Below are positions 1 through 64,000 of a stretch of DNA of 64,000 nucleotides, piece by piece. This DNA comes from Nymphaea colorata (Eukaryota; Streptophyta; Magnoliopsida; Nymphaeales; Nymphaeaceae), in assembly GCF_008831285.2 (NCBI RefSeq), contig NC_045138.2, positions 24,275,934-24,339,933 of the forward strand. The letters run 5' to 3'. The position numbers were made by a program, and so were the translations under genes. How positions within the stretch are numbered: position 1 is the first letter of the stretch; each line of letters opens with the position of its first letter. The notes beneath the pieces were generated by a model, which had not been told where the DNA came from, did not search any database, and saw only the letters and a program-made list of their open reading frames with translations.

Positions 1-1020
1 TCATTTTTCAGGGTGTCAGTTTACAGATAAAACTGTAAATCTGGGTCAATTCATCTTGATTAAATGTTGAACTGTTCAAATTGTAGCTGATGCTATTCCA
101 TTATACTTCATTAATATTCTTTTGCATGACGCCGGTTCAAAAGACGTTTGGTATTTTTTTCTGGGTGATGTGTAAACACATTTACACCAGAACATTTGGC
201 ACCCTTGGATGAAAAATATGAAATCCAAGAAACAAAATTTTCAAGGTATGTAACAACACCCAGCACAAATGATGAGCTGCCAAGCCTGCCCATAAAGCTT
301 AGTATCTTTGGTAGATCAGGCCTATATAGTTATACTCAAATAGCAGAAAGTTTCAGGTGCTATATTCTGTGGCGTCGTGAGGAACCATGCATCATATCCA
401 ATGGGACCTTTCATCTTGGTCGGTGACAATGAATAGGGAAGCAAATACAAATAGTATCACCCATCACCCCCAGCAGTTTGGTGCTTGATGACTGTTGCCA
501 TCATAGAGATGGGACCTGATATTCTTCATTATTTTTGTGACACGGATGGACGGACCTACCGAAATTTATGCTTGACGTGTTGCACACTGTTGAACTCGAA
601 GACAAAATGTTTTTGCTGGTCTTTGTACTAGTAGTCTTTTGCCCCATCTGTGATCCTGTCTTAAGATGGTCTGGATAAATACTTGCGTGGATGTGCATCA
701 ATTGGTTGCTTTGATGATAAAGGTCGTGATACTGTCCTCTCAAGGGGCCCGTGTGATGGGATTTTCCTTTCAACTTTTACTTTTTTGTCGTGGTGTTCGT
801 GCATTGTTTTTTTTAGTTAGTAAACCAACCTTGAGGACGGCTTTGTTCTACTAGTAGTTCGAAAACTTATTTTAGATTAGAGGCATGCTAGGAAAAGTGT
901 CGATCGAAGTCTTTATTCTCATAAAGATAGTATATGGCAATTAGTCATTGTTTCCATTAGAAGAAGCAAATGTAATCTGATGTACTCCAGACGTGATGTA
1001 ATATGCATGAAATAAAATTG
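1..1020 (+). other. Possible 3' end of an upstream gene, unrecognised
   Basis: Two short open stretches look like exons. The first ends near 246 at a GTATGT donor. The second starts after a CAG at about 357 and stays open to a stop near 425 or later, depending on frame. They are followed by about 550 bp of non-coding sequence that ends with an AATAAA-type signal near 1010. This fits terminal exons plus a 3' UTR of a plus-strand gene lying mostly left of the window. The peptide has no motif I can name, and the phase joining the two stretches is ambiguous. Confidence 0.25.
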
Positions 1021-4000
1021 TGGTATTTGTAAAACATCATTTTTTTTAACTATTACAAAATATCATGTTATTAAAACGTCATTTACATATCTCTCTGTTT
1101 TCATATTTCTATCGTCTGTACTTCAACATGTTTTCTTGTATATCTAAAATTTAAATGTTCAGTATTTTCACGAAGACTCTTTGCATGATAAAGTTCGGAA
1201 TATCTTGAGACTTTCCTTGTTCAAGGAAATTAGGAGTCAGAACTTATTACAGTAATACTATTTTATCCGTTATGAATGAAATCATAGAAAACTGTAGTTT
1301 AGTTACAGAACTCGTCGTTAGCTGCATGACCCATTTAGTGATGTATCAAATTGACGTTCAGGGACAAGCCACTAGAGTGCCCTGAAGGGGGCCTTTGATA
1401 GGGTGAGAAAAAAAACAGTTCCACTATACAGCTGGTTAAACGTTTCCTTTTTTCGGCGACAAAAGAACAAGAAAAGCCGAACAGTATTTTGTAAAAGTGA
1501 AAAACTTTCGAGCAAGTATCTTTGTGGCAGTATGTACGGTGGAATTATGCTTCTACATGAAATTTCTTTCCTCCCATTGACATGCCCTAATTGCCAGTAG
1601 TTCGTATATGTTGGCCTGCCCCTGTTTAGGGCCCTCTGTTTGCAAGAAAAGGAATTCATGGAAAGGCTTTCCCGGAACTTTTCTACCAAAGCGCTTCGGT
1701 GAAAAATGGGTTTGCAAAAGGATGAAATTTTTTCTTTAATTTATTTTCGTTTTTAGGCATGACTTTGAGTGAATAGAAATTTCAAAAAAAAAAAAAAAAG
1801 GAAACTTAATCTCTCTGTCTCTCTTTCTGCATCCATTCCCATGAGTGCTCTGAGAGCTGGGCTGAGAGGTCCATCTCATCTCTCTCTAACTCTCTCTCTC
1901 TCTCTTTCTCTCTTATTGGCTTGCCTGATTTTCATGAGGGTTGGTAAGCAACAATGTTAATGACACGGAAATTTAGAACAAAAACACTTGCTGCATTATA
2001 TTGCTTCATTTCCTGGAGTCTGAACAGTCATTTATTGCCTTCCAGTACAATTTGAATCACTTATTTGGTTGTACAAGAAATCCAACTTGGAACAAGTTCA
2101 TTTTTACGTCACGTACAACCACACGTTACCTCCAGCGAGGCGCTGCCATTAATCAGGAGCCGCCAAGCTCTTCTTGATCTTTGTTGAATATCCGATCCAG
2201 AGACCTAAGTTTTTGAACCTTGGTGGATACATCCTCCGGCTTCTGTTTTCAAAAGGCAACTGAGTCGCAATGCTGGTGGTGAATCATATAGACGTGGGCG
2301 GCCAATGGGTTTGGGCCGTTTCTCTCTGGCTTTCATTGTAGACAAAGTGTCCCGGCGTATTACAGAGAGCGTCCGTTCTGCTGCCTCCTTCCATTTTCTT
2401 CCTATAGGCGTGTAGAACAGTAGGATAATGGCAACTAACAAGAAGTAGGCACAGAGCAGGAGAAAATTGAAGAAACTCATACCTTTTCGAAAAATTGTTT
2501 TAGGATTTCAGATTTTCGACTGCATCACCACCTTCGCAGAGAAGAGAAGCGGTAGTAGGTGAAAGAAAGGCGGTGAGGAATGAGGTGCCTCCATTGCTTT
2601 CCCTGATTTTTTTTCGAAACAAAATTGCGGAGACCATTCGCAGAGTTTTCTCTGATTTCTTTTCGAAATAAAGTTGTGGGGAACATCGGCTACATCTTTT
2701 GGATGTGGACCAACAAAAAAAAATTAAGAAGCCTTTTTTTGTGTAATTACTGCTTGAAAGAATTTCTAAACTTTCACTACCCTGAGGGAAGACACGACTT
2801 TCTTCACTCGTTTTTGAGGTGAAAGCGCAACTCTCCAAAGGAGTACAGTTGACATTCTGTAAGGCTATGGCTTGTCATTGTAATAAAAATTGGAAGACAA
2901 TTGAAGTTTGGACTTTGGAATATTCATACTCCCGCAGTGATGGAAAATGTGTATATAACATGAACTGGACATTACTTAGTTCATGCACATCTTATATAAA
3001 CTCTGCCACCAATTCATTTCGTTTTTAAGGCGAGCAGACGGCTACCATCTGCCAAACCTGACCAAGATAGATCGGACATCTAACCCTACATTCGGTATCA
3101 TCCAACCAGTCAAAGCACAGGTGACCAGATCTACCCAAAAGGTGCTACTGATGCTCATAATGGCGAATATCCATCACCAACATTACCAATGGAGATTTTG
3201 ATCCTTAATCTTAAGAATGCTAGTTTGCAGATTATACAATCTGCTTGCCCCATAGAGGCCTGATGGTGGAAGTTCTTAATTTTATCTGCCTCTCAGAGAA
3301 AAGGGCCTCCCAAATCTCGAACCTATGATCTTCCACAGGGGCCTTTCACTTTTAGCTCTTGTGGCCGTCTCCATGCTACTGGAAATGGGAAATTGCACGA
3401 GGAACGTGTATTTTAGTTTCTTTTGGACACATCCATGTGACATATCTTCACAGCTCAAGCATTTTACTGTAGCAAGAGTCGTCAATTTAGTATTTTACTG
3501 TAAATTGCTTTAGAAACGTATCCTAGCATTTGATTTCACCGTAAACTCCCCTCTCTAAACTTTCAGAGATTAGATTTTCGTAAGGTGAACTTGGCACCAC
3601 CTGGACCTAAGACTGCAATTTAGCAGGGAACAACAGCTATTCACTACTGTCAAGAGGATAAATGGTAAAAGAAACTGAATTCTCGTTAAACTTAACAAAT
3701 TCTGCCAAGTCCATTATAAAAAATTAGTCTTGAAGCTATTGACAGAGATTAGACCATATGTGGACATTATGTTAGCTTTCACGGATTTTTACGCTAGTCC
3801 TTCCATTAGCATATTCGCAAAATCGTTAATGTTGCGTTTTGCAACTTTTCAAAAATCATCATTCTTTTTTCAATGTAGGGACGGTCCCCAGAGTCAGAAA
3901 TCTATATAAAACCATCCAAAGAACTGATGTTATCATTAACCGGCACTAGTACTTGGAAGATAAAATGGCATCGTTTCCTATCTATGGGTTACCAACTCTC

Positions 4001-4110
4001 TCTCTCTCTAACAAATAGGCACACACACACCGTTTAAAGTCCACCTGTCTACAAAAATCCAAATCACTAAAAGGCAAAAGCATAAAGAAAAGAAAGAGGG
4101 ATTTGAACCA
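1021..4110. other. Intergenic stretch, no gene recognised
   Basis: Both strands contain only short ORFs without family motifs. Visible structure is a poly-A run near 1783 followed by a CT-rich microsatellite (about 1808-1915). A 91-codon minus-strand ORF at 2205-2480 begins with a strongly hydrophobic segment of about 20 residues and then turns basic. It could encode a tiny membrane protein, but nothing else supports it. Confidence 0.4.
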
Positions 4111-4112
4111 AC

Positions 4113-4265
4113 CAGGATGGAATTAGGCTTTCCAATTGCCCAGAGATTGACCTTGTGATCCTCTCCGCCGGTGACGACGACCCTCGAATATTTCTTCCCG
4201 ATCTTCAAGCAATTGACGTTGGAGCTACGCGCCACGAATTCTTCTGATATACGAAGAGCCAAGAA
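4113..4265 (-). pseudogene. KTN80: Katanin p80 (KTN80) first-exon fragment
   Basis: Read on the minus strand, this piece encodes the first WD40-repeat region of plant katanin p80. It has the run [17 protein letters not shown], then [19 protein letters not shown], ending at a GT donor at 4112-4111, where the exon 1 donor of this family falls. Katanin p80 is the WD40 subunit that targets the microtubule-severing p60 ATPase. The usual N-terminal start (MAKRGYK-like) is not present; the frame runs upstream into unrelated sequence. No following WD40 exons are found downstream on this strand, so this is a detached fragment. Other katanin pieces lie 1 kb away on the opposite strand. Confidence 0.7.
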
Positions 4266-4375
4266 ACAACAACCAATAACAACAAGACATAGCACAGGAG
4301 AAATCTGGCAGTTTTTATTTTGCTCAAAAACTTTTGTAGAGACTCGAGTTGCTTAGGAAAATCATCGATATTATC

Positions 4376-5150
4376 GTAAACAATGAATGTGATTTGAACA
4401 ATTAATATTGAAACCGACATTAAGATGCTGAAGATAGGGTCCAGATACAAGCAATATTTGACTCCAAATTAATGGGATCATGGCTTTTATTTAACCACAT
4501 TAAAGAAAATTTGTATAAGTTTGCCTTGCTGCTGCAATTCTTGAACTATGCGCAGGCTCCACATAAGTATACCATTACATAAGATTGTCACATTAACCTC
4601 ATTATAACAACTCGGCCCACTTTCACATGAGCTCAGGCTTCTGGCTTGATGGGTTCCAATCTACCTTTAGCAGTTTTGTTTTCAGCCCAACAAAAACTTC
4701 GAACGAATACAACCAGCTATTATAAGGCTCTTTACATTCTTCACAAAATTAGAAACAACTCTAAACTTTTCAAAGTGGTTCACCTACTTTAAGTCATATG
4801 CTTCAAAATGATGATTTAAACTTAGCGCTAGGGATTTAATTTTATTAAAATGTGTGGCTAACGATGACTGCATTTATTTGCAGTTTATGACTTCTTGCTC
4901 GTGAACATGATAATGATGTGTTCCATTAGACTGAAAAAAACGTTTCATTTAGCGGAGAGCTGGGAGAGGAGGGAAAGGTCTCCAAGCAATGACACGCTAG
5001 GAATGAGTGCTTCCTCTGAATCACCTGAGAGTTCATTTTCTGTTTCGGTAGGTTGATGATCTGTGTTTCATTGTTGCAGAAATTTTTTGATGGTCTCCCA
5101 TATCATATCTGCTAGTTTCAAACGTATTTTCTGATGCCTTTTTTGTTTAC
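4376..5150. other. Spacer between katanin fragments, nothing certain
   Basis: AT-rich sequence with no clear gene. A short serine-rich open stretch at about 4950-5050 on the plus strand ends at a GTAGGT donor. It may be another decayed exon of the fragment that follows, but I cannot match it. Confidence 0.3.
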
Positions 5151-5153
5151 CAG

Positions 5154-5965
5154 AAGGATCAGTTTCAGGCAGCTGACAGTGAAACAACTTCATCTTCTGA
5201 TGAGGATGATTGTGACAGTGCATTAAAAGATCATGGTATTTTTTAGAGTGAGATGCAATCTCGTCTAACAAAGTTGCAGGTACACTGGTGAAAAAGTATT
5301 TGTTAGGGATTTAATCTTGATGTTTCTCTGATTAACTTTGTTTCAGCATTCTTGTAGTTGGTATCAGCGATCAATTTTCTCATGACTAATCAATGCAGTA
5401 TATTTATTAATTTACTTATTATTTCTTTGTTTCTTGGTAATTCTGTTGTAAGAATTTTAGTTGCCATATAAGGCTTCATAGTCTTGACGATCACTTGTTG
5501 AAGAGTATGCTTTCAAGTTTCTGTTGCTGTCCAGTGCTTTAAATCAAGGTTCCAGCATATTCCTCTAGGATGTCTCGTCACTACTTTTTCTTACATATTG
5601 CATTAGTGTTACTTTTCTACAACTTACAATAGTAATTATCTGTTCTGGCTCAATCCTTTTGGCATTTAATTATGAAGATATATTTGCATGCATCTGATCC
5701 TGGGGAAGCATTCTCTCAGGTTGTACGGCGCTTCTGGGATAGGAATGACATAAAAGGAGCAATCTTTACCATGGAGAAGATGTCTGATTACTCTGTAGGT
5801 ATTCTGCTCAAGCTACTATTATGTAGCTGCTAATGGATAGCTTTTTCTCGTGTTGGCTGGATTATGGTTGGACTTGCAGGTGCATGCAGATGTAATAAGT
5901 GTACTAATGGAGAAATTTGATGCAGTTACACTGGACATTTGCGCTTGCATGTTGGTCACGGTTTA
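5154..5965 (+). pseudogene. KTN80: Katanin p80 C-terminal (con80) fragment, broken
   Basis: Three exon-like blocks on the plus strand encode part of the con80 domain of katanin p80, which binds the p60 severing subunit. Block 1 (5154-5279) ends SEMQSRLTKLQ. Block 2 (5720-5794) reads VVRRFWDRNDIKGAI and continues to SDYS. Block 3 (5880 to about 5965) reads VHADVISVLMEKFDAVTLD. All have GT/AG borders, so this is genomic, not a processed copy. Block 1 carries an in-frame TAG at 5244-5246 where the family has an ordinary residue before the SRLTKLQ motif. The domain also stops short after block 3, with no remaining exons. The WD40 first exon lies inverted at 4.1 kb, so the gene appears rearranged as well as truncated. 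Confidence 0.72.
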
Positions 5966-6309
5966 AATTGTGGCGTAGCTGTGATTTACGATCATATTAA
6001 TCAACTATTCAACACATGATAACATTCTATATATACATGCATATTTATTAACTTCTCGGCATACACTCTCCATCATACCCAGGACAAAGAATAGTGCCCT
6101 GTACAAGAGTGACTTGAGTTTGGAGACAATCAAGGTAAGGTGATCCCATGTAGCAGCTTTACCAGCCTGGCCAGCCAGCTCGAATGGAGGGGTCGCGATA
6201 GACATGGGAAAAGGAAAAGTTCACACACAAAATTAGACATTTAATCTAAATAAAGAAGTTGTAAAACAAAGATATTGAAAAAGTAGGACATGAGCTAATT
6301 TTAGAGTAA

Positions 6310-6781
6310 GGGCCTGTTTGGTTGGAGGGAAAGGGAAGGAAAGGGAGGGATTGAGCAATCCCTCCTTTGTTTGGTTGGCTAACTAAAGACGAGGGAAAGG
6401 AAGGGAAAGGGGCAAAGTGTGTTTGGTTGGGAGGGGAGGGAAAGGGAAGGGAGGGAAAGGAAAGGATTGTGTAGTATAAATGCAATCCCTCCCAAATCGG
6501 ACGGATTGGGAAGGAAAGGAAAGGAAGAGAGGAACAAAGTGTTGACTGCCCACAATACCCCTTCCTTCACGTTCTTAATTTTTTAAACATTTTGACTGTT
6601 AAGGATATTATTGTAAAGTATTAACCTTTCCTTTCCTTTCCTTTCTTTTGTATCCAAACAAGCTTTTTAATCACTTCTTTCCTTTCCATTCCATTCCATT
6701 CCTTTCCCTTCCCTTTCTCTTCCCTTCCCTTTCCTTTCCCTCTCTTTCCATCCCTTCCTTTCCCTCCTACTAAACAGGCCC
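6310..6781. mobile_element. Tourist-like MITE (PIF/Harbinger type), 472 bp
   Basis: The element begins GGGCCTGTTTGGTTGGAGGG and ends with the inverted counterpart, CCTCCTACTAAACAGGCCC. It is flanked on both sides by TAA (6307-6309 and 6782-6784), the target duplication typical of PIF/Harbinger transposons. The interior is almost pure purine on the left half and pyrimidine on the right (GGAAAGG / CCTTTCC runs), so the two arms could fold into a long hairpin. The TIR-like GTTTGGTTGG motif recurs inside the left arm near 6370 and 6422, suggesting internal end duplication. No transposase is encoded. A related partial copy lies at 35041. Confidence 0.8.
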
Positions 6782-7242
6782 TAAGTTAAACCTTCCTTGC
6801 TTCTTTTCTTAAGCTTGGACAGTGCAAACAAAAAGGGCCCAAGAAACACAAGCCTTTGTCAAGTACGGATGTGCATTAGTTGCACTCTATTTCAAGGCAA
6901 ACCAAGATTATGAATATCTTCAATCTTGGGTGCGACCAAAACTTTTACAATTGAGATTAGCCCGCTTTTTATTTGAGAAACTTAGTGAAGTTGGTCGTTT
7001 ATTGAAGAGAATATGAAGACAATTAGATGAAAGCTTTTTATAACAAGCAAATTTGACATTTGTATACTGTGGATTCAATGGTAATGCAAAACTATATGTC
7101 GAATCGAAATTCAACTAATTACGAAATCCTTTTGCCAAAAAGAAAAAAAGTTAATTGTAACCAATCGAATTGGAAATAATTGAAGAAATGTCCGGATGTT
7201 ATAGACGTTCATACGGTGCATTGCTAACTCGTTCTCCACCAG

Positions 7243-7410
7243 TTTGCTAAATTTATCTGCTCACATGGTTTTTTTTTTCTTTTTCTTTCTTCTCATATGT
7301 TTGCTAAATTTATCTGCCCTCATAGTTTTTTTCTTTTTCTTTTTCTTTCTTCTCATATGTTTGCTAAATTTATCTGCCCTCATGGTTTTTTTCTTTCTTC
7401 TTTTTCTGCC
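7243..7410 (+). repeat. Minisatellite, about 3 units of 57-60 bp
   Basis: Three successive units begin with TTTGCTAAATTTATCTGC at 7243, 7300 and 7360. Each continues into a pyrimidine-rich tract and, in the first two, ends TTCTCATATG. The third unit diverges after about 45 bp. It is non-coding; the ORFs across it are low-complexity Phe/Leu runs. Confidence 0.9.
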
Positions 7411-7689
7411 TACAAATCCTTTTGTTCGCAACAATGGACTTCTAGTGCCATGATAATCTCAAATTCAGTAATAAAATTGAAAAATTTCTATTAAAAGGCG
7501 CCGGACTGTCTTTTCAAGTAAACTGACAGTGAACCACAGAGATATATTCAGAAGACAACTCTGGAAATGTGAGGCAATGATTACTATGGAAATATACAAG
7601 CGTTAGCTTATAGAATACTATCCAGCATTATATGTCCCTCCATTCTAGATTGGATTTTCCATCCTAAAGATTGTTGTTCACAAACAAGT

Positions 7690-10600
7690 ATGACGTCTCT
7701 TTTGCTAGCTATTTTGGTCCTGATTCATGCAGTGAATTCTGAAAGCAGTATAGTTAATGAGAAGCATGGTTTTTGCAGAACTTATCCAAGAGTACATCCA
7801 GTTAACATTCAGTTGCCTTAACATTTGATATTTTTTTATTTTTGGTCATGTTCTTTTGCATTTCCGATCTTTTGTTGCGTGGCCCAGAGTGAAGACGGTG
7901 ATACAATCAACTGCGTGGATAGCTGCAGCCAACCGGCCCTTGATCGTCCGTCCTTGAGAAATCGCAGTATCCAGGTCCACACCTCAATCTTTCTTCCTTC
8001 ATGATTGTCAGCTCTCGTATTGTCATAGAGGGTGACGTCGTGTTGCTCTATGCCCACCCCACCTGTTAAGACTAGTGCTTTTCAGAGATCTTGGCACGAA
8101 TGCGTCTATCAAGAACCAAGGTCAGTTTGGTTGTGTTGATTCTGAAGATTGTTCACAAACAAGTATGGCATCAATCGTATCCATGCTGGACTTGTAAACA
8201 AAACAATCGAAAGTGTCTGCCCCTTAATTATGATAGGCCTACATCTCTCTCTCTCTCGTTGATCCTATTTCTGCCAAAGTACTAGCAGCAGAAGCTTTAT
8301 TTTCATGGCAACTTGTTGCAGATGAGGCCTAGCCTCTACCCAGAAGGTATGGCCGTTCGAGGGAGCCATGATTCAAGTGGCAAACACTGCCAAGTCCAGC
8401 AAATGAGTGGAAGCTGCCCCGATGGCACAGTTCCTATCCTGAGGCGCACCATGCTCCCTATCTGAGGAGCACCAGAACTTTTACACCTATGCCAGCAGAA
8501 GTTTCATCGGAAAGCACTCCATCACCATTTTCAATCCTAACTCTACAAGGTCACTGCCTCTTCTTAATGCAAGCCACAAGGTAAAACATGTTTCTTGAAA
8601 TGCATGCTTAAGGGCTTACTTGCTCTCCTGTATATGAAAATTGTTCAATATTGATGAACCATCTGCGTTGATCGACCAGCATGCTCCTGTTCACGTCGAT
8701 GGCGGCCCGTATTTGGGAGCTGCGGCAACTTTCAACATCTGAAGACCACAGGTCGGAACAGGCGATGATTCCAGCGCATCGAAACTTGTGGTTATCAAGA
8801 ATTCAGAGTATCTTCTGGCTACCAGCCTTGAAGCAGGATGGATAGTATGTTCTCCAATCTATTCATCCTCTTCAGCTGGAATAAGAAAGCGCAGGTTACC
8901 AAGGCCAACACACTTGTTAAACTGGATGACTCCGTATTTATTTCCGTAGCCAATGTTGAGAATCGTCAATTGAAAAGGTCTTTCAATCGACAGCGCTAAT
9001 TCAGCAATTAAACTATGCCCTTATCCTGCATTGGGTGCAAAATTTATTGTTGGGATTTTGTCACAAATAAAATGGGTATGCTGCACACACACAGAGAGAG
9101 AGAGAGAGAGCACCTAAGCAAACAGATATTGCATCGGTGAATCCACTTGTTGGGGAACGCAAACATAATTACTTGCTTCCTTATACACAGTTAGATCAGA
9201 GAACTTTTTTCATCCAAGTGAGGAATGGTAAGAGTTACTTTGATCCAAGGTCTTGGAAGTTGCACTTGGACCTAAAGATTTTCCCTTAGTAGTAGTTGAA
9301 TTCAGTTTACTCCTTGCTTTGCCAGTTATTGAATTTTAATGGTATGGCCGTATGGCCACAACTTAATGGCGACACAGAGACACGCCTATTCAGCTATTGG
9401 ACGCTAAGCTGGCTCTCTCGTCTTCAGCCGAGTCTTGATGTTGGAATTTAGATGAAGAAAACATGGCCATTAGAATAGGAAAGGATATCTTAACCACAGA
9501 AAAACAGAAAAGTCCTGCAGAGAGCTAATTTTGACTTGCACTTGTTCCTACAGACGGATGGCTATCGTTCAGTGGGCTGCTATGACCTTCGCCCTGGTTC
9601 TGTACAAGTGAGCAAAACTGTGGGTCTTGGTGCTGCCATCCATCCTGTTCCTACATATGGTGGCACCCAATATGAAGCAATCTTTGAGATATTTAAGCTA
9701 TGCAGATTTCTCATATGGTTTTGCAGGTTCTCTCATCAGCACATTAGCCTTAGCAGGAAACAATAAATGTATATTTTCTTTAGGGGCCATTTGGCAATAA
9801 AACCAGTAACAAACAATTTCCTTGGCAAGATTGATTTAGATTTATAAAATGCTGTAACATAGTGTTTCATGAATTTGCCTATAACTTTTGGAGTAAATTC
9901 ATGGAGCAATTTGTTATGGTTTCCATTGGCAATCAACTGTGTAGGTCTAAAAATTTAAATATGCATTAGTATATATATACCCAGTTTTCTTCAAATACTT
10001 TCAAACACATTGTTATATGTCCAAGGCTGCAAGTACACTTTTAAGGCATTTGACTTAAAAACGGCTCCTATTTCAAATGCTGTTTAGATAATGAAATTTT
10101 TAAAAGTGAAAGTGTAACAGTAAAGTGCTAGAATAGCTTATCAAGTGTCACCTGTCTAAGATTTTTTGGAAAAAAGATACCTACCGATATGTGCCTCAGT
10201 CTCTGAGCAACTTAATACCTTGAAATTTAGCTAATAGATCTCTTTGTATTGAAGAGTTGGACGTTAATATAACAAATGGTTATCCGTTTTTCTCATTTTC
10301 TCCAAAAATATGAAATAATGTAAGTTTTCAAAATCTGCCATGAAATTTAGACACACACACAGGCACATATATATATAGAGAGAGAGAGAGAGGGGGGAGA
10401 GAGAGAGAGAGAGAGAGATGAGCGATCGTTTTGTTAGTTCAATGATAGAACTAAAGAGTTGGACGCATTTATGAACAGGATCAAAAGACAGGAAACTGGT
10501 GGTTCCTATTTCAGACGGAACTAGTTGGCTACTGGCCAGGAACGATAGTTCCAAGGTTATCGAAAAGTGAAAAAACATGACTTGGGGAGGAGAAGTCTGT

Positions 10601-10830
10601 CACCCCGGCAGTGGTAGTACAGCCACGGACATGGGAAGCAGCCATTTCTCCGAGGAAGGACATGGAAAAGCAAGCTATTTCCACAGTATAAAAGTTGTTG
10701 ATACCGCCAACATTTCAGAGATTCGAGAGGTCTCATCCCTGCAGTAACTCTGCCCGAGTGCTATGAATGAAAGACCTTGGCAATCAAGGTGGCAACGTGA
10801 ACCATGCTTTCCTCTATGGTGGTCCAGGTA
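7690..10830 (+). pseudogene. Neprosin-domain (DUF239/DUF4409) gene, degenerate
   Basis: Several blocks in order match plant neprosin-family proteins, which are secreted glutamic peptidase-like proteins. A signal-peptide-like start (MTSLLLAILVLIHAVNS) lies at 7690. Block 7888-7974 has DGDTINCVD and QPALDRPSL and ends RSIQ at a GT donor. Block 8322 to about 8580 has MRPSLYPEGM, then QMSGSCPDGTVPI. Block 8680 to about 8845 has GGPYLGAAATFNI, then SLEAGW. Block 9554 to about 9691 has TDGYRSVGCYDL, then VGLGAAIHPV. The block from 10491 has TGNWWF, VGYWP, TWGGEV, MGSSHFSEEG, then NHAFLYGGPG near 10825. Inactivating changes are visible: a stop in the 8.3-kb block after RRTMLPI, a TGA at 8740-8742 where the family has the Trp of the N-x-W-x-P motif, and frameshifts around 10575 and 10770. 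Exon order and introns are kept, so it decayed in place. Confidence 0.8.
10371..10419. repeat. TA/GA microsatellite in the neprosin pseudogene
   Basis: Short AT repeats are followed by an interrupted (AG)n tract of about 45 bp, lying in the last intron-like gap of the neprosin pseudogene. Confidence 0.85.
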
Positions 10831-10839
10831 GTAATCTGA

Positions 10840-12490
10840 ACTGCCAATAGAAGTTACAAAGCCATGCAATGCAAATTGGCAGAATTTACAGAAAAGATGT
10901 ATTAAAGCTAGCAGTACATCAACCTGATTATTCCAATGTTTTGTAAGCCAACTAGCAGCATGTCCCGTTGGTTCAGTGAAGTGTAAGTCCATTCCATGGA
11001 ATAAAGATTCTTTTTATTTCCAGAGAGTTATTCAAATACAAGTCTGATACTCCCCACAAAAGGAAGAAATACATCCCTGGCAGCTAATGAAATTCAATTA
11101 ATTCAAAAAAGATAAGGTAAGTAAGTTGGCGTTTATGATCTTGGTTTATGAACATTATACTACTGATTAGGCGTTTGCAATTCATTTACCCAACTCGATG
11201 ACCAGCAGATATGTTGGGTTTATTGCAAATATTAGACAAAAAAACTACTTGAAATGCTACACGTCCTCATGTGATTGTAGAGAGTACACGAACAACGGTG
11301 CGTGCGCACTGTGCCTCCTTCACTAGGCAAATCGTGCTTACGAGAAAGAGAGAATGGAATGTCAATGTGTAATCATGAGAAATTGTTCACCGGCAGGGGA
11401 GTTCATTCTCTCCTTGGCGTGAATTACTGCAGCTTGTAAATCAGAGGAGAGACCGTGGAGGACGTTCGACGACATTTGTCTGTCATCGGTCTGTGTCATG
11501 TCTTTGTTTCCTCCAGGAGATTGAACGAGACTCGTCCGACTTCATGTCAGAATAGGGGCCTAACGAATCTCAGGTGATATAGGACTTTGTGCGAATTGGT
11601 CCACCGGAGAGCTCACTAAGACAGATTTGGGGCCCGACGAATCTCAGGTGCTTGTTGCAGCCACGGTCGTCATTAATCATGTAGTCGTCGTCGAGGAATG
11701 GGAAGATGGTGGCCTACAGGCGATCTAAATTGAGTCTTTGTGGGTTGTGACACGATTAACTGCAAGCGACAGACTGTTGTTTGTTTTACCATTCAAAGGT
11801 AGTTTAATTATCAAGTCCTAGTGTGAAATATATCTTGAAGCTGTATTGCATAAAAATGCGTATCACAACGATCACGATATGGTTGTTAGAATTTAGATGA
11901 CTTGCAATTAGTTTTCTCATCTGCAACTGGACGATTTGCTCTCTATCATCAGTAGCTCCATGTTCTCATCGATCTGCAACCATTGACCATCTATCCACAA
12001 AATAGACTCTAAATCCGAATGAAATGTAGAATTTGATATAGACAAATAGATTATGTTAAATGCATCTACTTCAGATACAAAAGAGTGATGTTGCCAATAG
12101 GAGGAACATATTGGCACCACCAAGTGCCACAAAGGTCATGTATACATCAAATATTTAGTTGGCAAATACGATGCTTACTGGGGCGATTCGTTATTCAATT
12201 TTGCGCTTTCGGATAAAGTAGTGTGACATGCATTTGCATGCTGAACAGCCTGAACTCATGTTTATTGATGTGAAGACTAAATTGCAACTCATTCATGTTA
12301 TATAAGTTAATGCCCTGCAATTCGTTCTATGTCGATTTTCTCCTATCCATCAGTATACCACAAGATTGACACTACAATCAACTTTCTCATTTCATCCTCC
12401 GAAACAAATAATCAAACATTTTCACGGCAGTTCATCATCAACTGCTCAAACTCCTACAGATCAGAAAAGAGCATCACCTACCCAAAATGC
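10840..12490. other. Intergenic stretch, no gene recognised
   Basis: No family motif is seen on either strand. A phrase reading close to GACGAATCTCAGGTG occurs twice about 66 bp apart (near 11568 and 11636), a weak local duplication. The right end near 12490 borders the 3' end of the mS33 gene. Confidence 0.4.
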
Positions 12491-12499
12491 ATCCAGTGT

Positions 12500-12799
12500 T
12501 TATTTGCTACGCTTAACGGCATGCTTGCCCTGTCCCTTCTTGGGGGGGCCCTTCCCTCGGTGCTTCAGCATCTCGAGCTTCGCTAGGCACTCGTGCTCGA
12601 GCCTCCCCATCACCAGGGGATCGTCCTTCTTGATGTCGTATGGGTACCACTCCGCCACCTTATCGCCGATCAGCTTCTTCCGAAGGATTTTGTGAGGAGA
12701 TCTCTGCCCCGTCGCGTTGAGAACGTTCCCGAAGATCCTAGCCCTCGCTTCTGTCACTCCCTTGAGCGCCGCCGACGTCAAAATCTGCTTCAGACTCAT
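12500..12799 (-). CDS. MRPS33: Mitochondrial small ribosomal subunit protein mS33
   Basis: An intronless 99-residue protein of the S27/S33 mitochondrial ribosomal family. It begins MSLKQILTSAALKGVTEARA and has the family core IFGNVLNATGQRS, then KILRKKLIGDKVAEWYPYDI. It ends in a very basic Lys/Arg-rich tail that suits rRNA contact. Length is close to the usual 90-110 residues. The first Met gives the expected N-terminus, so the start is secure. It should be a structural part of the mitochondrial small ribosomal subunit; such short mS33 proteins often lack a long cleavable presequence. About 160 bp of CT-rich, GC-richer sequence upstream (12800-12960) looks like the 5' UTR and promoter. It stands alone, with decayed or empty DNA on both sides. 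Confidence 0.93.
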   Translation of the reverse strand: MSLKQILTSAALKGVTEARARIFGNVLNATGQRSPHKILRKKLIGDKVAEWYPYDIKKDDPLVMGRLEHECLAKLEMLKHRGKGPPKKGQGKHAVKRSK

Positions 12800-12964
12800 C
12801 TCCGCTTACCGTTTCTCAAATCGAACAAGATCGCCTCCGATCGAGCTCCCCTTCTTCACCAAAACGAATCGCCGAGTTGACAGCAATCGATCAACCTCGA
12901 GGGATTCCTGCCTCCGTCTCGCCCAACGATCTGTAGAACTGCAGAATGCAACCGATTGAGGAGG

Positions 12965-15900
12965 ACTTGAAGTTTCAGCCTGTGAGTGAGCCGAGTTCGG
13001 GTACTTGAACGAATGTATGTCGGGTCAAAAAATATGTCTTGTGCTAAGAAAATATTTTAACCAAGTTGAATTTTTGTTCTTCTTCCTTCTCAGCCAAGAC
13101 ACTAGTATCAGGTTAAGGAAGGACAAATGAAATAGTATACCAAGCTTAACCCATGTTATTCAACTTAGGTTTAACTTAACCTGAATTATATTTTGGTAAA
13201 CTCTTTGGCCGTCAGCAAGATCTCCAAGTATTAGGCTCAAGAAGATTCAATTAAAAGTTGTTGAAAGAACTCAACACCTTTATAGGAGCGTCTGGTAGCA
13301 TTGAAAAAAAGTTTTTAGGTGAGCTTTATTTTATTCTTTCTTGAAAAAAAGTTGGACTTAACTTTAGGAACTGAAATACAGTTTTCAAGTGGTAAAAAAT
13401 GTCAAGTGGTTTTCTTACCGTTTAGATAATAAGCTCTATACATTCCAAACCCAGTCATCCTATTGTCTGTACTTTCTGTTGGTCTTGTCATTGTAAAACT
13501 TGACCTTTCATAAAGTTCTATCCATGCCATTCTATTGTCTGCACTTTCTCTTAGTTCTATCTCTATGAAAAATTCGTGGTCAAAGCACGAAACACGTACT
13601 CACAAAGCGAATCGTGGGGAGTCAGGGCTACGCATTAAAGGGTGTTTGATAGTAGAATGCATGTTTTTAAACATGTAATTTAAGAAGGCCATGTTTTTGT
13701 TACAGAAATCGGTTTCATATTTATCAATCAAAAGTTGAGCATAATCATGTCATGTTTTCTCAAACAAGAAAATTGTATTCATTGGACACAGGAATATATA
13801 TTCCAAAAACACAATTTTCACCTTTTAAGGGCCATACAGTTTCATCAACCATGAGGCCAGATTTGTGAACTTGTCATTGACCAACTGTGCAAATACCAAA
13901 AGTGACAGACACAAGGGTGCTCGAAAAATTGGTACAGTAATGGCTGACAAGGTTGTGTTTCTCTGCCCACTTTGGCTTGGTTTTGACACTGCCAATGCAT
14001 TGTGGTTTTGATATTCTTCTAGTAGGATCTGCAGGTTTTGCACATTGCTTTTCCGAAATGGAACTTGTTCCACCTACTTTTATGTTCCTCAAGTTCAAGA
14101 CGATCAAAGCAACAAGATGCCCCAGTTACTGAGGTACTTTCGCACTGAGATTGTTCGAAGGTAAGTCCAGTTCTTCTCATTTCTTTAACCTGTGAATCGT
14201 TAGCGGTATACCACCATAAACATAAGCTTCGCATGCATTTGTCTCAGACAAGAATGTTAACTGATATATCCTTGCTGAAATCTGTCCAGTGAGATAATTA
14301 GCACAAAGTACATACTCCTGTAGTTGTGCCATTTGAGAGGTCTAACACAGAATCCTGTCAATGAAGTTGCTATGGGAGGCATCGAAGTGTGTGAGATAAT
14401 GGCATTGAACCCAGCTTGACGAAAGAGCACCAAAAAGTTCATTGTTGCTCAAGCTACTCTAGATTAGGTTGGGATAAGTTCCGAGCACTTCTAATATGTT
14501 AGCTAACAGTTGGTTCCTTTCTCTGAATGGTAGAAACAGTTTTAGATTATTTATCTCTAAGGGCCAAGTGTCCAACAGACCATAATTTGTACCAAGGTCT
14601 AAGAAGAAAACCTGAATAAGTTTTCTTCTATACAAGAAGGCATGGAACCAGAAAGAGAGGAGGATAGATCTAATTTAATGAGTTTTTTGAGGTTCTAAAA
14701 TTCTAGGGAATAATTCCAACTGATTTTTTGTTTGCAGGAGAAAGCTCCACAGGTTCAACATGTACTTGATCTGATCTGCCACTGGATTGATCGTCTCTAA
14801 AAAACGTATGTGTTTGAAATTTAGTGCATACCAGGAGCCATGTAGCCATGTGTTCTTGCAGTCGTAATCCAAATCAAATCTATACATGTTAATCTTTCTA
14901 CTATAAAGTCAGAAATACAAGAGATGGCTGGATAGTAAGTCGTCGCATACTCGCATACTGGCTGGATCAGTACTTCACCCTACTGAAATCCGTCAAGTTT
15001 TCCAAGGGGGGCTCAACTGGTCTAATTGAGAGTCCAAGAGGATGTTGACATTGTGTCTCTAGGACACATTTTCCTATAACACGTATTCCAAAAATATCAC
15101 GTTCTTGTTCTAGTTACTATGACGTGATTATAGATGAGGTTTCTGAAATTAACAAACAAATAATGAACATAATCATGCCATATTTCTTAGAAATATGATC
15201 ATGCAATTCTTAAAATACGTGTTATGAGAACATGTGTTCTAAGAAATAAGATGTAGCATCCAAAACGTGATGAGCATTCAAGAAAGAAATATCACTAGAA
15301 AGAGGATATCATTAACGAAATAAATCAATTGAAAATACATATTATTTTACCCCCATGCAATAGAACCGAACAATTTGTGAATTGCTACTCCCTCCCATTT
15401 GCTTTCAATTTCGAGCTATCTGAATGGCCTAGTAGAATATGACAAATGCAGATTTCCTATCTGAAATGGAATTGACCCACTTCAGTTATTTGATGGTTGT
15501 GAATCTCCACTTAAGATTACACTTAAACATAGCATGTGCCTCATCTCGAGACACCTAAAGCTGTCCTGGATCCTAGGGGCATAGGGGTAGGCTTCGACCT
15601 TAATCAGGGTGGTGGATTAGCCGCCCAGTTATTTAAAATGACACTTTCCCATATTTATTTTTGAGTGGCTGGTGCAGCAGGGAGGATTGTGGCTGTCATG
15701 CAGGCAGTGAGTAGCATGGGCATCATTCTTTATGCAAGCTAACTGCTAAAGTTATAGTTATAGATGGGGGCCGAGGAGGCATACCCAACTGCTGCGGATC
15801 CCATGTGAGTTCAGACTTGGGTTTCGTTTTGAACTCAGTAGCAAGGACAAGGTACTTGGCTCTGTCTGGCATTTAAGCAGCTGATGGTGAGAATCAGCAC

Positions 15901-18900
15901 TTCGAATTATGAAGTTCCATTTTGATACTAAAATGAAGCCTACCAACGATGTCAATGTTACAGAGATCCAAGAGAGCTGTGCCCCCATAGGTGAGTTGGA
16001 TTGTTGTCGCAATTATGGAACTACAGATAGGAGCTGAGATGGAGCGGCAATAAAAGTACCAAAATAGAAGCAATTTCGTCATCTATAGTTACTGAAATCA
16101 CCTCAAAGTTTCAAACTAGCAGTATTTGTGCTCCTAAGAAGTTAACTAGGAACCAGTCACTAAAACTTGATCACGAACATTGGTATATATGAATTCATTT
16201 CCATCGTAACAGAACTAGAAATTTAAGTTCATACATGCACATTGCTATAATGGTTTATTCTGGGAAGCTTCTAAGTTCTGCAGAAGCTTGTCTTTCTTAA
16301 ATAAGCTTTGAATTAGCTAAAATCCGGGCTGATCTGTACATTTTCACAATGCAAGAAGAAGCATATTTAGAAAAACAAGAGGTGAGACAAGAGATTCTCA
16401 TAAGAATTGTACTTTCGGAAGGCAAAACAGTATATGATCAAAACTGATTTTCATAAAAAGGAAATCATAGTCAAACTATGAACTTCAAGTCCAAGTGGTT
16501 ATCCTTCTACTACTATTCAAAGAGTACTGCAGACTCCTAAAATGATTATATAGATGTATACATGGTAAAGCGCAGACATACATTCATATATAGATACCGT
16601 GAATAATTACTACTTTAATTTTGAAAATTTCTTTTTTTTTTACATCATTTTTTGCAATCTGTCTGCCGCTGTGTTCTTAGAAGGAAATCATTACTTGATG
16701 ACTCATCCATTCCACATTAATTCGAAGAATTTCAAAAACTACCAGCTCAAATTACCTATAATAAGGTAGGAGGAGCCAACTCTTCTACAAAGTGTAACCA
16801 ACGGTCTAACATCCATGCCAAACAAAAGTGATGGTTTATGCTAAAATTTCATTAACTATTGAAGGAAAAATATGTTTAGATCGTGAACTTTTGGTACTTA
16901 TGCGTCTTTTCTAAAAGTAAAATCAAGAGTCCACAATGGTTTGTTATAACATTTGAACGCATTACGAACCACATTCTTTTTATGTTTCAGACAATAGGTA
17001 TAAAAGTTGAAACACTATGCTTCAAAATTAATGTACTATTAAATAAACTGTAAGAGAAAACTGTATTTTGATCATTGAAAACATAAAACCTTGAAAAAGT
17101 GTCTTTGAGCCCTATGAGAGTTGGTGCAGTGGAATGGGTTTTGGCTGTCAAAAAAAAAATAGTCAGAGATCAAATATCAAGAGCACCACCATGTTCACAG
17201 GCCTAAGCAGCTATAGGCCTTACAGGCACATGAACTGACCAAGACACTTCATACCACTAGAAGTGCAGTCAAATCTCACATCATGAGTGTAATTTTCTGC
17301 ATTAGAATTTGAAAAACAAAAAACTGCCTTTGGATCACAATATAGATGTTGCACCTCCATACACTTAATCACAACGCCGTCGCAGTCAAGGTACATCATA
17401 CTACGGATAGTATATCTATGTAAATGGGATTAATCACCTCCAATGCATTTTAAAACTCAAAGTTCAATATAGTGAAGAACAACCACTCCATTTATGAATG
17501 CTAGAGGTGTTTCAAATGAGTCAAAAAACGACATCTAACTTTAATATGTAAAAAATAGTAAACAAATTCAATGAAGCATGATATAGAAGTTAATATTCCT
17601 TTCTTAATTTTTCAAAATCACACGTAAAATTTTGGAATTGACTATAGATATATCTGACTTCAATATTGCTAGAAACACAATTAAGTTTTGCGCATTAATA
17701 AAAAATGACCTTTTATCAATTAGTTCTATGTTCTAATTTAGTTGTATTAAAGTTTCCTCAAATTGTTTCAAAGAAAACATAATTGCATTAATAAAGTCAT
17801 GTACATCGTTTTATATTGTGTCTTTAGAGGGTAAATAATAATTTGTTGACTAAATTAACAATTTATTTGACGCAGACAAGCTTATGAATCTTTCTGAACA
17901 ACCATGAAAATAATTGTGTGCACTTTTAACGCTATCAAAAAACTAATGTACTCTTTCATTGTCGCAAAATCATTAGGAGAGTTTCTGAAAGTTTCTACGT
18001 TTTCCATTTTTATGGTCAGATTTATGCAAATTGTAGATGTAGCATTATATCGCATGCTGCCATGATTCTTGTGCTTTGTAACAGTTCACATGTGCAGACA
18101 AGTAGGAAAGTTGCGGAGCTTTTTGTGGATATATGACCTTATGATGCGATTCTAGCTTAGCAAGAAATGCTATTTGGAGTACCACATTGGGCAATATGTG
18201 AGAATGATTTGTTGACAGTGAAAAGCAGACCACAATAAAAGCACATTAAAATTGTACACATACTAGAAGGTCGAACTTCTAAGAATTCAATATAGGCTAA
18301 TAGTCTCACCTATCAGGCCATCACGTATATTTGAATCCACAATAACGACTCAAAAATGAAAAAAGATATTATAAGAGAGTAAATAAAGTAAAAAAGTTGG
18401 AAAACACAAAAAAAAAGCAGCTAAGAGAATCATTAAAACAAAGAGAAAGGCTAACGTGCATGATACATTACACCAACAGGAGCAACCTAAAATGGTTCAA
18501 CAACATAGCAGAGTACACCGAGTCACTGACAGCAAAATAAGAAGAAATTGTTGCAGCAAATAGCTACAAAGCATTTCAATACAACAATACACCTAAATGG
18601 AGCTGCATACCCATATATCACAGTAACAGCTTCTGGGCATTTTAATTCTCTCCAAGTTAGCGAACCTTGCTTTTCTAAAAGGCATGTAGAAACAGTAAAT
18701 TCAACAATCATTTGAATCATCACTTCATTAGGTGCCCTTCAAAGAATTATTAGCAATTCACTGAAATGGATGGACAAATATGGAACCAGTCCTCTTCAGA
18801 CAAAAAAATAGTGGGTCTTTCATTTCATCCCATAGCAAAAGCAATAAGGACTATGAAAGTTGGGCTTTCTTTGCCTCCTTTGACCATCTTTGGTGCCAAT

Positions 18901-19005
18901 ATCTTAGGTTATCTTTCTTCGAGGCATGGATACCAATCCCAACGTGCAAGAATACTCAAGAAGACTGCGTAAGCATGTTCAGAAGAAACATTGTGCAGTA
19001 GGAAG
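12965..19005. other. Six-kilobase gene-empty stretch
   Basis: AT-rich DNA without a recognisable coding exon on either strand; the ORFs are short and unlike any family I know. It holds a MITE-like inverted repeat at 15061-15240. It also has an imperfect repeat around TCCTATTGTCTGTACTTTCT / TTCTATTGTCTGCACTTTCT (about 13460 and 13540). A GGGTGTTTGATA motif of the kind found at transposon ends lies near 13638. Confidence 0.5.
15061..15240. mobile_element. MITE-like element with about 29-bp inverted ends
   Basis: The left end reads AGGACACATTTTCCTATAAC then ACGTATTCC. The reverse complement of the right end reads AGAACACATGTTCTCATAAC then ACGTATTTT. The ends match at most positions over 29 bp, and the element is 180 bp with no coding capacity. 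A clear target-site duplication is not visible, so the superfamily is not assigned. Confidence 0.6.
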
Positions 19006-19008
19006 CTG

Positions 19009-21397
19009 TCATGTTTTCACAGAAGAACAACTGCTTCGTCCACTGGATTTTCGTGCACCAGCAATGCTTGCAACTAAGCAGTTTCCTGATGCTCCTAATC
19101 CTCTACTCCCCATTAATTTCAGCCCAATATTTTTATGAAGATAAATCAGCTTATTTTCGTTGCTCCCACTAACCAACTTCAGATCATCTGCTTTTCCTTT
19201 AGATATGGCCGCATATAGGTGTAATTGTAATTTAGATGAGCATTGAATTCTAACATTTTCACCTTCGCCCACGTTTTTGGTGTCACAGACGTCATGATTT
19301 TCTCCAAAAGAAATCCTCATGAGCCCCATAGAGTTGGGATCATCTGTTCTAGGATCGAATATGAAGGAAAATTTTCCAACCGTCCGATCAGGCTTTTTAA
19401 ACAGATCAACGAGAATATCCTCGGACAGTTGAGAATATCTTGGTATGGACTTCATTACAGCAGTCTGCCTACTTCTAGCAGCCATGAGAACGTGAGAAGC
19501 CTCCCGCAATCCACTCAAAAAAGCACCATGCATGGTGGCTGGGTATTGCCTGGATGTGGCCTCACCAGCAAAGAAAAGCCGACCATCCCCCACATTTTCC
19601 GCAAGAATATCATAGTCATCACCAGATGACCCAACCCTGACATGTGAATATGAACCACAGGACAGAGGATCGCTTCCCCATCTAGTACATATCGTCTGAA
19701 TGGGGTTTGGTACTTCAATACCTCTGGGACTGTATATACCTGCAAACGTGGCTAAAGGTTATTACCAGGGCAAGTAAAACTATGCCTTTAAAGTTTGAAC
19801 TAACATCCCAAAAAATATAAGAAAAAAAATAGTTGTATCAGGACATCTTCCCAACAGACACACCTCTGAGAACACTTAGAACCCGGTGAAGCGAATGGGT
19901 TGGATCTGTGCTCTCAAATGTTATCGCAGCTTCACCTGCCACTAAAGCTATAATAACTGGTGCGCCTGAAACCATGTGACAGCAGTAAAACAGGTAGAAT
20001 TCGCCTCTCCTTGAACTATCATCATTGATACAGCCAAAAGTATCAAGCTCCTCACCCCAGAATACATGGGGGAATATCATGGCCACTTTGTTGAGCAATC
20101 CAAAACCCAGTCTGTCTATTGCATCGAGTTTCCTTTTAGGTAACTCTGGAGAGAACGTTATGGACCGACGCTTGAGAACACCAAGCGGCACTGTGCATAT
20201 TACCATATCAGCTTGAAAAGCTTGACCTCCAGCTATCACTTCAACACCATGACTGTCATATTTAATTGTATCCACAGTCTTCCCGTAGAAAATAGGCACA
20301 TTATCGCACATAGCATCGATCAAGCGACCATTACCACCAGCAAGAAAACAGTGATCCCCACCCATTTCATATGGATCATCCTGATCCCAGAATGCAAGTG
20401 ACAATTGTGGCAGGAGACCGGCATTTGAAAATTCCAAATTTGCCAGATGCCAATCAAGAAGTTGCCTTTCATCCACATTAAGCGCCACGCTGTAGAGCTG
20501 CCTGAATGTCTCCAAAGCAGAACCCAGTGAAATCCCTGCTGCAGATTCTGCACCTATTGTCTGTCTCAGTTGTGTAGCCTTGTCCAACAATCTATTAAAG
20601 ATGAACTCAATCTTTGAATCGGTTTCCTCATCCAATGGTGATCCATCCGGCCTATACAAAGGACATTTATCTCTCACCTTGTGAAGAGGAAGAGACAATT
20701 GTCTTGCCAAAACTCCGAGTGGGTTCGCATGGATTCCAGTGATAATACTACCACCAAGATCTGCTGCACCGAACCTACCTCTGCGGCCAATTTTCTTTGT
20801 ATAAACTCGCCCACCAGGTCTCTTTCTTCCTTCAAGAACTACTACCTTAAAACCAAAGCTCAATAACTGCCTTGCGGCAGCTAATCCAGCAAGACCACTA
20901 CCTATGACAATCACACTGCCCATAGTAGCTTCTTTGGGAATTTCTGCCTTGATAGAAGTTGAAACCCCAAAATTGATATACCCATTGGACAAAAGGAACT
21001 CGTACGCCTTCCGGACCATCCCTTCATATTCATTGCTCACTGACTCCATAATTTCGTTTTTGTGCAGATATTTACCAACATTATCCCTCCACATACACAG
21101 GATATGATTCCTGACCACAATGTAGTCATTCTGCTCTCTCCCACCCAATTCACTAACCACCCCAGCTCTGATCTCTTCATCAAGCAGCGCATCAATCGGG
21201 AACCCCAGCGACAAGGCAATCATGGCCTCTAATTCCGTCTCCTTCTGCAAATCAGCCACCGTACGGTTCCGCTTCTTCGGAACGCTACCAAGATGGCTCT
21301 CCATGATCTCATCTATCATGTTCTCATCATAATTTTTGCGTCCTGCATTCCTCCTTGTTGTTCTCCTACAGCTACTCTCTGCCGCAGTGCCCCCCAT
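19009..21397 (-). CDS. LDL2: LSD1-like histone H3K4 demethylase (LDL2-like)
   Basis: A FAD-dependent lysine demethylase acting in the nucleus on mono- and dimethyl H3K4. Two exons: 21397-19864 and 19739-19009, with a 124-bp GT-AG intron. The Gly codon is split G|GT, and the joined frame gives 754 residues, close to Arabidopsis LDL2. An N-terminal basic stretch (RRTTRRNAGRK) is followed by a SWIRM domain at about residues 55-145 (DYIVVRNHILCMWRDN, then GYINFG). The amine oxidase domain starts near 160 with the dinucleotide-binding GSGLAG and the FAD-binding RPGGRVYTKK. It also has GGDHCFLAGGNGRLI, and ends in exon 2 with FFAGEATSRQYPATMHGAF. A serine-rich tail of about 130 residues follows. 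The start is the second in-frame ATG because homology and composition begin there; the ATG 14 codons upstream gives an unlikely hydrophobic lead. In Arabidopsis, LDL1/LDL2/FLD act in repressing FLC and other loci. LDL1 is the main alternative; the overall length favours LDL2. Confidence 0.9.
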
Positions 21398-22320
21398 CTT
21401 GTCACCAGTAAATACACAGAACAAGAAACTAACGACCACGTCTATCCATCGGGCAGAATCGGCTTAGGTCATGGAGATTTGCTAAAATTTATGGGCATAC
21501 TTCAAAACACGCGTGGAAATCGCTCTCTTACGAACATAATGGTGAAATGGGTACGTGAAAACATGAGCAGACATGCTGAATAACGAGAACCCTACAGAGA
21601 CAGACTGAAGTTTGGAGATAGCTACCTTTGGTGGTGCATTCCAAAGGGCTGAAACTCTCGCCGCGTCCGGGTTTCTGTTTCTGAGGCGGTGACCTTTAGC
21701 GAGGCGGTTCTTTCTTGATTTCGATTTCTAATGGACACAAGAAAGACTCCAGACACTTATGGGCAAGCACCACGCACAGGGGGAGAGAGGAAGAGAGATA
21801 TGGTTCTGATTATGATGAGAAAGAGAGAGAAAAAAAGAGAGATTGTTGCAGGTTGTGATGAGAAGGCTTCCAAGAAGCGCGCGGGAGAGCGGGAGCGCGA
21901 GAGAGAGTTGAAAAGGAGCGGGATGGTGCCGGAATCACGACCGATACCGTAACCCTAGAAGAACGGTACGTGATTATCGTTATTACGGTTTGGCAAAACA
22001 GTACTCGCCACAAAATGACCGGCGAGTTGGTTCCCCTCTCTCTAGAGCTGGTTGAGTGGTTGTGTTGCGGTTGCGACTCCCGCTGTCGATTTGAGGGCTT
22101 CTAATGGCAATCCGATCTCTTCATGTCCCTCCTGGCTTAGAGGACTTGAATCTCGCTCCCAACGCCAATCCAATTCTTTCCTCTCTCTCTTTCTCTCTAT
22201 CTGGCGAAGGTCCTTCCCTCGAGTATTGATATTACAATTGAAAGCAGAAAATGAGATGAAGGAAGAAAATGATGAATCCCACAAACATGATTGCACATCG
22301 AAATAGCGAATAAGGCCGTC
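21398..22320 (-). promoter_or_regulatory. LDL2-like 5' UTR and promoter region
   Basis: Sequence directly upstream of the demethylase start. A GTAGCT donor-like site near 21627 on the minus strand suggests a 5' UTR intron. GA-rich microsatellite tracts (about 21780-21910) and CT tracts (about 22180-22200) are typical of plant core promoters. No coding exon is visible. Confidence 0.4.
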
Positions 22321-24400
22321 ATTTTCTGTGTAACCCTAAGAAGCAACAGTAGGTAGTTATTATACCATTTTCCAATTTGGTGTTTGGCGTATAAAGAGAA
22401 AAATTAGATACAACAAAATGCTTAAATGTGGATTTATTTGCAAAACTACTCCTTGCTTGATCAAGAAACTGATTCTCAATTACATGCCTTTTTTAACTCA
22501 AATGTGTTTAATAGTAAAATTTGAGCATGTTCTATGAGTTTCTTCACAAATCTAATCATTTTTGTCAAAAACATATTAAAAATTAAGTATGTTTTTTAAA
22601 TTGTTTAAAACTTAAACATGTTTTTGAAAGTATCTATGACGGCTCCCTTATGACCTAAATTCGCTTGAATGGTTATGAAAGTTGTTATATGTAAACTGTA
22701 TACAACGATATTGATGATTATTGCTATTAGATGTACAATAAAAGGTAAAGTATCATCTGCCATTCCAAGAACAAAATAATAATGCATTAATAGAGTTTTA
22801 TCATATTTAACGTGGCATCTTTTATCATATTTTCAGAACAACAGAGTTTTCTATTTATATATTCAAAGAACATAAGTTCCAAGAGGACAAAGTTTCTCTT
22901 GTCAAACACCTTTTGTTCATAGCTGCACAATGATTTCAGTAACTCAAGCTCAACTCATTTTTAAATAAGTAAACTTCAAACCAAAGTTCAGCTCGAGTAG
23001 CTATAACGAATCAAGCTCAAGCTCCAATTAAGCAAGCTGGATTAAGCTTGTTAGATAGAATATGCAGAAAATGTTTTACATGTTTGCTATATAAAAACGT
23101 TTCAGCACAGTGGACTCTTTAAATTTGTATACAACGGGTTCTCTTTTAAACCCTTTATTTTTTTTTTGTCCAACCACATGTATTGTAACGATTTTTTTTT
23201 CTTTAACAGTCAATTTGCCTTGGCTTAGCTGCGCTGGAGCTATGATAAGCTCGGCTGGGTCCAGGTTTCTCGAGCTATATAACTCGATCTCGACCCCAGT
23301 CCAAGCCAAGCTCGAACTGGGTTTATCAACAGTTGAGTCGATCTCAAGCATCTCCAACATAGCTCAAACTTAGCTTGTGTCAAGTCCCATCCACGCAGAC
23401 CCAAACCAAACAGAGGATTAATTTTCTTAAAATTTTACCTGTTCAACACTTGAAAGGGCAAACTTTTTGGAAAAACAAAATGCAGCCTTGCAAGGCCACC
23501 TGAACCCTCTTTTTTCTCCCAAACTATCGAACACCTAGGAAGAAATGAATTGACCTAATCATAGTCACACAATGAAATTTTTTGGTGCTTATAATTTAAA
23601 AGCATGAAAAGATTACCGCAAATCTTTCATCTACAAAAGGACAATAACACATAAATGCAGTTGTTGAACTTTTAGAATAACAAATCAGTGCTTACAAAAG
23701 GTTCAAAGCCTTCAGTTAGAGTTTTACACTATCGAAAAATTCAATATAACTGCAAGTGTGACACTTAGTTTAAACAGCTGCCACTATATGTCTACTGAAA
23801 CCAATTTGCTTGATACCATCATGTCCTGTCTACACAGAGAACTTTATAAAGCCCCTTTGTGTAATGCTCCTAGTAGACAAGACATGGCACGTGGATATAG
23901 CATGTCTTCCTGAAAGGAAATTTTTAATTGATTTTGCATTAAAATCATTGCACTAAAATTTCGGATATCCACCCATGTAGCGTTTAAACGTCTCATCAAC
24001 ATCATTGCGAAATAAGATACCCTCATTCTACAGGAACTAATCGGTTCCCAAATAAACGATTGTTACCTCAGATTTTCGGGCTTTGAAAATCTCATGTTAA
24101 TCGCAATATTATTGAATTGGTAGAAAGCAAGAAGAAAGACGAGACAAACTAGAATCCCAGCCATGATGCCAGTCATGCAAATGAAAGAGAAAAATTCGAG
24201 ACAACAAGAAAGGTAGGAGAGCCTTCTCAGTGAGAATTTGCCGTAACTTACAATAATCAGGTATCAGGACTTAATCTTTTTTTTTTCGTGAGCTCACAGC
24301 TGAAATTAAATTTATTTTCCGCAGTTCAACATTAAAATGGAATGAAGGAGCAGAGGCAACAAAGAAAACTTCCCATCTATTTGCCAATCTTGTCTGCTTT
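22321..24400. other. Gene-empty stretch with a CTCGAGCT-rich repeat
   Basis: AT-rich sequence without coding exons. Between about 22940 and 23400 it is built from short variants of AGCTCAAGCTC / GCTCGAACT, a style that recurs at 58760-59170 inside a nuclease intron. It looks like one family of dispersed non-coding repeat. Confidence 0.45.
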
Positions 24401-24413
24401 CTTGTAGCTAAAA

Positions 24414-27400
24414 TCAACGAACCAGTAGAATCTTCCCAATGTGTGTGCTGCTTTCCAGGATCCTGTGGGCTTCTGCTGCCTCAGATAATGGAAACACCTT
24501 GTATATTACAGGCTTCACCTTCCCAGCTTCAATAGCAGGCCAAACATTCTTCTCAACTTCACTCACAATTACAGATTTGTTTTCGGTAGTTCTATTTCTT
24601 AGACCAGCACCTGCATTTGCCAATTTTGTCGTCATAATAAGCACATTTCATACACGAACATATTTGAACTATCAACTGCGGAAACCAACTGTTGTTTAAT
24701 TATCAAGAATTCGACTTGACTGCCACATATGATATAACAATAGGAAGATATGCTAAACAATGGATGAATCAAGCAAAGGTAATGAGCCATCTATAATGGG
24801 ATTGTCAATCTCTTAAGCCTTTCTTCCTAATTGGTTGAATCGATCCATGTACCTTGTACTGTGAGACGCTTTGCTATGAAGCAACTAATATTGGATTCAG
24901 CAATGGGGCCACCTTGCGTGCCAATAATAAAAAGCCTCCCGTCCACGTTCAAGCTGTCCAGATTCCGCTGGAAGTAGGAACCACCTACATTGTCTAATAT
25001 GAAATCAACACCTGCATAAGGTTCAGGGTTAAATCAGTGATCCCATGAAAGACAAGAAGTCATGCTCCGGTATGAAATGACTTCATCTATAGTGGGTCTC
25101 GTACACTTTCACAACTGTAAATTACAGAACACCTAACTGTGTTTTCTCAAACAATGATATATTTGAAAAAAGAAAATGATTTTACACAAATTGCGACCCG
25201 AATATGTTAATTGAACTCCCATCACCTTCAAACATATCTACCTTTGCCTTACCAGGGGGCCCACTATAAGAAATTTTGTAGGTAAACTTTACATGTACTA
25301 GAACCAACCTTTGCCTTCTGTTTCTTCTTTGACACGTTTAACGAAATCTTGGGTTTTATAATTTATGCACACATCTGCCCCAAGTTCCTTGCAAAATCTC
25401 AGCTTCTCTTCATTTCCTGGACAGAAAATTTTAATTTCACACGAGTTACATCACATTAATTAACTCAATTGAGCATAAAAATTTACAGCAGTCACCTGCT
25501 GTAACAAAAACTCTTGCTCCGATATGTTTGGCAATTTGAATAGCAAATGTGCCAATACCGCTTGATCCTCCATGTACCTGTGAGATAAACACAAAGATTC
25601 TTCCAGGTGGATCCATTGCAACAAGAAGAATAGCATATCATATGAAAATTCGATGAACATGGCTACTTCAATTTTGCCCAAGCCATGTCGGGTTCGAGAG
25701 TAGGTGATTTTTGGTGTATCCATGTCTATATGTACCTCACGCTGTGCAGACATGTAAGATGTTTTCTGCCAGTGTAAATGCATTTACCTATATTTGTTCT
25801 TCATTCTCAGACACACCTATTTCATGTCAGGAAGACTGCGTCGTGATCCCCATTGCAGGAATATATATTCAACAGACATGCACCACAATAAACAAGAACA
25901 GGAAGACATTTTATTTTCTCTATCAGAACATAATGTCATTTGGATGACAAAAATTGAGAAAAAACAGAAATAATTTGGACACCTTTATAAGGAAAAATCA
26001 GAATGTATAGCAGAAACAGAAAGGTTCTTTGACAAGAAACTGATGATGCAGCAGCATCAGTGAATAAAAACCTTCAAACAGCAGTACAAGTGAATAAAAA
26101 TTCTTCAATTTTGGTGAAGAAAAGAAATAGCTTCATTACAGAGGCGGAAGCAGAAATTTTTCATGAGGGAGGCCGAATTAAAGTTTCTAAATTTTGACAT
26201 GCGCCGAAATATCATTTTTCAAAATTTTTATATAGGACAAGTGAAATTTTTAAAATTTTAATTTTTTTTTATTTTATTTTTTTTGAGGTGGGGACAGGGG
26301 CCCTACCCTAGCTCCACCCCTTCAAGACAAGAGCTCAGTCTACTGGCTTAACACAGGGAATCACAAGCAGTAATTTTTCCCGACAAAGCCAGTCACTCTT
26401 ATAGGAACAGAAAACCATCTTTATTAGTTGGTAGAAGCCAATTGGTGAAACTTAAAAAGCACTAGTTTTAAAAAGTCAGATTCAGCATTCACTGACATGG
26501 CAAATTTACAAAGAAAAAAGTAAGAATGTCAAATAGAAGCTTTATGATTTGGACTGCATCAATACAATGCAATGGCAATCTGGATTTATTCAATCATATT
26601 TTCTCTCAATAAAGTCACAAAAACAAATAGATACAGCTCAGGACCTCAGGCATGGTTCTGATGTCCAGCAGTGGCGTTTGACCAAATGTGCTTATGGCAA
26701 CAGTATAAATAATAGCAAAGAAATTAACAAACCATTGATTTTAGAATCACCATACATTTTAAACTTCACTTGATCGAAGCCGAAAAAAGCTAAAAATTGT
26801 GAACACTTTTACTAAAGCTCCATATGAAACTTAGATAATGTCCATTAAATTCACAGTAAGTTTGGACTAATTGTGCATCAATTCAATGCCACTGCAATCT
26901 GGACTATTCAAACATATGTATTCCCAATAAAGCCACAGAAAAACATACAGATACAGCTTGGGACCCAAGCCATGGTTCTCATGTCGAGTGGTGGCTTTTG
27001 ACCAAATATACTTTATGAAATTAGTATAAATAACAGCACAGAAATGACACAAGTGTTGATGTTAGAATCACCAGACCTTTTCATTTTTACTTTATCAAAG
27101 CAGGGAAAAAATTACCAAAAAAGTGTGATCACTTTATTAAACCTCCAGAGAAAGCCTAAATAATATCCATTAAATTCACAAGGATTTGACAGGATGCGTA
27201 TTCTGACAATCGTCTGTATGTTCCTTTAGAAGCAATCTAACATGATTGATAGAAGCAGCAAAAACTACGCAGCCCATACTGACAATCGAATATCATACTT
27301 AACCCTTCTACGCAGACTTCCCACATAGTTAACCGTTAACAAAATTACAAACATAGACGCAAATCGAAAATGAATTGAATAGTACCAGAAAACTTTCCCC

Positions 27401-27905
27401 TGGAGACAAGCGGCTCATCATAAAAACAGTTGACCATACAGTACAAGCAACCTCTGGCAAGCTTGCAGCATCCCTTAAAGAAACACCATGTGGAATAGGA
27501 AGAACCTGAACACCTGGCACTGCAACTTTTTCTGCATATCCACCTCCACTAAGAAGTGCACAGACCTGTAAAAATATAATTAGCCATGGATATTACATTA
27601 GGACCTTTATAATGAGCTACTTGTATGTGAATGAAAATGGAGGAGGGATTCACCTGATCGCCGACAACCCACCGCGTGACGTTCTTCCCGACGGCCTCAA
27701 CTATGCCGGAGCATTCAAGGCCAGGGTAAGGGGAGGCTCCCTTTGGCGGAGGATATTTTCCCATCCTCTGTAGGGTGTCCGCCCGATTCAAGGCCGTGGC
27801 CGCTACCTTGATCAGAACTTCATCGTCTCCAAATTTAGGGTCTTCGACTTCTTGAACCTCAAGAACTTCCGGGCCTCCCGGCTTCGTGATCACCACCGCC
27901 CTCAT
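24414..27905 (-). CDS. Quinone oxidoreductase, PIG3/zeta-crystallin-like (MDR)
   Basis: A medium-chain NADPH-dependent quinone oxidoreductase without zinc ligands. Six exons: 27905-27654, 27565-27386, 25577-25496, 25416-25309, 25011-24853 and 24610-24414. All borders are GT-AG and the phases agree, giving 325 residues, the usual length for PIG3-type enzymes. Exon 1 starts MRAVVITKPGGPEVLEV and has the GroES-like fold (NRADTLQRMGKYPPP, then PGLECSGIV). The NADPH-binding Rossmann motif HGGSSGIGT opens exon 3, followed by FAIQIAKHIGARVFVT. Later come DNVGGSYFQRNL and the C-terminal end AHRILESSTHIGKILL. The match is to the Arabidopsis At4g21580 type. Intron 2 is 1.8 kb and contains a MITE-like insert and a 312-bp tandem duplication. 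A (GA)n microsatellite sits just before the start (27927-27960). Confidence 0.93.
26141..26328. mobile_element. MITE-like insert in intron 2 of the oxidoreductase gene
   Basis: It begins with GAGGCGGAAGCAGAAATTTT and ends CCCTAGCTCCACCCC. The reverse complement of the right end (GGGGTGGAGCTAGGG) resembles the left end. The interior is AT-rich with a long T run. This end pattern is common in plant non-autonomous repeats. It has no coding capacity. Confidence 0.5.
26549..27185 (-). repeat. Tandem duplication, two units of about 312-325 bp
   Basis: Unit 1 (about 26549-26860) and unit 2 (about 26861-27185) share ordered phrases: TTTGGACT, CAATCTGGA, AGATACAGCT, CATGGTTCT, GACCAAAT, TTAGAATCACCA and CCATTAAATTCACA. 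They have diverged by many substitutions and small indels, so the duplication is old. It lies wholly inside intron 2 of the quinone oxidoreductase gene. Confidence 0.85.
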
Positions 27906-27924
27906 TTTTCCGCCGCCGGGAAAT

Positions 27925-27961
<37 letters not shown>

Positions 27962-28080
27962 TTCCCGGTTACATGGAGACTCGTCAAAATAGCCTCGTAA
28001 AAGTAAGACTTACTGTGAATTTGGAAAAACGTTCCACCAGTCACGAAATCTGGAAAAGATTATAAGGCTAGCATCGTCAA
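27906..28080 (-). promoter_or_regulatory. Oxidoreductase upstream region with (GA)n tract
   Basis: Immediately upstream of the oxidoreductase start. A perfect GA/CT dinucleotide run of about 30 bp (27927-27959) lies in the likely 5' UTR, a position where plant genes often carry CT-rich leaders. No TATA box is certain. Confidence 0.35.
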
Positions 28081-29140
28081 GCCCGGTCCGAACTCCGCCC
28101 TGGTGCAGTCCAAATAATTGACCCTGAGTTGGACCGTATCTAAATAATGAAAAGTTTGGATCTGGATTTGAGCATCCGACTTCTGCTGTAAATCATTAAA
28201 TATGGATTTGGATCTCCTCGTGGCACGACAGCCATGTCAGTGGAAATTCGAAAAATAAACCCAAACATTATTCAATTGAATTGAAGAAGTTGAACTGTGG
28301 GTTGGTGATATGCAATTCTAACCCAGGTTTGAACACATTTCTTTACAACTTTAACCGATACCCTGCAGACCTTACAGGACCCGACACCATCTGTCCTGAT
28401 TCGGTTGGCTAACCATCCAAGTTTCCAAATTCAACGATGAATCCGTTCTGGTAAGGACCCAGTTAGAATTTCTTGAGTTCCGGCCTATTTCCACACTTAA
28501 TTAGATGTTCAACCAGTCCTGACTTTTTGCAAATTAGTGGTTGGAAGAACAAAAAAAAGAGTGATGGTGTGTAGTATTAATTCACATATATTTTTATTAT
28601 TTTTTCTCTCAACCATCGATGTTAAGGACAGATTTTTTTTCTTATTCTTTTAGCATTTAAATGTGTAGTATCTACCAATTTTTATATATACCTCTGACTA
28701 TATGTTCATCTGGATATCTTACCTACGCAGCCCAATCTGTGCATATCTTACCTACGCAGCCCAATCTGTGCAAGAGAGAAAAAAAAGAGAGGGAAAGTTA
28801 ATGTTGGTGTGTGTTGGATAGATGTCGAATGGTTATAATTAAAATATATAACTAAAATGATGATTAATCATTGTTAAAGTTATCATAAGCCGGGACTGAC
28901 TACCAATTTAGTGATGTTTTTTGGTGATAATTTTTCCAATTTTAACCATTTAGCAACAAATTGTCCAGAGAGAGCGAGAGAGAGAGAGAGAGGGGAGGGG
29001 GGGGGGGGGGGGCGAGAGCGAGAGCGCCGATAAAATGGAAAATATATAACAAAATTTGAGGATAAGAAGTCCTCTAGATACAAAAGCAATCCGCAAAAAC
29101 AAAAGTAAAAAGACGAAATATACAATACAATGCACAGTAA
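28081..29140. other. Non-coding stretch with short duplication and microsatellite
   Basis: No gene. A 29-30-bp tandem duplication (ATCTTACCTACGCAGCCCAA, then TCTGTGC) occupies about 28714-28772. An (AG)n tract followed by a run of about 20 G lies at 28968-29015. The 28081-28500 part is rich in GGATTTGGAT / CCGGTCC-type phrases resembling the dispersed repeats near 39.5 kb and 49 kb. Confidence 0.5.
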
Positions 29141-29149
29141 AATAAGAAA

Positions 29150-31290
29150 GATGTGAATAGAGATGAAAGAAAGAGCGGCACCGTCACTCCGCCGCAGACG
29201 GACTATGGCGCCTTAGCCGAATGGTAAACTGGACATCCTCATGCACAAGACGAGCCACATAATCTGACGAAGAGAATGTGTCCCTGAAGACCCTGTTGTT
29301 GTGCTCCTCCCAAATGCGCCACCAAGCTGAAATGAGCCACGACCTCCAAACACGACCTCAGGAAGCAAATAGGTGTGGGGAAGGACAAAAGAGGAACAGA
29401 AGACGAATGGATGGTGGGTTTGGAAGACTACTAACAAGGGAAGATTAGGTAGAAGCTAGGACACTAAAGAAGAAATGACAAGAGGTAAAAAGGTGAACCC
29501 GATACTCAGCCGCGACAAGACAGAGGTGACACTGGTTAGTCAAACTGATGCCAAGGCACTGTAAGTGGTCAAAAGTGTTGATGTGGCCAGTAAGAAGAAG
29601 CCAGACGAAAGCAATAGCACGAGGAGATGGGTCAGGGAACCAAAGAGATCGAGGTAGGAGCGACGCAATTGAAGGACCAAAGGAGGCCAGGTAGCAAGAA
29701 GGAAGAGTGAACTCACAGGTAGGTGAGAGAGGCCAGGATGGGAATGTGGACGATGAGAGGTCAGCAAGGCGGAGGAAAAGAGGAAGCGCAGAAAGCATAT
29801 CTTTCAAAAAGTGAGAGGGAGAGGGTTGAGAGATGGAACAATTCTAAACACTAGGGGAAGGCAGGTTGAATTTGGAATAAATGAATTGGGTGATGGGAGA
29901 ATACTAAGTTGCCAGACGCCACCACCAAGAACACAGAGAAGACTCACATGCCCGACTAAGGTTGGTAACCTCAGCACCCCCAAGAAGACGCAGAAAGACA
30001 ACCGCATCCCAATGCGCAAGGCGATCCGAAGGCCGATTCTCATTTCAGATAAACTTACGAATAATCTTATCAAACAAACTTAGGACAGCTACAGGAGGCC
30101 GATAGACAGCCACAGCATGGAGAGAGACAGACGCAAGACAGTGCCTCGCAAGAGTAATACGGCCTGAAAGAGAAAGCAGTTTTCTCTGCCAACATTGAAG
30201 GCGATCAATAAGCTTCTGCTCCACTCTATTCCAAAAGGATGGTGCAGGAGGCGATAACGTAATCTGAAGCCCCAAGTTGTCCATGGGCAGGCCAGCAGCC
30301 TTACACTCAAAGCATGCTTCAGCGAGAAGTACCGTGGCCGGATCCGCATGAATGACGGAAATGTGACATTTAGCGGAATTGATAGAAAGACCCGAGATGA
30401 CCTCAAAAACCCGAAGGATGAGCCAAGTTCTCACAATCTCTTGGCGGGAAGCATTGCTGAACATGAAAAAGTCATCAGCATACTGAAGGGTGGAGAAGGT
30501 CTGTAGGTAGGGGAGCGAATGCAGCGTGAGGAAGCCAATGACTGTTGCCTGATGAAATAGAGCAGAAAAGCTCTCAGCGACCAAGTTGAAAAGCAAGGGC
30601 GATAACGGACAACCCTAACGGAGGCCACGCCCGAGACAGAAGAAATCGCCACACTTTTCATTGAAGGAGACCGCAAGTTAGGCCCTAGTGACAAGCGAAA
30701 GGATCCACTCTCTAAACTATGGACCAAAAGCAAGACGGGTGAGAAGGTCAGAAAGGAACTCCCAACTAATCGAGTCAAAGGCCTTAGATATGTCCAATTT
30801 AAGGATGAAGGAAAGAAGTCGTAGACAGTAAAGGGAGTGAACAACCTCATTAGCCAGGACAACAGCGTCCTCCAAATGCCGATCCTTGATGAAAGCAACC
30901 TGCAAAGGATTAATAATAGAAGGCATGACCGGCGCAAGCCGCAAAGAGAGCAGCTTAACAATAATCTTGTAAGGCGTGCTTAAAATGGAGATCGGGCGGA
31001 AGTGGGTGACGTCCGTAGGGTTATGGCGCTTAGGCACTAAGACACAGGTAGCTTGATTAAATTCCTTAAGGAATATGGAACTGGAGGCAAACTCATCACA
31101 AAAAGCAAACACATCAGCGCTACAAGCATCCCAAAAGGTACGAAAAAATTCGATAGGAAAACCATCGATGCTGGGTGCCTTACCAGAGCCAAGGGCCCAA
31201 ACAGCGTTCTTGATTTCTTCATGCACGAAGGGCCGCTCCAGAGAGTTTGCACACGAGACAAAGAGGAAGGAGAGGTGAAAATCCGGCAGC
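29150..31290 (-). mobile_element. Decayed LINE (non-LTR retrotransposon), 5'-truncated
   Basis: The minus strand encodes pieces of a plant L1-type ORF2 in several frames. The RT fingers/palm begin with IDGFPIEFFRTFW, then HFRPISILSTPYKII and QVAFIKDRHLEDAV. Motif A is LDISKAFDSISWEFL (ORF 31226-30717). The frame then breaks, and motif C with YADD lies in the ORF 30596-30045 (LQYADDFFMF, then GLSINSAKC and WQRKLLSLSGRI). A zinc-knuckle RVT-like end lies at about 29807-29445 (CHLCLVAAEYRVHLF). The endonuclease half is absent; the element stops upstream at a (GA)n tract near 31301-31346, consistent with 5' truncation. The low-coordinate end passes into a T-rich stretch near 29040-29160. Frameshifts and stops make it inactive. 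Confidence 0.85.
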
Positions 31291-31298
31291 GGGGCACC

Positions 31299-31300
<2 letters not shown>

Positions 31301-31346
<46 letters not shown>
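31301..31346. repeat. (GA)n microsatellite
   Basis: An uninterrupted GA dinucleotide run of about 45 bp at the truncated 5' end of the LINE. Confidence 0.95.
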
Positions 31347-31350
<4 letters not shown>

Positions 31351-31888
31351 GAATTAAACCCACTAAACTAAGCTCGAATGAAATCTTGATTCGAGCAACC
31401 ATTTGCCTTCAAAGAAGTATCGAGTATCGACAACAGTTACATTTGACTTGTCATTTGGCTTCGCTTGCAAAGCTTAAGCTCATGAGTCATGACGCGCTAC
31501 AAGTTCATACATAGAGTTGCTTTACAGTTCTATCGAACAGACATTTCATTTTCTTAAGAATAATTTCCAGCATGGTCTTTTGTCTAGGCTGAACAGCATC
31601 GAGGTAGCTTTAACCTTCAATCCTCGTGTTTTTCATGAGAAACTGGACCGCCGTCTCCTAGAAGTCGACTTCACATCTTCTTGTTCATGGCACCAAGCGA
31701 TAATCACTTTCGTATATGGTCTTATAAAACTCTTGGCTGCAGTTGCATGCTTTGAGTACTTGGCTCTGTCAACTAATGCCTTTAGACCAAAGGGCAAAGG
31801 CATGTTAGGAACGAGGCCTCCTGTAGCTGCATGCATTAATTCTCGGGACGTCCATATTCTGTGTGCAAGAATGGATGAACATGTTTAT

Positions 31889-34447
31889 TTACCAATAATC
31901 ACCACATGAACATGAACATGAACCCCCCTTAAAATGATGAAACCTGTGATTGTCCCTAAGGACTATATCTCTACCGGTAACTAAGGATATATATTTTATA
32001 GCAGAGTGACAATCGTTGCATACCCTAAGGTTCTGCATGACCCTGATCACAGTTCCAGGTGTCGAAGTCAGAAGGCCAAAGGTAATTGCCAGCTTCTCAC
32101 TGTGGTAAAACAACGAACGTTCCCTCTCCACGTCATCCCACTCAAACGATGCAGAAGTCATGTCTGGAACATATCCGACTTCTTTGATACGACTAATCAA
32201 GATATCGAGTTTCCTGTATATTTCACTGCAACATGGGTGTTTTTGATCCTCAACAACGAAAGAGTGCATTTCACCTCTTATCTCTATCCAACTAACACCG
32301 TGGTCTTTCTTGATTCCTCTTGTTTTCATCAAATCTCTTATGTCTTTAGCCTCGTCCATTCTACCGAGGGACGTATAGATGTTAGTCAGGAGCACGTAAG
32401 TGATTGCCTCATCTGGTTCCATCTCAATTAGTAATTTAGCAACTTTGCTTCCAAGCTCAATGTTTCCATGTTTCCGGCATGCACCCAGTAAAGCCAGCCA
32501 AACAGAAGGACCAGGCTCAAAAGGCATGTTAGATATAAATCTCTCTGCTTCATCTAATCGACCAGCTCTAGACAAAATATCAGCAACACATGCATAGTGC
32601 TGATAGTTTAAATCAATCCCATGGCTTTCTTTAACTGTATAGAAGAATTCATGACCTTCATCAACGAGGCCAGCATGGTTACAAGCTGAAAGAACTCCCA
32701 GTACTGTTATGCTGTCGGGTTCAAGTCCTTCAAATTGCATTGTTCTAAAGAGCAGAAAAGCTTCATTAGCGTCCCCATGCTGAGCAAGAGCAGATATCAT
32801 GGCATTGTAAGAAGCAACTGTAGGTTCTGATACTGATTTGAAGATTTTCCTCGCTTCTGTGATGCAACCACAATTTGAATACATGGTGAGAAGTGAATTG
32901 CTCACAGGCCCATCACAGAAGAAACCACTTCTGATGCCATGGCTGTGAATCTGCTTGCCAATCTCAAGTGATGATATCTTGGAACAACCTGAAAACACGG
33001 TCGAGTACATGAATTGGTTAGGTTTGATACCCAGTTCTAGGACTTGATGAAGAATCCTGAGGGCCTCTTGAACTTCACCATTCTGCACATTTGCTGCAAT
33101 CATCGAAGACCAAGAAGCTACATCCTTCAACTCAATGTCCTCAAAGGCATAACGAGCCTCTTCAAGGCTTTGATTTGCAGAATACATGGCAACTAGAGCT
33201 GTACCTACAAAAGGATCTCTTTGATACCCAGTCTTAATTATAAGACCATGAACTCCTGTATACTCTTTGAAGACATGATCACTAGTTGCACCAGAAAGTA
33301 CAGCAGGAAATGTGAAAATATCCAACACAAGCCCCTCGTATCGCATCATTTTAAAGAGCAAGAAAGCTTCTTCCACTTTATCCTGCAAACCATAACCTCT
33401 AATTAACGTATTCCAGATAATCACATTTTTCACATGCATGCTGTCAAACAATTTTCTTCCTTTTCTGAGATCCCCACATTTCACATACAAATCAAGAAGT
33501 GCACTTCTGATGACAATATCTGAAATAAATCCATGAACGATAACTTGGGCATGAACCTGATCCCCCACATCAATCTTTTCTAACCCCGTACAAGCCCGCA
33601 ATATGCTGCTGAAAGTGAACTCTGTGGCAGCCACACCATTCTCTTTCATTTTCATATACAAAGACGCACACTCGGAATAAAGTTCATGCTCTACTGATCT
33701 TGCCATTATGGAATTCCACGTTGTAGCACTCTTCTGAAGGCTACCATCGAAAACTCTGAAAGCATCGTCTATGGAAGCACAACTGGCATACAAATCAATC
33801 AGAGCATTAATAACAAACTCATCCTCTACATAACCAAACTTAATTGCAAGGGAATGTAACTGTTCTCCCTGCAATAAATCATGGTGGTCTTGGCAACCCT
33901 TAATGATGGACGAAAGCGTGTATTGATCAGGTTGATGTTCCTCCAGTAACATCCCTTTAAACAAAGCCAGGGCTTCATTCAGAGCCCCGCAACTGCAATA
34001 CCCAGAAATCATTGTGTTCCAAGCTATCAAGCTCTTAGGGGTAATATCATCAAACACTTTGCGTGCAAGTTGTAAATAGCCACATTTTATGTACATATTG
34101 AGGAGGCTTATGAGCACAAACCCATCCAATTTAAATCCACTTTTGATGATTTGAAGATGGACACGAACCCCACCTTCAAGAAATCTATTTCTAGTACAGG
34201 ACTGAAGAAGACACCCATATAAGAAGGAAGAGGAGGGCGCATTATTAGAATAGAAGAAAGAAAATACTTCTCCCAGATTGTTGCTCTCACACAATCTCCT
34301 TATTTCCTCATTAAATCTCCCGTTTTTGGTAGTCTCCTTTAGCTGTTTCTTTTTTGGTAGCCTAATCAGGGATGGGCCTCCTGAGAACAGATTGTTGGAG
34401 CATCGTAACGCCATTGAGTGAACGGTGAACCAAGCACCAAACGACAT
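31889..34447 (-). CDS. Pentatricopeptide repeat protein, PLS class with E/E+/DYW
   Basis: An intronless 852-residue RNA-binding protein expected in a chloroplast or mitochondrion, where DYW proteins carry out C-to-U RNA editing. After an N-terminal stretch of about 65 residues come PLS-type repeats (for example LISLLNMYIKCGYLQLARKV, DVASWSSMIAANVQNGEVQE, PTVASYNAMISALAQHGDAN). E/E+ motifs follow from about 640 (PSVWLALLGACRKHGNIELG). The DYW deaminase-like domain has HSEKLA at about 782-787, CNDCH from about 810, HHF at 837-839 and the terminal GDYW. The first Met is used; a second in-frame Met at residue 12 (34414) is equally possible. The zinc-binding tail reads SCSCSCGDYW, where the family normally has one CSC before GDYW, because a TGTTCA unit is repeated. 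Length and architecture are otherwise normal. The exact editing target cannot be read from sequence. Confidence 0.93.
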   Translation of the reverse strand: MSFGAWFTVHSMALRCSNNLFSGGPSLIRLPKKKQLKETTKNGRFNEEIRRLCESNNLGEVFSFFYSNNAPSSSFLYGCLLQSCTRNRFLEGGVRVHLQIIKSGFKLDGFVLISLLNMYIKCGYLQLARKVFDDITPKSLIAWNTMISGYCSCGALNEALALFKGMLLEEHQPDQYTLSSIIKGCQDHHDLLQGEQLHSLAIKFGYVEDEFVINALIDLYASCASIDDAFRVFDGSLQKSATTWNSIMARSVEHELYSECASLYMKMKENGVAATEFTFSSILRACTGLEKIDVGDQVHAQVIVHGFISDIVIRSALLDLYVKCGDLRKGRKLFDSMHVKNVIIWNTLIRGYGLQDKVEEAFLLFKMMRYEGLVLDIFTFPAVLSGATSDHVFKEYTGVHGLIIKTGYQRDPFVGTALVAMYSANQSLEEARYAFEDIELKDVASWSSMIAANVQNGEVQEALRILHQVLELGIKPNQFMYSTVFSGCSKISSLEIGKQIHSHGIRSGFFCDGPVSNSLLTMYSNCGCITEARKIFKSVSEPTVASYNAMISALAQHGDANEAFLLFRTMQFEGLEPDSITVLGVLSACNHAGLVDEGHEFFYTVKESHGIDLNYQHYACVADILSRAGRLDEAERFISNMPFEPGPSVWLALLGACRKHGNIELGSKVAKLLIEMEPDEAITYVLLTNIYTSLGRMDEAKDIRDLMKTRGIKKDHGVSWIEIRGEMHSFVVEDQKHPCCSEIYRKLDILISRIKEVGYVPDMTSASFEWDDVERERSLFYHSEKLAITFGLLTSTPGTVIRVMQNLRVCNDCHSAIKYISLVTGRDIVLRDNHRFHHFKGGSCSCSCGDYW

Positions 34448-34449
34448 AT

Positions 34450-35040
34450 CATGCCTAAAGCTGCACGGAGAACAATTCCGTCGAAGATTACAACATTCAT
34501 TGTAACTTTCTTCACGTAAATGTTGTTCTAGATGACATCCATTCGTGAAATCGATCGTCTGGCTGGTGCCAAAAAAATATAATTATCTTTTCGGGCCCAC
34601 GAGACGAGGGCTTTGTCTCTTCCATGCGATGAATTTGTGGTCATGGGACGAACGTCCTCATCCGACAAGGCAACAAATGGCGGTAAAATTTTAATACAAA
34701 AGAACGCGTGCATGGTGAAAGTTCAACCTTTTTTAAAATCTTGATATCCATTCTGTTTCTTCCTTCTTAGATAACAGATTTGCTATAAGTGTGCATGGTA
34801 AAGTCTAGATTTTCAAAAGAATGATGGGAAATCAGATCTTAATCGAGTTTGGTACAATAAAAAATATCAACCTCCAAATCAAATCAGAACCATTTAAATT
34901 TCATGAAGGAATGAACTGAATACAAAGTGAAGTCAATTTGGTAAAGCAGGTAGTGTCCAATTAGATATCGAATTTTTGGCTTGGCATGCCAAGCTCAATA
35001 ACTCGCCTTTTGGCCTTGACAAACAGAACTTCGCCACTAA
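34450..35040. other. PPR gene upstream region, no other gene
   Basis: About 600 bp between the PPR start and a MITE-like fragment. No coding exon or clear TATA box is visible. Confidence 0.4.
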
Positions 35041-35300
35041 CCCCCTGTTTGGTTGGAGGGAAAGGGAGGGAAAGGAAGGGACGGAAAGGAAGGGAAAGGA
35101 AAGGGAAGGGAAGAGGAAAGGAAGGGAAAAAAATGGAATGGAAAGGAAAGGAAAGAGGTGATTAAAAAACTTGTTTGGATAGAAATGAAAGAAAAGGAAA
35201 GAAAAGACTAAAATCTTCTTTCGTTTTTCTTTTAAACGTGGGTCCTCATGGGTATTATGGGCAAAAAAAACTTTTCATGTTCTCCATGTTCTCCAAATCA
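35041..35300. mobile_element. Partial Tourist-like MITE, relative of the 6.3-kb copy
   Basis: It begins CCCCCTGTTTGGTTGGAGGG directly after TAA (35038-35040), the same target preference as the 6310-6781 copy. It then shows the GGAAAGG-rich arm, GATTAAAAAACTTGTTTGGA, and a GGGTATTATGGGC phrase, each matching the reverse complement of the 6.3-kb element in order. The far end and second TIR are not found, so it is truncated or diverged. Confidence 0.65.
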
Positions 35301-35769
35301 CTCACCGGCTAGAATGTAAACTTCAATAAAAATTGGTTTCAAGTTTCCACGAGCAAATTATAATATTGCACTAACAATTGGCTCTGGGATATCATGTCGC
35401 CTTTTGGAAAAGAAAAATAAAGCAGAGGAATTCAGTATCCAAATTAATTGAATTTGTTCATTACAGTCTGCAATCTCATTTCGCATTACGTCTTTGCTAT
35501 ATAATGTCAATGCAGTTCAAAGCTCATTCGTTAGCAGGTAAGCTTCCACATGCTTGACACGTTTTCTGCAGTGAAGTGCTCTCAACACGAATTGTTTCAT
35601 ACACTCCACTCTGAATCTCATTAAGAACTGCCAAGTGTGTACATTCCACGCTACGGCGTCAAGTTTTTTTCTGGTGAACTCGGAATGAAGTTACTCATAA
35701 AGATGCAAACCTCTGCTATAAAAGCTGTTTCTTTTATTCATAGTGTTACATCACGATTCACGACAAGTT

Positions 35770-37659
35770 TCAAAGATGAATACTTACGTCCGTGATGGGA
35801 TAGACAAGGAAAAGATAAAAAGAGCACACTTGAGAAGACAAGCATTGCGTCCATGATGAATACTTACGTCCTGCACCATTGCCAAGCATTGTCGCGCAGT
35901 CTAAGGTAGAAGTGTACGCCAGGAAGCTGTGAGCAACAGCTTCACTTTCCGGTTTAAACTTGCAGAATTTGCATTTTGGTGAAAGGAGGGAAGGCGTCCT
36001 GTATTTGTCCTCGCCCCCCATGATTGGCATGGCCACTCCTTTCTTCACGGGGCTTTGGAACTCCGGTTGGTAGGGTTGCCCAATGACACCTTTCACTTGC
36101 TGTGAAAGGCCGTAGAACCTGAACTGAACTTCAAGATGAGCAAAGCAATCATTGGACGGAATCCGGTATTTGTGAATCCGATCATCTTCCTCAGTTACAG
36201 GCACTACATTTACAGAAACCTCTGCAATTTCCGGCAACTTTACTATAATGCTGTTGGTCCGAGCAGCTCTCTCCAATTTCAAGTCATGATCAGGTGAGCT
36301 CCACTCTGAGAGATGGCCTTCAGAGAGAAATACAGACTGCCCATCATAGAAAAACTGAAGCTGGTCAATGCTGTTGTCCCATTTCACGACCTTCTTCGCT
36401 CCAAGAGTAAATGTATGGGGGCCGTACATGAATCCTAGTGCTTGAATCCATGTGAAGTCCCTTCTTCTCCCCTGTGGCCTGAGGCCGATTCGTGCATTGA
36501 TCTGGAAGTTGGTGTCGGAAACAAGGCTGAAATGTTCATTTGCCCTGCCATGGAAGAAGAAGACAACTCCATCTCCTCCTACAAAGCGTGGATCATAGCA
36601 AGCGGCTCCGGTTCCATGGCAGTCGGCTTTCCGGTCTGTTATGAGCAGAGGTTTGTATTTAGCGTTAGGATCTAGATGTATTTAAATTTTAATCAGCAAA
36701 AAAAGTTAGTGGTCATGGAAAAAGGAACGAACGAAACCATGAAAATAGGAGGGAAAACTACAAATATATATAAAAAGGGATAGACAAACCTACTTGCAGG
36801 AAGTAACCAACAAAAAATCTCTTGTTAAAACAATATTATTGACGCAATTTATTTGGTTTTTAAGAGCCAACACCGTCCCTTTCTATTTCATTGATTTTCT
36901 CCCCAACCAGGACACTGGCACTTGCACGATGATTGTAATATCAAATTATTAATAGAATGCATGACGCCGTGGCTCATGGCTGTATCCTGTATGGCCTTCG
37001 CTTACAGACGTTCGAACTAGCTTATGAAAAATAACAATGATATTTCTCGTCCTTAATTAATTAAGCTTGACTGCTAAGCACAATCTTTTCATAAACTTCT
37101 ACTCATTTTTAAACGAAAAGATCATGTCCATGAATTCTGAGCTAATCATTTCTTGCCATATTGAAAAGTAAATATCATCCAGCAATGTATGTTGATTAAG
37201 CCTGATAAGATGCGGCAGCAAAATCATACTAATCTAATAGTTGTTGACTAGATCTACGCAAAATACCATCAAGGCATTTCATAGTTAGTTCACACATGAA
37301 AGCAACAGCATTTTTAGCTGAAAATCTCAGAGGATGAACAATCTTCTGTACAACTAACCCCGTGGATGTTTGAAAACATTGGAAAAAACTTTCACGTTTT
37401 TCTAATGTACGGAAATGATTCTGTAAGCCCAAGCCAAAAGGTTCAGTTCGTCGACTTTTAATTTCTATCCAAATATATCACGATCCCTTTCGTTCCTAAT
37501 CTTGTCAAGTATGGACATCACATCCTTGCTGTCATGCAAATGACACTATACATTGGCAGATATCTGCACAGTGTGAAAGCAGGTAATCCCTTAACAGCAT
37601 TCCTTCTGTATGCCAGTTCGAACTGGCCCTATTTTGAGGCTTAGTAAACTAAAATTTGC

Positions 37660-37702
<43 letters not shown>

Positions 37703-37983
37703 TGAGTGAGTGAGTGTGTGTGAGAGAGAGAGATGCTCACTTCTGCACACAGCTTCACATTTTGGTGAATTGCAATCCAAGTAGCAAGATTTGGCCTTGG
37801 GATCTGCTGGTTTGGTCAGCGGGCACTCGCCGGACACCTTATGGTTCTCAAGAAGCACCTGCTTCTCCTACTCCAGCAAGTGAGATGCTGCCGCACAGCA
37901 TAATAAGCGGCATTCCCCAACTCTGCTGCCACCAACAACAAGAGAAGCAGCATCTGTAGCCGCGCTGGAGATGAAGCTCTCAT
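35770..37983 (-). pseudogene. Root-cap/LEA-related gene, left copy, frameshifted
   Basis: Inverted paralogue of the intact gene at 40684-42718, with the same two-exon layout. Exon 1 (37983-37741) starts MRASSPARLQMLLLLL with a signal peptide. It lacks one base near 37830 compared with the paralogue (243 versus 244 bp), so the frame after CFLRTIRCPAS ends at a TGA instead of continuing ECPLTKPADPKAK. Exon 2 starts at 36635 after a normal AG and runs in frame from RKADCHGTGAACYDPRF through the root-cap domain. It lacks one Phe codon (INARIGLRP instead of INARFIGLRP). The C-terminal stop of the paralogue is gone: after LGNGAG the frame runs about 30 more codons to 35770, through a partial copy of downstream sequence. 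The TATA box is TGTATAA rather than TATATAA. Most likely a pseudogene. An internal start at the exon 1 Met (37858) could give a protein without signal peptide. Confidence 0.85.
37662..37735. repeat. (TG)n and (TGAG)n microsatellite in the left-copy intron
   Basis: About 36 bp of TG repeats, then GAGT repeats and a GA run, beginning a few bases inside the intron from the exon 1 donor. The paralogue has a CT run at the same place. Confidence 0.95.
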
Positions 37984-38459
37984 GGTGGACACCTCTCTCT
38001 GTCTCTCTTGTCTGCTACCAACTTAGAGCTCAAAACCCTCTCACCATGGATCCCTCTTTCTCCCTACAACTCCATTATACATCAAGGAGAATGTTTGGTA
38101 TCTCACCTCTGTCTGCCTGCAAATCAATCACATAAACCACAGCTGTCATAAACCCTGCCTAATTTTTCTGCTGTCTGCATACGCCTATGTCTTCTTTGCT
38201 TTATGTAACTTTTTGAAGGTACATGGGTTCTGAACTAAACTATAAGTCAACTTCTTCTTTCATCTTCTTCTTTTTTCTGGGACTGGGTTTGAATTCTGAG
38301 GAAATAAGATCGTTCCAATTGATAAATAATTCGTAAATTTTGTTATATTTCTAGCACAGATGACACTGCTTGGTGCCAATGAAACTATCCGTAAGCCAAG
38401 CATATTGGTATTTGCAATTTCAAATCATCTTTACAAATCATCCATATATGAAGAGTTAG

Positions 38460-40220
38460 GTCCGAGAGAGCTGTATTCCGATTTTATATGGATAACCAAT
38501 GACATTCTTGGCACTGCACGCTCTTGAGACTGGCACAAATTATTTGTTCTAAATAGCCATTTAAACAGATAATCGCATTCGGAATTATAAATTTCTTGGT
38601 ATCCTAAAATGTACAAACTGTTCAAATCATGCTCCAATTTGCTGAAATGATAAAGAAGAAAAAGTTTTATTAAAAATCTCAAGCATCGAATTGAACGAGT
38701 ACACTCCATAATCAATCAACCTAGTGCCAACAAAGAGCAGTGAAGAACGTATATACTATCTACAGTAGAATATTCATATTTTCAAACACATGAACTAGAT
38801 TGAGACCTAATCATGATTATGGTTGTAAATCTTGCCTAGAAAGCATGTTCATTTGCATAAAATCATAAAATGGGACCTCGGGCCAGTCCATTACGAGACA
38901 GATTGGATTCAAGTCGATTCATACTGGAGTTTGTTTTCATTCGAGCCGGAATGCACATTGCCCGTATTAGGGGCTGCCATTAATTCATGAACAAGTCAAA
39001 GATGGAGCCTAATTTACAGAAGATGTTTCGTTTCGACTGCATGCTGACAAATCGAGCCTGTGTTGCCCGGCGAGGTCTGGCAGTATGTGCTGTAGAACCA
39101 AACTTTGACGTTTTCCGGAACATTTTCCCAAGCAAAAAAACAAATCTTTAGGACCAGAATACCTGTGATGCATCATGGCATAGGAAAAGTAAGGCAGTGT
39201 GGCCGCAAAGTGCCTCTTGGGGTTTACCTTAGAGGCAGGCTTCTGCCCTCCCATTTTGAATTCAACGACTATATTTTTTTCAAGGGTTGGGTTCATGATC
39301 GGTGAACCACTTTTTTAATTTTTAAAGAGCAGAGTAACTGCTTACTTTTTCTAACCCCTAATCTCGTATTTGAATTTATGATCACGAAGATCTATTCCTT
39401 TCAATCTCGGATTCCAAACCATTTTGTTTTGCTGGTCTGATAGACATTAGAACCTATTGGCTTGTAATACCTAGCTCTTTTCTCTTCTCCAAAAATTAAG
39501 CATGAGAGCTGGGCCGGGCCACCAGTGGGTACCCAGTACCTGGCCCGACACAATAACGGGTCAGGCTTGGGTAGCGAACGCGACCTGTCGGGTGCCCAGT
39601 CGACCGCTTGTGCAAATGGGCTGGGCCTCGAACAAACTTGTAATGGCCCAGTACCCGGCCTAGCCCATTTGTAGATGGGCTGGGTAGCAGGCCGGTCTGG
39701 CATTGGGCCGGACCAATACTTGTGTTAAATTACTAGGCCACCTGGCCTGATGCTTAGGCCTATTTAAAATTATTAAATATCTTTAAATATTTAATCAATT
39801 GAAAAAAAAAAAACTTCACTTTAAGATATGCTGCAGCCAATACAGACCGACATGGTTTTCTAGTACTTGGTTAGCAAGCAATCAATGTGGTGCTTTTATT
39901 CAAAAGTAGCGATCTTCCTGGTTTAATTTGTTTGAGACCCATCTTCACTGTGAGATATATTGGAGTGACCTCCCAAAAGCGATGGTGGTTTCTTTTTTTT
40001 TCTTTTCTGTATTCTTTTATAAGTTGTTTTTTCGTAAATTTTTTAGAAGTCCTCATTGATTCAAAAAGGTTTTATATTTTAGTATAGCAACATATTTATG
40101 ATTGCAGATGCAATTATCTATTTGAAACACTACCTAGAAATGATAAATACAGTGTGCAAGTCCCAAGAATGTCTTAGGTTATGCATATAAAATTTGAAGA
40201 TGGTCTCCCTTTGACGCAGA
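38460..40220. other. Spacer between the inverted root-cap copies
   Basis: The unique centre of the inverted duplication. No gene is seen. At 39490-39740 there is a GC-rich dispersed-repeat-like block full of GGGCCGGGC / CCCAGTACC phrases. On either side lie the two arms, whose upstream sequences are recognisably the same. Confidence 0.5.
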
Positions 40221-40586
40221 TCTGCTCATATTGGATGACTTGTAAAGATGATTTCAAATTGTAAATACCAATATCTGTGGCTTGCGCATGGTTTATCTGG
40301 CAATGAGCAGTGTTAAGCTAGTCAGTACGACATCTATGAATTATTTACCAATTGGAAGAAAACCTGCTTCTCACCATTCAAAACCGATTTCTGGAAAGAA
40401 AAGGAAAGAAGAAGTTGACTTTGGTTTAGTTCAGAACCCACGCAGATTAAAAAAAAGAAAGTGCAGAGAGCAAAGAAGACTTGGGAGTATGAAAACAGCA
40501 GAATGATTAGGCAGGGCAGGCAGCTGCTTTTCATCATGTGATTGGTTTCCAGGCAGTCAAAGGTGTGAACCAAACATTCTCTTTGC

Positions 40587-40593
40587 TATATAA
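40587..40593 (+). promoter_or_regulatory. TATA box of the intact root-cap gene
   Basis: TATATAA about 95 bp before the start codon, in a block (CAAACATTCTCTTTGC before it) conserved with the left copy. There the same position (38081-38075, minus) reads TGTATAA. Confidence 0.6.
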
Positions 40594-40683
40594 TGGAGTG
40601 TTGGGAGACACAGGGATCTATGGTGAGAGGTTTTTGAGCTCTAAGTTGGTAGCAGAAAAGGGAGACAGAGGGAGGTATTCATT

Positions 40684-40935
40684 ATGAGAGCTTCTTCTCC
40701 AATGCTGCCGCTGCTGCTGCTTTTCTTGTTGTCGGTGGCAGCAGAGTTGGGAAGTGCCACTTATTATACGGGCCGGCAGAAGCTCACCTGCTGGAGCAGG
40801 AGAAGCAGATGCTTCTTGAGAACCATAAGGTGTCCGGCAGAGTGCCCGCTGACCAAACCATCAGATCCCAAGGCCAAAGCTTGCTACTTGGATTGCAATT
40901 CACCAAAATGTGAAGCTATGTGCAGAAGTGAGCAT

Positions 40936-40977
<42 letters not shown>

Positions 40978-42718
40978 ACACACACTTAATACAGATTCCT
41001 GTGCCTCAACGAGTCGAAATAGATCCATTTCCGACTGGTTTACAGAAGGAATGCTGTTGACGGATCAGCGGCTTTTACGCTGTCAAGATATCTGACAGTA
41101 CAAGTATCTAGCGTCATTTGCAGTACTGCAAGGATGTGATCTCCATGCTAGGAGAACGAAAGAGATCGTGATTTTAGATGCATAGGAATGAAAAATTAAC
41201 GAACTGAGCCTTTGGGTTTGGACTTACACAATCCTTTCTGTACGTTAGAAAAACATGCATCATTTTCCCGAGGTTTTCAAACTTCCACGGGTGTAGTCGT
41301 AAAAGAAACTGTTCACCTCTAATATGTTCAGCTAAGGTCACCGTTGCTTTTATATGTGAACTGTGACATGCTTTTATGGTATTCCGCGTAGATCTGGGCA
41401 ACAAATGTTTGATTAGTAGTATGGTGTAACTGCCGCATGTTATTGAACTTAATCGACTTAATTGCAGGATGTCATTTAACTTTTAAAATGGCAATAAATG
41501 ATCACCTCCGAATTCATGGACACGAATTTTTCTTTTAAGATCCAGTAGCGGTTTACGAACAGAATGTACTAATCGGCAGTCAAGCTTAATTAGTTAAATA
41601 GTAGTAAATAAATCATATTAAAATTTAGCAAGGTTATTTTTCCTTTAAAACTCGAATGTCTGCAAGTGAAGGCCACGCTGTCATCCATCCTATTGATAAT
41701 TTAATATTACAGTAATTATGCGTGTTCTCTATAACAAGATTTTAAGAGTATTTTATACATTGGTTACTTCCTGCAAATAATAGGTTTGTCTATCCCTTTT
41801 TATATGTATTTGTAAGCTTTCCTCCTGGTTTCCTGGTTCTGTTCGTTCTTTTTTACATTACTGCTAATTTGTTGCCAATTAAAATACGTATAGATCCTAA
41901 CGCTAGTTGTAAAACTGCTGCTCATAACAGATCGGAAAGCTGACTGCCATGGAACCGGAGCCGCCTGCTATGATCCACGATTTGTAGGAGGAGATGGAGT
42001 CGTCTTCTTCTTCCATGGCAAGGCAAATGAACATTTCAGCCTTGTTTCTGACACCAACCTCCAGATCAATGCTCGGTTCATCGGTCTAAGGCCACAGGGG
42101 AGAACAAGGGACTTCACATGGATTCAAGCACTAGGATTCATGTACGGTTCCCATACCTTCAGTCTTGGAGCAAAGAAGGCCATGAAATGGGACAACAGCA
42201 TTGACCAGCTTGAGTTTTTCTATGATGGGCAGCCCATATTTCTATCTGAAGGCCACCTCTCAGAGTGGAGCTCTCCTGATCATGACTTGAAATTGGAGAG
42301 AACTGCTCGGACCAACAGCATTATAGTAAAGTTGCCGGAAATTGCAGAGGTTTCTGTAAATGTAGTGCCTGTAACTAAGGAAGATGACCGGATTCACAAA
42401 TACCAGATTCCTGCCGATGACTGCTTTGCTCATCTTGAAGTTCAGTTCAGATTCTACGGCCTTTCACCGCAAGTGGAAGGTGTCATTGGCAAGACCTACC
42501 AACCGGACTTCCAAAGCCCAGTGAAGAAAGGAGTAGCCATGCCAATCATGGGGGGTGAGGACAAATACAGGACGCCTTCCCTCCTTTCACCAAACTGCAA
42601 ATTCTGCAAGTTTAAACCCGAAACCAAAGATGTAGACCACGCCTTCATGGCCTACCCTTCTACCATAGACTGCGCAACAAAGCTTGGCAATGGTGCGGGA
42701 ATGGTTTGCCGAAAATGA
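40684..42718 (+). CDS. Root-cap / LEA-related secreted protein
   Basis: Member of the plant root-cap family (Pfam Root_cap; relatives of At5g60530). These proteins are associated with root cap and extracellular matrix; their biochemical role is not established. Two exons: 40684-40927 and 41931-42718, with an AAT codon split A|AT, giving 343 residues. A signal peptide is clear (MRASSPMLPLLLLFLLSVAA). Then come a Cys-rich segment (ECPLTKPSDPKAKACYLDCN, then CRNRKADC) and the conserved ACYDPRFVGGDGVVFFFHGK. Next are NEHFSLVSDTNLQINARFIG, then RTRDFTWIQALG, and the PIMGGEDKYRTPSLLSPNC motif near the end. Paired Cys spacing suits an oxidised, secreted protein. The 1-kb intron opens with a CT microsatellite. 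The protein ends shortly after LGNGAG. The paralogue in inverted orientation 2.7 kb upstream is broken, so this is the functional copy. Confidence 0.92.
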
Positions 42719-42869
42719 AGCACCTCTCACAGAAATCAAACAGCGAACCATAAGTTCGTCTTCTCAAGTGTGCTACTTTATCTTTAATTTTTCATGTCAA
42801 TCCCATCGCGGACATAAGTATTCATCTGTGAAACTTGTTCGTGATACAATATTCTGAATAAAAGGAACA

Positions 42870-43920
42870 GCTTTTATAGCAGAAATTTGTCTTTGTGAGT
42901 TGCTTCATTCCAACTTGAGCAGAAAAAACTTGACGCCGTGTTCTTCTACCAACTTAATAAGAAATCTAGAGATGACGCGACAGCGTCAATTCTGTGAGAC
43001 ATGGCCATCCTGAAGGAGCTCAACTGGAATACGCACTATAATGACGAGTTGTACTGCGCGCAGCTAAAGATGGTAGATACAGTAGCGAGCAGATACCGTG
43101 GGGGCAAGAAAATAGACTAGTTTGTGCACCAATATTACGTCCGTGAATCCGAAACTGCTGTTAGCCATGAAATCGTCTTTTTATTCATGTGACTAGTAGA
43201 TGCTGATTGAGTTAAGTCGGAGATATGATCTTAACGTTGAAAATAATCCTCCTTCGCTGCTCGTTAAAGATTTTTTCAGCCCCATCTCTACCAAGCCTTT
43301 GCATAGTTCTTCCGTTCAATCAGATTGACACGACCTTGAGTTTCGCCACAAAACGTGTGGTCCGGCCCTTGCACATGGGCAGTTGACTTGCAAATTCGAT
43401 TGGTTCAGATGGCAGGTGCTAGATGAGCCCCACATTCACGACGTTCATCATTTAAAAGAGCGCTTATGCCCTTTTGCAGACAAGAAGAAAACTCTGCTTT
43501 ATCTTTTACTCTTTATATATGCAGTACAGCATGCCCTTTCATCGTCATCTGCCTCCCACTCTTCTACCCCACACTCACATGGGTATGAGCGGAGACTTCG
43601 TACCTTATTCACCTACCATCTGCACATGCTGAAACCACCATCCACAGCTGTATATTGAACTTCTGTACAAGCAGAAGCCATGAAGACAAGGAATGCCCAT
43701 TCTGGAATTGGGATTCTATGTCATAAGGCACGACTAAAAGGACGCTAGGGACACCATTCTTACGTAATTTTTCATTGAGAATCGGATAACAACAGGACAC
43801 GACACAGGACTAACATGTAGCATCCTCGTGGCATAGGTAGGAAGTAACGCCTGTCAGATAAGTGTGAGATGCTGAAAGTACCAAAAAATCTTACGGTTCA
43901 TTTACTGTCGTCCCATTCAA
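42870..43920. other. Intergenic stretch, no gene recognised
   Basis: Short ORFs only. Nothing matches a known family on either strand. Confidence 0.4.
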
Positions 43921-43924
43921 TTAC

Positions 43925-44125
43925 CTAGGCGCTCTGCAGGTCACTGTAAAAAAAATTGCTTGGTAACTTTATGTCAGCAGTAGCTTTCCCTTTTGGGTAC
44001 TCGAGTACTGGTGGATCAATAGCAATGGGATTGCCCTCAGGAAACGATAAAAAGCCTAGTTTAACATAGTTCTTACCGCGCCCAACAGGACTAACAGCCA
44101 AATACAAGTTGGTGCTATGATTTAC
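43925..44125 (-). other. Orphan exon-like ORF, unrecognised
   Basis: On the minus strand, a TATACTCAG acceptor is followed by 66 open codons: an N-terminal VNHSTNLYLAVSPVGRGKNY, then LGFLSFPEGNP and LEYPKGKATADIKLPSNFFY, with a stop at 43925-43927. Composition and the clean acceptor suggest a terminal exon. No upstream exon is visible before the receptor kinase gene, whose stop is 735 bp away. It may be a detached fragment. I do not recognise the family. Confidence 0.35.
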
Positions 44126-44859
44126 CTGAGTATATCAGTACAGGTCTCATGGAATTTCAATGTTTAGAACCTTATGCATGTAAAATACGCCAAATCAGAA
44201 AGTACTGCTTTTTAGTTTGAGCGTCAGAAGCAAAGAGCTTGGTGCAGTGTTAAGCAGCCCTGTCAGGGCATTAGGAATTTGTCCTTCCTCAAATCAAAGA
44301 AGCACAGCCTTAAATTTAGTAGATCTAGCTCTGGTTTTCCTTACACCGGAAAAAATTAAGGAAACGGCCTTTTAAAAGAGTACAATTATTATTTTTCTCT
44401 GAGAACAAAGATGGAAAAGAGAAGAAAATGGAAGAAAAATAATTTCCCGACAATGCATGGTGACAGTGATGCAGGTATAATGGTAAAGTATGGAAAGAGG
44501 CATTTATCTGTCCTCTTTGAGTGCTGAAAATCATTTACTAACAGAACATTGCAACAACAAAAACAATCTCGGTCATGCCTTTCAATTACATGTATGACAA
44601 ATTTTAAACATAAATTCTCTTCAAAGAGAAACATATATGATACAAAGACAATTGAAGCTCCAGAAAAAAGTGCTGAACTGCGAAGCAAAACTCAAGGGAA
44701 GAGAAAATTGTAGAAGGAAATAGACATACCGAGTATAAGCGTTTGCTAGACTACTAAATTTACAGGACTGTCTTTGATGATTTGATCCCTGTAATTGGAT
44801 CTTTTCGAGTTGGAAGCACATAGAGATGGGGATCTCTGTGATCCAGCAAAAGAATCTTC

Positions 44860-47421
44860 TCATCTTCCTTTTGGATTGACCAACTGTGAAAATACAGCAC
44901 TGGTGGTTGCGTCTTCCAAATCATCATCAGTAACAGAGCGTGCTTCATCGACCATACTTGTACTGTTGTCAAATTGCTGGAATTGCGATATTGGAATGTC
45001 AGCAATATGATTCGTGCTGTTATCATCAGGATCGACAAGGGCTGATGTCTCCTGAAGCTGAAGTGCATACTCGAGGTTCCACAGCACATCTCCGATCGTC
45101 GGCCTATCAACTCCATGCTCAGCCAGACACTTCTCGGCTGTCTCACCAAATTTCTTTAGGGATGCTGGATTAACTCTGCCAATTAGACCAGGATCCATAA
45201 TCTGGTCAAGCATTCCCTTCTTCTGCCACATCATTGCCCACTCTGCTATATTCACTTGCTCTCTGGGGAGAACCGGATTCAGTGCCGGTCTTGAGCACAA
45301 AACTTCCATTAGAACAACACCAAATGAGTAAACATCTGACTTTTCCGTCAGCTGCTGCCTCCTGAAGTACTCGGGATCGAGGTAACCAAAGCTACCTTTA
45401 ACAGCAGTACTTACATGAGTTTGGTCCAATGCAGGGCCGGTCTTGGAAAGGCCGAAATCTGCAACCTTGGCCACAAAATTCTCATCCAACAGGATATTGG
45501 TGGTCTTCACATCTCTGTGAATTATACTCTGCGTCGCCCCCGTGTGAAGATAATGCAGACCTCTAGCAGCACCAATGCAAATCTCAAGTCTCTGCTTCCA
45601 CAAAAGCGGTGGAAGGTCTGACCCATAGAGGTGACTTCTAAGAGGCCCATTGGCCATATATTCATAAACCAAGATCATCTCTGAGCGCTCATCGCAGTAG
45701 CCAATTAAGGAAACCAAATGACGATGTCGGAGCTTGGACAACATCTGTATTTCAGTCTGAAATTCGTTAAGACCTTGCTCAGATCTTGGATTCCCTCTTT
45801 TGACAGCAACCCTGGTTCCATCATCCAGCGTTCCCTTGTAAACTTTGCCAAAGCCGCCCACACCAAGAAGCAGAGCTTCATCAAATTTGTTGGTTGCATC
45901 CATTATCTCTTGGAAGGTGAAGAGGCGTCCCAAGCTCGAGTTCGCCAACGAGATGCAGCTTGCAGTTCCGCTCTTCTGAGAAGTAGTCGAAACTTTGCTT
46001 ATGGTGTGAGAATGGCCGTACAATTGCAAAGGCAACCATGGATGAGCACGGCGTCGGCTCTTTGATCTCGGCCCAACGAAGCAGCAGTAATACACAGCTA
46101 GCAGTAGTACCGATGCCAAGCCACCCACTATCACACCAAGAACGACAATTGTCGTCTTCTTTTTCTTCGATTCTGAAGCAGAGTAAATCTTTCTCACTGA
46201 AAGCAGGCCATCCAAGCTCCCGGCGTCATTGCTGAGCTTCAAGACTTCCAATCCATTGAGGGTGGCGTTCTTTATATCCTCGATGGTTGGATCGGGGCCA
46301 ATGCTCACGTTTATGAGAGCAGAGCTAAAGGACACATTGGTAACAAAATCTATATAAAAGGGCCTCATCAACTCATTGGTCTTTTTGCTGGGATCAACAT
46401 TTACCATAAAATTAGAACCAGATGTGACGTAGGCGTTGAAGATTAGCTGATTCAGAGCTGTACTAATGATGTCGCAGAAGTGAAGTCTGATGAAATATAG
46501 GAAGTTTGGATCGACTGGCAGGGACCATGTAATATTGTATATGACATTTGCAACGTTCGAGTTCGCCATTGCTTCAGCATAAGCATAGACTGAATTCGGC
46601 GCAATCTCTCGGGTGAGAGTGCCATAGTTAATGGAGCTTGGATCAACAAACACAGGATTGGCAGAGTTATTGGAGAAAAGATAGGCCCTATCATTCTCCC
46701 AAGTTCTTCCTAATGTGTCATTGATAGAGGTGATTCTAGGACCCCCAACATTAAGCCTATAGACGGTTTCCATGGCCAAGTTGGTAAGACTGAAAAGGAT
46801 CCCGTCAGGCACCTGCGAAGGCGGATCACTGATCAGATCGTCGGGGACAGAGACCACCTCAATCGCGTTCACGAACGAGAGCGAACCGTTCGTGGGCACA
46901 AAGACAATGGTCAAGTGATCAGAGGTCACATTGATCAAATACTCCTTAAACAGAAAGGGATGGCTCTGGTTCTTCAGGGTGTAATTGTCCAAAAGCACAA
47001 AATCTTCAGTAACTACTGTAAGAGAAGTGGAATTCAGAGAATACGCTGAACTCGGGACAGGGAAGAAGTAGAGCCGAACCCAATGCCGGCCTCCCTGACT
47101 GATACCGAACCGGTAAGAGCTCGGCTTTGAGAAGACGCGAGCAGTTTGGTAAATGGGGGAGGGAGCCGCAGAATTGGAGGAAGAAACCACACTGGTCCCT
47201 TGGTCTGTGATCAGAAGAGAAGGCGCATGCGCGTCCGGGACGAAGGTCCTCCCGTCCACAGTCACATTTTGGGAAGCCCCACATGCAATCAAGTAATTAT
47301 CCGCCGGTGTAAAGGCAGCGTCTGAAACAATACTGGTGAAATCATCCAAGAACACAACAAGAACGAGAGAAACAACAGATACCCACTTCACGAAACCCAT
47401 CATAGTCATCCTCAGAGCCAC
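44860..47421 (-). CDS. THE1: THESEUS1-type malectin-like receptor kinase (CrRLK1L)
   Basis: An intronless 853-residue plasma-membrane receptor kinase that monitors cell-wall integrity and responds to RALF peptides. A signal peptide covers residues 1 to about 35 (hydrophobic SVVSLVLVVFL). The extracellular part carries two malectin-like domains (about 38-195 and 210-400) with many N-glycosylation sites. A single membrane helix lies at about 424-448 (TIVVLGVIVGGLASVLLLAV). The kinase domain from about 510 has the glycine loop LGVGGFGKVYKG (519-530) and catalytic Lys541 in VAVKRGNPRSEQG. It also has the HRD motif at 635-637 (HRDVKTTN), DFG at 655-657 and activation segment DQTHVSTAVKGSFGYLDPEY. 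The juxtamembrane PWLPLQLYGHS and the C-terminal TDDDLEDATTSAVFSQLV are THE1 signatures. Length is almost that of Arabidopsis THE1 (855). Starts at 5-8 residues in are possible but would shorten the leader only slightly. Confidence 0.96.
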   Translation of the reverse strand: MALRMTMMGFVKWVSVVSLVLVVFLDDFTSIVSDAAFTPADNYLIACGASQNVTVDGRTFVPDAHAPSLLITDQGTSVVSSSNSAAPSPIYQTARVFSKPSSYRFGISQGGRHWVRLYFFPVPSSAYSLNSTSLTVVTEDFVLLDNYTLKNQSHPFLFKEYLINVTSDHLTIVFVPTNGSLSFVNAIEVVSVPDDLISDPPSQVPDGILFSLTNLAMETVYRLNVGGPRITSINDTLGRTWENDRAYLFSNNSANPVFVDPSSINYGTLTREIAPNSVYAYAEAMANSNVANVIYNITWSLPVDPNFLYFIRLHFCDIISTALNQLIFNAYVTSGSNFMVNVDPSKKTNELMRPFYIDFVTNVSFSSALINVSIGPDPTIEDIKNATLNGLEVLKLSNDAGSLDGLLSVRKIYSASESKKKKTTIVVLGVIVGGLASVLLLAVYYCCFVGPRSKSRRRAHPWLPLQLYGHSHTISKVSTTSQKSGTASCISLANSSLGRLFTFQEIMDATNKFDEALLLGVGGFGKVYKGTLDDGTRVAVKRGNPRSEQGLNEFQTEIQMLSKLRHRHLVSLIGYCDERSEMILVYEYMANGPLRSHLYGSDLPPLLWKQRLEICIGAARGLHYLHTGATQSIIHRDVKTTNILLDENFVAKVADFGLSKTGPALDQTHVSTAVKGSFGYLDPEYFRRQQLTEKSDVYSFGVVLMEVLCSRPALNPVLPREQVNIAEWAMMWQKKGMLDQIMDPGLIGRVNPASLKKFGETAEKCLAEHGVDRPTIGDVLWNLEYALQLQETSALVDPDDNSTNHIADIPISQFQQFDNSTSMVDEARSVTDDDLEDATTSAVFSQLVNPKGR

Positions 47422-50400
47422 ACAATCTGCAGGTAAACAGGTGCACCAAATCTAACCCAAGACAAAGCTGTTGCTCAGAGACATACCCACTCAAACCCCA
47501 AAAGGAAGAAACACAAAACCAAGAATAGTATCAAAAGGAACAGATGGCTAGATGGGTGCCCCTGTTTTGGCTTGCTTTGGACATGTACCTTGAAAGGGGT
47601 GGCTCCCTAGTTTGGTGGTGAAGAAACTTGGAGAAGGAATTAAATGGCTGTCTGAAAGCATCAGATGAGATGATGGAGCGGCATGGAAATTGAGAAGCGC
47701 AGCCATCAAGCGTTTCTCCTCACACTTGAGGAAACAGCTGCCTCCAGCCTGTGAAGTAAAGGAAACGTGGGACCCGCAAGTAGGAAACAGGTTCCAACGA
47801 AGTCCACTGCAACGGTGCTGGAGGAAAAAAGAAAATGGTTATTTGCAAAATTCTGCTCCGTGAATTCCGTAATTCAAAGTTGTGTCAAAATTGTTCGGTA
47901 ATTCAAACATTCGCGACTTCTTTTCTCTTTATTGACGGAAAAAGTTTGCCTGCTGCTGTCCACTCTTCGGTTGATTCTCTTTCTGCTTGATTCCAAATCG
48001 ATGATTTTAAACTCTTCTTACTGGAACATGAAAGAGACCATTAAATGGCCGAAAGCAGCATGTTTAATAGCTTTAACTTTTCATGTCAGTTCAAATTTAT
48101 GTGTTCACTGTGAAAGTCAGGCTTTGCTTTATGTAGAGAGAAAAGGAAAACGAAGATTGGTGAATGAAGTTAAAACAAGTGGAAGAACCATATTTAAATG
48201 CATTGAAAATGGTATAGGTTCTGTATTTAATGAGAACGATACAGAAAAAAACAGTTGATTAGTTACTAGAATATTAATGTTAGAGCAACGCCAATTCCTT
48301 TTTAATTTCCCTCTTCAACTATCAAATAAAGCGTGCAATTTATAATTATGAAATCAAGTAAAATTCTTTGCAAGCAAGTGAATGGTAGGCATAAAAAAAT
48401 AAAGAATTGGTTATGAGCAGGTGAATCTTGTTCAATGCAGCACAATTTTCTATTCTTTTTGCCAGATGTTTTGCTATGAGATAATCTTTTTTGGTATGTA
48501 AAATTATTCAAATACTTTCGGCAGATATTCTGAATATGGAATAATTATTTGTTGAATAGTTTGCAGGACGAGGTTGTGACAAATATAAAAAGAAACCGCT
48601 GCGCAATCGTCGCCGCCGGACGTCCGGGGACGCGGTTTTGGCCGCTGGGCCGTCCCTTTTCCCACTTGATGACTGACGGCGTTTACCGTGATGCGACCAG
48701 AAGTGAGATCTGGATACGAGCCTGGTCTCGTGTATATGCTTCACTATATTGATCCTGAATTATCTGGATCTCAGGTCTGTTGTAACTCACACCAGGATTC
48801 AGTTTTAAATGCGTTTTAACAATTGATATTAATGCTAAGGCAACAGATCCAGAACCACAGCCCAGGAACGGGTACAGGACCCAGATCCAAAATCCAACGC
48901 ACCTTTCGGAAAGTTGACGGGGATCCAAACCCATTCCTCCGCAGCCTCCGGAGGTCACGCTACTCTATCACGCCGCGAATGCCGGGGAACGACGGTTCCT
49001 GAGTTGTCCAAGGACACCGGTCCGTCGATCAGTTCGATCCCACCGGCGCCGGAGCTTCTGCTTAGCTTATGATGGGAACCCTCGGATCCGGTCCCTCCGA
49101 TGATCTCTTGGGATTCTTGTGTCCCATCCTGTCCACCTTCTGTCCTAGAACGCAAATGATCGGATTTGTCTGGTTGCTCTGGTGATTATAATGCGTGGAG
49201 ATAGCTTTGGATCCAGGCCAGGTATCATAAATACAAGCCCAATCATAACTTTGTCCCGTTTTGGATCCTAATGGAACCCAGTCGGGACTCAAAAAAGTCA
49301 AAACCAACTCCACAATCACTCCAAACCCGATTAAATTGTGGTTCGGATCTAATCCAAATTTGATCCATTGACATCCCTACCAATTCATAGGAAATGGTAA
49401 CCCATGATATCCGATCTTAATCAGGCACATGGTCTTCTCGGTTAACGAGAGATCAACTTAGATAAAGGCCTTCTTTACTTTAATTTTTCATAAAATTGTA
49501 AGAATTTGAAAGACTCAGCAGGATTCAAGTATTATTTTATAGCTATCAGATGTTTGATCTTATATAAAATGTTGCCTAAATTGTCGCTTATATGGCATAA
49601 TCAATTGACAAAGTTGCAGAACCGTTTATTCCCCAAGTAGCTTAATGAATGTGAAGCTGTGCTGAGAATAAAGGCATGCTTAGATAACACTCTTAAAAAC
49701 CTAGTTTTGCCTCCAAAACCGTGTTTAGCAAAAATATTGGTTTAGTAAAAAGTGTGAAAAACCAAATATGATCTCTAATTATCGTCACTAATTGTCCTAT
49801 GCTTCTAAGTCGGGTGCAATCGAATGTTTCACTTAACTACGAGATTAGCTACTAATTGCTTAACAATTTGATATGGGCCATATAATTGTGTCGGACCTGT
49901 TATTTCCCTCAGTTCATGTCCGAATGGGCTTAGGAGGCTCTAAGTACGTGTTATACCCAATGTCTCTTCTAACCAAATTAATGCAAGTCATTTTCATAAG
50001 GAATGTCTTTCAAACAATGTTTCGGGGGGGGGGGACTAGTAGCCGTTAGTCTCTATTTTAAATCTTTATAAGTTTATTGGCATGCAAGTTAAAGCATTTA
50101 CACTTCAAAGCACCAAAAACAGGCTTTGTACCCTATAAAAATAAGGGGTTGAATGAAGGCTATAGCCTTGATAGGTCTCTTTTACTTCTACTCGCTCAGA
50201 AAGAAAAATCATATGTATGAAAGAATTTCAATATGAAATCCCACCAGGACCATTTAGCCGTGGCCCGAGACTTTAGACAAAAATTTGACTTTGAAAAATT
50301 AATTTGTGTTTGGCAGGAACAAGGAGTTTGTCAGCAAAAGTGGAACCATTTTTAAGAAATCCAAAAACCAAAAGGCCCTTTTTTAAATTTATAACGAAAA

Positions 50401-53400
50401 GATAGGCTGCGAAAGAAAATTACTAGGCTGCAAAACAAAAAATCTCTCCTAAGAAAAGCAGTTAAGCTGATGGATTCCGTTTCCATGCAATGGTTAATTG
50501 GTTAGTTAATACGGGGTTATCATCTTTTTCTGTTTTTATTTTTAGATCAATTGAAAAATATTTTAATTTATTTTACAAATAATAAAAAACAAATCAATAG
50601 ATAATTTAGTAAAAAAAAGTCCCCTCCACATTAGCCTCTCTTTGTACACGACCATAAAGGGAGCAGCCAAGCCTGGTGGATCCCACTTACATCAACATGG
50701 AATGTTTTTTTTATTTATATATATTTATATTAATGAGAAACAGCTGGGGAAGCGTCACATGCGTAGATGCACATGGATGTGACAACACATTGGTCGAAAA
50801 TCATGTGGATGCAATTACTAGCGTACCTCAACCGTCTCATGACGACATCAATATCTTCGCACTTTTCTTTTAAGTAATCAAATGCAAAAGAATTGTCGGA
50901 TATACCAGCTTTTTTTCTTAAAGAAAAGAAAAAAAAAAAAAAAAAGCAAGCCAGAGGATTTCATTTAATACACAAGTTGGCAGCCTTCTACCAGATCGTT
51001 GGGTACTAATTTTTTTTTTAATTTCCTACAATATTAAAGGTCATAAAAGTTTTAAAAAGGGAAAAAAATAGAAAATATAGCTCTAATTTTAAAGTGTTCA
51101 TTTCTTTGGAAGTAGAGCACAATGTATAATGTAAGTTTTTTTTTTTATTGAAGAACAGTTTAAGTATACCAATTAGCTAGGAACTCGTCCTCTAAATGCT
51201 AATCAAATTATGTGGGGGCAGTCATTAGCTTTTATTTCTGAAAAGCAGATTGAGTTGCGTGTATAGATGTCTAAAGGTTTGCACGCAACAAGTATGCACC
51301 AAAATGGGATGAAGGTACTTATGAAATTTTTTTATAAAGTAAATAATTTAGACTTTTTCACAATTCTTTTTTACCATTTTAAAAAGTTTTTTTTATTAAT
51401 TTAATAAAAGTATTTTGGTCATTGCACCAATTTCCTTGTGCACGTAACCAGCTTCTTCGATGTGTATGGGACTCAATTTTACGTTGTCTATGTGGGCCTG
51501 GCAGCGTCCTAATGAGTTAGACACCAACTCATTAACAGCCTTAATCTAACTTAATTGCACAAATGTATTTTATTTTATTATTTGCTTCTGAATCAGATCC
51601 AAACTGGTCTAGTCTGGTCCAGCATCAGAACAACAACTTCATGAAAAACATTTATATAAGCATAAGCCTAATCGTTTAGATATGTTCCACGAACGGATTC
51701 TAGCTAGGTAGGTGATTATTAGATAAATATTTGAATGCAAATGTGAAGAAGAGAGGATCTTACCTACTTTCTCGAATCCATGAAGCTTCTGTGCTGTATT
51801 CTACCGGCTCCCAAGCAACCACCACCAAAGTAGTGCATTGCTAATTCCCAGCTGCCACTTCTTAGAATAGCTGGGCTTTAGATTCGGAGCCTGACTATAG
51901 AAGAGCTATTCCAGCAAATGTTTGTAGCAAGTCCAACGAATAGTTCCATCCACTTGGCTAAGGGGGTTGGACGTGAAGATTATCAAGTTGGAGGACAAAT
52001 TGTTGGCGCAATCTGGTAGGAATCTGCCTAACTCGAGCTATGCCAACCATTATGTGCTCTGTTCATATATCTTTTGATTAATAAAAGTGATAGGGGGCCT
52101 CCCCAGCAGAGGTTTTCCTGAAAAAATCAACGAACAATCTGTCAGATTGAACTTGGAGTTCGCTTGGACTCTCGCTTCAAAGAGTTGCAGGATTCCTGTC
52201 CGATCTGAATATAATGGAGGAGAAGATGTACTTGCTTTCCCAAATCCGTCAAAAAATGCCTGATTCGAACTTCCATCTCCCCAAAAGACCATAGGTTTCT
52301 GTTCTTTCTGGCGAGTGGCGACCATCTCCCGGATCTTAAAAGGCAGCTAGCGTTTTAAATACTGTCTAGGTAGAAAACTTTACCGACAGGTGCGAGAGAG
52401 AATGGAATCGGTGATTTTCTGAGTTGGAAGAGTTTAAGAGTCGGATACTTCGTAAAGGAGAATTCTGGGCCATCTAACATCTTTCTATGAGCAGAGTGGG
52501 GAAGAGTTGCCCTTCCTCATTCTCTCTCTTAAAAAACCATTAAAAATTAACACGACCCTTGTCGAATGAGCTATTGAACCAGTTAAATTGCCACTGATTT
52601 TGCCAAAATTGATTTCATCTAGTGACATGTTCAGTATGATTTACCTTGAAAGCCTGCCATATTAAAACTAGAAAAATACAAAGCAAAAAATTAATCTTTT
52701 TCCTTGCTGTTCACATTGTGAAGCTGCCGTTTCGTGAGTTTCGTATTATTTCGTAAGTTCACATTTCCTACAAGCGCAAGCTGAATGCCTTCGCTTTGCC
52801 TCAATATTCTAATCGGCCTTGAGCGAGACGGGGAAGAGATAAAAAGTACAGCACGCCAGCGATGGACGGCGTCACATTCATCCCAAAACGAAGGGCCCAG
52901 ATTGGAGATTGACGCAAATGTTTATCATGTGATAGCGCAGAATCTCTAGGCATCCAGCCACGGAGAGAGGGACGGGAAGGGCTTCCTATCGACGGCCACG
53001 AAGCAGAAAGGTATTTTCTCTCGGATATCATGAAAAAGTTCACTGTTCACACTCTTGAAAATTTTCACTGTGGATTTATGTTTCCTTTGGTGGAAAAATT
53101 ACCAATTTGGGAACATCATGATCCACCTCTGCGTGCGAGGAATTTTAGCCGCATAATGGGCTGAGCATGTAAAAATCAAATGTTCCGGCGAAACTTTTCA
53201 GTTTGTCTTCCCACCATGATCGATCGATCGATGTGCAAATACTTATGCGTGAAAAAGGATCTTCTTCTTGAATGTGGGTCGGAAATTGTCTTGGGTAGTT
53301 TGATTAAATTTGACCAGTGAGAATGGATCTTCTTCTTGAATTTGGGTCGGAAAGTGTCTTGGGTAGTTTGATCAAGTTTGACCAGCGGGTGGTGATTCAT

Positions 53401-53690
53401 CTGTGTTAAAAATCTGAGAGTAGAGAACTGTTTGGGTTAGTTCGAATAGATACTTTCCGCCTTTCTTTGACTCCGGCTTGAGGAGATGATCTCGCTAGCC
53501 TATTGTTGATGTCTGCTAATACTTTTAAACTTCACAGAACGATTCAGCTGTAGTTGTTTCAGTAAGAGGATGGAAAAAAGAAGCTGAATATTTCGAAATG
53601 GAGCATGCTTTAATCTACTTAAGTAGCTGTTTCTCGCAGATAAAGCATGTATCTTGAATAGTTCTTCATCATATTTGTATGGGATAGGAT
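47422..53690. other. Gene-poor stretch between THE1 and the nuclease cluster
   Basis: The first 250 bp are the likely THE1 5' UTR and promoter. The rest has no recognisable coding exon. At 48755-49385 a GGATCC/GGATCTGGATC-rich block ends TTGACATCCCTACC. This is the reverse of the GGTAGGGATGTCAA start seen in many plant dispersed repeats. Poly-A/T runs are frequent (50925-50945, 51010, 51140). An ORF at 52325-52050 (minus, 91 codons) is open but unrecognised. Confidence 0.45.
53258..53393 (+). repeat. 68-bp tandem duplication
   Basis: Two adjacent 68-bp units, each starting GATCTTCTTCTTGAAT and containing GTCTTGGGTAGTTTGAT and TTTGACCAG, differ at only a few positions. It lies about 300 bp upstream of the first nuclease gene and is non-coding. 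Confidence 0.92.
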
Positions 53691-53692
53691 CA

Positions 53693-56600
53693 ATGATGGC
53701 GCCCCGATGGCTGTTGATTGGAAGCCTGGTAGTTCTTATGCAATTTGTTCCTGAAGTTCGTGCTTGGGGAAAAGAAGGCCACTATGTGGTGTGCAAGATA
53801 GCAGAGGTTAGCACACCTTTGTGAAGAATTTATTTAATCTTTGAAAAATTGAGGTTTCATGTATACTATCGAGAACTTCCGTCAAGTTGCTGAACGCGTA
53901 AAAATTATCAGGCTCTGCTATCTGAGGATGCAGCCAATGCTGTCAAGGCACTTCTTCCAGAACATGCTCATGGTGAACTTGCTTCTGTCTGTTCGTGGGC
54001 TGATGAAATTCGTCACTACCATGACTGGCGTTGGAGTAGTCCTCTACATTATATTGATACACCAGACTTTAGATGCAATTATGAATACTGCAGTATGTAT
54101 GGTTTATTTCATATAATATTTACTTTGTGATTTTCCTTTTCTGGTTTCTGTTCTTCAAGTTCATGACAAGGTATCCCAAAATGCAGCCACTTTCAGGAGG
54201 AACTTTTATTTGCAAATGCTTTAGGCGGATAACTTGCGTAATGTTTTTCCTATTGCATATCGGCTGTTGTTTCTTCTCTTTTTCTTTGATATTCCTCTCT
54301 TAGCACGGTAGAAGTATTTGAACGGCTATTCTAACTTTATTACCTATATTAAGATGAAGTTGCCTTCTTTTGTGCAGGAGATTGCCATGACTCTGCTGGG
54401 GTCGCCGACAGGTGTGTTGCTGGAGCAATCTATAACTATACACAACAACTTGCAAATTGTAATAATCCTTCGTTTAAGGAAAGACGTAAGACTATTTTTC
54501 CTTTGAGGTCTCCCTTGCAGTTTATGCGACTTTATTTTTTTCGTTGATGGCTGATGAGTCCCTTCTTTTACTGTGCAGACAATATGACAGAAGCTCTGCT
54601 CTTCCTGTCACATTTTATGGGGGATATCCACCAGGTCCGCTTCTATTCTCACATGGGTCTGAAAGTAGTTTCCACAGGGCCATGAAATTACATGCATAAT
54701 TGGCGTCCCAGCTCTTATGTATGAGAGAGGATCTATTCCATTATGATTCATTTGTAATTTGCTTTTGCTTGTATTGACAGCCGCTGCATGTGGGTTTCAC
54801 CGGTGATTTGGGTGGCAACACTATCATTGTGCACTGGTATAGACGAAAGGCCAACTTGCATCATGTGAGTCCTAGGCTTCAATTGGATGCATTCTTTTTC
54901 AACAACACATTGCTAGTGATTTTAGTAATAACGCCATCCTGGAATATGATGATTTCTTAAGGAGATAATAATCTATTTTAATGATTAATTATCCTTCTGT
55001 TTAAGGTTTTCATGAGAACTATCAAACTCACATGATACTTTTAATACATGACCAAATTTTTTTTGTCAACAAGACTGCAATATAACTTGCACAACATAGG
55101 ACTCTTGAATTATACAAGTTTTGGCAGTCCCAGCAATGACAGCTCTTTATCAGTTTGCTTCAGTAGCCCTTGGAAGTTAGAAGTGCTTTCTTGATAATAG
55201 TGTACAATTACCAATACTTATGTCTTTAGCATCTCATTCACCATGGTATATATTTTTAATGCTTGTCAGATTTAGTGCGATGCTGCATTTATGATACATT
55301 GTTTTACTTGTAAATTTTTTACATAAATTCTATGTAATTTTTCTGTTTACATTGGATACACCACACTTCTTGAACCAGAGCAATATGGGGTGCAGCGTAC
55401 TTATATGATTTTTGCTCATTTCTCCTTCCTCCAGGTATGGGATAGTATGATTATTGAAACTGCTTTAAAGGAGTACTATGGCTCTCAAATTGAGAATATG
55501 ACACAAGCCATTCAAAGGAATATCATGGTATGTACTATGTATTAAGGTGAAAGCGTGCAAAATAAAATGAAAGTAATATCTAATTTGTAAAGCAATATAC
55601 AAGTGATTGGACTTGTTTTATGCTCAAAGTTGCTTATAAGAATGCAAGTGTTAGGAGCTTGCAGCAAACTGCAAAAAAGCATTTTGTTATGTCAATAGCG
55701 TGAAAGCATAATAGACATTGATCTATTTCTGATATTCTTTTGCAAAATGCATCCATAAAAGTTCTGGTATGGCAACCGGTGTATCTTTTAGTGATCCACA
55801 GAACTTCAGCACACACTCACCATGGGCAATCTTTTTTATGAAAATTCAGTTTTGCCACATGTACCTTAAGTTAGCGATGACTTCAAATTGTTAAATAGTT
55901 GGTCCGCATTCTTAGAAGGCATTCCTCTGAAGGAGTATCTGTTTCAAGTTCATGCTATTGTTTGATTAAGTCATGATGTCCTTTTCACTGACAGGATGAC
56001 TGGTCTGATGATGTTGCTCACTGGGAGAGTTGTATTTCAAATGCTATGGTTTGTCCAGACCCGTAAGTCCTTTTTGCTTGTTCTCACTATGTTAAAAGTA
56101 ATTGTGTTGTGTGTCTTCATTGGTTTGTCCCCTTGAACTAGGCGTGACTTACATATTGGAAGTGAAAATAAGAAGGTAAGAAGGGTTTAGCTTTTTTTCT
56201 TGCACCAAATCATGCTAATCTCCTTGTACCTAACAAACCTGATTAGGGTCCACATGCAGAAAGAAACAAAATGTTTGTGCAATTGCGGGCAGTTCAGCTA
56301 TTGTCAATGAGCGATGCCTGATGCTTGCCTGGATGTCCTTAAATGAGATGAATTGGCTTTGGCTCATGGATTTACTCCTGGAGCTGCATCAACTGAATGT
56401 TTTTTAATTTGCTAACTATGGACAGTTCAGAAAATATCAATTCTAATATGTTAATGCAAAGATTGAATTAGTTTGATTTTAGAAATATGCCTTACTAATA
56501 TAATCATGTCGCAAAGGCCCAGTTAAGCAAGTGGTTCATGGCTTCATGCCTCATGGCTAGGCTTGGGATGGATTCACAGCGCCTACATTTGAGTTTGGGG

Positions 56601-57703
56601 TTTAACCTGGCCTAACCCACATAAAGCACGATTAAGTAAAAAGGCCTGGCTTCTGTTGGCCATGATAGAAGAAGAAAAAAGTACAGGTGCTGTTTCATTA
56701 ATGTACAATTATGCGTGCCCTTAGTTTGGTTTAAGTCTCTCCAAGCACCAAAATATCCTAGTGTTTTGGAAAGTGATGAATTTTAACCAAGCTAGAAAAG
56801 ACATGGTAAAGAGTATGGCATTCATGCAAGAATGGAACAATCAACTAAAACTACCTCATGCTTGATCTAGCTATACTAAATTCACAATTACATGTATGCT
56901 ATTGTTTGTAGGACTGGCATGAACTTAATCTGAATAACTTTCTTTCAGGTACGCAACAGAAAGTGTCCGCTTGGCATGCAAATTTGCTTATAAGAATGCA
57001 ACACCAGGAAGCACATTATCAGGTACCGTTGACCTCTTTGGGTACTATTTTACTTCCGTATTTTTATATGATTTTGTCGAGAACCAAATATGTCATTTTT
57101 ACTGCTGAAAAGCGATTGCTGGGAAATGGAAATGTGGTTCAGGCTTTCAGTTTTCCCTTGTTTGCGTTCCAAGATATCTTTTTCAGTATGTTTCTTTTTT
57201 GTCCCAGGACTCCAATACTATCCTTTGGAACCTTTCATCTGTTATGACACTGCTGCAATTAGTGATAACTGCATTATGAACTATCTGCTTGCAGAGACTT
57301 CCAGGATGGTTTCTGCTGTTTTCTATATTTGCACGACCTTACCTACTTAGCCTTTGAGCTTAAAACTCAACTTCTTCCTTTTACTTACTAACAAATCAAA
57401 AGGCTTTACATTCTTCCTTTTCCTATACTTCCTGCATGTGTTCTTCTGACATCATATTGATCATTATCCATCCATTCCTTCAAATACAATACTATTCTTG
57501 GTTGTTTTTATTTGACGTTTTTTCGCTGATTACCTGTGTATGTATCTATCTACCGTGCAGATGCTTACTTCCATTCTAGGCTTCCAGTGGTGGAGAAGAG
57601 GCTGGCTCAAGGAGGTGTGCGCCTTGCTGCGACTCTCAACAGAATATTCGCACCTTCAATCAAGCTTTATTCCACAACCGAAGGCTCCATCCACATTATT
57701 TAA
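53693..57703 (+). CDS. S1/P1-type nuclease, ENDO3/4-like
   Basis: A secreted zinc-dependent endonuclease of single-stranded DNA and RNA. Nine exons: 53693-53806, 53912-54092, 54378-54485, 54579-54634, 54781-54864, 55435-55527, 55995-56062, 56949-57022 and 57561-57703. All are GT-AG with consistent phases, giving 306 residues. A 24-residue signal peptide leaves Trp as the mature N-terminus (WGKEGH), which the family uses as a zinc ligand. Other ligands match mature S1/P1 numbering: His6, Asp45 (SWADE) and His60 (PLHYID). HFMGDIHQPLHVGF and LHHVWD follow. Also present are RDCHDSAG and the C-terminal LPVVEKRLAQGGVRLAATLN. Two adjacent in-frame ATGs (53693, 53696) could start it. The second sub-clade features (YHDWRWSS, NATPGSTLS) resemble ENDO3/4 rather than BFN1. 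Three such genes lie in tandem here. Confidence 0.93.
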
Positions 57704-58458
57704 AACACCTGTCTCAACCGAACATGAAAAGTCCACATTGAAGTCAATGTGAACCAAGTGAATCTCAACTTTGGACAGACCACACAACATGTTCCAATAG
57801 TTTCATCAAATTGTATATAACATAACCATCATTTATGCAACATTTACCCAATGTTTCATCCACCTGTATCTACAATCTATCACTGTACCAACATGTGCAA
57901 GGATTAATCAAGACTTGCCCCACGGATTCAACTCTCTATTTTCCGGTTCATGGTAGCTCCAAGCGGTTTCCCCTGACACGCAATGTAAAGATTTCTTCAC
58001 GCCACACCCTTCATTAAATAATGACCAAAATCAGCCTTTTGAACAAGACGAATTGCCCAAACGTTTATCTCACCCCTTCCCTACCTAACTCCCTGCCAGT
58101 TTCAGATTCGTAGCGAAACACCGCCAAAGGTTCTTGAAACACGACATTATTGGCTTCTGACTTTTGTTCAACTGATTTGAAGTAATGCTTCTTGTGTTTA
58201 AAAGATCACGACTTCGGTCTTACATTTAGAGAGACAAATTGAAAACGGCACCTTCTCATGTCTGAAAGGAAAATGCCACAGATGAGGCGGATTGGGACGA
58301 TACATCGTGAATGCGTGTGGTTATCCTCACTAAAGTTTAAAACTTCTACGGCATGGACGATTCAGGAGCGTTATAGTTTGAGCATATAATACCATTCATC
58401 CTGGTCGTGATAACCCACCTAACCTGCAGATAGATTGGGTGCTTGAGGTGAGAAGAAA
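57704..58458. promoter_or_regulatory. Upstream region of the second nuclease gene
   Basis: From about 57970 it is recognisably duplicated before the third gene (from about 62330). Shared phrases include TTCACGCCACACCCTTCATT and AAATAAT, then GCGT.TGGTTAT-like and CTTCTACGGCA/CTTCGACGGCA segments. The homology runs into the coding exon, so both genes were copied together with their promoters. Confidence 0.7.
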
Positions 58459-61400
58459 ATGTTAGGAAGTAAGAAGAGAGTTGGGACCGTGATGAGTGTG
58501 GCTCGGTGGGCTACTGGTTTTCTGATTGGATCTTTGATTCTGTTGCCCCATGTGGTTCAGCCATGGAGCAAGGAAGGCCATATTATGACCTGCCGGATCG
58601 CTCAGGTTCTCTCTTCCCTCGTCGTGGTCGTGTGTGTCCAACCTGTGGATGCATCGCGCCCTTATTTTCAAGGTGTTTTTTTTTTTGCATAAAATTTTAA
58701 TCACAAAGAAACGTTGATATTACTGTAAGTTTGAGGACCACGTTCTTAGTAGGACGTAATCGCGACGAGCTGGGGCTGCTCGAACTCGGGTTGACTCTCT
58801 AAGGATGGGCTCGAACTTGACTTGAATTCAAGTTGATTAGCTTGAGTTTGGAGGAGTCTGAAGTGACCCCCGTCCCATGAATCCAAGGACATTCGAACTT
58901 GCTCAGCTAAGCTCAAAGCAAGCCATGAATGAGGCAGACTGCTAAGCATTAGTTAAGCCATGAACCGAGAATAATAATGGGTTGTATTTTTCAAATGAAT
59001 GTTACCCTTGTGATTTGAAGTTGATGAAATTCATCATAAAGCGTATCCATTGTTTACTTGCTTGAGTTGAACCACGGGCTCGAACTCAGCTTGTTTAACA
59101 AACGAGAAGAACTCAGCTTGTTTATATGAATCCAGTTCGAGTTGCTCAATTCATATGAAACCCAAGCTCACGAGGCAGTTAAAGTTAACTGCAGACGGCT
59201 AAACCAATTGCAGTGACGTTTCTTGCCCTCATATTCTTCAAAATTGAGAGGAAAAAAAAATGAGCTTCACTTGTGCGCTCCATCCCGACTTGATGGAACT
59301 AAGTTTCATACCCATAAAGGTTCAGAGTTGCCTCGTGCACACCAAAAAAAAAAAGTATTTTCTCTTAAAATATCAGCTTAAGTGATAAGCTATGACATAT
59401 ATTTTTTTGTACTCGAGGGGTGGTAGCGTATTGGGCGGCAAGGTGATCCGGTTCCTCTAAGAAATTTATCTGCTGATGATGATATGCTGATCGGATTCAA
59501 ACCAGCCGACTGGATCTGGATCAGCATGTCCTGTGCTCCTTTGCGTTATAGTATATTATTGTCTCCCTTGTGCGACCGTGGCTAGCGCACCACTTCCTAC
59601 GACAAGGTCCTCAACCGGGTGTGCAAGTCAAATCAATGTTAGGTCCGAATATAAATGCAATGCTCTATCAACCCAATGTGAATTTGGAGATTAGTATAAA
59701 AGCCGACCAGGTAGAATTGAATCTGAACCAACCGTGTATACCTAAGTTTCTATATATATCGAAAAATTGTCATTAACTTGCATGTAAATAGTTGCACGGA
59801 CATGATTTCGGTGTAATATAACTTATAGTGTTTGCCCCAATTCAATCCAAATCCAAATATAATAGGAGAATGTTGCCTTGATCATCAGATTTGCAAGCCG
59901 AGAGGGTTCTGCCTTGCCCAGGCGGCTTCCACTCAACCAAACTTGTGTAGCAATTACGCTACTATATCTACTGGAACAGACGCCAATGCTTGGTAGCCTT
60001 CATAATTTAGTAAGGACCATCATTGAACTTGCATGTGGATTTGCAGGAACTTCTGAGCCCAGAGGCTTCTGATGCTGTTACGAGCTTACTGCCGGATTAC
60101 GTCGACGGCGACCTTTCAGCCCTTTGCACGTGGGCTGACCAGATCAGGCATTGGTACAAGTACCGGTGGACCAGTCCTCTCCACTACATCGATACACCAG
60201 ATGAAGCTTGCACATATGACTACTCTAGTATGACTTCATACACTTCTTGATCGCATTCCATCTTATTTGGGTTTCGATTAATCCATTAATGATCTAGAGA
60301 TGCCCCGAGATTACCAATGAACTCACTAATATTCATGAAAAGAAGATCACCATGAGTTAGAAACTCACGACAATATGAAAAATGAAAACAGGGGACTGCC
60401 ATGACCAATACGGGAACAAGGACATGTGCGTTGCTGGCGCGATCTACAATTTCACCTCTCAGCTTTCACACTACAGGGAAGGAGCATCCGAACGCAGATG
60501 TAAGAAAGATCACCCATCTCCTATATTCAGCAACCTGCGTAGCTAGTTTTATCCTGAAAAAAGAAGCTCTCTGCTGCAGATAATCTCACAGAAGCATTGC
60601 TGTTCTTGTCTCACTTCATGGGTGACATTCATCAGGTAATTTTCTTGGTGGATCAACGTAACAAGCCGTCCTAAATCAAATTCTACAATGACATATAATT
60701 CTGTCTCTCTTTTTTCTCTGTTCAGCCCTTGCACGTAGGCTTCACGAGTGATGAGGGCGGAAACACAATAAGCGTGCATTGGTTTAAACGCAAATCTAAT
60801 CTCCATCATGTAAGTACCACATCTAGCAAAATCCGTATTTCATAATCGCATCATCGTAAACTAAAGATCTTTGTAACTTCAAAAGAAAATCTATAATGAT
60901 TTTGGTCTTTCGGACCACTAGGTTTGGGACAGGGACATAATTCTAACAGCGGCAAAGGAGATGTATGGGAAGGACATGGATGCCTTCTTAGAAGACATAC
61001 AGTTGGACATAAAAAATGTGAGTATAAGGACGAGTATACGATCAAAAGTAGAATACAGAGATCAGTTCTTCATTTGAAATCAAAGTTCGTTAACGTTTTG
61101 CGGAACAGGGGACATGGTCAAATGATGTGCAAGAATGGGAGGACTGTCAAGGCCCACTTCCTTGCCCAAATGAGTGAGTAAAAATGACCAGAAACTTGAA
61201 TTAAAAGCTTGACATCGAGAGACGACGATTCTTTTTTTCTTTTTACCCGTTGAAAGGATGGTGTTAAGTGTTAGGATCAAATGCAGAAACACATTGCCTT
61301 CTTTTTAATGGATTTTCCTGACTTTGTCTCTGAAAGGTACGCTGAAGAAAGCATCAACCTGGCATGCAAATGGGCATACAAAGATGTCTCTGAAGGAGTT

Positions 61401-61653
61401 ACTTTGGCAGGTTAGTTTCTACCCATCTTCAAATTAGCAAATTCAAAACACCTACACTAATTCTTCTTTTCTCTTTTCTTTTGTTTTCTGTTTCTTGTTT
61501 TCAGATGATTATTTCACAACTCGACTACCCATCGTGAAGAAAAGGATAGCTCAGGGTGGTGTCAGGTTAGCCATGACCTTGAACGACGTGCTTGGCAATC
61601 AGGAAGATAAGTTGTTGGGTCAAGATGAAGATTACAAGGAGGAAGATGCTTGA
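58459..61653 (+). CDS. BFN1: S1/P1-type nuclease, BFN1/ENDO1-like
   Basis: A secreted bifunctional nuclease of the BFN1/ENDO1 type, known for nucleic acid breakdown in senescence and programmed cell death. Nine exons: 58459-58605, 60047-60227, 60392-60499, 60580-60635, 60726-60809, 60922-61017, 61109-61173, 61337-61410 and 61505-61653, joined in frame to 319 residues. The signal peptide (hydrophobic FLIGSLILLPHVV) ends before mature Trp (WSKEGH). The BFN1-like run CRIAQELLSPEA is followed by DQIRHWYKYRWTSPLHYIDT, then RDCHDQYGNKDMC. HFMGDIHQPLHVGFTSDEGG and NLHHVWDRDI carry further zinc ligands. LPIVKKRIAQGGVRLAMTLN lies near the end, before an acidic tail. Exons 2, 3, 4, 5 and 8 are exactly as long as in the upstream gene. 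Intron 1 (1.44 kb) holds a GCTCGA-rich dispersed repeat. Confidence 0.95.
58760..59175. repeat. GCTCGAACT-rich dispersed repeat in intron 1
   Basis: Many short variants of GCTCGAACTC, CTTGAATTCAAG and AGCTTGTTTA, as in the 22940-23400 block. Non-coding; it lies inside intron 1 of the BFN1-like gene and partly explains its length. Confidence 0.5.
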
Positions 61654-62746
61654 AAGAAATTCAACTGTACCATATTCCCAATTGTTGCTTGTATACAAAT
61701 TTCATGTACAAGAAAGCTCTATATACAATCTTCAACAAGATGAACAAGAATAACTCTGTAACTTGCACGTGTCTAGTTTCACCGAACGATAAAAACAAGG
61801 AAAACAAAAGCAAGAAAAGAAAGAATGAGCTTACAGTAAAAACATCTATGTATCCGAACCATTTACAAGAAGGGCACAAAACGAGTACCTTAGCTTGCCA
61901 CAGGGAGAGCTGCCTCTCCCTGCTATCTCGTGCGTTCACCTGGTTAAATTGCCAAGGAAAATTTTTGGCAGTACCTGCGCAAATTGTCCAATACACTGGT
62001 TGCTTGGCATTAAAATGTCCACTCTGTTCAGTCCGCCCATCGGGTGCCATTGCTGAACAGGACGCGGAGCATGACGGCCATGCATGTTGCTTCCAAGAAA
62101 AGCCACCCCGTTTCAACCAGGCGTTGGTTCGAGAATCATTACAGGTCTGTGGATCCAGTTGCATAGGCCTGGCTGCTGTTGCAATGCATCTAGCAAGGCT
62201 AAATCTTGCAGAGATATATGGTCCACGGATAATCATGGACAAGGACGGATGAAGAGTTGAGCGAGTCGGCGACACCGATTCAGTTTTGCAATTTCCGATC
62301 CCCGCGTAGCTGTCGAAGACTGTAAGTGGCTTCCCCTGACGCAACGACAACATTCCTTCACGCCACACCCTTCATTAAATAATTGTCAGGACCAGTCTTC
62401 CAAGTAAAGAAAACTGCCAAACATCTTTCTCACACCTGCACTGACGAATCAAAAGCGATGACAATGGCTTCTTACTGTAATCCAACTGAATAACAACCCC
62501 CAGTTTTGCAGAAAACCTTTGAAATGGCATAAAACTTAGTCAGAAGATGATCCTTGGTAGGGGGTAGTTAAGCATCCTAGAGTAGATGCCAAATTGGAGT
62601 CGATTCATGCTGATGGGATGATGCTTCCTGATTGCGTATGGTCATGCTCACCTGAGACTTCGACGGCAAGACAGAAGAAGAGGTTGGGAACATGTGTATA
62701 TAACAGATCGTTTGGTGCTTGTGGTGAGAGGAAATCGTTGGGAAGT
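61654..62746. promoter_or_regulatory. Intergenic region and promoter of the third nuclease gene
   Basis: The first half holds the 3' UTR of the BFN1-like gene and sequence without a recognised gene; two long overlapping ORFs on opposite strands (61650-62252, 61661-62368) have no family signature. From about 62330 it is homologous to the 57970-58458 promoter. Confidence 0.5.
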
Positions 62747-62881
62747 ATGAAGAGGATAGGTGCTATGAGGAGTCCAGCTAAGTGGGTTACTGGTTTCCTG
62801 TTTGGTTTCTTGCTTGTGGTGGCCCCTCTGGTTCAGTCATGGAGCAAAGAAGGCCATATCATGACCTGCCGGGTCGCTCAG
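62747..62881 (+). CDS. S1/P1-type nuclease, third copy, exon 1 only
   Basis: First exon of another BFN1-like nuclease. It has a signal peptide (VTGFLFGFLLVVAPLV) followed by WSKEGHIMTCRVAQ and a GT donor at 62882, the same border as exon 1 of the 58459 gene. The position matching that gene's ATG reads TCG here, so the start must have moved to the ATG four codons further on. Exon 2 is not found in the remaining 1.1 kb. In the neighbour, intron 1 is 1.44 kb, so the rest probably lies beyond the window end. It cannot be said from here whether the copy is complete. Confidence 0.8.
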
Positions 62882-64000
62882 GTTCTTTTCTCCACTTCGC
62901 ATGATCAAGTTGGTACTAGGCGGTCCCTGTGTCCCAGATGAACATGTCATTCATGTGGATTGAGTGCACGCGTCATTATTTTCAATATCTATGAGGTGTT
63001 TGAGCAAAATAGGTCAGTGTCTTTCGAATGAAAACGCTTTTCACTTCGAAAATGATTTGTCGATTCTTGAAAAAGAAGCATGAAGAGGGAATCGGCCTCG
63101 GTGCATACGTCTTTTTAAGAAGACCTGTGAACGTTCGGTTTGACATTTAAATGCAAGTGATCGTGGGGATCATTTTTAAGGGGGCTGGACGCAGTGGACA
63201 TATCAAAGGTTACTAAGCAATTAGTTTTCATTTATTAGAGTTTTTATAACAAGTTGAACATACATAGTAGAGGTTACATCCCAAGAAACCAGAACAGGTC
63301 TAGTACCTTAGGGAATGGAAGAAAGACGAGCACTTTTGATCTCAATTAAGATGAAATGTTCTTGTTACCCTCCAAAAGGATCTTCTTTATGTTTATTTAT
63401 GAGAAACTCTCGTTCATGTAACACCCAGAAAGCCTTACCCTTACGTCTCCAAGATTCTAACATTTTTACTTTCTTTTAGATTCACCTCATTAACACAACA
63501 TCTAGCTACCGCACAGTTTTGGACTCATTTTAAAAATGAGATATCATCTTATGCGAAGCAAGACCTACACCCCTATATACTAAAGCGGCAAACGGAACTA
63601 TAAATGAAATCCTGACAGATCCAAAGTTGAGCCAAAAGCACTAAGATCCGGTATGAATTAGAACCAGGATCCCGATCCAATGATGTAGAGTTGAATCCCA
63701 CAACACCTTACATCTTCTAATTACATATTTATCCAATAAAAAATGGTCAAAGCATGCTCTTACAAGTAACAATTGCGTCAACATCTGATTTTGGCGCATC
63801 ATATTTCGATAGAATATGCGAAAGCATATCCGTTAGAAAGGTAGCGGACCGCCGACGGTCCAGTCCGGACTCCTGCTGAAGGACGTTTGATTATTTGTTC
63901 TGGGAGCATTGGTCGGAACGTCCCCATTTTTAGGGACAGGACGTAAGCTTAAAGTGGGCCGTTCCTGGCATGGAGCCTCCATTCCTTGCCGGCAAAGCCG
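62882..64000. other. Probable intron 1 of the third nuclease, no exon seen
   Basis: No match to nuclease exon 2 (the expected LLPDY, CTWAD or PLHYID motifs are absent) and no other gene. The last 170 bp are GC-richer, with GGACCG/CGGTCC phrases of the dispersed-repeat type. Confidence 0.5.

Follow-up and report, generated by a model that had tools for sequence, protein, structure and literature searches.

The inverted Root_cap pair

The window, that is, the whole 64,000-nucleotide stretch of Nymphaea colorata DNA under analysis, contains two Root_cap genes that lie head to head in the arms of an inverted repeat and share an identical intron position (Table 1). The repeat is far beyond chance, with segments of 951 bp at 89% identity and 1.5 kb at 77% identity (blastn, E = 0), and together with the common intron position this bears out the original prediction of a head-to-head inverted duplication of a Root_cap gene. 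The arms are 77–91% identical, their outer ends are sharp, and their non-coding DNA is mostly ~20–28% divergent. No other close match to the repeat was found anywhere in the assembly (408 Mb, 783 contigs). Inverted arms do exist where they had been predicted (35.75–38.46 and 40.22–42.87 kb), but the core limits in Table 1 replace those values. Furthermore, when the inner flanks are aligned with a sensitive method, the arms extend to ~38872 and ~39817 (score 89; best of 100 shuffles, 47), which shortens the spacer from the proposed 1.8 kb to ~0.95 kb; no arm-to-arm alignment rose above shuffles in the outer flanks and deeper spacer. Apart from a ~55-bp fragment near 39495–39549, the spacer occurs once in the genome, and the outer flanks have nothing in common, so that transposon capture was rejected as an origin.

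Table 1. Coordinates of the Root_cap locus and its neighbours in the window, and of further inverted Root_cap pairs in the assembly
Feature	Position	Strand	Remarks
DYW-PPR gene, left neighbour	31892–34582	-	downstream of left copy, co-oriented with it
Left arm of inverted repeat	35653–38872	-	core 35653–38522 (blastn); inner extension by sensitive alignment
Left copy, exon 2	35770–36635	-	open frame; 3-bp in-frame deletion; last codons replaced; frame extends to 35770
17-bp patch GGACGTAAGTATTCATC in replaced left 3′ coding end	35855–35871	-	exact copy of 3′ UTR 35775–35791
Left copy, exon 1	37741–37983	-	1-bp deletion adjoining 37829
Spacer between extended arms	38873–39816	.	~945 bp
Right arm of inverted repeat	39817–42939	+	core 40151–42939 (blastn); inner extension by sensitive alignment
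Right copy, exon 1, coding part	40684–40927	+	intact; hydrophobic signal-like N-terminus; GT donor at 40928
Right copy, exon 2, coding part	41931–42718	+	Root_cap domain and stop
Malectin-like receptor kinase, right neighbour	44863–47451	-	convergent on right arm, >2 kb off
Root_cap inverted pair	C11:400/403 kb		head to head
Root_cap inverted pair	C1:13.728/13.733 Mb		tail to tail
Root_cap inverted pair	C1:13.50/13.72 Mb		
Root_cap inverted pair	C1:509/582 kb		

The right copy, spliced by GT–AG, encodes 343 aa in a frame that is open throughout, in agreement with the expectation that it is intact. Its Root_cap (PF06830) domain scores 96.5 bits against a curated cut-off of 27, and its product is probably a secreted protein, as judged by the hydrophobic N-terminus. 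The left copy runs on the minus strand from 37983 down to 35770 with an intron matching that of the right copy, and its Root_cap domain still scores 91.2 bits against the same cut-off. It retains the start codon, the splice sites and the polyadenylation signal (AATAAA), and the open frame of exon 2 spans 303 codons from stop to stop, so the anticipated retention of splice sites and most of the coding sequence holds. The AATAAA, the splice sites and a TATA-like box are present in both copies, with the box weaker in the left one, and the 100 bp containing this box and the leader start are 11% divergent, compared with 22–28% farther upstream. Both copies also have an identical five-codon upstream frame, MVRGF (window 40630–40647 and 38030–38047).

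Lesions of the left copy

Several independent lesions had been foreseen in the left copy; lesions are indeed present, and their number is three. The 1-bp deletion in exon 1 leads to a TGA at 37818–37816, which is 75 nt short of the exon junction. Ahead of the last codons nothing else breaks the frame, although this one missing base could be an error of the long-read assembly. The 3-bp in-frame deletion in exon 2 removes Phe131, which is invariant in 10/10 paralogs. At the 3′ end, a replacement has taken out the final five codons together with the stop and some of the 3′ UTR, and with them Cys341 (invariant in 11/11 paralogs); the GGACGTAAGTATTCATC patch within it exactly matches a stretch of the left copy's own 3′ UTR, 80 bp away, and end joining with templated filler would give a replacement of this kind. 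No nonsense substitutions were found in the left copy. L125, P183, K231, D244 and T270 are likewise altered only in the left copy.

Intron and flanking DNA were duplicated along with the gene and the disabling lesions are confined to the left copy, with an open parent in the right copy, as in a duplicated (unprocessed) pseudogene. The duplicated plant pseudogenes that lie beside their parent (PMC2708354) are alike in being local, in having kept the intron and in having an intact parent with lesions in one copy, and the left copy does not differ from them in kind.

Divergence and probable timing of the loss

The left/right pair has a Ks of 0.217 (0.15–0.29), a Ka of 0.064 and a Ka/Ks of 0.29 (bootstrap 0.18–0.45). 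The exons are 8–10% divergent and the intron, over the larger part that aligns well, ~24%. The pair Ks is similar to the distances in the well-aligned intron and the 3′ UTR (0.22–0.29), so gene conversion is not needed behind the exon similarity and was set aside. Whole-genome duplication was also rejected as the origin, the pair Ks being far under the peak of 0.9 reported for Nymphaea colorata (PMC7015852).

Among columns invariant in 10–16 paralogs, the left copy alone is altered at seven and the right copy alone at one (sign test ~0.035, one-sided; 5 to 1 counting substitutions only), a polarity that rests on few invariant sites, as the other paralogs are only ~45% identical and no close outgroup is available. 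In simulations of death at birth, a Ka/Ks as low as that of the pair arose with P 0.003–0.043 and zero nonsense mutations with P 0.015–0.028, while simulations with the left copy constrained for ~25–75% of the time fit well, a range that depends on the ratio assumed for the working copy. Because the pair Ka/Ks is low, the simulations argue against death at birth and the damage at invariant sites is skewed to the left, we infer that the left copy is the decayed one and that its decay came late, even though relaxed constraint would leave a copy looking much like one that died recently. The coexistence of left-skewed damage with a pair Ka/Ks that is still low is as expected of a recent loss.

Other Root_cap pairs in the genome

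At least four further inverted Root_cap pairs could be found in the assembly (Table 1). The intact head-to-head pair on C11 has a Ks of 0.238 and a Ka/Ks of 0.085, and the intact tail-to-tail pair on C1 a Ks of 0.264 and a Ka/Ks of 0.236. In the former (C11:398000–406500, positions 1620–2979 and 4581–6002) the exons are open and 92–94% identical; in the latter (C1:13727000–13735500, positions 1523–2531 and 5968–6921) they are open and ~88% identical. These intact pairs of similar age serve as internal controls within the same genome and suggest that a head-to-head arrangement is not in itself enough to condemn a copy. Inverted copying is recurrent in the Root_cap family here, and therefore the head-to-head orientation of the pair needs no special explanation.

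Another Root_cap copy, near position 2620 of C1:507500–512500, has an apparent frameshift near residue 117, and its inverted partner ~73 kb off is open; the C1:509/582 kb pair is likely a second case of one-sided decay. A direct tandem array of Root_cap exons lies at C11:391000–400200 with a period of ~1.2 kb, some of its units containing in-frame stops.

Origin and fate of the pair

It is reasonable to suggest, with a probability of about 0.8, that the left copy is an ordinary, recently pseudogenized inverted duplicate and that the right copy carries on. A local inverted duplication would have copied a Root_cap-family gene with its 3′ UTR and upstream DNA (~0.5 kb by the core arms, 0.9 kb if the extension is included) to form a divergent pair, and for much of the period that followed both copies would have been retained by purifying selection. 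Later, the left copy would have lost function through the frameshift, the loss of a conserved residue and a repair event at the 3′ end. A spliced transcript with a stop 75 nt before an exon junction is a likely target of nonsense-mediated decay, and the mRNA of the left copy, if its promoter works, would probably be degraded in this way. No regulatory role of the left copy is required by the sequence, and we infer an absence of function. Duplicated genes commonly end with the loss of one copy, and the pair offers a clean example of late one-copy loss in an inverted gene pair, its significance being otherwise small.

Alternatively, the left copy might still make a protein, if the assembly is wrong about the 1-bp deletion or the deletion is a rare allele, and if the altered C-terminus is tolerated. 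The frame is otherwise unbroken before the last codons, the open exon 2 and the retained start, splice sites and AATAAA are compatible with this view, and the pair Ka/Ks resembles that of one of the intact pairs. Nevertheless, the loss of both Phe131 and Cys341, together with the five further changes that are found in the left copy only, makes a protein-making left copy unlikely.

Proposed small RNAs from the arms

The original prediction also held that RNA transcribed through both arms could form a long hairpin, or that antisense RNA of one arm could pair with the other, so that siRNAs might regulate the right copy, which we regard as very improbable. Since ~40% of the right-copy exon bases lie in 21-mers exactly common to the left copy, with runs up to 74 nt, siRNAs could, if made, act on the right copy. 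There are also precedents: the head-to-head VIM4–VIM2 pair makes siRNAs in Arabidopsis Cvi (PMC13213937), the Arabidopsis inverted repeat IR1074, with 86% identity, is methylated (PMC3203196), and rice pseudogenes close to their parents can produce siRNAs (PMC2708354). However, each gene's own promoter sends transcription outward, away from the spacer, and because of this head-to-head arrangement the two mRNAs would be same-sense and unable to pair. A hairpin would require outside transcription across ~7 kb, for which the gene orientations offer no candidate on the left side; the receptor kinase on the right faces the right arm, yet a read-through of more than 9 kb would be required. Furthermore, the left exons lack an excess of CG-to-TG/CA loss, a rough proxy for methylation (4 to 7 in exon 2), and in the second head-to-head Root_cap pair, which is about as old, both copies are still intact. 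With divergent promoters and no both-arm promoter found, hairpin or sense/antisense pairing, and with it a small-RNA role for the left copy, appears to lack support and to be disfavoured, without being disproved.

The type of inverted repeat that produces siRNAs (PAI, GmIRCHS, VIM) has long inverted arms, as has the Root_cap pair. PAI1–PAI4 of Arabidopsis (PMC3203196) and GmIRCHS of soybean (PMC13051633) are likewise inverted duplicates with non-functional or pseudogene copies, but their arrangement is tail to tail and a foreign promoter upstream drives transcription through them, a heterologous one in the former and that of a DnaJ gene in the latter, whereas the Root_cap genes lie head to head and no such promoter was found. 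Like the Root_cap genes, VIM4 and VIM2 are two paralogs that form a head-to-head inverted repeat; in Cvi, the centre is reduced to 50 bp by a 2.7–2.8-kb deletion and siRNAs arise by read-through, whereas the Col-0 reference keeps the intergenic gap; the small RNAs are reportedly Cvi-specific (PMC13213937). The spacer of the Root_cap pair (~0.95–1.6 kb) and the divergence of its arms, one copy of which is broken, are far larger than in the Cvi pair. If small RNAs did arise from the arms, the locus would be another natural siRNA-making head-to-head pair like VIM4–VIM2. That the decayed left copy has been kept as a source of small RNAs through rare read-through, tuning the intact right copy, is highly improbable. 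The tail-to-tail pair at C1:13.728/13.733 Mb would be a better small-RNA locus, as convergent read-through there would yield pairing RNAs.

The left intron has somewhat more CG-to-TG/CA change than the right one (13 to 4; window 37053–36635 vs 40991–41930). A methylation footprint in the intron was not counted as evidence, since the exons lack an excess of CG loss and the polarity is not fixed.

An artefact of assembly, to which inverted repeats are prone, is barely credible here with flanks that are unique and different and a Ks of 0.22, and a falsely duplicated haplotype is unlikely because the window is free of N and the arms are ~20–28% apart in most of their non-coding DNA.

Other elements in the window

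No known RNA families were found in 34.5–44.5 kb. A 142-bp inverted repeat (window 35065–35206 and 6626–6767) with 90% identity has the look of a dispersed element, and part of it is a GA-rich minisatellite. At 29448–31400, the minus strand carries what is left of a non-LTR-type retrotransposon (RVT_1, zf-RVT).
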